A DNA stretch of 64,000 nucleotides from Alphaproteobacteria bacterium (GTDB lineage Bacteria > Pseudomonadota > Alphaproteobacteria > Sphingomonadales > JAKSBY01). The position numbers were made by a program, and so were the translations under genes. Of the stretch, positions 1 to 64,000 are shown piece by piece; position 1 is the stretch's first letter; each line of letters starts with the position of its first letter. A model generated the notes under the pieces. That model was not told the DNA's origin. It did no database searches and saw nothing but the letters and a program-made list of their open reading frames with translations. Where the stretch lies: positions 1 to 64,000 of the forward strand of contig JAJFIV010000031.1 of NCBI GenBank assembly GCA_021774625.1. Reading direction: 5' to 3'.

Positions 1-128
1 GGTGCCGCAGACTGGCAAAAGACTGGGAAAAATCAATCCTCTCAGCCGAAAGCTGGCTCCTCATCGCTCACATCAGGCTGGTAACAAGGCGCCTGGCAAG
101 GTATTGAATCTATAGAAATAGTTTCGAG

Positions 129-521
129 TCAGACTCTAAGACTTTGCCGGTCATAAAAACTGAGAAATATGTCGGCTGTTTCCCGGACAGTCATGGGAGC
201 AACAGCGTGCCGAGCTTCCAGTTTTTCAGCTTGCGGGTCCTGCCCGTTATCAATCCGGACTTTGAACGCTCGGGCCTTTTTGCGGGCTTCCTGTAATGAG
301 AGTGATGGATACTCTCCAAGCTTATATCGCCGGTGGCGGCCTTGCGACCGATAGCGCAGACCCCAAACACGACGTGATTGTTGTTTATTACCGCTTGAAT
401 TGCTCGCAGCATAAAACCGGACATAAAGGCCGCGTTCAATGGTATCCCAAATTTCCGATCTCCCAGCTTCGGCAATATCGGCTTTTCGAAGCAGTAAATC
501 AGTCAATTCTTTTTTCGCCAT
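129..521 (-). pseudogene. Truncated P4-type tyrosine integrase (DUF4102 arm-binding N-terminal domain only)
   Basis: Protein MAKKELTDLLLRKADIAEAGR...GLRYRSQGRHRRYKLGEYPSLSLQEARKKARAFKVRIDNGQDPQAEK resembles the DUF4102 integrase N-terminus. It stops at 130 aa just after TVRETADIFLSFYDR, with no catalytic R-H-R-Y domain. No other frame of bases 1-128 continues it. Confidence 0.8.
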
Positions 522-552
522 GGCTGCACCTCAAGCCCAATCAAGTGAATTT

Positions 553-571
553 GGGGGCACGCCGGGGGCAC
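553..571. repeat. Direct repeat GGGGGCAC x2, 11 bp period (possible integrase arm-type sites)
   Basis: ttGGGGGCACgccGGGGGCACag, just upstream of the integrase fragment. Confidence 0.35.
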
Positions 572-705
572 AGAATCATCCCGGTTGCGGTGAAAAACAA
601 TGATACATATTGAAACAATATGCAAGGCTATCTTATTGAATTATATTAGCTAATACAGGTTTGATGAAACCGTATGGAATTGCCTGAAACCGCAAAAAAT
701 TTAAC

Positions 706-749
706 TACGAATCTGGGGGTCGGGAGTTCGAATCTCTCCGAGCGCGCCA
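706..749 (+). other. 3' half of a tRNA-Arg(ACG): probable att remnant of an integrated element
   Basis: ctacgaatctgggggtcgggagttcgaatctctccgagcgcgcca holds the anticodon-loop end, T-arm, acceptor 3' strand and CCA. No 5' half precedes it. It is close to the 3' half of the intact tRNA-Arg(TCG) at 16815-16892. Confidence 0.7.
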
Positions 750-920
750 ATTCCATAAGGTCTCCGTTGTGCCGGGCCCTTGGCCTTTCCTCAAGATAGG
801 TGTTGGGGGCCTTGCTCGCATGAGACGCGCCCAGGGCTGCGGGTTTCGCCGAAGCGCCTTCGGCACAACGCTGTCGTGGCCATAACAATGACGCAAACAG
901 GGCCTCGGCAAATCCGGGCG

Positions 921-1415
921 CTATTCGTTTTTGGGAATTTCATGGAGGCCCGAGGCCTGGTTTTCGCGGTAATCGGCAATCCTGCCGGCGATATGCGGAT
1001 TTTCAACAGCCAGAATAGCAGCGGCCAGAAGCCCGGCATTCTTGGCCCCCGCGGAGCCGATGCCCAGTGTTCCCACGGGAATTCCGCCCGGCATCTGGAC
1101 GATGGAAAGCAGACTGTCCATGCCCTTCAGGCTTTTCGATTCCATCGGCACACCCAGCACCGGCAGGGTCGTCAACGCAGCCGTAACCCCGGGTAAATGG
1201 GCCGCGCCACCGGCCCCGGCGATGATCACCTTGATGCCATTGTCCCTGGCGGCGGAAACATATTCATGCAGCCGCTCGGGCTTGCGGTGGGCGGAAATAA
1301 TCCTGCTTTCGCTGGCAATGCCCAATTCATCCAGCACATCCGCCGCCTTTTTCATTTCCGGCCAGTCCGACTGGCTACCCATCAGAATTGCCACTTGCGG
1401 CCGACTGTCACCCAT
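921..1415 (-). CDS. purE: 5-(carboxyamino)imidazole ribonucleotide mutase
   Basis: [33 protein letters not shown]...SAHRKPERL...[11 protein letters not shown] is a typical PurE sequence. Confidence 0.95.
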
Positions 1416-1578
1416 AATGCATCCCTTTTTGGTTCAAAAAAGAAGCGGGATTATAGTCGGCTGGCCGGCGCTGACAAGTGAAAGCCGCAACAAAAAATGG
1501 TTTCTTTACTTTTAATCCCTTATGTTTAGGAATATTCAGGATTGGGGGTTCTAGGCTTGGAATGAGTTTGGAGCAGGC

Positions 1579-2310
1579 ATGAAAATACAGGGACCCACGG
1601 GGACTGCGCGGGCCACTGCAACATCAAAGACGTCGGGCGTCGGCAAAGCGGCGACATCCGGTGCGCCTGCCCCTGTCCGCACCATTCAGGATACGGTCTC
1701 CATTCTCGGCATTCCGCCATCGGAAATGACCCCGAAGATCCAAAGCGCCATCCTGTCGCTGGTCGAGGAAGTGGACAGCCTGCGCCGCGAAGTGGAAGCC
1801 ACCAAGCGGCGGCTGAAGGAAATGGAGGATCTGGCCGATACGGACCCACTGATCCCCGTCCCCAACCGCCGCGCCTTTGTCCGGGAAATTTCCCGCATGA
1901 TTTCCTTTACCGAACGCTACGGCGTGCCGTCCAGTCTGGTCTATTTTGATGTCAATGATCTAAAAGTGATCAATGACAGCCATGGCCATCAGGCGGGCGA
2001 TCAGGCCCTTCTGCATATTGCCGAAACGCTGCATCATAATGTGCGCGAATCCGATATGATCGGCCGGCTTGGCGGGGATGAATTCGGTGTCCTGCTGGCC
2101 CAGGCCAATGACGAACAGGGGCATGAAAAGGCCACCCAGCTGGCTGAAGCCATTTATAACGCTCCCTTTGAATGGCAGGATAAAAAGATTAATATTCAGG
2201 TCGCCTATGGTTCCTATACTTTCAAACAGGGAGAAGACGCCGCTCAGGCGCTCGCCAATGCCGACAAAAAAATGTATGAGCACAAACGCGGGCTAAAGGA
2301 CAGGAGCTGA
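1579..2310 (+). CDS. GGDEF-domain diguanylate cyclase
   Basis: GRLGGDEFGVLLAQ plus DPLIPVPNRRAF and YFDVNDLKVINDSHGHQAGDQ motifs. Confidence 0.92.
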   Translation: MKIQGPTGTARATATSKTSGVGKAATSGAPAPVRTIQDTVSILGIPPSEMTPKIQSAILSLVEEVDSLRREVEATKRRLKEMEDLADTDPLIPVPNRRAFVREISRMISFTERYGVPSSLVYFDVNDLKVINDSHGHQAGDQALLHIAETLHHNVRESDMIGRLGGDEFGVLLAQANDEQGHEKATQLAEAIYNAPFEWQDKKINIQVAYGSYTFKQGEDAAQALANADKKMYEHKRGLKDRS

Positions 2311-2383
2311 CTTTGATTGGCGGTCCTGCCAATTCTCTCCCACGGACAGCAAAGCGCGCTTCAACGCATAATTTCAAAAGATC

Positions 2384-2581
2384 TCAAGCAATGATATCCG
2401 GCAGCAGCTGGTCTTCGGTTATGGCGATCTCATCCTTGAGCGCCAGTTTCCGCTTTTTCAGCTTTTGCAGCCGGATCTGATTTAAAATGCCGCCGGCATC
2501 AAGCGCGCCGATCTCGATATCGAGCGCGCGATGCTGCTGTTTCAATCCATTTAATCTTGCGCGAAGCCCGGCCTCGTCCAT
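2384..2581 (-). CDS. YdcH/DUF465 family small protein
   Basis: MDEAGLRARLNGLKQQHRALDIEIGALDAG...LQKLKKRKLALKDEIA; start trimmed from the longer ORF. Confidence 0.75.
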   Translation of the reverse strand: MDEAGLRARLNGLKQQHRALDIEIGALDAGGILNQIRLQKLKKRKLALKDEIAITEDQLLPDIIA

Positions 2582-2661
2582 AAATCGTCCGTTTTTTGAT
2601 GCTGACCCTGTCGCCTCCCATCTATAGCATAATTTCCTCAAAACGCATAGAATGGCTGCAT

Positions 2662-3156
2662 ATGATGTCCTGTGATTTTTCTCTAAAATCTTACGCAATA
2701 CAGCTTTATGGCAAAAAAGGCGTGGCCGATTGCTGTATCGGTTTGCAGGACGGTTATGGCCTGGATGCGAATATTCTCCTGACCCTATGCTGGCTGGCGG
2801 AGTGCGGGGTCCTGTCTATGGAAGCGGCGGATCTTGAACACCTGATTCGCCGGGCTGCGCCCCTGCAGGTTGAGGTCATTCAGCCTTTGAGGAAACTCCG
2901 GCGCCAACTGAAATTATCCTGGCATGCCGCATTGTATGAAAGTGTCAAACAGGCCGAGCTCGCGGCTGAATTTGAAGAGCTCGCGATTTTGGAAAAAGCA
3001 TCCGGGACCGTCCGGCTGCGGCGCACAAATGACAGCGAAAAACGCAAGGCAGCGGAAAAAATGCTGACCGGGTATATCCTTTTTCAGGCAGAGCAAAGCA
3101 ACGCCGGGATTGAAAGAGCCGTTCACGCACTGCTCGATGCAGCCTTCCCGTTATGA
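2662..3156 (+). CDS. TIGR02444-type (DUF2390) family protein
   Basis: DFSLKSYAIQLYGKKGVADCCIGLQDGYGLDANILLTLCWLA resembles TIGR02444 proteins; start trimmed to MMSCDFS. Confidence 0.75.
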   Translation: MMSCDFSLKSYAIQLYGKKGVADCCIGLQDGYGLDANILLTLCWLAECGVLSMEAADLEHLIRRAAPLQVEVIQPLRKLRRQLKLSWHAALYESVKQAELAAEFEELAILEKASGTVRLRRTNDSEKRKAAEKMLTGYILFQAEQSNAGIERAVHALLDAAFPL

Positions 3157-3160
3157 ACCG

Positions 3161-3760
3161 CTACTTTCGGAATTCGTCCCAATGTCTCAGCGCTTCCACT
3201 TCGATCCCGAAATGGGCGAGCATGCGGGCCGCCGTCTGGGTGACAATATCATCGACGGTTTCGGGCCGGGTGTAAAAGGCTGGCACCGGAGGCGCAATCA
3301 CAGCGCCCATATCGGAAAGCGCCGCCATATTGCGCAAATGTCCGGAATGAAGCGGGCTTTCCCTTACCATCAGCACCAGCCGCCTTTTTTCTTTCAGCAC
3401 CACATCTCCTGCGCGGGTCAGCAGGCTGGATGTGACGCCCGTGGCGATTTCCGACAGAGTGCGGATGGAACAGGGCGCGATCACCATCCCGATGGTGGCA
3501 TAGGAGCCGCTGGCAATTGCCGCGCCTATATCCCGGACCGGATAATTGACATCGGCCAGTTTTTTGACGGCGGCGGTTTTTAAACCGGTTTCATAGGCCA
3601 GGGTCATTTCCGCCGCCTGCGATATGACAAGGTGGGCCTCAAGGCGAGTCGAACGTAAAAGTTCCAGAATCCGGATGCCGTATATAATACCAGAAGCGCC
3701 GGAAATCCCGACAATGATCCGCTCAGGTTTTTTAACCGATGCCGCCTTGCCGCTTACCAT
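3161..3760 (-). CDS. ubiX: UbiX family flavin prenyltransferase
   Basis: RIIVGISGASGIIYGIRILELL ... MVIAPCSIRTLSEIATG ... KEKRRLVLMVRESPLHSGHLRNM. Confidence 0.93.
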   Translation of the reverse strand: MVSGKAASVKKPERIIVGISGASGIIYGIRILELLRSTRLEAHLVISQAAEMTLAYETGLKTAAVKKLADVNYPVRDIGAAIASGSYATIGMVIAPCSIRTLSEIATGVTSSLLTRAGDVVLKEKRRLVLMVRESPLHSGHLRNMAALSDMGAVIAPPVPAFYTRPETVDDIVTQTAARMLAHFGIEVEALRHWDEFRK

Positions 3761-3911
3761 GTGGCTTTAACGATTGAATAATTTCCGGCTTGTGCTTTGA
3801 TGTTTATCATAAAATTTGATTATACCGTTCCAGTGAATTTCACTTTACCGTGACATTTCCATGAAAATATGGTGAAATCAATCGTCAACATTCAGAAAGG
3901 AGAAGAGGGGA

Positions 3912-4079
3912 ATGAGCACAAGCACCCATGTCGTCGCACTGAATGAGAAACACGCGGCACTTGAGAAGGTCATTCACGAAGAGGTCCAGCGCCCCCACCC
4001 TGACAGTCTAAAACTCACTGAATTGAAACGCGAAAAACTAAAAGTCAAAGAAGAAATCGTTGAACTGACGCAGCATTAA
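3912..4079 (+). CDS. Small YdcH/DUF465-like protein (55 aa, absent from the supplied ORF track)
   Basis: ATG 3912 to TAA 4079 translates to MSTSTHVVALNEKHAALEKVIHEEVQRPHPDSLKLTELKREKLKVKEEIVELTQH, preceded by AGGAGAAGAGGGG. Confidence 0.8.
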   Translation: MSTSTHVVALNEKHAALEKVIHEEVQRPHPDSLKLTELKREKLKVKEEIVELTQH

Positions 4080-4170
4080 AGCAACAGCTGCGGAAAGTTC
4101 CGGCATGATCAATGATCCTGTCCTTTTGGCGGGCAGGGTGTGTTTGTCTTGACCGGAGCCCGTTCAAAGC

Positions 4171-4755
4171 CTACCCGGTTGCGGCATTTTGGGTGGCGTC
4201 AGGGTTTTTCTTGGCATTCTTTTTTGCTTCACGCTCCAGCCTTTTTGCCGCTTTGGTCACCGCATCATCCAGTTCCGACTGGCTGCAGATCCCCAGGCTC
4301 ACCGGGTCCCGCGGGCGGATATTGTTGATATTCCAGTGGGACCGCTCCCGGATCGACTGAATGGTCGGTTTTGTTGTCCCGACAATTTTACAGACCTGGC
4401 TATCCATCAGCTCAGGATGATTGCGCAGCAACCAGGCAATGGCATCGGGCCGGTCCTGGCGGCGGGAAACCGGCGTATAGCGGGGACCCTTTGTCCTGGG
4501 CATGGTCGGGACCGCATCCACCACGAGAACCAGGTCAGCCAGGGGATCGGCCTGACAGCGGTTGATTTCATCCCAGGTCAATTGCCCGCTGACCGTGGGG
4601 TCGATGCCGACAATGGTCTGGCCCACTGTTTCATCGGCTATGGCCTGAACTTCCAGTGCGTGCAGACCGCAAAAGCGGCCTATCTGTTTAAAGGTCAGAG
4701 CCGTATTCTCAACCAGCCAGACGGCTGTTGCCATGGGCATGAGGGGTTGGTTCAT
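4171..4755 (-). CDS. DUF1013 family cell-cycle transcriptional regulator (TrcR-like)
   Basis: MNQPLMPMATAVWLVENTALTFKQIGRFCGLHALEVQAIADE...GIDPTVSGQLTWDEINRCQ matches the DUF1013 pattern. Confidence 0.88.
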   Translation of the reverse strand: MNQPLMPMATAVWLVENTALTFKQIGRFCGLHALEVQAIADETVGQTIVGIDPTVSGQLTWDEINRCQADPLADLVLVVDAVPTMPRTKGPRYTPVSRRQDRPDAIAWLLRNHPELMDSQVCKIVGTTKPTIQSIRERSHWNINNIRPRDPVSLGICSQSELDDAVTKAAKRLEREAKKNAKKNPDATQNAATG

Positions 4756-4855
4756 TTCATCTCCTTGCGGTCCTGTCTTTGCTGCGGACCAATCATAAAA
4801 CTAACGGTTTGTCAGGCCTTTTATCAGCAAGTTTTAACGAAGTCACTTGAAAGTG

Positions 4856-5896
4856 TCACGAAACGGTCAAAACAATCTTTCCCATGTGCCGTGCTGATTC
4901 CATATAGCGATGGGCGTCGGCGGCTTCCTCTAGCGGAAAGGTCCGGTCAATCACCGGCCGGATTTCACCATGATCCAATAGCGGCCAAACCAGATTTTTG
5001 AGGCTTTCGGCAATCGCGCCTTTGAAACTGTTCGAACGCGGCCGCAGGGTCGACCCGGTCAGAATGAGGCGTTTTTTCATAATCGTAAAAATATCGATTT
5101 CCGCCTTTTTCCCGTTCAGAAAAGCAATGCTGACGATACGCCCGCCCACAGCGGCGGCGGCGATATTACGGGGGACATAATCGCCGCCCACCATATCGAG
5201 AATGACATCGGCGCCGCGGCCTTGGGTAAAAGTTTCGACCGCCTCGGTAAAATTCTGATCCTTGTAATTGATGGCAAGGTCTGCCCCAAGGTCGCAGCAA
5301 AAGGCGCATTTCTCATCGGACCCGGCGGTAACAATAACCTTTGCGTCAAAGGCTTTTGCCAGCAGGATCGCCGTTGTCCCGATGCCGGAACTGCCGCCAT
5401 GAACCAGAAGGGTCTCCGTCGCATCCAGATAGCCGCGGTCGAAAACATTGGACCAGACGGTAAAGAATGTTTCCGGCAGGGCGGCGGCTTCCACCATGCT
5501 CAGGGCTTTGGGAACCGCCAGCAGCGTCTCGACAGGCGCCACACAATATTCCGCATAACCGCCACCGGCGACAAGGGCGCAGACTGCATCGCCGTCCCGC
5601 CAGCCCATGACACTATCGCCTAATCCGGCAATGGCGCCGGCAACTTCAAGGCCGGGAAGGTCCGATGCCCCTGCAGGCGGCGGGTAGCGGCCTTCGCGCT
5701 GCACGATATCGGGCCGGTTGACTCCGGCGGCGGCAACCCTGATCAGCACCTCGCCCCGCTGCGGCTCGGGCACGGGCCGGCTGGTTCGTTTCAAAACCTC
5801 CGGTCCGCCGAATGTTTCAATCGCTATTGCTTTCATGGATTGTCCCCTGTCCCCGAACGCAACACTGATTTTGCAGCTAAAAACGCTCCCCGCCAA
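4856..5896 (-). CDS. NAD(P)H quinone oxidoreductase, zinc-type ADH superfamily (PIG3-like)
   Basis: MKAIAIETFGGPEVLKRTSRPVPEPQRGEVLIRVAAAGVNRPDIVQREGRYPPP...LVHGGSSGIGTTAILLAKA. Confidence 0.9.
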   Translation of the reverse strand: MAGSVFSCKISVAFGDRGQSMKAIAIETFGGPEVLKRTSRPVPEPQRGEVLIRVAAAGVNRPDIVQREGRYPPPAGASDLPGLEVAGAIAGLGDSVMGWRDGDAVCALVAGGGYAEYCVAPVETLLAVPKALSMVEAAALPETFFTVWSNVFDRGYLDATETLLVHGGSSGIGTTAILLAKAFDAKVIVTAGSDEKCAFCCDLGADLAINYKDQNFTEAVETFTQGRGADVILDMVGGDYVPRNIAAAAVGGRIVSIAFLNGKKAEIDIFTIMKKRLILTGSTLRPRSNSFKGAIAESLKNLVWPLLDHGEIRPVIDRTFPLEEAADAHRYMESARHMGKIVLTVS

Positions 5897-5943
5897 GCTC
5901 TTTTCGGATTATAAGGTAAAGGGATGAATGGAGGGAACGATTG

Positions 5944-6159
5944 ATGGATTTGGATGAAGACCCCAAAAAACCGGATGACCCGCTTATTTTATTAACCAGA
6001 GCAGACCTGTCATCACTTTCGGTTGATGAGTTGAGGGAGAGAGTGAACATTCTGCAAGGGGAAATTGATCGGACAAAGACGCTGATCGATTCAAAAAACC
6101 AAAGTCTTGCGGCTGCGGAAGCCTTTTTTAAAAAGACAAGCGGTTCACGGGTTGAGTGA
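5944..6159 (+). CDS. DUF1192 family protein
   Basis: MDLDEDPKKPDDPLILLTRADLSSLSVDELRERVNILQGEIDRTKTLIDSKNQSLAAAEAFF. Confidence 0.82.
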   Translation: MDLDEDPKKPDDPLILLTRADLSSLSVDELRERVNILQGEIDRTKTLIDSKNQSLAAAEAFFKKTSGSRVE

Positions 6160-6227
6160 ATCAAACTGTTTTCCTTGTGGTTTAATTTGTGACTCAAGCT
6201 CACGTCGGGGCAAGGCGGCTCGTATGC

Positions 6228-6582
6228 ATGACCCGGCCCTATTCCAATGATGTACGAGAACGCGCTGTTGCGGCGGTTATATCTGGTGAGACGGCCCGGG
6301 TTGTCACTGGCCGTTTTGGTATTGCTGTTTCATCCGCTGTAAAATGCATCAGCGTTACCGGGCAGCCTGTCGTGTCACGCCGGCAAGATTGGCGGGCGTC
6401 GCTAGCGCCTGCCTGCGCCCATCGCGGCCTTATTATTGAGCAGACCAGCCATACCGTCCCATCTGACGCTGTACGCTCTCAACGACCTGCTGGCGCTGCG
6501 CCGCATCGACTGGCGAAAGGCGCCTTGCCACAGAGCAAAATCATCCCGGTCAAATGGGTCAACCTAATCAGAAAAGACTCTA
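6228..6582 (+). pseudogene. Decayed IS630-like transposase with internal deletion, retaining one element end
   Basis: MTRPYSNDVRERAVAAVISGETARVVTGRFGIAVSSAVK resembles the IS630 N-terminal HTH. A second frame encodes HLTLYALNDLLA (6460-6495), so the reading frame is shifted. Bases ~6501-6582 are homologous to the end of the MITE at 38530. Confidence 0.8.
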
Positions 6583-7602
6583 ATTAATAAGCCAGTCAGG
6601 CACCGGCAGATTTTTGGAGCGGAGGAATTCCGGGTTGAACAGCCGAGAGGCATAACGCAGACCGGAATCACAGAGAAGAGTGACAATGGTCTGGCCCGGC
6701 CCCATCTTTTTGGCAAGCCGGATAGCGCCCGCTACATTGACGCCCGAGGACGTGCCCACGCAGAGGCCTTCATACTTCAAAAGATCAAAGGCCACAGCGA
6801 CGGATTCGGCGTCCGGTATGCGAAACTGATCGTCCACCGGCGCGCCATCCACATTGGCGGTAATACGGCCCTGACCGATGCCTTCGGTGATGGAGGAGCC
6901 TTCCGACGTCAGTTCGCCATGGTCGAAATAATCATACATGGCCGCCCCCGGCGGATCGGCCAGCGCGATAACAATATCGCGGTTTTTTTCCTTGAGTCCA
7001 ATGCCGGTGCCGGCCAGCGTCCCGCCGGTGCCGATGGCGGAGACAAAGGCATCCACCCTGCCGTCCGTATCACGCCATATTTCCCGGGACGTGCCCTGAA
7101 TGTGGGCTTCCCGATTGGCCACATTGTCAAACTGATTGGCCCAGATCACGCCGCGGGGCTCACTTTCCGCCAGCTCGCCGGCCAGCCGTGCGGCCACCTT
7201 TTGAAAATTATCCGGCGAGGAATAGGGGGCCGCCGGCGTCAGTTGCAGCGTCGCCCCCATAAGGCGGATGGTATCCAGTTTCTCCCGGGTCTGGGTTTCC
7301 GGCACCACAATCAGCGTGCGGTAGCCACGGGCATTGGCGACGACCGCCAGACCGATCCCGGTGTTGCCCGCCGTCCCTTCGACGATCAGCCCGCCCGGTT
7401 CGATCAGGCCTTTGCGCTCCGCATCCCGGATGATAAAGAGCGCCGCCCGGTCTTTCACCGAGCCGCCCGGATTCATAAATTCCGCCTTGCCCAGAATAGT
7501 GCAGCCGGTTTCCTCCGACGCTTTTTTCAGCCTGATCAGCGGCGTATTGCCAATCACCGATATGGCGGTGCCGCTATCGTCTGTCATGATATTTTCTCCC
7601 AT
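6580..7602 (-). CDS. cysK: Cysteine synthase A
   Basis: ISVIGNTPLIRLKKASEETGCTILGKAEFMNPGGSVKDRAALFII ... EGTAGNTGIGLA, with the PLP lysine in NPGGSVKDRAA. Confidence 0.93.
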   Translation of the reverse strand: MGENIMTDDSGTAISVIGNTPLIRLKKASEETGCTILGKAEFMNPGGSVKDRAALFIIRDAERKGLIEPGGLIVEGTAGNTGIGLAVVANARGYRTLIVVPETQTREKLDTIRLMGATLQLTPAAPYSSPDNFQKVAARLAGELAESEPRGVIWANQFDNVANREAHIQGTSREIWRDTDGRVDAFVSAIGTGGTLAGTGIGLKEKNRDIVIALADPPGAAMYDYFDHGELTSEGSSITEGIGQGRITANVDGAPVDDQFRIPDAESVAVAFDLLKYEGLCVGTSSGVNVAGAIRLAKKMGPGQTIVTLLCDSGLRYASRLFNPEFLRSKNLPVPDWLIN

Positions 7603-7670
7603 TTAACCCTACCTAGCGGGTTTGCAGGATGGCTTCAATTCAGAAGAAGTTGACCGGGACGTAAGAAATT

Positions 7671-8576
7671 CTATCGCATCTTCCCCAGAAACGCATGCGT
7701 CAGAATTTTATAGGCCAGCTTGGCGGCGAGAAAATTGGGACCGTGCAGGGCCTTGATGGGGGCAAGTTCGTTGACGTCGGCGCCAAGAATGTTAGAGATT
7801 TTAGCGGCTTCCCGGATCACGGTGATGGCATCGTCCCAAAACAGACCCCCCGGTTCTGGCGTACCGGTGGCCGGCATCAGGCTGGAATCAAAACCGTCAA
7901 GATCGAAGGTAAGATAGACATCGCGGTCTTTCAGGGGAGCAACAATATCCGCCACAGCCCAGGCCGCCTTATCCTTGGCCCAATGGATGTGAATGCGGTC
8001 GCGGCTGGCTTCCAGATAGGGGATTTCGCCGGCGGAGATATTGCGGATGCCGACGGACACCAATGTCGTCACTTCCGGATGGTCGAGAACCCGGCGCAGG
8101 GCGGCGGCGTGGGAATAGGTTTCCCCATTATAACCGTCCCGCAAATCCGCATGGGCGTCGAAATGGAGAATGGCGAGATCCGGATAGCGCCGCACAAACG
8201 GCCGGATCGCGCCGGGCGTGATGGAATGTTCGCCGCCGAAGGTCAGCGGGAATTTGTCCGCCGCCAGGACCGCTTCCACCAGACCTTCCAACTGATCGAC
8301 GGCATCGGTCAGTCTATCCGCTACCGTCACCGGCGCCAGGGTTGCGATGCCTATATCCCGGACCGGCTCGCACCAGAATTCCTCATCGAACAGCTCCACC
8401 TCATGGCTTGCCGCGATCATCGCTTCGGGCCCGGCGGCCGTGCCGCCGCCGTAGGAAACTGTCGCTTCCAGCCCGAACGGGATGACCACGGCCTTCGCCC
8501 GTTCGGGCGGCACCGCATACTCATCTTCGAGGCCTAAAAAGCCATCCTGCGATTTTCTGAAACTTAAATCCGTCAT
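7671..8576 (-). CDS. speB: Agmatinase / ureohydrolase family
   Basis: TFGGEHSITPGAIRPF ... ILHFDAHADLRDGYNGETYSHAAALRR ... YLTFDLDGFDSSLMPATGTPEPGG; start trimmed to MTDLSF. Confidence 0.92.
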   Translation of the reverse strand: MTDLSFRKSQDGFLGLEDEYAVPPERAKAVVIPFGLEATVSYGGGTAAGPEAMIAASHEVELFDEEFWCEPVRDIGIATLAPVTVADRLTDAVDQLEGLVEAVLAADKFPLTFGGEHSITPGAIRPFVRRYPDLAILHFDAHADLRDGYNGETYSHAAALRRVLDHPEVTTLVSVGIRNISAGEIPYLEASRDRIHIHWAKDKAAWAVADIVAPLKDRDVYLTFDLDGFDSSLMPATGTPEPGGLFWDDAITVIREAAKISNILGADVNELAPIKALHGPNFLAAKLAYKILTHAFLGKMR

Positions 8577-8652
8577 CATGCGTTTCTTATTACGGGCATG
8601 GACAAAATTAGCAAGCACTGGCATGTTCCGGAAAAATAAAAAAGGGGATCCC

Positions 8653-9567
8653 ATGGAAGCGCACGGCTCAAAGAAAGTGGTTTATGCCGCCCTGATTGGA
8701 AATTCCCTGATCGCGGTCACCAAATTCACCGCCTCAACCCTGACCGGTTCGTCCGCCATGTTTTCCGAGGCCGTTCATTCGCTGGTCGATACCGGCAATC
8801 AGTTTCTGCTGCTGTTTGGCATGAAGCAGGCAAAAAAACCGGCAGACGCCAAACATCCCTTCGGCTACGGCATGGCGCTTTATTTTTGGAGCTTCGTTGT
8901 CGCCATTCTGATTTTCGGGCTCGGCGCCGGTATTTCCATTTATGAAGGCATCCACAAACTTCAGGACCCGGAACCTATCCGCAAGGCCTATATCAATTAT
9001 ATCGTGCTTTCCATGGCCATCATTTTCGAAGGCTTCTCCTGGTGGGTGGCTTTCCGGGAATTCAAAAAATCCAAGGGCGATATGGGATGGATGGAAGCCG
9101 TGCGCATATCCAAGGATCCGGTCATTTTTACTGTCTTTTTCGAGGACAGCGCCGCCATGCTCGGCCTGATTGCGGCCCTGATCGGGGTCTTCGCGGCCCA
9201 GACCCTGGGCATGCCGGAACTGGACGCCGCCGCCTCCATCGTGATCGGCATCATTCTGGCCGGCACCGCAGTCCTTCTCGCCATTGAAACCAAAGGCCTG
9301 TTATATGGCGAAGCGGCCTCCAACGCGGTTATTCACGGCATCCGCGCCAAGGCGGAAGCGATCCACGATGTTGTCGGCATCAACAAATTGCTGACCATGC
9401 ATCTGGGACCGCGGGATATTCTGTTGAATCTCAGCCTCGACTGGCGCGATGAAATGAGCGCCCGTGAAGTGGAAATGGTTGTGCGTCAGTTGAAAAAGGA
9501 TATCAAGTCCGCCTACCCGGAAATCACCCGTGTCTTTATTGAGGCCCGGGAGAGAACGGAAGATTAA
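8653..9567 (+). CDS. Cation diffusion facilitator family transporter
   Basis: ALIGNSLIAVTKFTASTLTGSSAMFSEAVHSLVDTGNQFLLLFG ... KHPFGYGMALYFWSFVVA. Confidence 0.92.
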   Translation: MEAHGSKKVVYAALIGNSLIAVTKFTASTLTGSSAMFSEAVHSLVDTGNQFLLLFGMKQAKKPADAKHPFGYGMALYFWSFVVAILIFGLGAGISIYEGIHKLQDPEPIRKAYINYIVLSMAIIFEGFSWWVAFREFKKSKGDMGWMEAVRISKDPVIFTVFFEDSAAMLGLIAALIGVFAAQTLGMPELDAAASIVIGIILAGTAVLLAIETKGLLYGEAASNAVIHGIRAKAEAIHDVVGINKLLTMHLGPRDILLNLSLDWRDEMSAREVEMVVRQLKKDIKSAYPEITRVFIEARERTED

Positions 9568-10046
9568 ACCCGTTCCAGCGTCACGAAACTGAAGGCGGGA
9601 TTGCCGTCGGTGGCCGGGTGGTCCTCACGGGATGTTTCCCGCCATTCCGTTGTGTCAATCGCAGGAAAGACCGTATCGCCATCTGGTGTTGTGTGAACTT
9701 CCGTCAGATAAATGCGGCCGGTCTGGGCTAACGCCTGCCGGTAGATCTCCGCGCCGCCAATGATCATTGATTCTTTAACAGCGCCGGCCTCAGTTACAGC
9801 CTCCTCCAGCGAATGGGCGACGGCCACGCCATCTGCCCGCCAGGCGCGGTCCCGGGTAATCACAATATTCTTGCGTCCCGGCAATGGCCGCCTGATGGAT
9901 TCATAGGTCTTGCGTCCCATGATGATGGGCTTGCCCATGGTGATGGCTTTGAAATATTTCAGGTCCGCCGGGATGCGCCACGGCAAATCACCGTCGCGCC
10001 CGATCACGCCATTTTCCGCCTTTGCGACCACCATGGAAATGATCAT
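9564..10046 (-). CDS. folA: Dihydrofolate reductase
   Basis: MIISMVVAKAENGVIGRDGDLPWRIPADLKYFKAITMGKPIIMGRKTYESIRRPLPGRKNIVITRD. Confidence 0.96.
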   Translation of the reverse strand: MIISMVVAKAENGVIGRDGDLPWRIPADLKYFKAITMGKPIIMGRKTYESIRRPLPGRKNIVITRDRAWRADGVAVAHSLEEAVTEAGAVKESMIIGGAEIYRQALAQTGRIYLTEVHTTPDGDTVFPAIDTTEWRETSREDHPATDGNPAFSFVTLERV

Positions 10047-10055
10047 TCCCCACCT

Positions 10056-13000
10056 CTAGTCTTCCGGCCAGGCGGGAATGCGGCCGGGGGTCCAGGGGGC
10101 GGCGTTGCCGAGTTCGCCCTCGATGGCGGTCAGAGCGGCATTGACGGTGTGCAGCGTATCAAGCACACCAGTGAAATCCTCTTTAGCGACTTCGATAGTC
10201 TGCAGAATATTGGGCGGCACGTCGGCCAGGGTGCCCCGCTGGGCAAAGCCGAAGGAGCCGAGGCGGCTGTTGATGGATTCCATTCCCTGCTCATTATAAC
10301 GGGCGGCGGCCTCGCGGCCATTCAGGAGAATAGCCGCATCCTCAAGCTGGCTTTCCAGCGCCCGCAAACGGGTGTTCTGATCTTCCGTCGCGACCGGCGT
10401 TTCCAGCAGCGCGCGCTTGACATGGTCCATTCGCTCCCCGAGTTCATTGATCGCGCGGCCGGCCCCGGAAATCGCACGTTCCAAAGCCGCCACATCCTGA
10501 TGGACCGCATTGAGCGCTGCGGGATCGCTGGTGGTAAACAGGCCGCGCTCCAGCATCTTCACCTCGAAATCAGCCGGACCGGCAATTTGCGTCACCCCGC
10601 TTTCAATCCGTTTCTCAACGGTAACCGAATAAGTGCCAGGCGCCACAAGGTGGCCCTGCGGCGGGCCGCCGAAAGGCGAGGATGGCGCTGGAGTCAGGCG
10701 GATCGGCGCATTGGCCGGCCAGCGCAAATCCCAGGCGATGCGGTGAAAGCCTTTTGACGTGGGGCCGGTGATGCGGCGGACAATATCTCCGCTGGCATTG
10801 CGGACGGTGAAAATCAGCGCCGGTTCTTCCTCGCGGTCTTCCGCCTCCAGTTCTTCCCAGCTGGGATAGGGATTATCGCCGCCGTCCTTTTGTGCGGCCT
10901 TTTCATTTTTCTGCCGGGCGGCCTTTTGTGTTTGATAGCCGTCCTTCAGATAATAGGAGAAGACGGCGCCAAAAGGCGGATTGGGGGCAACGAAATAATC
11001 CTCCCCCAGAAAACCCTTTTCACCAAAGCCCCAGCGGTTGGCTTCCACATAAAGCCAGGGGTCTTTCACCGGGAACAGGGTTGCCTCGGCGGATGCAACG
11101 TCCGAAGAGGCCACTCGAAGCGGCGTATAATCATCCAGGATCAAAAAACCGCGCCCGAAGGAGCCGACCACCAGATCATTTTCCCGCCGCTGGATTTCCA
11201 GATCACGCACCGCAATGGTCGGAATGCCGCCTTTAAGCTGGGTCCAGCTTTCGCCGCCATTCTGGGTGAAAAACACGCCGAATTCAGTGCCGACAAACAG
11301 CAGGTCGGGGTCGGCATGATCCTGCACAATGGTGTGCGCCGTGCCGCGCTCCGGCAGATTACCGGCGATGGACCGCCAGCTTTTTCCCCGGTCCGTACTT
11401 TTAAAGACATAGGGTTTGAAATCGCCCCGCTTGTGATTGTCGAAGGTGGCGAAAACCACATCGGGATTGTGGAGGGACGGCGCGAGATCGCCCACATAGG
11501 TCATGTCCGGCACGCCTCTGATACGCTCAATCCTGTGCCAGTTTTCGCCGCCATCTTCGGTGATCTGGATCAGGCCGTCATCGGTCCCGACGAAGATCAG
11601 GCCCTCCTGAAGCGGGCTTTCGGCAAGTGAAATGATGCTGCCATAAAGCGATGTAGATGCGTTTTTCGCCACCGCATCCACGCTCCAGATCCGGCCCATT
11701 ACTTTCAGTTCATTGCGGTCGAGATTGCGGGACAGGTCACCGCTCACCGCGCGCCAGCTATTCCCCTGATCATCGCTGCGGAAGAGCTTCTCCGCTCCGA
11801 AATAAAGCCGTTCATTATCGTGAGGGCTGATAATAAAGGCGGAATTCCAGTTCCAGCGATAGCTCTTTTCGCCCTTGCCCGGCTGCGGCGTAATATAGAC
11901 CTGCTCGCTGGTGGTTTTGTCAAAACGCACCAGATTGCCATGTTGCAGCTGGGAATAGACAATATCCGGATTTTCCGGATCGACCTGGGTTTTGAAACCG
12001 TCGCCGCCCAGTGTCACGATCCAGTCCTCATTGGCAATGCCCTGGGTATTGAAGGTGCGGGCCGGTCCGCCGAAGGAGGCGTTGTCCTGGGTGCCGCCGT
12101 AAACATTATAGAAAGGGAAATCATTGTCCGGCGTCGCCCGGTAAAACTGGGTCAGCGGCAGATTGCGCATATGCCGCCAGTTGGCGCCCCGGTCGAAGCT
12201 TTCATAAACACCGCCGTCATTGCCGGTGATCAGATGATCGGAATCATCCGGATCAATCCACAGCGCATGTTCGTCCACATGGCGGTGGTTGACGCCAACC
12301 CGGCTCCAGTTCGCCCCGCCATCCTCGGACACCTGCATGAAAGTATCCATGGAATAGACGCGGTTCGGGTTGTTGGGATCGACAATCAGCTCATTATAAT
12401 ATTGCGGACTGCCCGCCACGTAATCAGACTGTTTGGACCAGCTTTCGCCAAAATCGGTCGAACGGTACACACCGCCGCCTTCCTGGGCTTCAATAATGGC
12501 GTATACGGTGCTTGGCGCGGAAGGGGCAGCAGCCAGGCCGATCCGTCCCACGTCACCGTCGGGCAGGCCATTGGTGATTTTGCGCCAGGTTGCCCCGCCG
12601 TCGGTAGATTTATGGACACCGCTGCCCGGGCCGCCATTGATCAGGGTCCAGACATGGCGGCGGCGCTGATAGGTACTGACCACCAGATGATCGGGATTAT
12701 CCCGGTGCATGACCATCTCATTGGCCCCCGTATCGTCATCCACATGCAGCACCCGTTCCCAGTTGGCACCGCCATCGGTGGTCTTGTAAATCCCGCGCTC
12801 CCCGCCGGAATTCCACAACGGCCCCTGAGCGGCTACATAGAGTGTATTGGAATCCCGGGGATCAATCACGATCTGACCGAGATGCTCGGACAGCTTCAGC
12901 CCCATATTCTCCCATGTCTTGCCACCATCGCCGGACCGGTACACGCCGTCGCCATAGGCGACCGAGCGCTGGCTGTTATTTTCGCCCGTTCCCACCCAGA

Positions 13001-13325
13001 CCACATCGGGATTATTGGGATCGAGCTCCACAACCCCGATGGAAAAAGACCCCTGACTGTCGAAGATCGGTGACCAGCTGATACCGTTGCTGGTGGTTTT
13101 CCACAATCCGCCTGACGCCGTTCCCACATAATATTGCTGATGCCGCTCAGGATGAACGGCAAAATCCGAAATCCGTCCCGACGTAAAGGCCGGCCCGATA
13201 TTGCGGAACGCCAGCCCGTTATAGGAAACCGAATTTTCGTCATCGGACTGGGCGATCACCGGAGCAGCCGCGCCCCCGGCCAGCAGACCCAGTGAAAGAA
13301 GTGAAGAAACAAATGTGCGCCGCAT
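10056..13325 (-). CDS. Secreted VPS10/sortilin-like BNR-repeat beta-propeller protein
   Basis: Signal peptide followed by repeated S-x-D-x-G-x-x-W motifs (YRSGDGGKTWENM, YKTTDGGANWERV, HKSTDGGATWRKI and others). Confidence 0.85.
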   Translation of the reverse strand: MRRTFVSSLLSLGLLAGGAAAPVIAQSDDENSVSYNGLAFRNIGPAFTSGRISDFAVHPERHQQYYVGTASGGLWKTTSNGISWSPIFDSQGSFSIGVVELDPNNPDVVWVGTGENNSQRSVAYGDGVYRSGDGGKTWENMGLKLSEHLGQIVIDPRDSNTLYVAAQGPLWNSGGERGIYKTTDGGANWERVLHVDDDTGANEMVMHRDNPDHLVVSTYQRRRHVWTLINGGPGSGVHKSTDGGATWRKITNGLPDGDVGRIGLAAAPSAPSTVYAIIEAQEGGGVYRSTDFGESWSKQSDYVAGSPQYYNELIVDPNNPNRVYSMDTFMQVSEDGGANWSRVGVNHRHVDEHALWIDPDDSDHLITGNDGGVYESFDRGANWRHMRNLPLTQFYRATPDNDFPFYNVYGGTQDNASFGGPARTFNTQGIANEDWIVTLGGDGFKTQVDPENPDIVYSQLQHGNLVRFDKTTSEQVYITPQPGKGEKSYRWNWNSAFIISPHDNERLYFGAEKLFRSDDQGNSWRAVSGDLSRNLDRNELKVMGRIWSVDAVAKNASTSLYGSIISLAESPLQEGLIFVGTDDGLIQITEDGGENWHRIERIRGVPDMTYVGDLAPSLHNPDVVFATFDNHKRGDFKPYVFKSTDRGKSWRSIAGNLPERGTAHTIVQDHADPDLLFVGTEFGVFFTQNGGESWTQLKGGIPTIAVRDLEIQRRENDLVVGSFGRGFLILDDYTPLRVASSDVASAEATLFPVKDPWLYVEANRWGFGEKGFLGEDYFVAPNPPFGAVFSYYLKDGYQTQKAARQKNEKAAQKDGGDNPYPSWEELEAEDREEEPALIFTVRNASGDIVRRITGPTSKGFHRIAWDLRWPANAPIRLTPAPSSPFGGPPQGHLVAPGTYSVTVEKRIESGVTQIAGPADFEVKMLERGLFTTSDPAALNAVHQDVAALERAISGAGRAINELGERMDHVKRALLETPVATEDQNTRLRALESQLEDAAILLNGREAAARYNEQGMESINSRLGSFGFAQRGTLADVPPNILQTIEVAKEDFTGVLDTLHTVNAALTAIEGELGNAAPWTPGRIPAWPED

Positions 13326-13518
13326 GGAACCCTCCCCGGATTTTTAGGATGCAAGGAACTATCTTTCACTCTGCCCTGTTTGTAAAGATTGCTATGGTAA
13401 TAAAGCAGGGATCAGTGATCATTGTTACATAATCCGCGCACAGGACTTCCCTTCTCCATCTTTACTGCTATTGTTTCCTCAATCTTCACTGGGACAGTAA
13501 AATAAATAGGGGGATTTT

Positions 13519-14991
13519 ATGCGCTATGTCGGTTTCCTGATGGTCAGTTTGTGGTTTTTGGCACTGGGCACGCCGGCCTTCGCCGCCGATCCTCCCAAGG
13601 CAGAACTCGCCACGCGGCACGCCGCCCTTGCGGCCGGCCTGCCCGCGAACTCCGTGGTTGTTTTATTTTCTGAAGAAGAAAAACTGCGCAGCAACGATGT
13701 CAATTGGCCTTTCCGCCAGAACAACGAAATCAACTATTTCACCGGCTCCACAAAACGCAAGACCGGCTTCGCCCTCATCAAAGACAATGAAACCGTCACG
13801 ACGGTTATTTTTGCGCAAGCGCCCAACCGGGTTTTTGAAACCTGGATTGGCCGTCTTCCCGATTTTGACACGATAAAAGAAGAGACGGGCGTTGATCTTG
13901 TTGTCCCGGAAAAAGAGATGCCCGTCTTTATTGAAGCCCTGCTGAACGGCAAGCCGTGGGGAGAGACGCCGGGACGATATCTGCCGCCGCGGTTTCCGGA
14001 TTTTTACGCTGCGGTAAAAGAAGCCACTGCCGGTGTGTGGCTCAGCCTCGGACGCCAGCGAAAGATTGCAAATGACGACACAGCGGCCAGTCTCTTTGCA
14101 AAACGAATCCGCACCCATTTCCCGGAACTGCAAATTCGCAACATCACGCCCGCCATCAATGACATGCGGGAAATAAAAAGCCCTTGGGAGCTGGCCCAGC
14201 TGAAAAGCGCCATTGGTATCACCGTTGCCGCGCAAAAAGCGGCGATGCAGCGCGTAAAAACGGCGGATTATGAATATCAGCTGGAAGCAGCCATTGAATT
14301 TGTCTTTCGCGACAGCGGCGCCTGCTGCGCTGGATATCCCTCTATTGTCGCAGGCGGTGAAAATGCCACTATTTTGCATTATGACGAAAATAACGATCCC
14401 ATCAAAAAAAATCAGTTGCTGCTGACCGATATCGGCGCTGAGGTGAGCTATTATTCGGCGGATGTTACGCGCACCTTTCCTGCATCCGGCTCTTTCAGCG
14501 CGGCGCAGCGGGCAATCTACAGCGCCGTCCTGGACGCGCAATCACAGGCCATTGAGGAAATCAGGGCCGGCGTGAAAGGCAAAACACTGGAAGACTTGGC
14601 CATCCGGGTTATGGGCGAACATCTGCTGCGCCTCGGCCTGATAGAGAAAAACGAAGCCGAGCAGGTCAGGCTCTATTTCCTGCACGGCCTCGGCCACACC
14701 ATCGGTCTGGATGTTCATGATACCTGGGAATCCCATACTGAACTCCGCCCCAATATGGTCATCACCGTGGAGCCGGGGCTTTATATCCGCAAGAACGATG
14801 TGTTCGAAAGCGAGGCCTTCAAGGCCATGTCTGAGGGGGCGCAGCAAACCGTCCGCGAAAATATTGAAAAATATGACGGTATCGGCGTCAGGATCGAGGA
14901 TGATATCCTGGTCCAGAAAAAAGGGTATGTAAATCTGTCCGAAGATGGCTTGCGTACAATCGAAGACATAGAAGCCTTCATGGCCCGATAG
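13519..14991 (+). CDS. Secreted aminopeptidase P / Xaa-Pro aminopeptidase (M24)
   Basis: Signal peptide; LLTDIGAEVSYYSADVTRTFPASG ... YFLHGLGHTIGLDVHDT ... VEPGLYI metal-binding motifs. Confidence 0.92.
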   Translation: MRYVGFLMVSLWFLALGTPAFAADPPKAELATRHAALAAGLPANSVVVLFSEEEKLRSNDVNWPFRQNNEINYFTGSTKRKTGFALIKDNETVTTVIFAQAPNRVFETWIGRLPDFDTIKEETGVDLVVPEKEMPVFIEALLNGKPWGETPGRYLPPRFPDFYAAVKEATAGVWLSLGRQRKIANDDTAASLFAKRIRTHFPELQIRNITPAINDMREIKSPWELAQLKSAIGITVAAQKAAMQRVKTADYEYQLEAAIEFVFRDSGACCAGYPSIVAGGENATILHYDENNDPIKKNQLLLTDIGAEVSYYSADVTRTFPASGSFSAAQRAIYSAVLDAQSQAIEEIRAGVKGKTLEDLAIRVMGEHLLRLGLIEKNEAEQVRLYFLHGLGHTIGLDVHDTWESHTELRPNMVITVEPGLYIRKNDVFESEAFKAMSEGAQQTVRENIEKYDGIGVRIEDDILVQKKGYVNLSEDGLRTIEDIEAFMAR

Positions 14992-15057
14992 ATTTCAGCA
15001 TAACCGATCGGCTGCTTTAAGGTGGCCCTTAAGACGGCATGCCGGATGGAATTTAAG

Positions 15058-15086
15058 TTGATTTACCGCGAACTCCGCCCTAATTT
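15058..15086 (+). promoter_or_regulatory. Putative sigma70-type promoter of tRNA-Thr
   Basis: TTGATT-17 bp-TAATTT, with -10 about 15 bp upstream of the tRNA 5' end. Confidence 0.45.
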
Positions 15087-15100
15087 GCGCGGGCTATCTG

Positions 15101-15176
<76 letters not shown>

Positions 15177-15421
15177 TTATTTTTCAATTGTCTCCGTTGC
15201 GCCGGACCCGTGTCCGTCATCCATGCCGGTTTGGGGCATGAGACGCGCTCAAGGCTGTCCGGTTCAGACTTTCTCCGCTAAAGTGCACCATTGTTTTTCT
15301 TGTGACAGTCTTGCCTCCATGACTGCCATTCCCCCTCAATGTCAAATATTGCTTGATATGTGCCGGGTGAATCATTTTTCTGCTATACCGGTATCGGTCA
15401 TGCAATTCTGGAGGAAGTCCG

Positions 15422-16735
15422 TTGGTAAAATGGAGGAGCAGAATGTGGGGGGTGCTTTTAGTCTTTCTTGCCGGCGCTCCATTTATGCCTGTAAAGTCAC
15501 TGGATGGCGGCCCGGCGGCGGACTTTCTTTCCGTCTTTTCTGCGGATATGAAACCCGGCAGCACTTTAAGGCTTCCCGCTTCGGGCTATCTGACAGATAA
15601 TCCCGCCCTCAAGCAGCGGCGCTTTAACGAGGACGGCAATAATTGGACCATCACCAGGCGGGAGCTGGGTTATACCGGATATGGCGGCCAGTTTGCAGCA
15701 TGGAATGACTGCGAATTTATCCGCCGGGATGATCGGCGCTGGCTGGTATGCGGGCGCGCCGGCGGCCATATGGATGCCGGCCTGTCGGATGCCTTTTCAT
15801 TCGCCCTGCATGAGGCCCGCGGCTGGGTTCGTGTGCTGAACCCGCGGCCATTGGACTGCGAGATTGAAACGGGCGATCCAAAATGGCCCGAAATGCGGGC
15901 ATTTGATCAAAATGATTATGCCTGTAAGGGAAAAACCCACGATCGTTTTATGCCGAATATGGGCCACACATACGGGTCGCGAACCCATGATCCGGCGACC
16001 GGCCGAACCTTTGAAATCCACATCGCTCCGTTTCCGGGGTCCGGCAGCAATCCTGTCACATGGAGAGGGAATTTAGCGGCATTGTTTGACTGGAATGATA
16101 TGACGCTTGATGCGGTCAATACGGGACCGCACCCTTATCTCCGTCCCGAAACAAAGGGACCGCGGACGGGCTTTCTGGTCAATACAAAAACCGGCGGCGA
16201 TGAAAGTCCCGATATCGATAATATAACAAGATGGCTGCCCGGCAGATTTCCGGCGACCTGTCTTTTGCCGAACGGGCAGATGCTGGTTTGGTCGAGAAAC
16301 ACCCTGTTTTATTATGAAATGGTGAATATGGAAATTGCGGATATAGCCGCTGCCCCGTTTACCCGATCTTGGGGTACGATAAGCTGTTACGAAAAAAGAG
16401 TGGTGGGCTTTTCAGCCAAATGGTCGTCCTCGGGCACACATGACCGGATATTTCAGGTTGAACTGGATGACGCCTATCGGCCTGTATCGCACCGGCTGCT
16501 GACAGACAGGCAGTTCCCGGAAGGCAGCCAAATCGTTCATGCGGGCGGCAGCAACTATGTTTATACGGGCGGCGCGCTGCAGACTTATGATTTCGCTCAT
16601 GACAGGCTGGCTGACCTTCATGTCTTCCCGGACCATCAGCGGTCTTACAAGAAAATGTTTTACGATCAGCAATCCGGCGCGCTGGTCATCGCGAGACGGG
16701 AAGGTGTGTGGGTCCATAAGCCGGCGAACAATTGA
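15422..16735 (+). CDS. Predicted secreted protein, function unknown (possibly beta-propeller-like)
   Basis: 437 aa ORF with N-terminal hydrophobic segment MWGVLLVFLAGAPFMPV; many Gly/Trp-rich strands; no family recognised. Confidence 0.6.
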   Translation: MVKWRSRMWGVLLVFLAGAPFMPVKSLDGGPAADFLSVFSADMKPGSTLRLPASGYLTDNPALKQRRFNEDGNNWTITRRELGYTGYGGQFAAWNDCEFIRRDDRRWLVCGRAGGHMDAGLSDAFSFALHEARGWVRVLNPRPLDCEIETGDPKWPEMRAFDQNDYACKGKTHDRFMPNMGHTYGSRTHDPATGRTFEIHIAPFPGSGSNPVTWRGNLAALFDWNDMTLDAVNTGPHPYLRPETKGPRTGFLVNTKTGGDESPDIDNITRWLPGRFPATCLLPNGQMLVWSRNTLFYYEMVNMEIADIAAAPFTRSWGTISCYEKRVVGFSAKWSSSGTHDRIFQVELDDAYRPVSHRLLTDRQFPEGSQIVHAGGSNYVYTGGALQTYDFAHDRLADLHVFPDHQRSYKKMFYDQQSGALVIARREGVWVHKPANN

Positions 16736-16814
16736 ATGCCGGCGAAGCCATCCGAAAACTTCCGGCGCGGGGTAATGAATATTGAATTTACAAAGGTTAG
16801 GGTAAGGACCCGCC

Positions 16815-16892
16815 GGCCGTCGTAGCTCAACTGGATAGAGCACCAGACTTCGAATCTGGGGGTTGGGAGTTCGAGTCTCTCCGACGGCGCCA
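16815..16892 (+). tRNA. tRNA-Arg(TCG)
   Basis: gccgtcgtagctcaactggatagagcaccagacttcgaatctgggggttgggagttcgagtctctccgacggcgcca; acceptor GCCGTCG/CGACGGC; anticodon loop CTTCGAA. Confidence 0.94.
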
Positions 16893-17076
16893 TTTCCATA
16901 AGGTCTCCGTTGTTCCGGACCCTTGGCCCTTCCTCAAAGATCAATACGGATATTTTAAAGATCATTAGCCGGGACGGGAGTCTGGCCCCCAGCCCCGGGC
17001 GCAGTTTATCAGAAGACGTTTATGAATGTGCGAGATTGATCTTGTGAATCCATCCTGTGCCGCCTAGGCTCCGCGG

Positions 17077-18618
17077 ATGAAGCGTCAGCGTATCACTATT
17101 ATAGATCTTGCAGCCCGCGAGCCGTCCCGCGAACTGTTTGGCCAATTGATGAATGCCAATTATGCCAGTGTTATGCCGCAATCTGTTGCCGTATGGTGCG
17201 AGGAATTCGGGCATGCTGTCAATTACATCTGTTATACCGGCACCCAGGATATTTTCGGCTCAATGGCCGACGATACAGATATCTTGTTTGTCGGCGGGTT
17301 CACCTATTCCGCCTATACGGCCTATGCGCTGAGCAGAATCTATCAAAAGGCTGGCGCGGTAACCGTTCTGGGCGGCCCACATGCCCGCTGTTATCCGGAT
17401 GATGCCGCGAAATATTTTGATTATGTGCTGGGCTTTACCGGCCGCGAGGAAATTGCTGGCATCATCACGGATGCCAGCCCTAACCGGCCTCTGGGACGTT
17501 ATGTTTCGGCGCTGAAACAGCCGCCGGCGCTGCCGGGAGTGCGGGAACGCTGGCCGTTTATTCAGAAAGCCCTGAAAAGCGCGCCGGCTATCAAGATTGT
17601 GCCGATGATAGGCTCTATGGGCTGCCCCTATACCTGTAATTTCTGCATCGACGCCACGGTGGACTATCAGCCCCTGGGTTTTGATCAGATCACCGAAGAC
17701 CTGAAATTTCTACGGACCCGGATGAAACGTCCCGTGGTCGGCTGGCATGATCCGAATTTCGGCATCCGGTTTGACGATTATCTCAATGCCATCGAGGAAG
17801 CGGTGCCGCCGGGCAGCGTGAATTTTGTCGCCGAGAGCAGCCTGTCCCTGCTGTCGGAAAAAAACATGAAGCGGCTGGCGCGTAACGGGTTTGCCGGGCT
17901 GCTGCCGGGCATCGAATCCTGGTATGAATATGGCTATAAATCTAAATCCACCAAAGTGGCCGGTGAGGAAAAGGTCAAACAGGTCGCCGATCAGATCAAT
18001 ATGATCCTGTCTTACGTGCCGTTCGTGCAGACCAATTTCGTGCTGGGTCTTGATTGTGATCAAGGGGCCGAACCGTTCGAATTGACGAAAAAATTTCTCG
18101 ATCTGGCGCCCGGGGCCTATCCGGCTTTCTCGCTCTTTACCGCTTACGGACAGGCATCGCCCCTGAATCTGGATTTGCAGAAAGACGGCCGGGTTCTGCC
18201 GGTGCCCTTCTATCTGCTGGATTCCAATCATGCCATGAATATCATTCCGAAAAATTACGACTGGCCGGAATTTTTCAGGCTGACGGCGGATTTGACCCGC
18301 TATTCATTGTCTGCCCCCCGGCTTGTCCGCCGTTTCGGCGCCAATTCCCACTGGGCGGTTAAAATAATTAATTTCATGCGCTCGATTACGTCGGACCGGA
18401 TCAAATATCACCGTAAATTCCGCCATATGCTGGAGACGGATCAGGATTTCAAAGGCTATTTTGACGGCAGGAACAGCCGCTTGCCGGACTTTTTTACCCG
18501 CAGGATCAAAAAGGGTCTGGGTTTCATGTGGGACACCCTGCCGGAAGGTTTTTTGAACCATGATCATCTGGCCTACAGCCGCAAGACAAGTCTTAAAGCC
18601 GGACAGGCCGCCGAGTGA
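17077..18618 (+). CDS. B12-binding-domain radical SAM protein
   Basis: GGPHARCYPDDAAKYFDYVLGFTGREEIAGI resembles a B12-binding region; the radical SAM cluster motif is GCPYTCNFCID (CxxxCxxC). Confidence 0.88.
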   Translation: MKRQRITIIDLAAREPSRELFGQLMNANYASVMPQSVAVWCEEFGHAVNYICYTGTQDIFGSMADDTDILFVGGFTYSAYTAYALSRIYQKAGAVTVLGGPHARCYPDDAAKYFDYVLGFTGREEIAGIITDASPNRPLGRYVSALKQPPALPGVRERWPFIQKALKSAPAIKIVPMIGSMGCPYTCNFCIDATVDYQPLGFDQITEDLKFLRTRMKRPVVGWHDPNFGIRFDDYLNAIEEAVPPGSVNFVAESSLSLLSEKNMKRLARNGFAGLLPGIESWYEYGYKSKSTKVAGEEKVKQVADQINMILSYVPFVQTNFVLGLDCDQGAEPFELTKKFLDLAPGAYPAFSLFTAYGQASPLNLDLQKDGRVLPVPFYLLDSNHAMNIIPKNYDWPEFFRLTADLTRYSLSAPRLVRRFGANSHWAVKIINFMRSITSDRIKYHRKFRHMLETDQDFKGYFDGRNSRLPDFFTRRIKKGLGFMWDTLPEGFLNHDHLAYSRKTSLKAGQAAE

Positions 18619-18644
18619 GTTTTGTGAAACAGCAGGAATGAAAA

Positions 18645-20150
18645 ATGAGGGAGCAACAAATGCGCATCTTACCAGGGGTTATTTTGTTTTTGGCGTTTCA
18701 GGGCATCGCATTTGCGCAGGAGGATAAAGGGCAGGTCGCCCCGGGCGAGCCGAAAGTCTTTGCCAGCGATCATACCGGCCGTTTTAACGGCGCAGTCGTC
18801 AATTATACGGCAACAGCCGGCGAAACCTTTCTGAAGGATGAGGATGGCAAACCCAGGGCCAGCATTTTTTCCGTTTCCTATGTGAAAAAGGGTTTGAAAG
18901 ATCCGGCGACCCGGCCCATCACCTTTTTGTTCAATGGCGGACCGGGTTCGGCGTCGCTGTGGCTGCATATGGGGGCGTTCGGACCGAAACGGGTGGCGAT
19001 CCCGTCAGACGCCACGGAAGATGGGGCGCCGCCCTATAATATTATCGACAACCCGCTGGCGCCCCTCGATGTGACGGATATCGTGTTTATCGATCCTGTC
19101 GGCACCGGTTTCAGCCATGCGATGGGGGAAGCGAAGGCGGAAGATTTCTGGGGCGTGACGGCGGATGCCCGTTCGGTCGCCGATTTCATCCGGCTGTGGA
19201 TCAGCCGCAACAACCGCTGGAATTCACCAAAATATATCGGCGGCGAAAGCTATGGCACCACCCGTTCCGCCGCTGTCGTTAATCAGCTGGAAGGCACCTA
19301 TAATGATGTGGCGCTGAACGGCATCCTGCTGATTTCGACCATTCTGGATTTCAGCGCCCGGGCGGGCGAAGCGGGGAACGAAGTCGGCTATGTCCTCAAT
19401 CTGCCGACCATGGCGGCGACCGCATGGTATCATAATGCGCTGGCGGAAAAGCCGGACGATCTGGCGGCATTTGTTGAGGAAGCGCGGATATTCGCCGCAG
19501 GCGATTACGCCATGGCGCTGATGAAAGGCAACGCCCTGCAGGGAGAGGAACGGACCCGCATCCGAACCCGGCTCGCCGCCTTCACCGGCCTTAGTGAAGC
19601 TTTTCTCGAGCGGGCAGACCTGCGGGTCAGCTCTCAGCGTTTTTATAAGGAATTGTTGCGTGACCGTGGTCTGACTGTGGGCCGGCTCGACAGCCGCTTT
19701 ACCGGCACCGATTTTGACAGCGCCGGCGAAAGGCCGGATAATGATCCGTCCTTTTACGGTATTGATGCCAGCTATACCGCCGCCATCAATCATTATCTCA
19801 GAGCGGAACTGGGCGTTGATTTCGACCGGCAATATAAGGTTATTTCCGGTCTTGGCGGGCGGTGGGACTGGCGCCTGCCCAACAGCAGTGATTTCTATTT
19901 TAATGTGGCGCCCTATATCGGCAGGGCGCTCAGGGAAAATGCCGGGCTTCGGGTGTTCAATGCCGCTGGTTATTATGATATGGCGACACCGCTGTTCGGC
20001 GCAGAATACTCTCTCACCCGCACCGGCATTCCGGCGGACCGGGTCACATTCCAATATTATGAAGCCGGACACATGATGTATATCCACGGGCCGTCATTGG
20101 AAAAACTCCTGAGAGATGTTCGCGCCTTTATCCTGAACGGGAACCATTAA
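18645..20150 (+). CDS. S10 family serine carboxypeptidase-like protein, copy 1
   Basis: FLFNGGPGSASLWLHMGAFGPKRV ... IGGESYGTTRSAAV ... YYEAGHMMYIHGPS. Confidence 0.9.
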   Translation: MREQQMRILPGVILFLAFQGIAFAQEDKGQVAPGEPKVFASDHTGRFNGAVVNYTATAGETFLKDEDGKPRASIFSVSYVKKGLKDPATRPITFLFNGGPGSASLWLHMGAFGPKRVAIPSDATEDGAPPYNIIDNPLAPLDVTDIVFIDPVGTGFSHAMGEAKAEDFWGVTADARSVADFIRLWISRNNRWNSPKYIGGESYGTTRSAAVVNQLEGTYNDVALNGILLISTILDFSARAGEAGNEVGYVLNLPTMAATAWYHNALAEKPDDLAAFVEEARIFAAGDYAMALMKGNALQGEERTRIRTRLAAFTGLSEAFLERADLRVSSQRFYKELLRDRGLTVGRLDSRFTGTDFDSAGERPDNDPSFYGIDASYTAAINHYLRAELGVDFDRQYKVISGLGGRWDWRLPNSSDFYFNVAPYIGRALRENAGLRVFNAAGYYDMATPLFGAEYSLTRTGIPADRVTFQYYEAGHMMYIHGPSLEKLLRDVRAFILNGNH

Positions 20151-20226
20151 GTTTTTTATTCGTTATGGAATAAATTGCTTGTTTGTAACGTGCGTATGGT
20201 GAACCAACAGGATAAATGAGGATACA

Positions 20227-20712
20227 ATGAAAAACAAATTATTTGAAGGCACATTGCCGCTGACTGCAGCGGTATTGGGCATGGGGCTTATGGTCGGCGC
20301 CTGTGAAGATAAATCTGCGGAAGACACGGTGGAAGAGGCTGCCGAAGACACCGCTGACGCTGCCCGTAATCTCGCGGACCGGGCGGAAGAGGCCGGTGAA
20401 GATGTTGCCGATTTCCTGAGAGAGCAGAAAAACGATTTCGACAACTGGGCCGAAAGCAGTTTCGAAGAGCTCGATAACAATATGGAAGATTTCACCGAAG
20501 AAGTCGAGGATATGGGCGATGAAGCGCAGGGCGAATGGGCCGAATGGAAAGACTCGTTCGAGGACCAGCGCGAAAAGGTTGCGGAAAAGATAGAAGACGC
20601 CAGGAACGCCTCGGCCGATAATTGGCGGGAAGCCAAAGAGGAAGCCGAGGAAGCCATGGAAGCGCTGGAAAAAAGCTATAATGACTTTGTCGAGCGGATG
20701 AAATCGAACTAA
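20227..20712 (+). CDS. Small acidic, predicted coiled-coil lipoprotein
   Basis: Lipobox-like GLMVGAC then a strongly acidic Ala/Glu/Asp-rich helix (EDKSAEDTVEEAAEDTADAARNLADRAEEAGEDV...). Confidence 0.7.
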   Translation: MKNKLFEGTLPLTAAVLGMGLMVGACEDKSAEDTVEEAAEDTADAARNLADRAEEAGEDVADFLREQKNDFDNWAESSFEELDNNMEDFTEEVEDMGDEAQGEWAEWKDSFEDQREKVAEKIEDARNASADNWREAKEEAEEAMEALEKSYNDFVERMKSN

Positions 20713-20737
20713 CCCCGCTATGACTATGCGAATAAAA

Positions 20738-20770
20738 GGTCTGCCCTGAAAGAGGGGCGGGCCTTTTTTG
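20738..20770 (+). terminator. Putative rho-independent terminator
   Basis: GGTCTGCCCtgaaagaGGGGCGGGCC followed by a T-run, 26 bp after the stop of the preceding ORF. Confidence 0.65.
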
Positions 20771-20832
20771 TTTCGACAAATGACGTGCCGGCGCTATTCT
20801 TCCCTGGGAATAAATAATTCAGGGGTCTTGTC

Positions 20833-22332
20833 ATGCTTCACCGCGCCATACCAGTTTTACTCATGCTTTTGATCGCACCCGTCCCCGCCTACGCCGGTGA
20901 GGAAAAGAAAGCCGAGCCGATTCCGGACCCAGAGGTTTTTACAAGCGATCATCAGGGCCGCTTTAACGGGACAGCGGTGCGCTATAGCGTGACGGCGGGA
21001 GAGACTTACCTGAAAGACGATAAAGGCGCGCCCAAAGCCTCAATCTTTTCCTTTGCCTATACCCGGAGCGGCGCAGATGCCGCCGGCCGTCCCGTGACCT
21101 TTGTCTGGAACGGCGGACCGGGCTCCTCCTCGGTCTGGCTGCATATGGGGGCGTTCGGGCCCAAACGGGTTCTGGTGCCGTCCGACGCCGAAGACGCGGG
21201 CCTGCCGCCCTATGGTAGCGAGGATAACGGTCTGGCGCTTCTGGATGTTACGGATCTTGTTTTCGTCGATCCTGTTGGCACCGGCTTCAGCCGGGCGCTC
21301 GGCACTCATGAAGGTAAGGAGTTCTGGAGCCTTGAGGGCGATACCGGTTCCATTTCGCAATTTATCCGGCAATGGCTCAGCGCTAATAAACGCTGGAATT
21401 CGCCGAAATATCTGCTCGGTGAAAGTTTCGGGACCACCCGTGCGGCGGCGGTGGCAGGCGAACTGGAAGGCAACAATCCGACCGTGCGCCTCAACGGCCT
21501 GATCCTGGTCTCGCAAGCGCTGGATTATACCGGCTCGACGCCGTCCCATGACAATTTCATCGCCTATGTGACCTATCTGCCGTCACTTGCACTGGCGGCC
21601 CGTTATCATGGCAGGGCCGGGCAGGGAAAATCGGTCGAGGAATTCGCCGAAGAAGCCCGGGACTTTGCCTATAACCAGTATGCCGCGGCCCTGTTGAAGG
21701 GGAACCTGCTGGATGAGGGAGAAAGGCAGCGGATTGCCGAGCGCCTCGCCTATTTCACCGGGCTTGACCGGGATTATATCCTCAGCGCCGATCTTCGCAT
21801 TCTGACCGGGCGGTTTGTCAAGGAACTGCTGCGAACGGACGGGCTTTCCATCGGCCGGCTTGACGGCCGCTATAAAGGTGATGATATCGACGACGTTTCT
21901 GACCGGGCCGAAGCCGATTATGCCAGCGCCGCCATCGGGGCGGCCTATACGGCCATGCTCAACCAGTATATGGCGGGTGATCTCGGCATCACCATCGACC
22001 GGTCCTATAATATTTCCAACGGGGATATTGGCCGCAACTGGATCTGGCGGTCTGCGCCGGAGGGCTCTTTCTGGGAGCCGGAATATGTCAATGTCGCCCG
22101 CACGCTGTCGGAAGCTATGCGTCTCAATCCTTCCATGAAGGTGCTGGTCACCAATGGCTATTACGACCTGATCACCCCCTTTTTCGATGCTGAATACACC
22201 TTCGCCCGCCATGGCATCCCGAAAGACCGGATCAAAATGACCTACTATGAAGCCGGCCACATGATGTATGTCCACCAGCCGTCTTTCGAGAAGCTGATGC
22301 AGGATGTGCGGGCGTTTATTGGTTCTGAATAA
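20833..22332 (+). CDS. S10 family serine carboxypeptidase-like protein, copy 2
   Basis: WNGGPGSSSVWLHMGAFGPKRVLVPSDAEDAG ... LLGESFGTTRAAAV ... YYEAGHMMYVHQPS; collinear with copy 1. Confidence 0.9.
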   Translation: MLHRAIPVLLMLLIAPVPAYAGEEKKAEPIPDPEVFTSDHQGRFNGTAVRYSVTAGETYLKDDKGAPKASIFSFAYTRSGADAAGRPVTFVWNGGPGSSSVWLHMGAFGPKRVLVPSDAEDAGLPPYGSEDNGLALLDVTDLVFVDPVGTGFSRALGTHEGKEFWSLEGDTGSISQFIRQWLSANKRWNSPKYLLGESFGTTRAAAVAGELEGNNPTVRLNGLILVSQALDYTGSTPSHDNFIAYVTYLPSLALAARYHGRAGQGKSVEEFAEEARDFAYNQYAAALLKGNLLDEGERQRIAERLAYFTGLDRDYILSADLRILTGRFVKELLRTDGLSIGRLDGRYKGDDIDDVSDRAEADYASAAIGAAYTAMLNQYMAGDLGITIDRSYNISNGDIGRNWIWRSAPEGSFWEPEYVNVARTLSEAMRLNPSMKVLVTNGYYDLITPFFDAEYTFARHGIPKDRIKMTYYEAGHMMYVHQPSFEKLMQDVRAFIGSE

Positions 22333-22367
22333 CGTTCTGGGTCATATTCGGGGAGACGGCCCGGCCA

Positions 22368-23783
22368 CTAAATTACCTTTCCCGGATTCATCAGGCCTTG
22401 GGGGTCGAGAGCGGCTTTGATGGTGCGCATCATCGCGATTTCGACCGGGGATTTATAATGGGCGAGTTCAGCACGTTTGCGGCGGCCGATGCCGTGCTCG
22501 GCAGCGATTGTGCCGCCCATTTCCACAGTGATGTCATGGACGATGCGGTTGATCTTCTCCCAGCGGGCGAGGAAGGCGGCTTTGTCCATATTCTTCGGCT
22601 GGGAGAGGTTGAAATGGACATTGCCGTCGCCGGCATGACCGAAGGCGACGGGGCGCATGCCGGGAAGCGCCTGTTCCACCGCCTTCGAGGCCGCCGCAAT
22701 GAATTCCGGAATTTTCGAGGGCGGGACGGCGATGTCGTGCTTGATGCTGCCGCCTTCCTGTTTCTGGGCTTCCGAGATGCTCTCCCGCAAACGCCAGAGG
22801 GCGCCGCGCTGCTGTTTGCTCTCGGCAAGTGCGGCGTCCCGCAGCAGTCCGCGCTCCAGCGCATCGGCAAGGCTCTCTTCCAATTTACCGCGCAGGTTCG
22901 CATTTTTATCGGGGCTTGCCAGTTCGGCCAGCGCATACCAGGGGTGTTCGTCAGCCAGCGGATCGCGGGTGTCCGGGATATGATCCAGCACCATCTGAAG
23001 GGCAATGCGCGGGATAAGTTCAAAAGCAATGACCGTATCGCCGCTTAGCTCCCGCAGCCGGGCGAGCAGGTTAACCGCCGCCTCCGGACTTTCGATGGCG
23101 ATAAAGGCGGTTTCCGTCTGTTTCAGGGTCGGAAACAGCTTGAGGGTCGCCTTGGTCACAATGCCAAGGGTGCCTTCTGCGCCGATAAAAAGCTGTTTCA
23201 GGTCATAGCCTGCCGTGTCCTTGCGCAAGGCTTTCAGGCCGTTCCAGATTTCGCCATTGGGCAGCACCGCCTCGATCCCCAGCACCAGATCGCGCATGGT
23301 GCCGTATTTCAGCACATGCACCCCGCCCGCATTGGTCGCGATATTGCCGCCAATCTCGCAGGACCCCTCGGCGGCAAGGCTGAGCGGAAACAGCCGGTCT
23401 GCGTTCCGCGCTGCGTCCTGCACCGCTGCCAGCGTCGCCCCGGCCTCTACCGTGATGGCGTAATCAAGCGGATCAATGGAAAGAATTTTGTTCATACGGG
23501 AGGTTTTGATCAGCACCTGATCCCCCGCCTCCGACGGGATCGCGCCGCCGACCAGTCCGGTATTCCCGCCCTGCGGCACCATGGCCATGCCTGCATCGGC
23601 GCAGATTTTCACCACCGCCGCCAGTTCTCCGGCATTCTCCGGCATCACTACAATGGGCGTCATCCCCTGATACGCATCCCGCCATTCCGCCAGATGCGGC
23701 GCCATCAGCCGGATATCCACCATATACCCCTTGGGTCCGACGGCGTCTTTGATGGCGGCGATGATGGTGGGAAGGTTAGTCAT
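22368..23783 (-). CDS. FAD-binding oxidoreductase (D-2-hydroxyglutarate / D-lactate dehydrogenase type)
   Basis: VPQGGNTGLVGGAIPSEAGDQVLI ... GEIGGNIATNAGGVHVLKYGTMRDLVLGIEAVLPNG ... EHGIGRRKRAEL (EIGGN as read: CEIGGNIATNAGG). Confidence 0.9.
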   Translation of the reverse strand: MTNLPTIIAAIKDAVGPKGYMVDIRLMAPHLAEWRDAYQGMTPIVVMPENAGELAAVVKICADAGMAMVPQGGNTGLVGGAIPSEAGDQVLIKTSRMNKILSIDPLDYAITVEAGATLAAVQDAARNADRLFPLSLAAEGSCEIGGNIATNAGGVHVLKYGTMRDLVLGIEAVLPNGEIWNGLKALRKDTAGYDLKQLFIGAEGTLGIVTKATLKLFPTLKQTETAFIAIESPEAAVNLLARLRELSGDTVIAFELIPRIALQMVLDHIPDTRDPLADEHPWYALAELASPDKNANLRGKLEESLADALERGLLRDAALAESKQQRGALWRLRESISEAQKQEGGSIKHDIAVPPSKIPEFIAAASKAVEQALPGMRPVAFGHAGDGNVHFNLSQPKNMDKAAFLARWEKINRIVHDITVEMGGTIAAEHGIGRRKRAELAHYKSPVEIAMMRTIKAALDPQGLMNPGKVI

Positions 23784-24562
23784 TAGAAAACATCTACAAG
23801 ACTTTTGCGGGATTGTTCTGATGGCAGCATTTTATTAGCTGCTACACCCAGGAATGCGGCAAATAGCACAAGAAAGGCGGCGTTAGTGATTATCGTATAG
23901 TATTCTAATAATTGTGCCATATGTTCAACGCCCCATAGACTGATAAATATAGCGGTAGAAATGCTGCTCAGTGTTGTGGAAATATAACTGCCGAGTATGA
24001 TTGCCAGCATCCACCAGATTGCTTTCCGAACTTTTTTTCTTAGATACAGCCATTGCACCACACCTGAAAAAACAGGGGCTAGCACTAGGCCGAAAATATA
24101 CAAAATGTAAAAGGCTTGCAGATTTGCGCCTGTTCCTAAATTAGGCCGACCTCTAAGTAGCCATGACGGTCCATCAGCCATTATCATTTGTAGCGCAAAT
24201 GTGATTGCACAAATTAAGCCGAAATTCATAATATTGAATGAAGCTCCAAGGCGGCGAAAACCAAGTGAAATGGCAATAGGATAGCCAATGGCAGACTGAA
24301 GGACGGCTATTAAAAAGGATAGTAAGTATTTGCCTGGGTCAGGCTGTAAAGGTTGATAAACTGGGATCTTAACAAAATCGAACAAAAAATCGACAATATA
24401 GACAGTTAAAACTACTATGGCAGTCCATTCTAGAATACGAAAAATACCACGCCGGGGTGCTATTCTAGGCCAGGATTCAGTTTTCTGAATATCTTCTAAT
24501 AGAATCTCTTCCTGTGTACTTTCTGGGAGTATCAGATCCAGAAATGAACCCTCCTTGCTCAT
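23783..24562 (-). CDS. Predicted multi-pass membrane protein, function unknown, AT-richer than neighbours
   Basis: 259 aa with several hydrophobic spans; by eye the codons are more A/T-rich than in flanking genes. Confidence 0.65.
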   Translation of the reverse strand: MSKEGSFLDLILPESTQEEILLEDIQKTESWPRIAPRRGIFRILEWTAIVVLTVYIVDFLFDFVKIPVYQPLQPDPGKYLLSFLIAVLQSAIGYPIAISLGFRRLGASFNIMNFGLICAITFALQMIMADGPSWLLRGRPNLGTGANLQAFYILYIFGLVLAPVFSGVVQWLYLRKKVRKAIWWMLAIILGSYISTTLSSISTAIFISLWGVEHMAQLLEYYTIITNAAFLVLFAAFLGVAANKMLPSEQSRKSLVDVF

Positions 24563-24564
24563 TT

Positions 24565-25524
24565 TTACTCTCTCTCCGCAGCTGCTCGTCTTAGCCGGTC
24601 ATTGATGGCGATGCCGAGGCCGTGATCGGGAATGGGGGCGATGGCGATTGTCGTGGGGGTCAGGGCATCCGCCTCGCGCAGCATCGAGAAGAGGTTGGCG
24701 GCGGCTTCGGTCAGGGTGCCGGTCTTGCTTAAGCTCATATCGCCCGCCACATGGCCGAAACCGATCAGGATTTCACCCTCCCGCCGATCTGTCGCATTCA
24801 GCCGGACCGGGGCGTTGGGGGCGTAATGGCTTGCCGTCTGGCCTGGCGCGGTAATAGCGCTGCCTTCGGGGATACGGAGTTTTTTTTCAGTGACATCCTC
24901 CAACTGTTCCGCGGTGATGGCGCCGGGGCGCAAGAGCCAGAATCCGGCCTCCCCGACCCCGACAACCGTTGATTCTATGCCGATACTGCAGGACCCGCCA
25001 TCCAGAATCATGTCGATCTCTTCGCCGATATCTTCAAAGACATGGCCGGCTGCTGTCGGACTGATACGGCCGGAACGGTTGGCGGATGGCGCCGCAAGTG
25101 GGCGGCCGACGGCGCCGATGACCGTGCGGGCGACCACATGGGCCGGGGCGCGGACGGCGATTGTTTCCAATCCCGCAGACACCAGGGGCGAGACCGTACA
25201 GTTTTCCCGCCGCCGCATCACAAGGGTCAGCGGGCCGGGCCAGAAGGCTTCCATCAATGCGTCCGCATAGACCGTGACCTCGGCATATTCCGCAGCCATG
25301 GTTTTGTTGGAAACATGGATGATCAACGGGTTGAAGCGGGGCCGGGCTTTGGTTTTGAATATTTTTGCGACTGCGAGACTGTTGGTGGCGTCCGCCGCCA
25401 AACCATAGACGGTTTCCGTAGGGAGGCCGATCAGACCGCCTTTGCGCAAAATCCGCGCGGCTTCCGCGATGCCGTCCGCATCCGGCTCCCGGATTTTCCC
25501 GTAACGATGTGACTGTCCGCTCAA
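24565..25524 (-). CDS. L-threonylcarbamoyladenylate synthase (Sua5/YrdC, long form)
   Basis: LRKGGLIGLPTETVYGLAADATNSLAVAKIFKTKARPRFNPLIIHV ... PSANRSGRISPT ... C-terminal Sua5 extension. Confidence 0.93.
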   Translation of the reverse strand: MSGQSHRYGKIREPDADGIAEAARILRKGGLIGLPTETVYGLAADATNSLAVAKIFKTKARPRFNPLIIHVSNKTMAAEYAEVTVYADALMEAFWPGPLTLVMRRRENCTVSPLVSAGLETIAVRAPAHVVARTVIGAVGRPLAAPSANRSGRISPTAAGHVFEDIGEEIDMILDGGSCSIGIESTVVGVGEAGFWLLRPGAITAEQLEDVTEKKLRIPEGSAITAPGQTASHYAPNAPVRLNATDRREGEILIGFGHVAGDMSLSKTGTLTEAAANLFSMLREADALTPTTIAIAPIPDHGLGIAINDRLRRAAAERE

Positions 25525-25620
25525 CGGATTGTAACCCCTGCCGCTTGCCCAAAACTGATTTGCAGCCTACTTTACGGTGTGAAGCCGCCCGCGCCAAGCT
25601 GTTCTGATAAGGAAACCGCC

Positions 25621-27381
25621 ATGACCGACTATCATTCCCCCATAGCCGATATGCGTTTTGTTCTGGATGCTGTGTGCGATCTTGAAGGCCTGCAACGGAT
25701 TGAAGCCTATGCGGAGGCCACGCCGGACATGGTGGATGCCATATTGGAGGAGGCGGCCAGGCTGGCTGAAGGCGTCATCGCGCCGACCAACCGGACCGGC
25801 GATCAGGAAGGCTCGCGCCTGAAAGACGGCTCTGTTGTGACGCCCGCGGGCTTCAGGGAGGCTTACCGGCAATATGTGGACGGCGGCTGGAACGGCCTGA
25901 CCTTCGAGCCGGCCCATGGCGGTCAGGGATTGCCTTTTGCGCTGGGCTGCGCGGTGCAGGAAATGTGGACGGCGGCCAATATGGCCTTTTCGCTCTGCCC
26001 CATGCTGACGCTGGGATCCGTGGTGGCGATTTCCCTTTACGGAACCGAGGAGCAGAAGGCCAAATATCTCGGCAAGCTGGTATCCGGCGAATGGACCGGC
26101 AGCATGAATCTGACCGAACCGCAGGCGGGATCGGATGTCGGCGCGCTGAAAACCAGGGCGGAAAAACAGCTGGACGGCAGCTACCGCATCAAGGGCACCA
26201 AGATTTTTATCACTTACGGCGACCATGATCTGACGGATAATATCATCCATCTGGTGCTGGCCCGCACTCCGGGCGCGCCGGATGGCACCAGGGGTATCTC
26301 GCTCTTTATCGTGCCAAAATTCCTCGTGGGGGATGATGGCGCGCCTGGCGAGCGCAATGACGTCACCTGCGTGTCGCTGGAGCACAAACTGGGCATCCAC
26401 GCCTCGCCCACCTGTGTCCTGTCCTATGGCGATAATGACAAGTGTGTCGGATATCTCATAGGGGAGGAATGCCAGGGCATGCGGGCCATGTTCGCCATGA
26501 TGAACCATGCCCGGATCAATGTCGGCCTGCAGGGGGTGGCCATTGCGGAGCGGGCCTATCAGCAGGCGCTGGCCTATGCGAAGGAGCGCATACAGGCCGG
26601 CCCGATCATCGGGCATGCCGATGTCAGGCGCATGCTGATGACCATCAGAGCCCAGACCGAGGCCGCGCGGGCCATCACTTACCTCACGGCGGCTTCCAGC
26701 GATGTTGCCCACGCCCACCCGGACGCGGAGGTCCGGGAAAAAGCCCAGGGCCGGGCCGACCTGCTCACCCCCGTCGCCAAGGCCTATGCCACCGATATCG
26801 GGGTCGAGGCGGCATCGCTCGGCGTGCAGATCCATGGCGGCATGGGCTATGTGGAGGAGACGGGCGCCGCCCAGCATCTGCGCGATGCCCGTATCGCTCC
26901 CATTTATGAAGGCACCAACGGCATTCAGGCGATGGATCTGGTGGGCCGCAAGCTGAATATGGATGGCGGCGCTCACTGGAAGGCCCTGTTTGCGGAGGTC
27001 CGGGATTTTACCGCAACTCTGCCGTCCTCCGGTGATCTTGGGGCGCTGAAGCCATATCTGGAAGACGGCCTTGACGCCTTGCAGAATGCCAGTGTCTGGC
27101 TGATGGGCAATGATCCGGAGCAGCAGCGGAATGCCGCCGCAGCGGCAACCCCCTATCTCAGGATATTCGGCACCGTTATTGGCGGCTATCTCCTGGCTAA
27201 AAGCGCACAGGAAGCAGACCGGCGGCTTGCGGCAAGCGAAGGCGATGCGGCTTATCTTAAAGCAAAAGTCGCCACGGCCCGCTTTTTCGCCGAACAACTC
27301 ATGCCCCCGGCCACCGCCCTGCTTGGCCCCATCACACGGGGCGCTGACGGGCTTTATGCCATACCGGATGAAATTTTATAA
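25621..27381 (+). CDS. Acyl-CoA dehydrogenase
   Basis: GEWTGSMNLTEPQAGSDVGALKTRAEKQLDGSYRIKGTKIFITYGDHD ... QIHGGMGYVEETGAAQHLRDARIAPIYEGTNGIQAMDL. Confidence 0.94.
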   Translation: MTDYHSPIADMRFVLDAVCDLEGLQRIEAYAEATPDMVDAILEEAARLAEGVIAPTNRTGDQEGSRLKDGSVVTPAGFREAYRQYVDGGWNGLTFEPAHGGQGLPFALGCAVQEMWTAANMAFSLCPMLTLGSVVAISLYGTEEQKAKYLGKLVSGEWTGSMNLTEPQAGSDVGALKTRAEKQLDGSYRIKGTKIFITYGDHDLTDNIIHLVLARTPGAPDGTRGISLFIVPKFLVGDDGAPGERNDVTCVSLEHKLGIHASPTCVLSYGDNDKCVGYLIGEECQGMRAMFAMMNHARINVGLQGVAIAERAYQQALAYAKERIQAGPIIGHADVRRMLMTIRAQTEAARAITYLTAASSDVAHAHPDAEVREKAQGRADLLTPVAKAYATDIGVEAASLGVQIHGGMGYVEETGAAQHLRDARIAPIYEGTNGIQAMDLVGRKLNMDGGAHWKALFAEVRDFTATLPSSGDLGALKPYLEDGLDALQNASVWLMGNDPEQQRNAAAAATPYLRIFGTVIGGYLLAKSAQEADRRLAASEGDAAYLKAKVATARFFAEQLMPPATALLGPITRGADGLYAIPDEIL

Positions 27382-27630
27382 TCTTGGGGCGGGTTTCAAA
27401 AAAGACTCATTGTCTCCTGACATCGGGTCAGCGTCTTTCAAAAATCTCCGGGCCTTCCGGCCATCGGCTTTCGAATGCGTTGCCGGCCTTGAAATGCGCT
27501 TCATTTCTTGCATTTTTTGCGGCTCCCGGAAAAATCGGACAGAGGGGCTGGATTCTGACTTCAGAACCAGCTTCCCATCAAAGAATTCCAGCAGGTTCTA
27601 TTTTCAGCTTGATCTGCCCCGGTTTTGGTA

Positions 27631-27662
27631 CTATTAAGAATAAGAATTCTGATTCTTAATAG
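27631..27662. promoter_or_regulatory. 32 bp near-perfect palindrome, candidate TetR operator
   Basis: CTATTAAGAAT-A-AGAATTCT-G-ATTCTTAATAG: perfect 11 bp arms and palindromic centre, one mismatched pair, 11 bp upstream of the TetR start codon. Confidence 0.7.
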
Positions 27663-27673
27663 AAAGTCGTATC

Positions 27674-28357
27674 ATGCAAACCATAGGGGCGGATATTGTA
27701 GCGAAAGACTGGTTGGGGCAGGGGCTTAATCATCCCGTTCAGCAGCGCAGCCGCCGGACACTGGGAAAGTTGATAACGGCGGCGGAAAGTCTGCTGGAAA
27801 GCGGGTCCTTCGATGCGGCGTCAGTCACCGATATCGTGGAGCTTGCGGATACGTCCGTTGGCGCCTTTTATGCCCGCTTTAAAAACAAGAATGCCTTATT
27901 TTTGCTGATTTTTGACCGGTTCCGGGAGGACAGCCTGAACTGGGTCCGGTCCGAACTTAGCCCGGCAGGCTGGCAGGGCAGGAGCCTTGCCGAAGCGGCC
28001 CGGTTTTTCACGCAAAGTCTCATCGACTGGTATCTGGAAAATCGCGGTCTGATCCGTGCCGTATTTCTTCATACCCGCATCCACCCCGACCCTGATGTCC
28101 AAGAGCGGATGGCTGGCTTTAACCGGGAAACCTATCACCTTCTGGTCAGCTTTTTCATGGTGTTCGAGCTCGAAATCCGGGGGGAGGACCCGCGGGCGAC
28201 CATTCGTTTCGGCTGCGAGATGATTGCCGCTTTTTTGCGGGAAACGCTGATCTTCGGGCCGGACAGCGTAAAATTAAAGCCGAAGGAACGGAAGAGATTG
28301 GAAGTAGAGGCCAGCCGCGGGCTGAGAGCTTATCTGACAAGTGGGGAAATGCAATGA
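27674..28357 (+). CDS. TetR/AcrR family transcriptional regulator
   Basis: QQRSRRTLGKLITAAESLLESGSFDAASVTDIVELADTSVGAFYARFKNKNALFLLIFDRF. Confidence 0.92.
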   Translation: MQTIGADIVAKDWLGQGLNHPVQQRSRRTLGKLITAAESLLESGSFDAASVTDIVELADTSVGAFYARFKNKNALFLLIFDRFREDSLNWVRSELSPAGWQGRSLAEAARFFTQSLIDWYLENRGLIRAVFLHTRIHPDPDVQERMAGFNRETYHLLVSFFMVFELEIRGEDPRATIRFGCEMIAAFLRETLIFGPDSVKLKPKERKRLEVEASRGLRAYLTSGEMQ

Positions 28358-29304
28358 AAGCGCCATTTTTCCGCCGGAAATTTTTCAAAATCTCGGCTAT
28401 TGTGATTGTTATATTGGGTGCCTTGGCAGTTGCTGCTTACGATTTTATCCTTGGCCATTCCTCCAACAGACAAATTGCCGAAAATGTTCATCTGGTCCAG
28501 TTTCGCAACTTGTTTGATCAGATTGGCGCGAACTCCATCGTGATCGAGGCGGATGACAGGCTTGCCCTTATAGATACCCAGCTTCCCCTACAGGCGAGGC
28601 GTCTGAAAAATCTGCTGCAGGCCGATTTCGGAAAATCCGTTGCCTATGCGGTTAACACGCACTGGCATCCCGATCATTCCGGCGGCAATGCCAGCTTTAC
28701 TGATGGCGCTGTCATCATAGCGCATAAGAATGTGAGCGCTGTCTTGTCGCGTCCCCATCTGGGCATCGCCCTGACCGGTCCGGGTTCCCGGCATGAATTT
28801 AAAGCAGTTCCTGCTGAAGCGCTGCCCACGGAAAGTTATGGCGGACGGCGCGCCCTTGATCAAAGCGCGGTCAATATAGAACTCGTTCATTATCCCAATG
28901 CCCATACGGACGGCGATACGGTATTATTCATCAATGATGGCGCTGTTGTTGCGATGGGAGATATTGTCTGGCCGGGCGGCTTCCCCTTTATTGATACCCA
29001 CAGCGGCGGCAGCTATCAGGGCGTGCTTGCGGCGATTGATGACGTCATTTCCCGCATTGGCGCTGACGCATTGATTGTTCCGGGCCATGGCGACCCGATC
29101 AACAAACAGGCATTGATGCAATATCGGGCGATGGTTGAAAATACAACCGCCGCCATTCGCAGCCAAATGTCGGCAGGATTAAGTCTGGAAGAGATACAGA
29201 GCGCGGGTTTGGCGGACGACAAGACCTTCTCCTGGCAAGGCGGGTTTGTGACTGAACCTGAATGGATCAGAATGGTTTATGAAAGTTCTTTACCGCAGAG
29301 CTGA
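28354..29304 (+). CDS. MBL-fold metallo-hydrolase
   Basis: NTHWHPDHSGGNASF (HxHxDH) ... YPNAHTDGDTVLFI ... IVPGHGDP; start overlaps the TetR stop (ATGA). Confidence 0.9.
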   Translation: MKAPFFRRKFFKISAIVIVILGALAVAAYDFILGHSSNRQIAENVHLVQFRNLFDQIGANSIVIEADDRLALIDTQLPLQARRLKNLLQADFGKSVAYAVNTHWHPDHSGGNASFTDGAVIIAHKNVSAVLSRPHLGIALTGPGSRHEFKAVPAEALPTESYGGRRALDQSAVNIELVHYPNAHTDGDTVLFINDGAVVAMGDIVWPGGFPFIDTHSGGSYQGVLAAIDDVISRIGADALIVPGHGDPINKQALMQYRAMVENTTAAIRSQMSAGLSLEEIQSAGLADDKTFSWQGGFVTEPEWIRMVYESSLPQS

Positions 29305-29519
29305 GTGAATTCTCCACTGTTATATTCTCCCGTTTATTGACCAGGGGCCGGCGTCAATATATTCACCATTATGACAACATGGGGAACGGACAGTTTCATC
29401 TGGAAAGTGACCCGCAACAGCGGCATAGTCTGATCTGGAATGAGAATGCGGGCGGGAAGCATGTGTAAGCAGACTGATGGATGGACGCCGGTGCGTTGCC
29501 GCCTGTCAAAAGCGATTTT

Positions 29520-31964
29520 ATGAACAATCCCCCGAAAACGAACACTATCGGCCAAAAGCTGGCGCCTGTGATTATCCGCTTTTCGTGGCTGATTTTGCTG
29601 ATATCTGCGGCATTAAGCTATCTTGCCTTCACCGAGATCAAAAGTCTGAAGGTCTCGACGAGCCTTGACGCCCTGATGCCGGAGGGGGTCCCCAGCGTGG
29701 AAAACCTCCACCGGGTTCTGGAGAAGACCGGAAGTTTCGCCAGCATCATGATTGTCGCCCAGTCGCCGGATGCCGAGGCCGGCCTGAAATTCATACAGGA
29801 CCTGAGAGAGCGGATTACAAAGCAGTATGACTGGATCGCGGCCGCCAACTATTCCGAGGATATCAGCCTTTTCGAACGCCATAAGCTGCTTTATGTGGAA
29901 ACCGCAGACCTGATTGATCTCCAGCAGAAAATTAAGGATCGCGTCGCCTTTGAAAAGCAGAAACTGATTTCGGATCTTGATGGCATCCCGGTGAATATCC
30001 GGCTGCGCAGCGAGCCGTATTTCGCGGCGCCCCCGCCGGTCGGCCTGAATGACCTGGTTGAAAAATATGAGGACGGCGCGGGCAAAGGCGGGACCGAGCG
30101 CCTGTTTCAGTCCGATGACGGGGAAGTCACAATTCTGGTGGTCTGGCCCAAATCGGCCAGTGCCGACCTGAATGGTTCCCGCCGTATGATCCGCGATATG
30201 GAGGCGGCGATTGCCGCACAGAATCCCGCCGGCTATCACCCGGACCTGAAAGTCTCCACCGGCGGGCGGATCAAAAACCGGGTCATCCAGTTCGACGCGG
30301 TGATTTCCGATGTGAGAATCAGCGGGATTATATCGGGCCTGCTGATCGCGCTGCTGCTGATGGCCGCCTTCCGCAATCCGCTGGGCGTGATTTATATCCT
30401 GCTGCCGCTTGTGGCCGGTATTGTCTGGACTTTCGGCGTCACCGCCATTGTTATCGGCGGGTTGAACCTGATCACGGTTTTTCTCGCCTTGATCCTGTTC
30501 GGCCTTGGCGTCGATTTCGGCATCCACAATATGGCGCGTTATCTGGAAGTGAGGCGCATGGGCGGAACCATCGAGGAAGCGGTCGCCACGATTATCGATA
30601 AAACCGGGCGGGCGTCGCTGATTGCCGCGATCACCACGGCCGCCGGTTTTTATTCGCTGATGCTGACGGACTTCCGGGCATCCTCTGAATTTGGCTTTAT
30701 TGCCGGCACAGGCCTGGTGCTCACCTTCATCGCCATGTATACGGCCTTCCCCGCTTTTTTGTCGCTGATGGACCGCCTCCGGCTGGTGACGTGGGATAAA
30801 GGCCGGATGGCGGCAGAAGTCAGAAGGGGCGCATTCCCATACCGCAAGCCGGTCCTGATCCTCTCGGGCGTTTTGCTGGCTGTGGCGGCTTTTTTTGCCA
30901 CCCGGGTTGAATATGAGAATAATTTCGCACGGCTGCAGGCCGAAAAAACGCCTGAGGACAGGGAGGTCAGCCGGCTGATTTCCAGAGTTTTTTCCGGCGG
31001 CACCGACCGCGCCGTGCTTTTTGTGGAAACCCTGGAGGAGGTGCGCGCCATTGAGGACTATATCAACGGCTATATCCTGGCCGATACGGAAACGCCGACC
31101 ATCCGTAAGATAGAAAGTTTTTACCGCTATGTCCCGCGGGAGGCGGTGCAGGAGGAACGGCTCGCCATCATCCGGGATATTCATGACATGCTGGCGGAGA
31201 CGGATTTCAACCCTGCCGAGGACGAGGCGCCGGAAAACTGGCGCGATTATCTCGATATCGGCGCCGTCAACCTTGATGATCTGCCGGATGGTTTGCAGCG
31301 GGTCTATACCGCTTCCGACGGCGCCAGGGGCTATCTGATCTATATTTTCAATTCCGTAAGCATGAACCGGGCGCATCTGGCCCGGCAGTTCTCCGACGAT
31401 GTGCGGGGAATTCATGTGGCGGGCCGCACATATTATCCGGCCACCGAGGCTTTTATCTTTGTCGATATGCTGGCGCTGATGAAAAAGGATGCTTTTTTTG
31501 CTGTCGGTCTTATCGGTGTTATTACGACCGCATTGATTTTTCTCTTTTTCAGAAATATCCGGATGACACTGATCGTGCTGTCACCGGCCGCGGCGGGCCT
31601 GTTGCTGACATTTGGCGTGATGGGCCTGATTGACCTCCGGCTGTCCATCATGAATATGGTCATTCTACCGAGCCTGGTGGGGATCGGCGTCGATAACGGC
31701 ATTCATATTGTGCACCGTTATCTGGAAAACAGGCAGGACGGCATTCTGGCGGCTATGCAAACCACCGGCAAGGCGGCCATTCTTACCACACTGACCACCA
31801 TGCTGGGCTTTTCCGGCCTGATTGCCGCCGATATGCGCGGACTGCACTCTCTGGGACTGTTGGCTGTCATCGGTTTTACCTGCTGCCTGATCGCGACCTT
31901 TACCCTGCTGCCGGCTTTCTTGGGAACGCCGCGCATTCCAAAAAGCAAGGATCAGCCGGACTGA
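29520..31964 (+). CDS. RND/MMPL family transporter
   Basis: Two MMPL halves with GLGVDFGIHNMARYLE and GIGVDNGIHIVHRYLENRQDG; multiple TM spans. Confidence 0.9.
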   Translation: MNNPPKTNTIGQKLAPVIIRFSWLILLISAALSYLAFTEIKSLKVSTSLDALMPEGVPSVENLHRVLEKTGSFASIMIVAQSPDAEAGLKFIQDLRERITKQYDWIAAANYSEDISLFERHKLLYVETADLIDLQQKIKDRVAFEKQKLISDLDGIPVNIRLRSEPYFAAPPPVGLNDLVEKYEDGAGKGGTERLFQSDDGEVTILVVWPKSASADLNGSRRMIRDMEAAIAAQNPAGYHPDLKVSTGGRIKNRVIQFDAVISDVRISGIISGLLIALLLMAAFRNPLGVIYILLPLVAGIVWTFGVTAIVIGGLNLITVFLALILFGLGVDFGIHNMARYLEVRRMGGTIEEAVATIIDKTGRASLIAAITTAAGFYSLMLTDFRASSEFGFIAGTGLVLTFIAMYTAFPAFLSLMDRLRLVTWDKGRMAAEVRRGAFPYRKPVLILSGVLLAVAAFFATRVEYENNFARLQAEKTPEDREVSRLISRVFSGGTDRAVLFVETLEEVRAIEDYINGYILADTETPTIRKIESFYRYVPREAVQEERLAIIRDIHDMLAETDFNPAEDEAPENWRDYLDIGAVNLDDLPDGLQRVYTASDGARGYLIYIFNSVSMNRAHLARQFSDDVRGIHVAGRTYYPATEAFIFVDMLALMKKDAFFAVGLIGVITTALIFLFFRNIRMTLIVLSPAAAGLLLTFGVMGLIDLRLSIMNMVILPSLVGIGVDNGIHIVHRYLENRQDGILAAMQTTGKAAILTTLTTMLGFSGLIAADMRGLHSLGLLAVIGFTCCLIATFTLLPAFLGTPRIPKSKDQPD

Positions 31965-32776
31965 AATTTTCCTTCCGCTTGCAGCGCGGCCTCAACCACG
32001 GCCAGAGCCCCTTCATCATCCACATCAATCGGGCCACGGGCATCGGGAATGGGGATGGCTCTGACCTTAGCGCCAAAACGCCGGCTCACGCGGGTCATAG
32101 CTTTATCGATGGGCAGGATGCGGAAATAATAGAGCAATAAATTCAACAGGCCGAACGCCTTGCGGACGCGGTCAAAGCGATAGCCGAACTGACCGCCGGT
32201 TTCCATCGGTTTGGCGGCATTGATACCGCGCGGCGATAAAACCGCATAAATATTGCAGTTGGAATAGTCCTCGCCCCGAAAGCGGACAAAGGCATAAGCC
32301 GCTTCCGCCTCCGGATTTTGCCGGCGTATGGTGCTGCGCGGCGTCATGCCGATACAGGCATCCGCGCCGCTTTCCAGGGCATTGCCGGCAAACTCACGGG
32401 TGATTTCCCGGGTATGAAGGGCATTGTCCGCCGTGGTGATAATCAATGGAAACGCCTCCTCGCCAATGGCGGCAATCCCCGCTTTCACACTCGCAAACAA
32501 ATCCTGGCCACTGGGAACCGGCACGATGCGGCCGGCATTTTTTTGCCCCGCGATTGCAGTCAGCCGGTCCAGCAGGGCGGGATCCTCCACGGAAATATAA
32601 ATTTTTTTGATCCAGTCTTCATCTGGCGGATAAGCATCAATCACATGCTCCAAAATGGTTTTGCCCGCAATCGGAATCATCCATTTGTGGGAATAGCCCC
32701 GGGGCGCCGCCACTGCGTTGACAATGCCGGGCCGGTTGGCGGCCATGATCAAAACATTGTAAGTGCCGGGAACCAT
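31952..32776 (-). CDS. Nucleotidyltransferase family protein (NTP-transferase fold)
   Basis: NVLIMAANRPGIVNAVAAPRGYSHKWMIPIAGKTILEHVIDAY ... PLIITTADNALHT. Confidence 0.8.
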   Translation of the reverse strand: MVPGTYNVLIMAANRPGIVNAVAAPRGYSHKWMIPIAGKTILEHVIDAYPPDEDWIKKIYISVEDPALLDRLTAIAGQKNAGRIVPVPSGQDLFASVKAGIAAIGEEAFPLIITTADNALHTREITREFAGNALESGADACIGMTPRSTIRRQNPEAEAAYAFVRFRGEDYSNCNIYAVLSPRGINAAKPMETGGQFGYRFDRVRKAFGLLNLLLYYFRILPIDKAMTRVSRRFGAKVRAIPIPDARGPIDVDDEGALAVVEAALQAEGKFQSG

Positions 32777-32794
32777 AATATACCTGATACTTGT

Positions 32795-33796
32795 ATGCCT
32801 TACCTGGTGGACATGCAGGATTTACACGATATAAGGGCCAAGGGCAAAATATACCAATGGTCAGCGGAGCAGGGCGTGGCGGATATTGTTATCAGTGAAT
32901 TTATGGATGAGCCGGTTATCCGGGAAACCTTTTCCGCCTATGAGACGCTATATGACCCGGCGCTGGTTGATCGTCCGGATGATCTGTTTGCCGCTCTGGC
33001 ACCGGCGAAAGCACTAATCGTCAGAAACCGGACTTTGGTTAATGGGGTGCTCCTGAACGCGGCGCCAAAGCTCCGGGTCATCGGGCGTCTGGGCGTCGGG
33101 CTGGACAATATCGATATGGACGCCTGCGCCGCGCGAAATATCGCAGTTTGCCCCGCGACGGGCGCCAACAATCTTTCGGTTGCCGAATATGTCATCACCG
33201 CCTCACTGCTGATGCTCAGGAAAGCCTGGTTTGCAACGGGTTCCGTCGCCGACGGCGACTGGCCGCGCATGCAAATGATCGGGCGGGAACTGTCGGGCAA
33301 AAAGCTGGGACTTGTCGGCAATGGCGCCATTGCCCGGCAAACGAAAATCCTGGCGGCGCCTTTCGGCCTCACTGTCGCTGCTTATGATCCCTATCTGGCC
33401 GAGAATGATCCGGTCTGGCAAGGGGTCGAGCGTCTTTCGCTTGAGGGCCTTCTCGCGCAGTCTGATATTGTCAGCCTTCATGTGCCCCTGACCGCGGAAA
33501 CCCGGTATATGATTGATGGCCCCGCCATCGCCGGAATGAAAAAGGGGGCGCTCTTGATCAATGCCGCCCGCGGCGGCGTGGTGGAAGAAACAGCTCTGAT
33601 CAAGGCATTGCGGGCGGGCAAGCTTGGCGGCGCGGCGCTTGACGTTTATGAACATGAACCGGTCACCAGGGAAACCGGCGCGCGTTTTCAAAGTGTGCCC
33701 AATTTGCTCCTGACCCCGCATATTGCCGGCGTCACCGAAGAAGCCAATGCGCGGGTCAGCCAACTGACGGCCGAGAATGTCTTAAGATTTTTATGA
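32795..33796 (+). CDS. D-isomer-specific 2-hydroxyacid dehydrogenase
   Basis: LRVIGRLGVGLDNIDMDACAARNIAVCPATGANNLSVAEY ... GKKLGLVGNGAIARQTK ... LINAARGGVVEETALIKAL ... ALDVYEHEP; start trimmed. Confidence 0.9.
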   Translation: MPYLVDMQDLHDIRAKGKIYQWSAEQGVADIVISEFMDEPVIRETFSAYETLYDPALVDRPDDLFAALAPAKALIVRNRTLVNGVLLNAAPKLRVIGRLGVGLDNIDMDACAARNIAVCPATGANNLSVAEYVITASLLMLRKAWFATGSVADGDWPRMQMIGRELSGKKLGLVGNGAIARQTKILAAPFGLTVAAYDPYLAENDPVWQGVERLSLEGLLAQSDIVSLHVPLTAETRYMIDGPAIAGMKKGALLINAARGGVVEETALIKALRAGKLGGAALDVYEHEPVTRETGARFQSVPNLLLTPHIAGVTEEANARVSQLTAENVLRFL

Positions 33797-33818
33797 CCTG
33801 GGCTCAATGCCTAAAAAT

Positions 33819-36800
33819 CTAGAGAGGTGTTGCTGTTTCCTTCGGGGCGGAACGCGCTTCTGATTTATCACCCCATTCACGGATTTTTTCGATCAGCGAG
33901 GGAAAATCTATTGGCTTCGAAGCATAATCATTCATGCCGGCGGAAATATAGCGTTCCCGGTCTCCCTCCATCGAATTGGCGGTCAGGGCAATGATAGGCA
34001 CCCGGGCTTTATCGCCCGGGAGTTTACGAATGCGTTTGCAGGCCTCGATGCCGTCCATTTCCGGCATCTGAATATCCATCAGGACAATATCATATGAACA
34101 ATCAATTATGGCCGCAATCGCTTCAAATCCGTTTCCGGCAATATCAACCGTAAAGCCGGCTTTTGAAAGGGCGCGGACGGCAACCATCTGATTGATGGGC
34201 TGATCTTCCGCCAGAAGAATGCGGAAGGCCTTCTTCTTTTCCCCATCAGAATCACTGATTTTACTGTCGGGATTACCGGTTTTATGAAGCGGTTCAGACG
34301 GATCAATAGCAGTTTCAGATTTTCCCGCCAGTCCGGCAATTACACGGTACAGCGTTTCCTGCTGTATTGGCTTCGGCAGCCAGCCATCAAGACCCAGCTG
34401 TTTGGCATCGGACCGGACCATGAAACCGGACGACGTGCAAAGAACAACCTTCAAACCGTTTATCAGAGGATTTTCGCGGATGGCCCGGACAAGATCCAGC
34501 CCGTTCATCTCCGGCATCATATGATCGGTGAGAACGGCATCAAAGGGATGTTTAGACGAGGCGGCTTCGGTTAACCCCTGCAACGCATCCTGGCCGTTGC
34601 CGAAGATCTCGGCTTCGGCCCCTGCCGCCTCCAGCTGTAACATGAATACGTGAAGATTCACCGGGTTATCATCCACAACGGCTATTTTAAGACCATGGCA
34701 GAGGTCCCATGTCTTGCACTCCTCGGGCGCCGTTTCCGAGATGCGGGTTTTTATCGTGAACCAGAACAGGGCCCCTTCGCCTTCCCGGCTTTCGACCCCG
34801 ATTTCGCCACCCATCATTTTTACCAGCCGCTCACATATAGAAAGGCCCAGCCCGGTGCCGCCATATTTTCGGCTCATGGATGCGTCCGCTTGTGTGAAGG
34901 GCTGAAAAAGTTTTGGTATGGTTTCGCCGGCGATGCCGATTCCGGTATCCCTGATATCGAAGCGGATAACAAGGGTCTCGCCCTCTAACGAACCGCTTGC
35001 GCTCAACTGAATACTGACGCCGCCCTGGTCCGTGAATTTGACCGCATTATTGACCAGATTGAGCAAGACCTGGCGCAGCCGGCTTGGGTCGCCAATAAGT
35101 TTTGGCGGTATATCCGGCGGGACGAAAGAGGCCAATTCTATGTTTTTGCTATGAGCGCGGGCGGACATCAGCTGTATGACGCTGTCGATAATTTCGGCGG
35201 CATCAAATTCCAGTTCTTCAAGTTCTATTTCCCCGGCCTCGATTTTTGAGAGATCCAGGACATCGTTCAAGATTGCCAGCAATGCTTCACCGGATTTTTT
35301 TATGGTCCGGGCATAGTCGCGCTGTTGGTCGGTCACCGTTTCGTCCAGCAGGAGATTGGCAAATCCCAGAATGCCATTCATGGGCGTGCGGATTTCGTGG
35401 CTCATGGTTGCCAGAAAGTCCGACTTCGCACGGTTTGCGATGTCAGCCTGTTTCCGGCTTTCCTTCAGCAAGTCCGATGTCCGGCGCTGCCATATAAACG
35501 CGACGACTGCTCCAACCAGAAAAAACATCAGCAAGGACAGCGTGATTTTCTGGCTTTGGAGAATTTTACTTTTAAACTGGTTTTCACTCAATAGCCGGGC
35601 GCGGCCCTGTTTTTCTTCTTCCAGGCTTGCTTCGAGATTTGCGCGCAAATCCTTTACTTCGGCTGAAAATTCCTTACGCAGGATTTCGGAATGGGACCGT
35701 TCATAGTCCTTATAGAGCCGCAAAGCATCGGCATAGCGGCCTTCCCCCAATGCAAGTTCCGCTTCGATTTTGAACAAAAGAGCGCCGCGCTCGGTGTTTT
35801 TTATATCCGGGTGTTCATCAGCATAAGTTTGTAAATTCCGGAGTAATTGCCGCGCTTCCTGCGATTTTCCAAGCGCCGCATAGGATCCGGCGCGCGCCGC
35901 ATCCAGATTGAAAATAAAATATGAAGAAGCAGAATCAAACCGATCAGCCTGTTCGGCATAATCAATGGCCATTTGGTATTCTTCGGCATTGTAAGCCATT
36001 CGGCTCGCCAGATAATAGGCGTAAAAAAGCTCAATATCCGAATTGGTTTCGCCGGCCAGGCGCTCTAAAACTTGACTAAATTGAAAGGCAAGAATGTCTT
36101 CATCCCAGGAGGACATCAGCAATGTAAGAGAATATACCACGGTTGTTCCGTCAAACGGCCGGTCGGCGGCATTAGCCACTGTCAAAGCATCCCATACGGC
36201 ATTGATGACGCCCTCCGGATCGCCGAGTGCATCGTACGTGTAGCGGAGGGAATCCATCATTTCATAATGAACATCTTTTGCATCGGTATCGTCTTCAGGC
36301 AGAAGGTCGAGCCCCGCGCGCGCATGACTTAAAGCAAAATTCATATGCCCGAGTTTGGCGCGCAGCATAGCGGCAAGACGATGCGCAAGGGCGGCAACCA
36401 TCCAGTCCTCGCCGGCATTCTCTATCCCCGTCTCCAGTATGGCAAGCGGCTCGGTATAAGAATCATTGGGGCTTTCAAAATAGGCCCTGTAGAGCCGGGC
36501 AATGGTCAGATAGCGCTTATTATCCTGCTCCGCCGCCCGTTGTTGCAACTCATCCAGATAAAGCTGAATTTTTTCTGCTTCGGCCAGGGTAATCTGCCGT
36601 TCAAGCAGGTAGCGCAGCAGACGCAAGGCCTCATCCCCTTCGGATGCCTGTGCCTGCTGATACAGCCGCTCATGGTAACTTTCAGTGATGATCAGATTTT
36701 CGCGGTCAATCCGCCCGACAAGTTCCCTTGCCTGTTGTTTTATATCTTCCCGTATCTCTGCGTGGCCGGGAAAGGGGCCGAGCCACCCAAAAAATAATAC

Positions 36801-36836
36801 AACAAACAGACTGACATGGACTCTTTTTTGTTTCAT
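33819..36836 (-). CDS. Hybrid sensor histidine kinase (TPR-like sensor, TM, HisKA, HATPase, two REC domains)
   Basis: FLATMSHEIRTPMNGILGF; RDTGIGIAGETIPKLFQPFTQADASMSRKYGGTGLGLSI; VDDNPVN and ILLAEDQPINQ...DIVLMDIQMPEMDG. Confidence 0.93.
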   Translation of the reverse strand: MKQKRVHVSLFVVLFFGWLGPFPGHAEIREDIKQQARELVGRIDRENLIITESYHERLYQQAQASEGDEALRLLRYLLERQITLAEAEKIQLYLDELQQRAAEQDNKRYLTIARLYRAYFESPNDSYTEPLAILETGIENAGEDWMVAALAHRLAAMLRAKLGHMNFALSHARAGLDLLPEDDTDAKDVHYEMMDSLRYTYDALGDPEGVINAVWDALTVANAADRPFDGTTVVYSLTLLMSSWDEDILAFQFSQVLERLAGETNSDIELFYAYYLASRMAYNAEEYQMAIDYAEQADRFDSASSYFIFNLDAARAGSYAALGKSQEARQLLRNLQTYADEHPDIKNTERGALLFKIEAELALGEGRYADALRLYKDYERSHSEILRKEFSAEVKDLRANLEASLEEEKQGRARLLSENQFKSKILQSQKITLSLLMFFLVGAVVAFIWQRRTSDLLKESRKQADIANRAKSDFLATMSHEIRTPMNGILGFANLLLDETVTDQQRDYARTIKKSGEALLAILNDVLDLSKIEAGEIELEELEFDAAEIIDSVIQLMSARAHSKNIELASFVPPDIPPKLIGDPSRLRQVLLNLVNNAVKFTDQGGVSIQLSASGSLEGETLVIRFDIRDTGIGIAGETIPKLFQPFTQADASMSRKYGGTGLGLSICERLVKMMGGEIGVESREGEGALFWFTIKTRISETAPEECKTWDLCHGLKIAVVDDNPVNLHVFMLQLEAAGAEAEIFGNGQDALQGLTEAASSKHPFDAVLTDHMMPEMNGLDLVRAIRENPLINGLKVVLCTSSGFMVRSDAKQLGLDGWLPKPIQQETLYRVIAGLAGKSETAIDPSEPLHKTGNPDSKISDSDGEKKKAFRILLAEDQPINQMVAVRALSKAGFTVDIAGNGFEAIAAIIDCSYDIVLMDIQMPEMDGIEACKRIRKLPGDKARVPIIALTANSMEGDRERYISAGMNDYASKPIDFPSLIEKIREWGDKSEARSAPKETATPL

Positions 36837-37032
36837 GGACGCTGGCCGGGCAACCCTTAAGGGGATTATGGATATTGATCCGAATGATGGCCCTGAAAGC
36901 TTAATAAACGCTTAGGCCAGACCTTTCATTATCGATAGCCGGGGCCTGCCTTTGAGGGCTGAATCGCGTCAATTGTTTACTTTATCTGCGAATTCTCTAA
37001 AACTGACCGGCTCCGCCATAAAAAGATCAGGG

Positions 37033-37302
37033 ATGAGTGCAGTGGCAAGCCATAATAATGTAGAAAACGAAGTGATCGAAGCCATCCGCAAAGGAGCGCT
37101 TCTGGAAAATAAAACCATCTCTGCGGATAGTACGCTGGAGAGTTTGGGGATCGATTCGCTTGATATGACCAATATATCCTTTGAGATCGAGGACCGGCTC
37201 GGATTTGTGCTGAATCCGGAAGATCTTGGAGATACAAAAACCGTATCCGATCTGACGGCCCTGATCCACAGCCGGCAGGCGGCATCCGGCAGCAACCTGT
37301 AA
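37033..37302 (+). CDS. Acyl carrier protein
   Basis: MSAVASHNNVENEVIEAIRKG...STLESLGIDSLDMTNISFEIEDRLGF; 4'-phosphopantetheine site GIDSLD. Confidence 0.9.
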   Translation: MSAVASHNNVENEVIEAIRKGALLENKTISADSTLESLGIDSLDMTNISFEIEDRLGFVLNPEDLGDTKTVSDLTALIHSRQAASGSNL

Positions 37303-38510
37303 TGCGGATTGCCGTCACAGGTCTTGGCTGTGTGAGCACCTTTGGTCTGGGTGTTGCGCCTTTTTGGGCCAATATCTCGGAAGGCCAGTGTGGAATTCGT
37401 CCGATTGCCAGATTCGATGGCCCCGCCTTCCGGTCAAAATCCGGGGCGGAGGTGCCGGAGGATGCCGTCTTATCGGCGGCCACCTCCAAGCTTTATGCCA
37501 GCCTTGACTGGGTTGCAAAAATTGGCCTGCTTGCCGCGGATGAGGCGATCGCCGACAGCGGGCTTGAGAAAGAACAGCTTACGTCCAGCCGCACCGGAGC
37601 AATTATCGGCGGGACGATCGGCGGCCTTGCCACTATCGAAAACATGTATGGGCGATTGTATCTGGAGGATAAAAAAAACCTGCATCCGATGATGGTCCCG
37701 AGGATCATGCCCAGCGGCATTGTCAGCGCGATCACAATGAAGCACGGTATTACCGGGCCGTCCTTTCTGGTTTCAAGCGCCTGCGCTTCGGCCACACATG
37801 CGATGGCGCAGGCGCTGCTTCTGCTGCGCACAGGGGCCATCGACCGCGCGGTCGTAGGCGGGACCGAAGGAAATTTTACCCTGGGCAGCTGGTTGAGCTG
37901 GGAAGCGATGCGAGTTATGTCGTCCGGCGTCTGCCGGCCCTTTTCCAAAGGCCGGGACGGTATGTCACTGGGCGAGGGCGCCGCAGCGCTGGTTCTGGAA
38001 AATATGGATATGGCAAAAAAACGCGGCGCCGATATCAAGGCGGAACTGATCGGCGCAGGCATGAGTTCGGATGCCGCCCACATTACCAAGCCCGATGAAA
38101 AGGGGGCGGCCAAAGCCATGACAGATGCCTTGAGCAGCGGCGGCGCGGCTCCTGAGGATGTCCGCTTTATCAACGCCCACGGGACAGGAACGCATCTGAA
38201 CGATCTCACGGAAACCGGGGCAATCAAACGGGCATTGGGGGATCAGGCGCATAAAGTCATGGTCTCGTCCACCAAATCCATGCATGGCCATTGTCTGGGC
38301 GCGACGGGCGCCGTTGAGGCGGTGGCGACTGTTCTGGCATTGAAACACGGCATTGCGACGCCCACCGTCAATTATCTGGAACAGGATCCTGACTGTGATC
38401 TGGATTATGTCACAGACGGCCCGAGGGAAATGAAGCACAATGTGGCACTTTCAAACTCCTTCGCTTTCGGCGGACTCAATGCTTCCCTTGCATTTAAAAG
38501 ATTTCATTAA
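37302..38510 (+). CDS. Beta-ketoacyl-ACP synthase II-like (FabF family)
   Basis: MRIAVTGLGCVSTFGLGVAPFW ... SSACASATHAMAQA ... NAHGTGTHLNDLTE ... STKSMHGHCLGATGAVEA; start overlaps the ACP stop (TAATG). Confidence 0.93.
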   Translation: MRIAVTGLGCVSTFGLGVAPFWANISEGQCGIRPIARFDGPAFRSKSGAEVPEDAVLSAATSKLYASLDWVAKIGLLAADEAIADSGLEKEQLTSSRTGAIIGGTIGGLATIENMYGRLYLEDKKNLHPMMVPRIMPSGIVSAITMKHGITGPSFLVSSACASATHAMAQALLLLRTGAIDRAVVGGTEGNFTLGSWLSWEAMRVMSSGVCRPFSKGRDGMSLGEGAAALVLENMDMAKKRGADIKAELIGAGMSSDAAHITKPDEKGAAKAMTDALSSGGAAPEDVRFINAHGTGTHLNDLTETGAIKRALGDQAHKVMVSSTKSMHGHCLGATGAVEAVATVLALKHGIATPTVNYLEQDPDCDLDYVTDGPREMKHNVALSNSFAFGGLNASLAFKRFH

Positions 38511-38529
38511 TGCCTGTCTAAAAAATCAC

Positions 38530-38796
38530 CTAGAGTCTTTTCGGAATAGATTGACCCATTTGACCGGGATGATTTTGGACTGTGGCAAGGCGTCTTTCCG
38601 AAACCGATGCGGCGCATCGGCGAGGGAAGGCAACGCAGCCACAGCCCAAAAGCACCCGGCCTCGGGTGACCGGAGAGGGCCGCCCGGCTGCGTTGCGGCC
38701 TTTGCCCGATGCGCCGCATCGCGCTGCAGGCCGCGCCTGACCGAACAGCCCTCTCCAGCCATCAAATTGCGTCAATCTATTCCGAAAAGGCTCTAG
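38530..38796. mobile_element. MITE-like non-autonomous element (267 bp), IS630-related
   Basis: TIRs CTAGAGTCTTTTCGGAATAGATTGAC (38530-38555) and the reverse complement of 38771-38796, CTAGAGCCTTTTCGGAATAGATTGAC, match at 25/26. Inner inverted repeats are concentric. The left end is homologous to the IS630 remnant at ~6501-6582. Confidence 0.85.
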
Positions 38797-39653
38797 CCGG
38801 CCCGGTTCGGGGTGAAAACTTCAAACGGATTGCCGGGACCGGGCAGCCAGCTTTCCAGATGCGCCAACTTTGCCGGATCGCCGGTGGTCAAATAACGGAT
38901 GGCACGAGGAGATATTTCCGCCGTACTGAATTCCGGATGGCGGCGGATATAGTCAGCCAGCGCATCGGCTACCAGCGCGGGCTGGGATAATATCTCCACA
39001 TGCCCAGGCAGAGCTTTTCGAAACAAATCCTCAACCAGCGGAAAATGGGTGCAGCCGAGAACGGCGCTGTCGATATGCCCGCCGGGCGCCTGTGCCAGTA
39101 ACCGGCCGGCAAGGCTTTGAATGATGGCAAAGAGTGCGGCTGCGCTCTCGCCCTCTTCAATGGCGGCGACCAGTCCGGGACAGGCCTGTTCCACCATCCG
39201 GCAGTGCGGGGCATGTTTCTGCATTTCCTCCCGGTAGGACTGGCTTTCGATGGTTTTTGATGTGCCGAAAAGCCCGACGGTTTTTTTCCCGCCTCTCTGA
39301 TCCACGGGCAGGGGCGGCATCCGCCAGCGCACGCCCGACAGGGCTTCAACGACCGGGACGATCACTCCCAGAATGCGGCGATCCGGATAATGCGCCGGCA
39401 GCCAGTCCTGCTGAAGAGTCCGGGCAGCGATGGCAGCAGCCGTATTGCAGGCAAGAATAACAAGTCGACAGCCATGTTGAAACAGGCCGTCCACCATTTC
39501 CATGGTGTAATTGACAATGTCCTTGTTATCCCGGTCGCCATAAGGGGCACGGGCATGGTCGCCAAGATAAAGAAAGGACTGGTCCGGCAACCGCCGGGTG
39601 CATTCCCTGAGGATGGTCAAGCCGCCCGAGCCGGAGTCAAAAATACCAATCAT
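38793..39653 (-). CDS. murI: Glutamate racemase
   Basis: MIGIFDSGSGGLTILRECTRRLPDQSFLYLGDHARAPYGDR ... VILACNTAAAIAARTLQ ... VLGCTHFPLVEDLF. Confidence 0.96.
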   Translation of the reverse strand: MIGIFDSGSGGLTILRECTRRLPDQSFLYLGDHARAPYGDRDNKDIVNYTMEMVDGLFQHGCRLVILACNTAAAIAARTLQQDWLPAHYPDRRILGVIVPVVEALSGVRWRMPPLPVDQRGGKKTVGLFGTSKTIESQSYREEMQKHAPHCRMVEQACPGLVAAIEEGESAAALFAIIQSLAGRLLAQAPGGHIDSAVLGCTHFPLVEDLFRKALPGHVEILSQPALVADALADYIRRHPEFSTAEISPRAIRYLTTGDPAKLAHLESWLPGPGNPFEVFTPNRAG

Positions 39654-39670
39654 TCCGCCCCCATGCCTTT

Positions 39671-40702
39671 CTAAACCCGCACACTGCAGCGCCGGATCAG
39701 TTCGAAAAAGCCGGACATTTCCGCCTCAAATTCCAGCATGGTGATATTTTCCGTATCCAGAAAGCGAGTGAGTTCAAAAACGGAGGCGCCGCGCCGGTTA
39801 AAGCCGGGTTTGGTCGTAGTAGCAGTTTTGATACCCATTCTGGTCAGCCATGGCAGCTGTTCGCTGGTATATTCGCCGCTGGGATAGCAGAAATGCACCA
39901 GCGGCCGGCCGGTGATCCGGCGGAGTACTGTACGGTTATCCTCGATTTCCTTTTCCGCCGCCGCAAAATCTTTATCCGGAAAATGGTGACGGTGCGTGTG
40001 AAGCTGAAGATCAATCCCCATATCGAGGCATTGCCGGGCTTCCGTTTCCGTCATGAAAGAGATAATCCGTTCCCTTTCAAGGGCGGCCCAGTCCTGACCA
40101 AGATGCCCGGCAAGTCTGCGGAACAATGTCTGCCGGTCGGCCGCGCTTTCAAGTTTATTGCCATAATCAGTTAACAGGGACCAGGCCTGATCGCGCTCAT
40201 CGCGGTTTTTCAGATCAAAGCGGCCGGTCAAATCATCGGCAACATGCGGCATCTCCAAAATCCGCCCTCCGCCCTTCCATAATAGATAGGCAACGGCCAT
40301 GTTAAAGACCTGAGTCTGTTTTTCGAGATAATAACTGGCGACATACAACGTGGCCGGGAAGCCGTGGCGCCGCAGCGCCGGGGCCATACAGGTATAAGTA
40401 CCGTACCAGCCGTCATCAATGGTGATGGCTGTGGCGCATGGCGGCAACGTTCCTGTTTCAAACGCTTCAATTGCTTCGCCAAGCGCAAGGACGGGATAAT
40501 TTTTATCTGCCAGAAATTTAAGGCGGGCCTCAAAACTTTCCCGCGTCATATAAAGATTGGGCCGGAACAGGCTTTCATCGCCAACAGCGCCACCATGATA
40601 GCAGAGAATGCGCAGATCCTTTGCCGTCAATTTACGGGCAAGTACAAACAGGCCTGTTACTTTGGCAATCCGCAAAATCAGAAAAAGGACGGTTTTTTTC
40701 AC
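39671..40702 (-). CDS. Polysaccharide deacetylase (NodB-like)
   Basis: LRILCYHGGAVGDES ... TAITIDDGWYGTYTCMAPALRRHGFPATLYVASYYL ... LQLHTHRHHFP. Confidence 0.88.
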   Translation of the reverse strand: MKKTVLFLILRIAKVTGLFVLARKLTAKDLRILCYHGGAVGDESLFRPNLYMTRESFEARLKFLADKNYPVLALGEAIEAFETGTLPPCATAITIDDGWYGTYTCMAPALRRHGFPATLYVASYYLEKQTQVFNMAVAYLLWKGGGRILEMPHVADDLTGRFDLKNRDERDQAWSLLTDYGNKLESAADRQTLFRRLAGHLGQDWAALERERIISFMTETEARQCLDMGIDLQLHTHRHHFPDKDFAAAEKEIEDNRTVLRRITGRPLVHFCYPSGEYTSEQLPWLTRMGIKTATTTKPGFNRRGASVFELTRFLDTENITMLEFEAEMSGFFELIRRCSVRV

Positions 40703-40757
40703 CGGCGCGGCCCAATGTTATCTCGAAGAGACTTTTGATCATCCGAATCAGGGATAT

Positions 40758-42254
40758 TCAAGCGATGATCTTATAGTTATCCGTCTTTCCGGAACTATCA
40801 AGGTCATATTCTTCCAGCTTGCGGTAAAGGGTGGAGCGTCCGATACCCAGCCGTCGGGCCACCTCCGACATGCGCCCGTTATATTTTTTGATGGCAAGGG
40901 CGATCATTTCCGCTTCAATTGCGCGGAGCTGCTTGACCTCGCCCTCATCATCAATGAAGGTGAGAAGACCTGCATCTGCGGGAGCTGCGATCACGTTTTC
41001 CATGCCGCCGCCAAACGCGCCGCTTTTTAGTATATCGCCCGGGTTCGACAGCACTTCGGCGGCCCGGCGCTGGGCGTGTGACAGGATTTGCGGGAAATCG
41101 CTGGGCCGCAGTTCGTTATCGTCGCTGAGAATAACCGCCCGGAAGATCGCGTTCTGCAATTGACGGATATTGCCCGGCCAGTTGTGATTGACCAGCAGCG
41201 TCAGGGTATCCTGGGATACGTCCTTATTGTCCAGCCCTTCCGTTTTCGCAACCCGGGCGATGAAATGTTTAACCAGGGCCGGAATATCTTCCCGGCGCTT
41301 GCGCAGGGAGGGGATATTCAACGGGAAAACATTCAGCCGGTAATAGAGATCTTCGCGGAATTTTCCGCTGGCGACCCGGTCGGCCATGTCGCGGTTTGTG
41401 GCGGAAATCAGCCGGATATCGACCTTGATCGTGCTTCGTGCTCCTACCGGCTCAATCTCGCCTTCCTGCAGGGCGCGCAAAAGCTTGACCTGAGTATCAA
41501 ACGGCAATTCGCCGATTTCATCCAGAAACAGCGTGCCGCCGTCGGCTTCGACAAATTTACCCGTGTGTTTTTCCGCGGCCCCGGTAAAGGCCCCCTTTTC
41601 GTGCCCGAACAGAATGCTTTCCACAAGATTTTCCGGGATCGCGCCGCAATTGACGGTGATGAAGGGCTTGTCGCGGCGGTCACTGGCCTGCTGGATGGCG
41701 CGGGCAAACAGTTCTTTGCCGACCCCGCTTTCGCCCTCGATCAGGACCGGGATATTTGACGTCGCAGCTTTTTTGGCGATATCAACAACCTCCAGCATGG
41801 CCGGGCTTGATCCCACCAGATCTTCAAACCCCAGATCTTCGGAAAGGCTTTCGACCATGGGTTCCAGTTCGCCGACCATGCCGTTCTGTTCGAGCGCATT
41901 GGCAACGGCGGAACGGATGCGTTCCGCGCTGGCCGGCTTGACGATAAAGTCGGTGGCGCCGGCCCGCATGGCTTCCACCACATTGGAAATACTGGAATGG
42001 GCGGTCAGAACGATGACCGGCAGACTGGGCCGAAGCGGCCGTAATTTCTGCAGAACTTCAATACCGGTCATTTCCGGCATGGAAATATCCAGCAGCACCA
42101 GATCAATGCTGGCGGGTGTGCGGCCTTCCAGCATGTGCAGGGCTTCCGCGCCGCTGGTCACGGTCAGGGTTTCATATCCCTGGCGGGCAACGGTTGTTTC
42201 CAGAAGTCTCAGCTGGACTTCTTCGTCATCAACAATAAGGATGGTTTTGGCCAT
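40758..42254 (-). CDS. Sigma-54-dependent NtrC-family response regulator (REC-AAA+-Fis HTH)
   Basis: MAKTILIVDDEEVQLRLLE; GESGVGKELFARAIQ; NCGAIPENLVESILFGHEKGAFTGAAEKHTGKF (GAFTGA); C-terminal ARRLGIGRSTLYRKLEEY. Confidence 0.95.
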   Translation of the reverse strand: MAKTILIVDDEEVQLRLLETTVARQGYETLTVTSGAEALHMLEGRTPASIDLVLLDISMPEMTGIEVLQKLRPLRPSLPVIVLTAHSSISNVVEAMRAGATDFIVKPASAERIRSAVANALEQNGMVGELEPMVESLSEDLGFEDLVGSSPAMLEVVDIAKKAATSNIPVLIEGESGVGKELFARAIQQASDRRDKPFITVNCGAIPENLVESILFGHEKGAFTGAAEKHTGKFVEADGGTLFLDEIGELPFDTQVKLLRALQEGEIEPVGARSTIKVDIRLISATNRDMADRVASGKFREDLYYRLNVFPLNIPSLRKRREDIPALVKHFIARVAKTEGLDNKDVSQDTLTLLVNHNWPGNIRQLQNAIFRAVILSDDNELRPSDFPQILSHAQRRAAEVLSNPGDILKSGAFGGGMENVIAAPADAGLLTFIDDEGEVKQLRAIEAEMIALAIKKYNGRMSEVARRLGIGRSTLYRKLEEYDLDSSGKTDNYKIIA

Positions 42255-42387
42255 GATCGGGTTCAAATCGCCTGAAACTTGTTTGTCTGTATCATTGCGG
42301 GACAAGCCTTAAGAAAACGAAAACAACTGCACAAATATGAGGCAACTGAGCTGAGAATATGGCCATTTTGAAACAGAAACGAGATCC

Positions 42388-43743
42388 ATGCCGGATTATG
42401 ACGATAAGAACCGACTGACGGGACGCCTGCGCCGCTATGCCCGCGTGTCCGGAACGGCAAGCGGCCTGGCCGCAAAACTGGCCGGCGAAAAGCTGTTCGG
42501 CATCAGCATCGACAAAGGCGAGCATGCGGCGGAATTGCGCATGGCGCTGGGCGCCCTCAAAGGGCCGGCCATGAAAGTGGCGCAGCTTTTATCCACTATC
42601 CCCGACGCCCTGCCGGCGGATTATGCGCGGGAGCTTTCGCAATTACAGGCCAATGCGCCGGCCATGGGCTGGCCCTTTGTGAAACGGCGCATGATGACGG
42701 AACTGGGGGCCGGCTGGCGGGACAGATTTGCGGAATTTGACAAGGCGCCGTCAGCGGCGGCATCCCTGGGGCAGGTACATAAAGCGCTGACACATGATGG
42801 CGTATCTCTCGCGGTCAAACTGCAATATCCCGATATGGCGTCAGTGGTGGAGGCGGATCTGAAACAGCTCCGGATCATTCTGGGCCTGTTCCGCCGCTAT
42901 GATCCGTCCGTCGACACATCGGAAATACTGCAGGAACTGAAAGAACGGCTCCGGGAGGAGCTGGATTATGCGCGGGAAGCGAGGCACATGACGCTTTACC
43001 GCGCGATGCTGGCCGGCGAGGACCGGGTGCATGTGCCGGAGACTTTATCCGGTCTTTCCACAGGCAGGCTTCTCAGCATGACCTGGCTCACCGGCCGGCC
43101 GCTGATGGACTATACGGAGGCCGATCAGGAAACCAGGAATACTCTCGCCATCAATCTGTTCCGTGCCTGGTATGTGCCCTTTCATCGATATGGGGTGATT
43201 CACGGCGATCCGCATCTCGGCAATTATACCGCCCGGCAGGATTTATCGCTCAATCTGCTGGATTTCGGCTGCATCCGGATTTTTCCGCCGGCCTTTGTCG
43301 GCGGGGTGATCGACCTTTACAAGGCGCTCCGCGACGGCGATCAGGCGCTGGCCGTTCAGGCGTATGAGACCTGGGGCTTTGAAAATCTTTCCAGGGAACT
43401 GATCGAAACACTGAATCTCTGGGCATCCTTTCTCTATAGTCCGTTATTGGAAGACGCGCCGCGGCTGATCAATGCCAGTGAAAAGCCGGGCCGCTATGGC
43501 GCCGACGTGGCGGCCAGGGTCCACAAGCGTCTTCGGGAGCTCGGCCCGGTGACGCCGCCCAGGGAATTTGTCTTTATGGACCGGGCCGCCATCGGGCTTG
43601 GCGGCGTCTTCCTGCGCCTGAAGGCCGAGGTGAACTGGCACCGGCAGTTTCACGATATCATTGACGGGTTCGAAGTCTCACGGCTTGAAAAACGGCAGCG
43701 GGATGCGCTTGATAAAGCCGGGCTGGCCGCCAGCATTTCATAA
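42388..43743 (+). CDS. AarF/ABC1/UbiB kinase-family protein
   Basis: LRMALGALKGPAMKVAQLLSTIPDALPADYARELSQLQANAP ... AASLGQVHKAL ... VIHGDPHLGNYT. Confidence 0.92.
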   Translation: MPDYDDKNRLTGRLRRYARVSGTASGLAAKLAGEKLFGISIDKGEHAAELRMALGALKGPAMKVAQLLSTIPDALPADYARELSQLQANAPAMGWPFVKRRMMTELGAGWRDRFAEFDKAPSAAASLGQVHKALTHDGVSLAVKLQYPDMASVVEADLKQLRIILGLFRRYDPSVDTSEILQELKERLREELDYAREARHMTLYRAMLAGEDRVHVPETLSGLSTGRLLSMTWLTGRPLMDYTEADQETRNTLAINLFRAWYVPFHRYGVIHGDPHLGNYTARQDLSLNLLDFGCIRIFPPAFVGGVIDLYKALRDGDQALAVQAYETWGFENLSRELIETLNLWASFLYSPLLEDAPRLINASEKPGRYGADVAARVHKRLRELGPVTPPREFVFMDRAAIGLGGVFLRLKAEVNWHRQFHDIIDGFEVSRLEKRQRDALDKAGLAASIS

Positions 43744-43746
43744 CAC

Positions 43747-43774
43747 TTGGCTGGCGCAATTTCTTTGCTATAGT
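43747..43774 (+). promoter_or_regulatory. Putative sigma70-type promoter upstream of the coxIV-pnt genes
   Basis: TTGGCT-16 bp-TATAGT, about 35 bp upstream of a small ORF with a good RBS. Confidence 0.4.
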
Positions 43775-43808
43775 CTTGCACAAGGACTTACCAATCAGGG
43801 GAGTAATC

Positions 43809-43937
43809 ATGGCAGAACCGGGCGCATCGTTTCAAAAATCGAAGAAGGATCAATATAGCAGTTTTCTGGCCGTCACCAAATGGGCGATCATAGGGGCTGC
43901 TCTTGTGCTGGTAGGGATGGCGGTATTTTTGCTGTAA
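43809..43937 (+). CDS. aa3-type cytochrome c oxidase subunit IV (42 aa, absent from the supplied ORF track)
   Basis: MAEPGASFQKSKKDQYSSFLAVTKWAIIGAALVLVGMAVFLL: soluble N-terminus and one TM helix, immediately upstream of pntA. Confidence 0.78.
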   Translation: MAEPGASFQKSKKDQYSSFLAVTKWAIIGAALVLVGMAVFLL

Positions 43938-43986
43938 AACAACGATCTTATTTTTCCCACTCATATAAGCAAGGGAGGCGCGCGGC

Positions 43987-45141
43987 ATGAAAATCGCCAT
44001 ACCAAAGGAAAGACGCCCACATGAAAGGCGCGTTGCGGCAACCCCGGAAACGGTCAGGAAACTGATCGCGCTCGGCGCGGATATTGTGGTTGAAAAAGGC
44101 GCAGGGACCGGGGCCAGCATTCCCGATGCGGCCTTTGAAGAAGCGGGCGCCGGTTTGGCGCCCGATTTTGCATCCGCCGTTTCCGGCGCGGATATTGTCT
44201 TCAAGGTCCAGCGGCCGTTGCGGTCCGGTGAGGGCGAGGTGGATGAGGTGGCAGCCCTTGCCAGCGGCGCCATGCTCGTCGCTATTCTCAATCCTTATGG
44301 CGATAGGGACGGAATTGCGGCGCTGGCATCTGCCGGCGTTACCGGTTACGCCATGGAATTTATGCCGCGGATTACCAGGGCGCAGTCGATGGATGTGCTG
44401 TCCTCCCAGTCTAATCTGGCCGGCTATAAGGCGGTTCTTGACGCGGCAGGGGAATATGGCCGGGCCTTTCCGATGATGATGACCGCGGCCGGCACCATTG
44501 CGCCGGCGCGGGTCATGGTGATGGGCGCGGGCGTTGCCGGTCTTCAGGCCATTGCGACGGCAAGGCGGCTTGGCGCCATTGTTTCCGCCACCGATGTCCG
44601 CATGGCCGCCAAGGAGCAGGTGGAAAGCCTTGGCGCCAAATTCGTTATGGTCGAAGATGACGCGGCCAAAGAAGCCGAAACATCCGGTGGTTACGCCAGG
44701 GAAATGAGTGACGAATACAAGCAAAAGCAGGCCGCCCTGATCGCGGAAACCATCAAGAAGCAGGATATCGTTATCACCACGGCGCTAATCCCTGGACGTC
44801 CCGCACCGCTTTTAATTACCGAAGAGATGGTGCGTTCGATGAAGCCGGGATCGGTGATTGTCGATCTTGCCGTGGAGCAGGGCGGCAATTGCGCGCTTTC
44901 CAAGCCGGGGGAGGTTGTCGATGTGGATGGCGTCAAGATTGTCGGTCATATGAATGTGCCCTCCCGCCTCGCGACTGACGCCAGTGCGCTTTACGCCAAA
45001 AATCTTCTGAATTTCATCACGCCCCTGATTGATCCCGAAACCAAGTCGCTGAAAATCGATGCGGAAGACGACATCATCAAGGGAACCCTGGTCACCAAAG
45101 ACGGGGCCGTGGTTCACGATGCCCTGAAGGGAGGACAATAA
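43987..45141 (+). CDS. pntA: Re/Si-specific NAD(P)+ transhydrogenase subunit alpha
   Basis: MKIAIPKERRPHERRVAATPETVRKLIALGADIVVEKGAG ... VMGAGVAGLQAIATARRLGAIVSATDVR. Confidence 0.95.
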   Translation: MKIAIPKERRPHERRVAATPETVRKLIALGADIVVEKGAGTGASIPDAAFEEAGAGLAPDFASAVSGADIVFKVQRPLRSGEGEVDEVAALASGAMLVAILNPYGDRDGIAALASAGVTGYAMEFMPRITRAQSMDVLSSQSNLAGYKAVLDAAGEYGRAFPMMMTAAGTIAPARVMVMGAGVAGLQAIATARRLGAIVSATDVRMAAKEQVESLGAKFVMVEDDAAKEAETSGGYAREMSDEYKQKQAALIAETIKKQDIVITTALIPGRPAPLLITEEMVRSMKPGSVIVDLAVEQGGNCALSKPGEVVDVDGVKIVGHMNVPSRLATDASALYAKNLLNFITPLIDPETKSLKIDAEDDIIKGTLVTKDGAVVHDALKGGQ

Positions 45142-45142
45142 T

Positions 45143-45451
45143 ATGGAACTTTTGCACGAGGCCGCGGCCAGTCCGTTCATTCAGCAGTTATCGATCTTCG
45201 TCCTTGCTATTTTTGTCGGCTATTATGTGGTCTGGAGCGTCACGCCGGCCCTGCACACGCCGCTAATGTCGGTCACCAACGCCATTTCCTCGGTGATCAT
45301 TGTCGGCGCGCTGCTGGCAACCGGCGGCGAGGGTTTTCATGCCGCCACCATTCTCGGGCTGGTCGCTATCGGGCTTGCCAGCGTTAACATATTCGGCGGT
45401 TTTCTGGTCACCAGACGCATGCTCGCCATGTATAAAAAGAAAGAGAAATAG
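45143..45451 (+). CDS. pntAb: NAD(P) transhydrogenase membrane subunit (alpha part 2)
   Basis: FVGYYVVWSVTPALHTPLMSVTNAISSVIIVGALL ... NIFGGFLVTRRMLAMYKKK. Confidence 0.95.
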   Translation: MELLHEAAASPFIQQLSIFVLAIFVGYYVVWSVTPALHTPLMSVTNAISSVIIVGALLATGGEGFHAATILGLVAIGLASVNIFGGFLVTRRMLAMYKKKEK

Positions 45452-45460
45452 GGGACGGGC

Positions 45461-46885
45461 ATGATCACATTATCACCTGACATCACAGCGTTTGCCTATC
45501 TTGTCGCCGCTGTTCTCTTCATCCTGGCGCTGCGCGGCCTTTCAAATCCGGAATCAAGCCGCCGGGGCAATATGTTCGGTATGCTGGGCATGCTGATCGC
45601 CGTGCTGACGACGCTCTGGAACCCGGAAATTTTTAAATTCGGCATCCAGTATGTGATCGGCGCCATCGCGGTCGGTGGCCTGATCGGCTATATCATCGCC
45701 AATCGCATCGCCATGACCGCCATGCCGCAACTGGTGGCGGCCTTCCATTCGCTGGTCGGTTTGGCGGCGGTATTGGTGGCATCGGGAGCCTTTCTCAATC
45801 CCGGCGCGTTCGGGATATTGGATGCCGCGGGCGAGATTTTTGTTGCGAGCCGCATCGAAATGGCGCTGGGTGCGGCTATCGGGGCCATCACCTTTTCCGG
45901 CTCCGTGATTGCCTTTTTGAAACTCAATGGCAACATGTCCGGTGCACCGATTATTCTGCCCGGCCGGCACGCGGTCAATCTGCTGATTTTTCTTGCAATT
46001 CTAGGTCTGATCGTCGCCTTTGCCTTATCGAGCGGCGCCGCCTCAGGTGAAGGATATCTCTTCTGGTATATCACCGGCCTGAGCTTTCTGATCGGTTTTC
46101 TGATCATCATCCCCATTGGCGGGGCGGATATGCCGGTGGTGGTCTCGATGCTGAATTCCTATTCTGGCTGGGCGGCGGCGGGCATCGGCTTCACCCTGCA
46201 AAATAACGCCCTGATTGTGACCGGCGCGCTTGTGGGTTCATCCGGCGCCATCCTGTCCTACATTATGTGCAGGGCGATGAACCGGTCTTTCATTTCCGTG
46301 ATTCTCGGCGGCTTTGGCAGTGATGGCGGCCCGGTGAGCGGAGAAAAAATTGACCGCCCCTACAAGCGGGGATCGGCGGAGGATGCGGCCTTTATCATGA
46401 AAAATGCCGGCTCCGTCATCATCGTGCCCGGCTATGGCATGGCGGTGGCGCAGGCCCAGCATTCGTTGCGGGAAATGGCCGATATGCTGAAGGAAGAGGG
46501 CGTCAAAGTGTCTTACGCCATCCATCCCGTGGCGGGCCGCATGCCGGGCCATATGAATGTGCTGCTGGCGGAAGCCAATGTGCCTTATGATGAAGTGTTT
46601 GAACTGGAAGACATCAATAACCAGTTCCCGACCGCCGATGTCGCCTTTGTCATCGGCGCCAACGACGTCACCAATCCCTCAGCCAAAACCGATTCCTCCT
46701 CGCCCATTTTCGGCATGCCGGTGCTGGATGTGGAAAAGGCCAAGACGGTTCTGTTTATCAAGCGCTCCATGGGCGGGGCCGGTTATGCCGGGGTCGAAAA
46801 CGAGCTTTTCTTCCGTGACAACACCATGATGCTGCTGTCGGATGCCAAGAAAATGACCGAGGAAATTGTCAAAGCGCTGGGGTAG
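45461..46885 (+). CDS. pntB: NAD(P)+ transhydrogenase subunit beta
   Basis: RGNMFGMLGMLIAVLTTL ... GADMPVVVSMLNSYSGWAAAGIGFTL ... VIIVPGYGMAVAQAQHSLREMADMLK ... IGANDVTNPSAK. Confidence 0.96.
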   Translation: MITLSPDITAFAYLVAAVLFILALRGLSNPESSRRGNMFGMLGMLIAVLTTLWNPEIFKFGIQYVIGAIAVGGLIGYIIANRIAMTAMPQLVAAFHSLVGLAAVLVASGAFLNPGAFGILDAAGEIFVASRIEMALGAAIGAITFSGSVIAFLKLNGNMSGAPIILPGRHAVNLLIFLAILGLIVAFALSSGAASGEGYLFWYITGLSFLIGFLIIIPIGGADMPVVVSMLNSYSGWAAAGIGFTLQNNALIVTGALVGSSGAILSYIMCRAMNRSFISVILGGFGSDGGPVSGEKIDRPYKRGSAEDAAFIMKNAGSVIIVPGYGMAVAQAQHSLREMADMLKEEGVKVSYAIHPVAGRMPGHMNVLLAEANVPYDEVFELEDINNQFPTADVAFVIGANDVTNPSAKTDSSSPIFGMPVLDVEKAKTVLFIKRSMGGAGYAGVENELFFRDNTMMLLSDAKKMTEEIVKALG

Positions 46886-46887
46886 GA

Positions 46888-47886
46888 ATGCGGATTGCCG
46901 TCCCAATACTCGCGCTTTTTATTCTCGCAGCCTGTTCCGAAGAAAGCCCTGTGTCGGAGCCACTGGTGCTCAACGCCCATGGCATGGTCTATGATGCGGC
47001 GCGGGACCGGATTGTCGTTTTCGGTGGGGCAACGGAGACGGCGGTCAGCGGACTGACCTATGAATGGCGGGAGAACGGATGGCGGGTTGCTGCAAGCGAA
47101 GGTCCGGAACCGCGAACCTTTCCGGCGATGGCCTATGCGGCTGCGCTTGGCGGCACGGTCCTGTTCGGCGGCAATCGGGTTCTGTTCGGCGACGGCCTGA
47201 GCGCGGAAAATCTGCTTTCCGACACCTGGATTTGGAATGGCAAAAACTGGAGGCAGGTGGAGGGGGATGGCCCTGGCCCGCGGGCAGAAGCCGCTATGGC
47301 CTATGATCCTGTCCAAAAACATCTTTTGCTGTTCGGCGGGTATCATATCACTGAAGGGGAGATCGTTTCCTTGGGCGACAGCTGGGCCTTTGACGGCATG
47401 TCATGGTCGAAATTGTCCGATACGGGGCCGCCGCCGCAAAATGGCGCCGCAATGGCGTATAATGCAAAGAATCAATCCATGATTCTCTTCGGACAAAATG
47501 CCGACCGGACCATGGGTGAAACCTGGGAATCGCAGGCGGGTGAGTGGCGGTATCTGCCTCAGGGCCGGAGTGAGAGGCGTTATAATTCCGCCATGACCTA
47601 TGACGCCGCGAGAGAACAGATCCTCCGTTTCGGCGGCTGGACGGGCGAAGGCCGTTCCGGCGATACATGGGTGTGGTCAGAAGATGGTTGGGACCGTGTG
47701 ACAGCGGACGGCCCGTCTCCCCGCAATCATACGCAAATGATCTATGACAGCAGACAAAAGCACAGCATCCTTTTCGGCGGCCATGACGGCGAGAATATTT
47801 TCGGCGATATCTGGCGTTGGGATGGAAGCAGCTGGCATGTATTGCTGAAGAGAGTTCCGGCCGCAAGGTTGGACAACAGCCACTGA
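46888..47886 (+). CDS. Kelch-repeat lipoprotein
   Basis: Lipobox LFILAAC; repeats AMAYDPVQKHLLLFGG, AMAYNAKNQSMILFG, AMTYDAAREQILRFGGW, MIYDSRQKHSILFGGHDG. Confidence 0.8.
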   Translation: MRIAVPILALFILAACSEESPVSEPLVLNAHGMVYDAARDRIVVFGGATETAVSGLTYEWRENGWRVAASEGPEPRTFPAMAYAAALGGTVLFGGNRVLFGDGLSAENLLSDTWIWNGKNWRQVEGDGPGPRAEAAMAYDPVQKHLLLFGGYHITEGEIVSLGDSWAFDGMSWSKLSDTGPPPQNGAAMAYNAKNQSMILFGQNADRTMGETWESQAGEWRYLPQGRSERRYNSAMTYDAAREQILRFGGWTGEGRSGDTWVWSEDGWDRVTADGPSPRNHTQMIYDSRQKHSILFGGHDGENIFGDIWRWDGSSWHVLLKRVPAARLDNSH

Positions 47887-47903
47887 CTCCCTGTTGATTG
47901 GCA

Positions 47904-49151
47904 CTATAATTTAGCGATCCAGCGGCGATGCGGCTGGGTGTGTGTGTAGATCGGATTCCGCGCCATTTGCTTTAAGGTTTGCCGCAGTCCGCCGTCAATC
48001 AGGCCTTTGCCGTGCATCTGCAGAAAACCGATCGCCCCGAGATCATTCACTTCAAGCAAAACCGGCCCCTGACCGGTAAAGGCAACGTCCCAATGCTGGA
48101 TGCGCATCAATGGAAAGAGATGCGAAGCGGACTTTATGGCTTTAAGCGCATTGTTCCAGTCGGGAAGGGTAAAGCCATCCAGTTTTGCAATAGGGTGGTT
48201 CTTCCATGCCGGTAGAGCGGCTTCCGGCCAAAAGGCCGCCAGGGGCTCTACGGCTTTTCCCGTTGCAATATCGATACGCGCCACCCAATTGCCGGTTTTC
48301 CCGCCGCTGAAATTGTCGTTGTGGTTTTTCCCGGCGGCAATTTTCCAGATCGCGGCCGCTATCCTCGGGGCACTTTCCTCCTGGCAAAGCACGACCCGCG
48401 CCCCGGATATTGATGAGGATCCGGTCGCGCGCCGGATATCCGGATGGGGAACCAGGATATCCTGAAAAATCCAGCCGCATTTCTTGCGGAAATAAGCATC
48501 GTCCGGGCGGGTCATTTGTGCAATCAGGCTGTCAATAGGGAGAATTTCTATATTCGATGTGCGGACAGCATCTTTTCCGGGCAGATATTCCAGGCAGACA
48601 TGGGAATCCATCCCTTGCTGGCTGAAAGCAGCTTTCAGATAGAACGGGTAAGACGCCGGGTCACATAAAAACTCCTTAAGCGCCTGGTCATTTGTTAATG
48701 CCGTTACGCCGGGAATCCAGGCATCGCCGACTCTAAAACAGGCTTTGGCCGGGGGTGTTGGCAGCCCTTTCGAACGCATGATCGTTTCAAATGCCAGTTT
48801 GTCCCACGCAGGATTCACGCCCTTGCGGTCATTCAGCGCTAAATTAACGGCATTCTCAAGACGCCAGCCCAAATAATTTTTAATGCTTTCCGGCTGTTCG
48901 CGAAATGTCCGGTAAAGACGATAGGCAAAGTAATCCGTAATGCCCACATTATAGCGGCCGAACTTCAGGCGTATCATGTCCAGCGCCTGCTGGCTGACCG
49001 GCGCCCCTTCCAGATTTTTGGTCTGAACCATGCGCCGCGCTAGTTCTCGCACCCGGGTGAGCACTGCATAAATCCTTTTATAAACCGAGTTCGGGATTTT
49101 GGGCCCGGAAGACCGCGTCTGTTCTGGCTTTTTTGCGGCGGGTTTCGGCAT
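47904..49151 (-). CDS. ATP-grasp-fold protein, sugar-transfer-associated type, subfamily A copy 1
   Basis: NPAWDKLAFETIMRSKGLPTPP ... YPFYLKAAFSQQGMDSH ... IWKIAAGKNHNDNFSGGKTGNWVARIDIATG ... RIQHWDVAFTGQGPVLLEVNDLG. Confidence 0.8.
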   Translation of the reverse strand: MPKPAAKKPEQTRSSGPKIPNSVYKRIYAVLTRVRELARRMVQTKNLEGAPVSQQALDMIRLKFGRYNVGITDYFAYRLYRTFREQPESIKNYLGWRLENAVNLALNDRKGVNPAWDKLAFETIMRSKGLPTPPAKACFRVGDAWIPGVTALTNDQALKEFLCDPASYPFYLKAAFSQQGMDSHVCLEYLPGKDAVRTSNIEILPIDSLIAQMTRPDDAYFRKKCGWIFQDILVPHPDIRRATGSSSISGARVVLCQEESAPRIAAAIWKIAAGKNHNDNFSGGKTGNWVARIDIATGKAVEPLAAFWPEAALPAWKNHPIAKLDGFTLPDWNNALKAIKSASHLFPLMRIQHWDVAFTGQGPVLLEVNDLGAIGFLQMHGKGLIDGGLRQTLKQMARNPIYTHTQPHRRWIAKL

Positions 49152-50229
49152 CTGACAGAGCCTGCTTCATGCGATCATTGAACAGTCCACACCGACCGGC
49201 AAGCTGAATTAAATGAATATCGGCATCTGTATTAACTTCAATCACGACCGGGCCCTTATCGGTAAAAGCGATGTCCCAGTGCTGTAATCCAAGACCTTGG
49301 AAATTCACGGCTGCCCGGCAGCATTGATCAATAAGATTTTTCCACCCGGGTAATTTGTGACCCTTAATCCTTTTGTCCGTATCCGGATGGATAGCGGTTT
49401 CCCGGTACTGTTCTCCGATACCGCTGATGATGCGTTTAATTGCGCCTGTTTCAATGTCAATCCATCCCAGCAGGTTGCCATTTTTACCCATGGAGAAATT
49501 ATCGGTCATATTCTTGCCGGTTCCGATTTTCCAGAACGCGCAAAATATGTAAGGGTTCCCGGCATTCAGCATAATCATCAGTCTGACGCATGAGACCGTC
49601 GAGCCGATGAACGCGCTTATGCCGCTGTCTTGCTGCAGCACTTTCTGAACCAGCATCCCATCATAAGGCGAAAAATCAAGCATTTGCCGCAAATGTCTAA
49701 CAGACAAAACAGTGTCATTGCCCAAACGCCAGGATTGGATATCCGGGTCATACTGTTTGATCAAAAATGACGATCGGCCGTAGGTTCCTGCGTTGGGTTT
49801 CATAAAAACCGGGTACTGCACCTCATCCTGCAAGTGGCGGATGAAGGCGTCCGGGTCTGAGAAAACCGGCTCGCCGCCAACCCGTCTTCGGGCAGAGCTA
49901 TAAAGAGCGACCATTTCCGGTATGGGGACCGCCAGTGATTTCAGGAACCTGTAGCAGAGTATTTTGTCATTTGCGGCAGCGAGCCAATGCGAATCATTGA
50001 GAGACCTGTCTATGGCAACATTCTTTTTCCATCCCATGAAATCCTCAGGCCTGCCAGAATCCAGCGCATCGCTTTCATATAATCTGAGATCAAAATAGTC
50101 GCTCGGTCCGACTTGACCTTCACATCGGCATAAATATGCTATTTCCCTGATTTGGCTGATGATTCCCTTGCCGGATACGATTTTTGCGTATTTCGCCCTC
50201 TTCAATAACTGAACTATTCGCGCAAGCAT
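49078..50229 (-). CDS. ATP-grasp-fold protein, subfamily A copy 2
   Basis: QYPVFMKPNAGTYGRSSFLIKQ ... FWKIGTGKNMTDNFSMGKNGNLLGWIDIETG ... LQHWDIAFTDKGPVVIEVNTDADIHLIQ. Confidence 0.8.
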   Translation of the reverse strand: MLARIVQLLKRAKYAKIVSGKGIISQIREIAYLCRCEGQVGPSDYFDLRLYESDALDSGRPEDFMGWKKNVAIDRSLNDSHWLAAANDKILCYRFLKSLAVPIPEMVALYSSARRRVGGEPVFSDPDAFIRHLQDEVQYPVFMKPNAGTYGRSSFLIKQYDPDIQSWRLGNDTVLSVRHLRQMLDFSPYDGMLVQKVLQQDSGISAFIGSTVSCVRLMIMLNAGNPYIFCAFWKIGTGKNMTDNFSMGKNGNLLGWIDIETGAIKRIISGIGEQYRETAIHPDTDKRIKGHKLPGWKNLIDQCCRAAVNFQGLGLQHWDIAFTDKGPVVIEVNTDADIHLIQLAGRCGLFNDRMKQALSDAETRRKKARTDAVFRAQNPELGL

Positions 50230-50349
50230 AGGGTTTGGATTTCGCTCTGTCTGAGAATTGGGGACTGTATTTTTAGCCTAATTCAGAATATCTTATATCA
50301 GCTTAACAGATTTATCTAACGTAATGGTTACCAACCGCGAGAGGCAAAA

Positions 50350-51336
50350 ATGAGGCAAATATATTTTTTAATGCTCTTTTGTGGCGGGCTGTCCATTGCT
50401 GGCGCAGCGGCCGTTGCGGATACGCTTATTGTCGGCAACAAAGGGGTCGATACAGTCAGCTTCATCGATCTTGAAACGGGCGCGGAGATTGCGGAGGTTA
50501 AATCCGGCAATGCCCCCCATGAGGTAGCGGTCCGGAAGGATGGCCGGATCGCAGTTGTCGTGAATTATGGGGCAAACAGCGTGGATGTTTATGCTGTGGC
50601 CAGTGCTTCCCATGTAAAATCCATCTCACTCGGCCGGCATTCCCGTCCCCATGGCATTCTGTGGCTGCCGGACCAGAAACACGTGGCGATCACCACGGAA
50701 GGGAGCCGGCATCTGGTCGTGGTGGATGTGGAAGCGGGCGCAGTGGTGAATGCCATTGCGACCGGCCAGCGGTCATCCCATATGGTTGCCGTCAGTCCAG
50801 ACGGCAGCCGGGCATTTGTCGCCAATATTGCTGCGGGCACGTTTACGGCGATTGATCTGAAGAAGGGCGTCAAACTCCGTGATATAAAGGCCGGTGATGA
50901 CCCGGAAGCGATTGCGGTGACACCCGACGGACGGGAGGTCTGGGTCGGCAACAATGGGTCGCACAATGTTATGGTTTATGATGCGGAGACACTGGAACGA
51001 AAGGCCGTCATTAAGACGGGGCGGACACCGATCCGGGTACAAATCAGCCCGGACGGTCAATACGCGGTCACCGCCGATATCGGCGATGGACATCTCAGTG
51101 TGATCGATACGGCCGCCAAAAAAATTATCCGTACGGTTGCGCTGGATGGCGGCGAAGGGACCCCGCGGCCGGTCACGCTCCTGTTTCAGCCGGATGGCAC
51201 GCGGCTGTTCGCGGCCCTGCCGTCGCTAGCCCGGGTTGCCATCATCGATACGGCGAGCTGGCGGCAAACGGGTCTGCTCACGGCAAAGCCCGGCTCGGAT
51301 GGCCTCGGCTATTCGCCCCTGAATATAACGCGTTAA
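50350..51336 (+). CDS. Secreted YVTN/YncE-like beta-propeller protein
   Basis: Signal peptide; repeats such as SHMVAVSPDGSRAFVANIAAGTFTAIDLKKG, PEAIAVTPDGREVWVGNNGSHNVMVYDAETLE, PIRVQISPDGQYAVTADIGDGHLSVIDTAAK. Confidence 0.9.
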   Translation: MRQIYFLMLFCGGLSIAGAAAVADTLIVGNKGVDTVSFIDLETGAEIAEVKSGNAPHEVAVRKDGRIAVVVNYGANSVDVYAVASASHVKSISLGRHSRPHGILWLPDQKHVAITTEGSRHLVVVDVEAGAVVNAIATGQRSSHMVAVSPDGSRAFVANIAAGTFTAIDLKKGVKLRDIKAGDDPEAIAVTPDGREVWVGNNGSHNVMVYDAETLERKAVIKTGRTPIRVQISPDGQYAVTADIGDGHLSVIDTAAKKIIRTVALDGGEGTPRPVTLLFQPDGTRLFAALPSLARVAIIDTASWRQTGLLTAKPGSDGLGYSPLNITR

Positions 51337-51339
51337 AGC

Positions 51340-52503
51340 TTATATCCGGTTGATCCATGATTTATGGTCCCTGGCATAGAGATAGACGGGATTTTTGGAA
51401 ATATTCCGTAAGGTCTTTCGCAATCCGTCATCAATTATGCCCATACAATGGATCTGCGGCAGGTCGCCCAAGTCATTCACTTCCAATAAAACGGGCCCCT
51501 TATCGGTTAGGGCCAGATCCCAATGCTGTATCTTCATCAAGGGGAAAGAGGAAGATGCGGTTTTCACGCATTCCTTCGCCAGTTCCCAATCCGGCAGTAT
51601 GAAACCATCCAGCCTGGCAATGGGGTGAGCCTTGAACGCAGGATCGGCGGCGTGAGGCCAGGCCGCACATTTCGGTTCAATGACCGTTCCGGACGCGGTG
51701 TCGATCTTCGAGACCCAATTTCCGGATTTTCCTTTACTGAAATTGTCATTATAGTTTTTGCCCGTGGCAATTTTCCATACGGTATAGGAGATGCGGGGTG
51801 TGTTTTCTTCCCGGAAGACCACAATGCGCGCGCTTGAGATAGCCGTACCGCCCGTGGCTTCGCGAATGGCCGGGTGAGGCCGGAGGACGTCCTGAAACAA
51901 CCAGCCGCAGGCTTTTCTAAAATAGGGCCCGTCAGCGCGGGTCAGTCTCTCAATGAGGGTTTCAACACCAAGCTTTTCTTCCGCCGCCATGCGAATCATG
52001 TCGGTTTTCGGGTCATAATCCAGACAGGCAAAGGAATTTTTCCCCTGCTGGCTGTAAGCGGCTTTAAGGTAAAAAGGATAGGAAGCCGTTGTTCGCAAAA
52101 ACGCGCCCAGCCCGGCGCGGTCTGTCAGATCGGCCATCCCCTCTATTCCGGCGCCTCCTGGCTTATAGACCGCCTTTAATGGCGGAGTAGGCAGGCCGCG
52201 GGCGCGCATCAGAGTTTCAAATGCCAGTTTATCCCATGCCGCCGTAACGCCGTTGCGTTCATTGAGGAGATAACTGATGGCAAGCTGATATCTCCATCCC
52301 AGATAATCTCTTACCTTTTCCGGCCGGGTACGGAAAATATGATATATCCTCTGGGAATAATAATCGGATATGCCGATATTATAACTGCCGAGCAGAATCC
52401 GTATAAGATCGATGATCTGGTGCGTGTAGGAAACGTCCTCCAGTTTCTTCGTGAGGGCCATTATTCCTGTCTGTTTTTTTATTTTAGAAAACATCGCGTG
52501 CAA
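51340..52503 (-). CDS. ATP-grasp-fold protein, subfamily A copy 3
   Basis: TAAWDKLAFETLMRARGLPTPPLKA ... YPFYLKAAYSQQGKNSF ... VWKIATGKNYNDNFSKGKSGNWVSKIDTASG ... IQHWDLALTDKGPVLLEVNDLGD; close to copy 1. Confidence 0.8.
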   Translation of the reverse strand: MHAMFSKIKKQTGIMALTKKLEDVSYTHQIIDLIRILLGSYNIGISDYYSQRIYHIFRTRPEKVRDYLGWRYQLAISYLLNERNGVTAAWDKLAFETLMRARGLPTPPLKAVYKPGGAGIEGMADLTDRAGLGAFLRTTASYPFYLKAAYSQQGKNSFACLDYDPKTDMIRMAAEEKLGVETLIERLTRADGPYFRKACGWLFQDVLRPHPAIREATGGTAISSARIVVFREENTPRISYTVWKIATGKNYNDNFSKGKSGNWVSKIDTASGTVIEPKCAAWPHAADPAFKAHPIARLDGFILPDWELAKECVKTASSSFPLMKIQHWDLALTDKGPVLLEVNDLGDLPQIHCMGIIDDGLRKTLRNISKNPVYLYARDHKSWINRI

Positions 52504-52601
52504 ACCTGACTGAACAGGGCAGTGTCCGGGCAGTCTAGAACAAAGACTGTTTATCGGCGGTTAAGCCGGCTGGAAAATCTTCGATTGAAACCTGATCCTG
52601 G

Positions 52602-54008
52602 TCAGTCCGCGCTGTCCGCCACTTCAAATTCCAGTTCCTGCAGTTGTGGCAGGGCCTTGAGTTGATCTGTAATCTCGGTCAGATCGCCGACCACCACCAG
52701 GGTCATATCCTGATCCCGCAAATAGCTGTTGGCCGCTTCTGAAACGGCTGCCGGTGTGACGGCCTTGATGGCCCCCACATAATTTTCCATGTCCGCCAGC
52801 GGCCTGCCATGCCGGTCAAGTGTCGCCAGCTGATCGAGAAGCCCGCCGCGGCTGGCGGAGCGCAGGACAAAGATACCGGCCATGTAATTCTTGAACCCGG
52901 TGATTTCCGCCGCATCCGGTGCGGTCGCCTGCAACCGGTCAATCTCGGCGAAGATTTCGGTCAGTGCCGGACCTGTGGCCTCGGTCGTCACGTCGGCGAT
53001 CTCCACCCAGTGGCTGGCGCCAACATAATCATTAAGAGTGGCCCGGGGAGAATATGTATAGCCTTTATCCTCCCGAATATTGCTGGTGATACGGGACGAA
53101 AAAGCACCGCCCAGCAGGGTGTGCGTTAACTCGAGCGCGGGCCGCCCTTCCGCGCTGACAGCGGGAACCGGCAGACCAAGATAAAGCGTGGATTGCGGCG
53201 CACCCGGCCGGTCAATCAGCTTCACCCGCATCTGTGCTTTTGGCGCCGGTGGATTTTTCAGGCCCTGCGGTCCGGCCGGCCAGTCCAGATAGGCTTCCTC
53301 GATGGCGCGCATGATCCGGCCGCTTTCAAACCGCCCGATCACAAAAAGATGGGTGCGCGCAGCGCCGAAATTGGCGTTATAAAAGTCCCTCACATTCTGC
53401 AGACTGTAGGATTGCAGAAGATCCGGCGCCGGATAAGGGTGGCCATAGGGATGATCACCATAGATCATTTCCGAAAAAGCCAGATTGGCGAGCGGCTGCG
53501 GCTGGCTGAGCGTGACCGAAAGATCGCGCAGAAAATCGCTCTTGATGCGGTCAAACTCGCTTTCCGGCAAAGTCGGATGCATCAGCACCTGACCGATGAG
53601 ATGAGTGGCTGAAGCAGAAAATTCGGAAAGCGCATCAATGGAAATAACCGTCTGGTCCGCGCCTACGGTGACAGTGAAATCACCGCCGATTTCCGCCGCC
53701 CAGAGAGCAAGCTCGGCCCCTCCCGCCTTGGCGGTCCCCTGTTTCATCATTTCGCCTGTCAAATCGGCGAGCCAGGTTTGATCCCCTTCGTCCAGATTGC
53801 CTGTCTTGACGACGGCGGCAATAGTCACTTTGGGGACGGCGCCAAAGGGCACAAAGGTCACTTTCAGGCCGTTGTCGAAACTCATCGTTTCCATGGGCGG
53901 CAGGGTGAAATCCTTTGGCTCCGCCGGCGGGGGCGGCAATTCCTGCGCCAGTGCGGCATTGAGTGAAAAACCGGCGAGGGCCGCTATGAGGATGGTAAGT
54001 TTTTTCAT
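52602..54008 (-). CDS. M16 peptidase family protein, apparently non-catalytic (no HxxEH)
   Basis: M16-like fold residues (SSRITSNIREDKGYTYSPRATLNDYVGASHWVEI), but the HxxEH position reads DLTGEMMKQGTA. Confidence 0.88.
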   Translation of the reverse strand: MKKLTILIAALAGFSLNAALAQELPPPPAEPKDFTLPPMETMSFDNGLKVTFVPFGAVPKVTIAAVVKTGNLDEGDQTWLADLTGEMMKQGTAKAGGAELALWAAEIGGDFTVTVGADQTVISIDALSEFSASATHLIGQVLMHPTLPESEFDRIKSDFLRDLSVTLSQPQPLANLAFSEMIYGDHPYGHPYPAPDLLQSYSLQNVRDFYNANFGAARTHLFVIGRFESGRIMRAIEEAYLDWPAGPQGLKNPPAPKAQMRVKLIDRPGAPQSTLYLGLPVPAVSAEGRPALELTHTLLGGAFSSRITSNIREDKGYTYSPRATLNDYVGASHWVEIADVTTEATGPALTEIFAEIDRLQATAPDAAEITGFKNYMAGIFVLRSASRGGLLDQLATLDRHGRPLADMENYVGAIKAVTPAAVSEAANSYLRDQDMTLVVVGDLTEITDQLKALPQLQELEFEVADSAD

Positions 54009-54021
54009 GATTCCTCTCCCC

Positions 54022-55404
54022 TTAAGACGCTGCGGACGGTTTGACCGCCAGCACTGTGCGGTTGGTGGGCCGGAGATATTTCTCCACGGTTTTCTGCATC
54101 AGTTCCGGCGTAACCTTTTCAAAGTCTTCTTCCAGCCGGTTGATACGGCCGGGATCATCATCGAACAGCGCGAACGCCGCCAGCATGTCCACCAGCCCAA
54201 AGCGTGTGGCGGAACCCACCGTATCGTAAAAACCCGAACGCAGCTTGGTTTTCGCCCGCATGATATCTTTTTCCGTGAAGGGCGTGGTGCGAACCTGTTC
54301 GATCACGGCGTCGACATCGGCGAGAATTGTATCCGCGCTATGGGTCGGGTCATGGATCAGGGCGCCCATCCAGAGCATAGGGCCATTGTAATTGAACATA
54401 TTGCCCAGCATGTTGATGCCGCCGAAAACCGATGAGGCATAGCCTTTTTCTTTCACCAGCTTTTGATGCAGAAGACTATCTTCACCCTGCAGCAGCAGAA
54501 TGTCCAGAAGCCCCATGGCGAAATATTCCGGCGTGTTGCGTTCGGGGACATGGTAGGCAAAGGCAAGCGCCGGTTGCGGCGCCAGCGCATCCTCTTTTTC
54601 AAAACGTTTTTCCACTTCCTGCCGGGGTTCGGAAAGGTCGGCTGGCGCAGGCAGTTCGCGGGCCGGAATATCGCCGAAATAGTCTTCGATCCAGGCCAGG
54701 GTCTGGATCGGATCAATATCGCCGGCCACCACCAGCACCGCATTGTTGGGTGAATAATAGGTGTCAAAGAATGATTTGACATCTTCCAGTGTGGCGGCAT
54801 CCAGATCGTCAAGGTCGCCATAAAAATTATGGGCATTATACCAGTTCTCATTGGCATATTGCGGCATATCCAGCCACGGGAAACCGCCATAGGGCTGGTT
54901 CAGGACATTGACTTTCACTTCGTTCTTCACCACGCCCTGCTGGTTTTCCAGGTTCGCCTGGGTGAGATCGAGAGCCGTCATGCGGTCCGCCTCCACCCAG
55001 AGAATCGTCTCGGTCACATTCGAAGGCACCACCTCGAAATAATTGGTGAAATCGAACCGGGTCGAGCCGTTATTGACGCCGCCATTGCCTTCAATCAGCT
55101 TATCAAACTCGCCTTTGGGCAGATTCGCTGATGCCTGAAACATCATATGTTCGAACAGATGGGCAAAGCCGGTGCGGTTCTGGGGTTCGATCCTGAAGCC
55201 AATATTATAATAAACGCCGATCGTCGTGGTCGGCACGCTGTGGTCTTCGGACAGGACAATACGCAAACCGTTATCCAGCTTATGGTATGAGACCGGCACT
55301 TCGAAGCGCTCAATTTCCCGCCGCTCCGGCGTCCCCTCGGTACAGGCGGTGAGAAAAAGTGCCGCAACGCCGGCAAGGACGGCAGGCCGCAAGTCCATTT
55401 GCAT
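54022..55404 (-). CDS. M16 zinc metallopeptidase, catalytic type
   Basis: RTGFAHLFEHMMFQASANLPKGEF (HxxEH) with a downstream ENQQGVVKNEV glutamate; N-terminal lipobox-like FLTAC. Confidence 0.93.
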   Translation of the reverse strand: MQMDLRPAVLAGVAALFLTACTEGTPERREIERFEVPVSYHKLDNGLRIVLSEDHSVPTTTIGVYYNIGFRIEPQNRTGFAHLFEHMMFQASANLPKGEFDKLIEGNGGVNNGSTRFDFTNYFEVVPSNVTETILWVEADRMTALDLTQANLENQQGVVKNEVKVNVLNQPYGGFPWLDMPQYANENWYNAHNFYGDLDDLDAATLEDVKSFFDTYYSPNNAVLVVAGDIDPIQTLAWIEDYFGDIPARELPAPADLSEPRQEVEKRFEKEDALAPQPALAFAYHVPERNTPEYFAMGLLDILLLQGEDSLLHQKLVKEKGYASSVFGGINMLGNMFNYNGPMLWMGALIHDPTHSADTILADVDAVIEQVRTTPFTEKDIMRAKTKLRSGFYDTVGSATRFGLVDMLAAFALFDDDPGRINRLEEDFEKVTPELMQKTVEKYLRPTNRTVLAVKPSAAS

Positions 55405-55585
55405 CGCTGTCGCTCCCTATTTATTATTAGATTAATTCCGCCGATATATTACGGATTTTTTCCAATTTTCCAAGTTCCTTTAAAAAAATAGCAATTTAGA
55501 GTCAGGGGTCACTTATGGAGTAAAGTGCGTTTTCATGCGTTTTATGCTAAGTGATAAAATAAAATATCCCGTTGGGAGCCAGTTC

Positions 55586-56650
55586 ATGAAACGACTTTGG
55601 ATGTATTTTCAGGAAATGCGACGGCACGCAAAAAACGGCCATTTGCCGGTGTGGCGGCAATTTCTTGAAATATGTCTTTTGTGGATTTTTCATCGCGTCG
55701 GTCCCGGTATTTACATGGAAGCGCGTCTTTGGCGGCGTGACATTCCCTTCAGTGAAAAGCGGCTCCATATGCACGAACAGGCTTACGCCAAGGCCGTGGA
55801 AAAACGGAATGACTACCGGTACCGGAAACTCTCGGAAAACAAGCTGATCGATAAAGCGGTCTTGTCGCTTTACGGGATTCCGACCCCCAGATTTTACGGG
55901 CATCTTAATCCGCTGCGCGGGGTAACATTTGACGGCCGGCCGCTGACCGGGCCGGCCGAGCTTGAGGCGCTCATCAGAAGACATTCCCTCGGCAAGCTCT
56001 GCTTTAAGCTGACAGAAAGTTATCACGGTCAGGGCTTCTGCGCGGCGGAATGCCTGCACAAGGGAGAGGCGGTTCTTTTGCGGCCATTATTTCAGGAAGC
56101 AACCTATGCGGTGGCGGAATTTTGCCGCGACGTGCTCAGTTTTCACGAGCGGACAGACTATCTGATCGAACAGTATCTGGAGCAGGATCCATGGTTTAAG
56201 GCTTATAACCCTACCAGTCTCAACACATTGCGGGTTCATGCTGCGTGGCGCGATAATGATGCCGCGCCCCGGGTTCTGGACGGGATGTTTCGGATGGGCA
56301 ATAAAGGGGCCCTGATCGACAGCACCCGGCGCGGCGGGCTTTTTGCCAAAATATACGCGGAAACCGGAACCCTGGGGCCGGGATATATCTCGACGGACAA
56401 GGATCATATCACTTATTCCCACCACCCGGATAATGGCCTTCCCCTGGAAGGCGTAAAAATACCCGGCTGGGAAAATACGAAAGAGTTGGTTTGCAAGGCT
56501 TTGCTTCTGTATCCTGAAACCAGGCTGATTGCCTTCGACATCGCCATGGGCCTGGACGGACCATATGTCATAGAAACCAACCTCAGGCCAGGCAGGCCCG
56601 GCCCGGCGCTGCTTAGAATTCCGGCCTGGCAATTGGCGAAACCCAGATGA
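55586..56650 (+). CDS. ATP-grasp-fold protein, subfamily B copy 1
   Basis: GPGIYMEARLWRRDIPFSEK ... NKLIDKAVLSLYGIPTPRFYG ... LCFKLTESYHGQGF ... NPTSLNTLRVHAAW ... DIAMGLDGPYVIETNLRPGRPG. Confidence 0.75.
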   Translation: MKRLWMYFQEMRRHAKNGHLPVWRQFLEICLLWIFHRVGPGIYMEARLWRRDIPFSEKRLHMHEQAYAKAVEKRNDYRYRKLSENKLIDKAVLSLYGIPTPRFYGHLNPLRGVTFDGRPLTGPAELEALIRRHSLGKLCFKLTESYHGQGFCAAECLHKGEAVLLRPLFQEATYAVAEFCRDVLSFHERTDYLIEQYLEQDPWFKAYNPTSLNTLRVHAAWRDNDAAPRVLDGMFRMGNKGALIDSTRRGGLFAKIYAETGTLGPGYISTDKDHITYSHHPDNGLPLEGVKIPGWENTKELVCKALLLYPETRLIAFDIAMGLDGPYVIETNLRPGRPGPALLRIPAWQLAKPR

Positions 56651-56669
56651 TCTTATCGGAGGTTAGGGA

Positions 56670-57746
56670 ATGCTCGGTAAAATAGCCGGCATGATTTCGG
56701 AAATGCGAGCCCGCAGTGATGAAGGGCATTTACCGGTGTCCGAACAAATGCGCGAGATGTTCACACTTTGGCGTATTAACAAGATCGGGCCGGGTTATTA
56801 TATGAAAGTCGGGTTGTGGCGCCGTGACATACCTTGGGCCGATAAGCTCGATTATGTGCTGGAAAGGGAATATATCCGGCGGCTCAAACTGCGCAATCCG
56901 ATACTCTATCATATCATGACCAAGAATAAATTCGCCGACAAGGCCATTCGCACCCTCTTCCATATCCCAACGCCGGACTATTGGGGGCTTTATCACCCCC
57001 GACGGGGCCATGATTTTGAAGGCAAACCGTTATGCAATGCGGAAGATATCGAACGTGTGATCCGCCGCAAGGCTTTTGGCCGCTTTTGCATCAAGTCGCT
57101 GGAGGAATATGGCGGAGCAGGCTTTGTGGCTGTTGAGAGCCAGGAACAGGATGGCCGGCTGATGTGCCGAAAGATTGAGAATGCGACATGGCAGCCCTTA
57201 TCGGCTTTCTGCCGGGATCATCTTAACGACACAGGAGTGCATGGAGTCCTGATCGAACAATATATAAAACAGCACCCTTGGTATAAGGCCGTCAACCCGA
57301 CCAGTGTGAATACGCTCCGCATCTATACTGTCTGGTATGACGATAAGAAGGAACCGGAGGTCATTGGCGGAATCTTTCGTTTTGGCCGGGCCGGTTCCGC
57401 TGTGGATAATACAGAAGCTGGCGGTATGTATGCGGGCATTGATCCGGAAACCGGCCGGCTCGGATCGTTGCGGTCCAAAACCAGTTTCACAAAGAGCGTG
57501 GGCCCCTCGCATCCTGACAGCGGGGTGAAACTGGAAGGCGAAATCCTGCCGCGCTGGGATGAGGCGAAAGCCCTGGCAACCGATGCCATCAAATGTATTT
57601 TTGGCATGCGGGCCATCGGCTTTGATGTGGCGTTTTCCGTTGACGGTCCGCTGATCGTGGAAGCCAGTGAGCGGGCCAATTATCTGGGTCTGGTGGCGAC
57701 CGGAATCCCGCCCGGCCGGTTTGCCCGGGCCACATCGAAACCTTAA
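56670..57746 (+). CDS. ATP-grasp-fold protein, subfamily B copy 2, variant metal-site motif
   Basis: GPGYYMKVGLWRRDIPWADK ... NKFADKAIRTLFHIPTPDYWG ... FCIKSLEEYGGAGF ... NPTSVNTLRIYTVW ... DVAFSVDGPLIVEASERANYLG. Confidence 0.72.
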   Translation: MLGKIAGMISEMRARSDEGHLPVSEQMREMFTLWRINKIGPGYYMKVGLWRRDIPWADKLDYVLEREYIRRLKLRNPILYHIMTKNKFADKAIRTLFHIPTPDYWGLYHPRRGHDFEGKPLCNAEDIERVIRRKAFGRFCIKSLEEYGGAGFVAVESQEQDGRLMCRKIENATWQPLSAFCRDHLNDTGVHGVLIEQYIKQHPWYKAVNPTSVNTLRIYTVWYDDKKEPEVIGGIFRFGRAGSAVDNTEAGGMYAGIDPETGRLGSLRSKTSFTKSVGPSHPDSGVKLEGEILPRWDEAKALATDAIKCIFGMRAIGFDVAFSVDGPLIVEASERANYLGLVATGIPPGRFARATSKP

Positions 57747-57763
57747 GCGAGGAGTGAGGCATT

Positions 57764-58693
57764 ATGACGATTTTGCAAGACAGAGTGAACAACGCCTTCG
57801 AAAAACTTGCGGCCGGCTTTTCGACTGCCTGCCCGGATGTACAGGTCGCAGAACTGGTCAAGGACTATGCCCGCTACCTGTCTCATCTTCCGATCGACGC
57901 CCATTTCAAATGGATTGATCCCGAAGCTTTGAAAATTGCCGCGGCCATCAAGGAAAAACACGGAATTACAGCTTATTATATGCTCAACAAGCTGGTACTC
58001 ATCCGGATGATGGAGGACTGGAACCCGGACAGGTCACCCGTCAAGCTGCCGCCTTCCATCACCGGACTCTATCCCGGCCAGTTTGAACGCATCCTTGATC
58101 AGATGGCGGAAAATGAAGACGGTTATTACGATCTTTCCAATGATCCGTTCATGAAGGATATGGGCATTCTTTGTTTCCGCCTTATCACGCATGGCTCCCG
58201 GCTGATGGAGCCATATTCCGGCATGTCCCGGAAGACGCTCCTCAGGCAGGGTCTGGCTGGAGGATTAAAAGCGGCCTGGTTCTTTTATGTTCGGATGAAG
58301 GGCTTTAAACCTTTTTTCGAAAACCACACTCATCCCAAAATGCTGCTGGAATTCAATGCGGAAGGATTTGCCAAATCCTACCACCGCATTGCCGATACAT
58401 TGGCGCTTAATCCGGAAATCAAGGGTCTGATGGGTGGCGCGTGGTTTCTCGATCCCGTTGTGCCCACCATGAATCCGCATCTCAGTTATATCCGGGATGT
58501 TTTGCTCGAAGGTGGTGCGGAATTCTTCTATGGCGGCACCGATCAGGGCGTGATCAATTCGGCCACCGCCACCTCTAAAACCCGCCGCCGCATGTATGAG
58601 GAAGGCAAATACATGCCCGCCGCCTATTTCTTCGTCTGGCCGCGGGAAAATCTGATCCAATGGTCAAAGGATCACCCGGAATTGCGGGGCTGA
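57764..58693 (+). CDS. Protein of unknown function, probably cotranscribed with the subfamily B ATP-grasp genes
   Basis: 309 aa ORF starting 17 bp after the preceding stop on the same strand; no family recognised. Confidence 0.75.
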   Translation: MTILQDRVNNAFEKLAAGFSTACPDVQVAELVKDYARYLSHLPIDAHFKWIDPEALKIAAAIKEKHGITAYYMLNKLVLIRMMEDWNPDRSPVKLPPSITGLYPGQFERILDQMAENEDGYYDLSNDPFMKDMGILCFRLITHGSRLMEPYSGMSRKTLLRQGLAGGLKAAWFFYVRMKGFKPFFENHTHPKMLLEFNAEGFAKSYHRIADTLALNPEIKGLMGGAWFLDPVVPTMNPHLSYIRDVLLEGGAEFFYGGTDQGVINSATATSKTRRRMYEEGKYMPAAYFFVWPRENLIQWSKDHPELRG

Positions 58694-59653
58694 TTATTCC
58701 TCCGGGGGAAGCACTCCAATCGGCCGGTTAATCCTGGCAGGTTTTTCTTCCGTATCCACCTGCAGGCGGAAGACGTCGGGCCGCGCATAATGGCCGGTAA
58801 CGTCGAGATCATATTTGCCGCGAGCGATTTCGCCGAGGTCGATCTCGGCGGTGAGGATGGCTTCTTCGCCGTAAACCGGGCCGGCCAATATTTCGCCCAT
58901 AGGAGAGATAATGGCGCTGCCGCCCCGGATCAGGATGGTTTCCGGATCATTGCCCTGAATGCAGTCGTAATCCGCCGGATAGTCTGACCGCTTGGCGAAC
59001 TGACAGGCGGCCAGCACAAAGCACCGTCCCTCATAGGCCACATGGCGCATGGAACTGATCCACATGTCGCGGTCATCCACTGTGGGGGCGCAGTAAAGTT
59101 CGATCCCGTCCGCATACATGGCGGTGCGCAGCAGCGGCATCATATTTTCCCAGCAGATCACCGCCCCCAGCTTGCCGATATCGGTATCAAAAACCGGCAG
59201 GGTTGAGCCGTCGCCAAAGCCCCAGACCAGACGTTCCAGCGCTGTCGGCATGACTTTGCGGTGTTTGCCGAGATAATTTCCATCCGGTGCGAAGAACAGA
59301 ACTGTACAATACAGGGTGCCGCCGTCGCGTTCGATGACCCCGGTGACGAGATAAATTTTATTGTCTTTGGCGATGGCGGATAATCGCTTAAATTCCGGCC
59401 CCGGAACATCCATGGCGCCATCGTAATAGCGGCGGAAGTCATCTCGTCCCGCCTCGGAGCGCGATCCCAGCCTTGCGCCGAAATCCAGCCCCTTGGGATA
59501 ACCGCCGACAAAGGCTTCCGGAAACAGAACAAGCTTCGCCCCCTGATCCGCTGCCTGTTTCGCAAGATCCTGCATTTTTTCAATGGTTGCCGCGGGATCA
59601 AAGGCGACCGGTGCGGCCTGAACAACGGCAACGGCAACAGGGGGTCTCGGCAT
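58694..59653 (-). CDS. Nitrilase / carbon-nitrogen hydrolase
   Basis: [22 protein letters not shown] ... [26 protein letters not shown] ... [32 protein letters not shown] triad. Confidence 0.93.
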
Positions 59654-59717
59654 GGATGAACGTCCTTCTTGTGCGAAGGCAGCTTAGGGGCACTTGGCCC
59701 AAGAAGAAAGAAAGGAA

Positions 59718-60173
59718 TTATTCGGGCTTTTTGTCCGGCTCTTTCTTCGGCGGCATACTGGTGCGGCCTTCAACGGGGCCGAGGCCGGGGATGACCACCA
59801 CATCCTTTTCATCAATGCCGACAGCATAGGGATAGGGGGTGTAACCGCTTTGATAATCGGCGGGCGGCTGCTCGCAGACCGGGCGCAGAATACCGCAATC
59901 CCAGGCGAAACGATCCGGCAGACCCTTGGCGGGCACCGCCGGCTGAAACTGGCAGGAACAGACCCTGTTCGCCATACAGGCCAGTTGGCCTTCGGTTTCC
60001 GCGGCGCAGAGAAAAGCGGGCTGAGCGGTGCGGGCCAGCAAGTCGTCCACATGCTGGGCCAGAGGGGATGACAGCGGCATAAAGGCAATAAGCGCTGCGA
60101 CCTGCATCCGAAGGTAGATCAGGAACCCGTCCAGCATGGTGCGGACAGTATGTCGGGGCTGTGTCTTGCGCAT
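59718..60173 (-). CDS. Hypothetical secreted Cys-containing protein
   Basis: N-terminal hydrophobic segment AALIAFMPLSSPLAQ then CAAETEGQLACMANRVCSCQ...CEQPP; start trimmed to MRKTQPRH. Confidence 0.5.
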   Translation of the reverse strand: MRKTQPRHTVRTMLDGFLIYLRMQVAALIAFMPLSSPLAQHVDDLLARTAQPAFLCAAETEGQLACMANRVCSCQFQPAVPAKGLPDRFAWDCGILRPVCEQPPADYQSGYTPYPYAVGIDEKDVVVIPGLGPVEGRTSMPPKKEPDKKPE

Positions 60174-60237
60174 GGGCGTCCCTTCCAACAACGCGAAGCC
60201 ATTGTTCATTGTACCACAGTCAAAGGTTAAAGGGCGG

Positions 60238-60774
60238 TTAAGGGGCGAGGGGAGGTATTGTCTCCGGGCCAGTTCCTTCATTTTTCAATTCCGCGTCCGG
60301 GCGGAATTTCAGGGTCACGTTGGGGATGATGCCGGCCTCGATTTCCAGCTCGCAGAAGGAAAAATCGGAAAACCGGATGCGGCCCTTGAGGTCGGCCGCC
60401 TTGAACAGGGAAACGATCAGATTATGGGTCCATTTGCCATGGGCCCTGGTTTCTATCAGCAGGGCTTCCCGCTCTTCCGGCGGCACAATCCGTTCCAGCA
60501 CGAAATGCGGGATCAGGGCCGGGGTGATGCCCATGGAAACCTCAACCTCGGTGACCCGGTAACCGGCGCGCTCAACAAAGGGCAGGGCATCCTCGAACTG
60601 CTTTGCGGCATTGGCAATCTTTTCCGCGCCATAACCTTTGGCCTGGCTGACCGTTCCGGCGTACCAGTCCCGCGCCTGCTCGGACACCTGGCGCACGCTT
60701 TCATCCCCCAGGAATTTTTCGCCCCAGCGCCGGGTTCCCTCGAAAATCCGCCTGACCATTTCCATCTCCTCCAT
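60238..60774 (-). CDS. Hypothetical protein
   Basis: 178 aa ORF with plausible coding composition; no family recognised. Confidence 0.6.
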   Translation of the reverse strand: MEEMEMVRRIFEGTRRWGEKFLGDESVRQVSEQARDWYAGTVSQAKGYGAEKIANAAKQFEDALPFVERAGYRVTEVEVSMGITPALIPHFVLERIVPPEEREALLIETRAHGKWTHNLIVSLFKAADLKGRIRFSDFSFCELEIEAGIIPNVTLKFRPDAELKNEGTGPETIPPLAP

Positions 60775-60846
60775 TCACCCTGTAAACAAATATTAAGCGT
60801 CTTTTCCTATTTTAAAAGGGTAATCGGGAATTATGGGATTCAAAGC

Positions 60847-61647
60847 ATGCAGGATATCCGTTTTTCAGCCGGTGAAACGGTCTACTGCGAGGGTGATCCT
60901 GCCGACGCGATCTATGTCATCGAGACAGGCTCGGTGGAGGTTTCCCGCAGCGTCGATGGGCGCAGCGCCCGCCTTGGCGTGCTCGGTCACGGCGAAATCT
61001 TCGGCGAAAGCGGTGTCATTCAGGACAAGCCCCGTTCAACCACCATGACCGCGCTGAGCGATCTGGTGGCGCTTAAAGTCACCAAAGAACAGTTTCTGAA
61101 GGCATTCGGCGAGGACAATCCCATCGGTCTGCCCCTGCTTCGCATGCTCTGCGCCCGGCTGGCCAAAGCGGATGAAAAACTGTTTGCCATTGATGATACG
61201 GGTGCGACAGATCCCGCGAGGGTCGAGGCCATCGGCGTGATCCGCATGCAGCCCAGCTCCGATCTGATCGTCAAACAGATCGGCGCGGAAGGAATTGTCC
61301 TCAAAGAGCTGCCGTTCCGGGTTGGCCGCCGCATTATGAATGACGATGGCCCCCAGCTCACCGCAAACGGGCTTTCCATTCACGTCGCCCACGACCAGTT
61401 GATGTCGCCCGATCATTTCGAACTGGAAAAGCGCGGTGGGTATCTGATTGTCCGTGACCTTGGCAGCTATCTCGGCACCGTCGTCAACGGCGCCGCGCTT
61501 TCCCGCTACGGACAGCATGCCACCAAAGCCCTGATGTTCGGCGTCAACGAAATCATCGCCGGCACCAAAGAATCGCCCTACCGCTTCCGCGTCATTGTGG
61601 AACAGAAAGCGACGGTGGAGCGGGTGAAGGAAAAGGCGGCGGGTTAA
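60847..61647 (+). CDS. Cyclic-nucleotide-binding-like domain + FHA-like domain protein
   Basis: MQDIRFSAGETVYCEGDPADAIYVIETGSVEVSRSVDG...LGHGEIFGESGVIQDKPRSTTMTA (CNB), then FRVGRR...DQLMSPDHFELEKRGGYLIVRDLGSYLGTVVNG (FHA). Confidence 0.85.
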   Translation: MQDIRFSAGETVYCEGDPADAIYVIETGSVEVSRSVDGRSARLGVLGHGEIFGESGVIQDKPRSTTMTALSDLVALKVTKEQFLKAFGEDNPIGLPLLRMLCARLAKADEKLFAIDDTGATDPARVEAIGVIRMQPSSDLIVKQIGAEGIVLKELPFRVGRRIMNDDGPQLTANGLSIHVAHDQLMSPDHFELEKRGGYLIVRDLGSYLGTVVNGAALSRYGQHATKALMFGVNEIIAGTKESPYRFRVIVEQKATVERVKEKAAG

Positions 61648-61682
61648 GATTGCCGGGCTTTGACAGGGGTAGTCCTGAACGG

Positions 61683-62270
61683 TTAGATATTCTTTTTTTG
61701 CCAGTTTTGAAACCAAGTTTCATTTTGTATGGCAGTCCGAAAGGGAGTCGTTATGCAAGATGGGGCTCGGGATATGTATTTTGCAGCCTCATGCCGACCC
61801 TTAAAATCAGGATCCTGAAGGTACCGCAGCGCATTTTTTACAGAAAAATTCTCCTTCAATTTTTTATTAAAATTACTTTCCAGACCAGTCCAGACAACAA
61901 CATCATACTTTTTTTCTCCAATCCACTGCTTGATATTGTCTGGGGTATCAGGAGTACCTTCGCGACTACCATCAGCAAAATAGTAGCCGATGCGCTTCAA
62001 TACTGTGCCTTCTCTGCTTCGCAAATCACAAATGGCATCATCCGGGTACTTTCTCCTGCTCAGCGTATACTGAGTTGGGAGTTCTGTTCCATGAGCTTCA
62101 TCAATAACAAGCGTGAGTGCGCCTTTTCTCGTTTCCGATATCCGTGAAAATTCTAGCTTCAGATGAGGGCCACACTTATGCCATTCCGTATGATAATTAT
62201 CGAATTCCAGTCTTTGGTCCCACATCAATGATCCCCATCCGAGAATAGCAATTTTCATAACCTTATCCAT
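61683..62270 (-). CDS. Hypothetical, gamma-glutamylcyclotransferase-like fold suspected; AT-rich accessory gene
   Basis: N-terminal KIAILGWGSLMWD resembles the YGSL motif of GGCT-like proteins; composition is clearly AT-richer than flanks. Confidence 0.55.
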   Translation of the reverse strand: MDKVMKIAILGWGSLMWDQRLEFDNYHTEWHKCGPHLKLEFSRISETRKGALTLVIDEAHGTELPTQYTLSRRKYPDDAICDLRSREGTVLKRIGYYFADGSREGTPDTPDNIKQWIGEKKYDVVVWTGLESNFNKKLKENFSVKNALRYLQDPDFKGRHEAAKYISRAPSCITTPFRTAIQNETWFQNWQKKNI

Positions 62271-62306
62271 AAATAGGAATTTTGATTTCAGCTTTACATC
62301 GATTGC

Positions 62307-64000
62307 CTAATATCCGATGGCCATGCCGTCCTTGCGCATTTCGGAAGCTCCCCAATAGACGCCGGTTTCCGGATCGCGCCAGATAGCCTGATAGCCGCCG
62401 AAGGCGCCGTCGCCGATTTCCACCACATGGCCGCGCAGGCGCAGTTCTTCCCGCACGGCTTGCGAAATGCCGGTTTCCACTTCCAGCACGCCGCCGCCGG
62501 TCATGCGGTTTTCCGCGCCGAAGGGTTCGGAGGAACCGGTGTGATGATAGCGCGCCGCATCGCCCGCATCCTGCAGCGTCAGGCCAAAATCCAGCATATT
62601 GACGACAATCTGCACATGGCCCTGGGGCTGCATGTCGCCGCCCATCAGGCCGAAACTCATAACGGGCCGGCCGTCTTTGGTCATGAAGGCGGGGATGATG
62701 GTATGGAAGGGCCGCTTGCCGGGCTCGTAAATATTGGCGTGACCATCCGCCAGCGAAAACAGCGCTCCCCGGTCCTGGAAAATAAAGCCGAGCCCGTCCG
62801 GCACAAGCCCCGAGCCCATGCCGCGATAATTGGACTGGATCAGGGAAACCATCATGCCGTCCTTGTCGGCGACGGTCATATAGATGGTGTCGCCGCTGGC
62901 AAGCTTGATATCGCCATGGTCCACTTCCTGCAGCGCCCTGTCCATATTGATCAGGCGGCGGCGCTCGGCGGCATAGTCCTTGGACAGCAGCTTATCCAAA
63001 GGCACATCGTAGAAATCCATGTCCGCATAAAACCGGGCGCGATCCTCGTAAACGATCTTCTTCGCCTCCGCCATCACATGCAGATAATCCGCCGAATTCA
63101 GGCCCATGGATTTCAGGTCATAGGCTTCGAGAATATTCAGCATCTGCAGCGCCGCGATACCCTGACCGTTGGGCGGCAGCTCCCAGACGTCATAGCCGCG
63201 GTAATTGACGGAGACCGGTTCAATCCAGTCAGAGGTATGGCTGGCAAAATCATCGTAACGCAGCGGCCCGCCGATACGTTTCATATAGGCATCCATAATC
63301 CCAGCCAGTTCGCCTGTATAGAAAACATCCCTGCCGCCCTCGGCGATTTTCTCCAGGGTGTTGGCAAGATCGGGGTTTTTGAAAATATCGCCTTCCGCTG
63401 GCACTTCGCCGTTGATCAGGTAGGTATTGCGGTAATTTTTGATTTCCTCGATTTCGCCGGTGGCGTGGAGTTCCTCATAGCGTGCCTGATAGAGGCCCAT
63501 ATAGTAGGAAACCACCTGGGTGACCGGGAAGCCTTCCCGGGCGTAATCGATCGTCGGCTGAAGAATTTCCGCCATCGGTTTGGAACCGAAGCGTTCATGC
63601 ATTCTGAACCAGCCGTCCACGGTGCCGGGCACGGAAACGGACAGCGAACCGAAATTAGGGATTTCCGTGGCATCTTCGCCAATCCGCGCCCGCAGATCGG
63701 CAAGGGTCTGACCCTGCGGCGAGCGGCCCGAGGCATTGAGGCCGTAAAGCTTTTCCGTTTTCGGATCCCATAGAATGACAAACAAGTCGCCGCCGATGCC
63801 GTTGCCGGTCGGCTCCATCAGGCCGAGCGCCGCGTTGGCCGCAATCGCCGCGTCCACCGCATTACCCCCTGCTTTCAGGATATCGATGGCGATCTGCGAG
63901 GCCAGCGGGTGGCTGGTCGCCGCCATGCCGTTGGTGCCAAGAACCGCGCTCCGGGTTGCGAAAGGCGAGCCGATGACCCTGTCGCCGCGCCCATCCTCGG
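62307..64000 (-). CDS. Gamma-glutamyltransferase family protein, 5' end beyond window
   Basis: Frame open to the edge: EDGRGDRVIGSPFATRSAVLGTNGMAATSHPLASQIAIDILKAGGNAVDAAIAANAALGLMEPTGNGIGGDLFV. Confidence 0.93.
   Translation of the reverse strand, partial: EDGRGDRVIGSPFATRSAVLGTNGMAATSHPLASQIAIDILKAGGNAVDAAIAANAALGLMEPTGNGIGGDLFVILWDPKTEKLYGLNASGRSPQGQTLADLRARIGEDATEIPNFGSLSVSVPGTVDGWFRMHERFGSKPMAEILQPTIDYAREGFPVTQVVSYYMGLYQARYEELHATGEIEEIKNYRNTYLINGEVPAEGDIFKNPDLANTLEKIAEGGRDVFYTGELAGIMDAYMKRIGGPLRYDDFASHTSDWIEPVSVNYRGYDVWELPPNGQGIAALQMLNILEAYDLKSMGLNSADYLHVMAEAKKIVYEDRARFYADMDFYDVPLDKLLSKDYAAERRRLINMDRALQEVDHGDIKLASGDTIYMTVADKDGMMVSLIQSNYRGMGSGLVPDGLGFIFQDRGALFSLADGHANIYEPGKRPFHTIIPAFMTKDGRPVMSFGLMGGDMQPQGHVQIVVNMLDFGLTLQDAGDAARYHHTGSSEPFGAENRMTGGGVLEVETGISQAVREELRLRGHVVEIGDGAFGGYQAIWRDPETGVYWGASEMRKDGMAIGY

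Follow-up and report, generated by a model that had tools for sequence, protein, structure and literature searches.

Five ATPgrasp_ST ligase genes and an associated, putatively GNAT-like family in gaps between core genes of an alphaproteobacterium

Genes of the locus

The window is a stretch of 64,000 nucleotides from an alphaproteobacterial genome of 3 Mb (contig JAJFIV010000031.1, here C25). An earlier note, made from the letters alone, had placed five ATP-grasp-like ligase genes resembling ATPgrasp_ST proteins within 10 kb of it. All five ORFs are present, and in a profile search with PF14397 (ATPgrasp_ST) they score 78.8-119.2 bits against a curated cut-off of 31.4 bits, with matches that span nearly the whole profile (Table 1). 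In the whole genome only these five exceed the cut-off, two weak matches elsewhere falling below it. Of the 389 genomes of the class that were searched, no other packs PF14397 genes as densely as this one, which has five in 10 kb interspersed with core genes; tandem PF14397 genes also occur in one genus of the class, which has 3-6 per genome and up to three in 3 kb. The ligases are of a known, predicted kind, belonging to an apparently uncharacterised family, and it is the density of new members that is unusual. ATPgrasp_ST is widespread, and in the literature collection searched by the Pfam name no paper was found that names the family. The original description of these amidoligases is reportedly that of Iyer and colleagues in 2009.

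The coordinates given previously for the five ORFs, an M16 pair, a YVTN propeller and a 309-aa ORF (U309) hold, as does the B1 start, which agrees with aligned relatives better than the start of the longest ORF does. The start of A1 and its overlap with A2 probably do not. The ATG at 49151 would make A1 overlap A2 by 74 bp, while an in-frame GTG at 49064 is preceded by AAAGGA just past the TAA of A2 and yields an A3-like product of 386 aa. This GTG is probably the true start as judged from the sequence, and with it the overlap disappears.

Table 1. Coordinates of the ligase genes, U309 and the deacetylase gene in the window
Feature	Description	Position (strand)	Basis
A1	ATPgrasp_ST ligase	47904..49064 (-), probable start; longest-ORF start 49151	PF14397 78.8 bits; start from sequence and alignment
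A2	ATPgrasp_ST ligase, older clade-A member, directly upstream of A1	49078..50229 (-)	PF14397 115.8 bits; tree
A3	ATPgrasp_ST ligase, A1 duplicate (53% identity)	51340..52503 (-)	PF14397 82.6 bits; model like RimK/LysX/Ddl
B1	ATPgrasp_ST ligase, active-site K, D, E, N kept	55586..56650 (+); longest ORF from 55535	PF14397 116.8 bits; alignment
B2	ATPgrasp_ST ligase, metal-binding Asn replaced (EAS)	56670..57746 (+)	PF14397 119.2 bits; alignment
U309	Undescribed 309-aa family, candidate GNAT-like amino-sugar N-acyltransferase by fold	57764..58693 (+)	Model and Foldseek; 17 bp behind B2
Deacetylase	CE4-type polysaccharide deacetylase	39671..40702 (-)	PF01522 58.5 bits

Other ORFs of the window were recorded in passing. 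A 195-aa ORF on the minus strand (61683-62270, 42% G+C) has a GWGSLMWD motif and no Pfam match; we take the motif to resemble that of gamma-glutamylcyclotransferase-type proteins, and the neighbouring gene is presumably gamma-glutamyltransferase-like. Another minus-strand ORF (23783-24562, 259 aa), also lacking a Pfam match, has 41% G+C, against values near 61% in the core genes on either side. Two S10-type serine carboxypeptidase genes on the plus strand (18645-20150 and 20833-22332), 51% identical, lie beside a radical SAM gene (17077-18618).

Two clades of ligases

The division into a subfamily A with three copies and a subfamily B with two is borne out by pairwise identities and by the tree. 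A1 and A3 are 53% identical, A2 shares 28-30% with either, B1 and B2 share 39%, and identities between A and B are about 20-25%. In the tree, the A proteins lie inside one clade (support 100/99) and the B proteins form another (100/100), both apart from the class's high-scoring PF14397 clade. A2 is an older branch, and A1 and A3 are duplicates specific to the lineage. Relatives of clade A were found in genomes G040, G221, G152, G454 and G353, and those of clade B in G026, G038, G041, G054 and, outside the class, G598. No other genome in the non-exhaustive sample examined has A and B together, which argues against a single obligatory chain of five enzymes.

Ligase cassettes in the core gene order

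By comparison with related genomes, A1-A2, A3 and B1-B2-U309 occupy gaps of a core gene order, and ligase-free counterparts are seen for the A1-A2 and B1-B2-U309 sites. In G021 and G042 a CN_hydrolase gene directly follows the M16 pair and a GGT gene stands a few ORFs further on, without B1-B2-U309, and in G001, a genome of the same family as that of the window, just one short ORF separates CN_hydrolase from M16b. PF14397 has no match in G001 and G042, and weak matches in G021 (E about 9e-4). At the other site, G032 keeps the pntB-YVTN neighbourhood without A1 and A2, a cysK-like gene filling the gap. Relatives keep M16a-M16b-CN_hydrolase and pntB-YVTN with no ATP-grasp gene there, and this synteny marks both the M16 pair and the YVTN gene as bystanders. 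M16 trimming and an involvement of the YVTN protein were rejected on this ground. The sequences of M16a, M16b and the YVTN protein begin with export signals, whereas those of the ligases and U309 do not.

The earlier note had read these genes as one dedicated pathway, in which the ligases would add to an envelope scaffold one after another and the result would be trimmed by M16 peptidases. The crowding into 10 kb and the presence of both clades in one genome would fit such a pathway, but its two clades of ligases share no other examined genome, A1 and A3 arose by duplication within the lineage, and the supposed trimming enzymes keep their core neighbours in relatives without the ligases and carry export signals that the ligases lack. 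We therefore regard both the five-step chain and M16 trimming as highly unlikely. Of the neighbourhood proposed to be conserved across genomes (A, B, M16 and the 309-aa gene), one link stood: among the interleaved genes, U309 alone was seen to accompany B, and in the other genomes examined A and B do not occur together. The earlier note had named a lack of co-occurrence of the five genes in other genomes as refuting its proposal, and this outcome speaks against one pathway.

A second explanation is that the locus is an accumulation site, where accessory ligases unrelated to one another came in and were retained independently and have no common function. The insertion gaps are separate and the cassettes lie on different strands, the A and B clades are distinct, and G+C is lower in A2 (0.49), A3 (0.51) and U309 (0.52) than in core genes (about 0.58). 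We consider this reading quite improbable, as a genome of 3 Mb has its full set of five PF14397 genes in 10 kb, B1-B2-U309 are tightly spaced and the B-U309 association is conserved elsewhere.

Fold and active site of the ligases

Structure prediction, which had been suggested as a check of the ATP-grasp fold, agrees with that fold for A3, the ligase that was modelled. The model is of modest confidence (mean pLDDT 68.5), and among PDB structures it is matched best by RimK, LysX and D-Ala ligases (Ddl), with E values down to 7.5e-7. Against PDB sequences, a clade-B profile gave weak RimK matches and a clade-A profile none, and single-sequence PDB searches with A3, B2 and U309 returned nothing useful. 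In the alignment, the ATP- and metal-binding residues (K, K, D, E, N) are kept in A1-A3 and B1, and B2 has EAS in place of the E-x-N of other members. The activity of B2 is doubtful, possibly impaired or altered, because the metal-binding Asn of this motif is lost. In the RimK, LysX and Ddl families, ATP activates a carboxylate, which is then attacked by an amine; by analogy with these families we infer the same chemistry for A and B.

U309 and the CE4 deacetylase

U309 has no match in Pfam, NCBIfam or PDB sequences, profile searches included, and GNAT Pfam profiles gave 0 matches to 17 U309 members at E values up to 1. A model built from 17 aligned sequences is of good quality (pLDDT 88.6). 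Its top Foldseek match is 4mfz (E 2.6e-3, probability 1.00, TM 0.44), with none below E 0.001; the five best matches are all teicoplanin acyltransferase, followed by ordinary GNATs. The model thus weakly suggests a GNAT-like fold. Both the U309 family and its partnership appear to be new.

Among 61 relatives, U309 occurs in three of the five genomes that have B and in none of the 56 others (Fisher p=0.0003, shared ancestry ignored). In an Emcibacter MAG only a few bases separate the U309 and B genes, which are flanked by sppA and glyQ, and in G054, which has both, they are on different contigs. U309 relatives adjoin a CE4 deacetylase gene in Caulobacterales-type loci, 21 of which also lie beside glyQ, in a contig scan that used one pattern and returned almost only Brevundimonas-type relatives. 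One further relative (L056) stands with a deacetylase gene in an EPS locus of the exosortase-A type.

Relatives of the window's deacetylase gene adjoin ATPgrasp_ST genes in two further families of the order. It is 48% identical to the one beside an ATPgrasp_ST gene in G022 and 34% identical to the one in G038, which a B gene follows at a distance of 15 bp. Homologues of the window type are present in all five B-containing genomes and in 12 of 56 others (p=0.001, shared ancestry ignored). The cluster that holds the G038 pair also has sulfotransferase genes and genes like those of glycosyltransferases and flippases, and in G598 the B gene directly precedes a PF13480 GNAT gene inside an exosortase-A EPS locus with its marker genes. 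Two genera (G014 and G057) share a conserved block of a GNAT gene, a CPSase-like ATP-grasp gene, two ATPgrasp_ST genes and a deacetylase-like gene. The direction of the earlier note towards an envelope glycan is in this respect supported, B and U309 being associated with glycan genes in relatives. Against a glycan, no glycosyltransferase gene adjoins the five ligase genes in the window, the exosortase and EPS locus of the genome are on another contig (C7), and clade-A relatives in G040 and G221 have neighbours with no visible glycan link.

A PP-loop family also accompanies ATPgrasp_ST genes among relatives (p=0.0004, shared ancestry ignored); this partner of B was not found in the genome of the window. 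Its members (SGGIDST motif, about 390 aa, weakly like DUF6395/QueC) recur beside B-type ATP-grasp genes, as at L042:10991-13531, L043:4022-5191 and L044:8320-9498. The gap on the glyQ side, often sppA-glyQ, is variously filled in Emcibacter-type genomes, by B with U309, B with the PP-loop gene, or a deacetylase gene, once with a sulfotransferase gene (L041, L044, L153, L154, L156, L157, L160), and Caulobacterales-type genomes likewise have U309 with a deacetylase gene beside glyQ. At L044 a 98-aa fragment of a B-type ATP-grasp gene (10842-11138, minus strand) is situated upstream of an intact B gene, which suggests gene decay at the glyQ site. An Asp/Glu racemase-type gene of the window (38793-39653) was considered as a supplier of D-amino acids and rejected; with 159.7 bits against the TIGR00067 cut-off of 146.65, it is probably an ordinary MurI.

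The same associations bear on a further alternative, in which the product would be a small secondary metabolite, peptide-like or N-acylated, or an N-acyl amino acid signal, instead of a modified glycan. ATP-grasp and GNAT folds are both known in amide-forming pathways of small molecules, several relatives have the PP-loop partner, and the title of a 2011 study by Craig and colleagues, cited in PMC11631085, ties N-acyl amino acid synthases to exosortase systems. The cassettes, however, are not adjoined by genes for carrier proteins or transporters or by any other biosynthetic core gene, and what relatives show instead are deacetylases, sulfotransferases and exosortase EPS genes, so that a small metabolite seems unlikely.

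Proposed role

With moderate confidence, we lean towards the five ligases and U309 being cytoplasmic tailoring enzymes for an envelope polysaccharide, carried as small cassettes in gaps between core genes. The CE4 deacetylase would expose the amine of a precursor amino sugar, and U309 would N-acylate such an amine with acyl-CoA or acyl-ACP as donor. The task of the ATP-grasp enzymes would be to turn a carboxylate, from either an amino acid or a glycan uronic acid, into an acyl phosphate and couple it to an amine, so that an amide forms. The paralogues may differ in donor or acceptor, so that A and B would each add decorations of their own, in parallel, and not be successive links of a single obligatory chain. 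The glycan target, the order of steps and all substrates are those that we infer. A marine exopolysaccharide carrying amide-linked amino acids is known chemically, in a report whose abstract names no enzymes (PMC4663550).

A more specific form of this proposal is tentative and rather doubtful as a whole. U309 might be the founding member of an undescribed acyltransferase family, which, with the CE4 deacetylase and the clade-B ligases, would swap the N-acetyl group of envelope amino sugars for other acyl or aminoacyl groups, and the paralogous ligases would supply a range of swappable decorations, carried as cassettes flanked by core genes, for instance glyQ and sppA. As the five paralogues are confined to one place in a 3-Mb genome with no copies elsewhere, clean deletions are possible, and naming U309 and the deacetylase as partners makes specific guesses about substrates testable.

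Comparison with known systems

RimK and LysX share the predicted ATP-grasp fold of A3, and they suggest another role, the addition of poly-glutamate or amino acids to a protein by RimK- or RloC-like enzymes, on the model of the Pseudomonas rlo operon with its link to osmotic stress (PMC12239564). RimK is the nearest solved fold and there is a weak similarity to TIGR02291 (RloC, alpha-L-glutamate ligase-like), but the five score 15.7-37.6 bits, far below the equivalog cut-off of 314.2, and A and B stand apart from the high-scoring PF14397 clade. The rlo partners, RloA- and RloB-type genes (inactive transglutaminase-7TM and retropepsin genes), were absent among the scanned neighbours, a part of the ORFs, where other families were found. 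This role is accordingly very improbable.

The ligases differ from typical ATPgrasp_ST proteins in forming clades of their own, in having no sugar transferase gene adjacent in the window and, for B2, in the replaced Asn, whereas they resemble them in profile score and in the glycan loci of B relatives (G038, G598). As for exosortase A (XrtA/PEP-CTERM) EPS loci, the cassettes of the window (C25) are off the exosortase contig (C7), but the genome does have an exosortase, and loci of this kind contain B with a GNAT gene in G598 and a relative of U309 in L056. The N-acyltransferases of teicoplanin and A40926 (Orf11*/Tei11, Dbv8) differ from U309 in that identity is only about 10-13%, TM is about 0.4, there is no match at the sequence level and U309 is outside an antibiotic cluster. 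They are nevertheless the best fold match of the U309 model (probability 1.00, 301-332 columns aligned), and U309 relatives too are paired with a deacetylase, just as in teicoplanin-type antibiotics a deacetylase strips the acetyl group of GlcNAc before the acyltransferase acylates the amine (PMC8987122).
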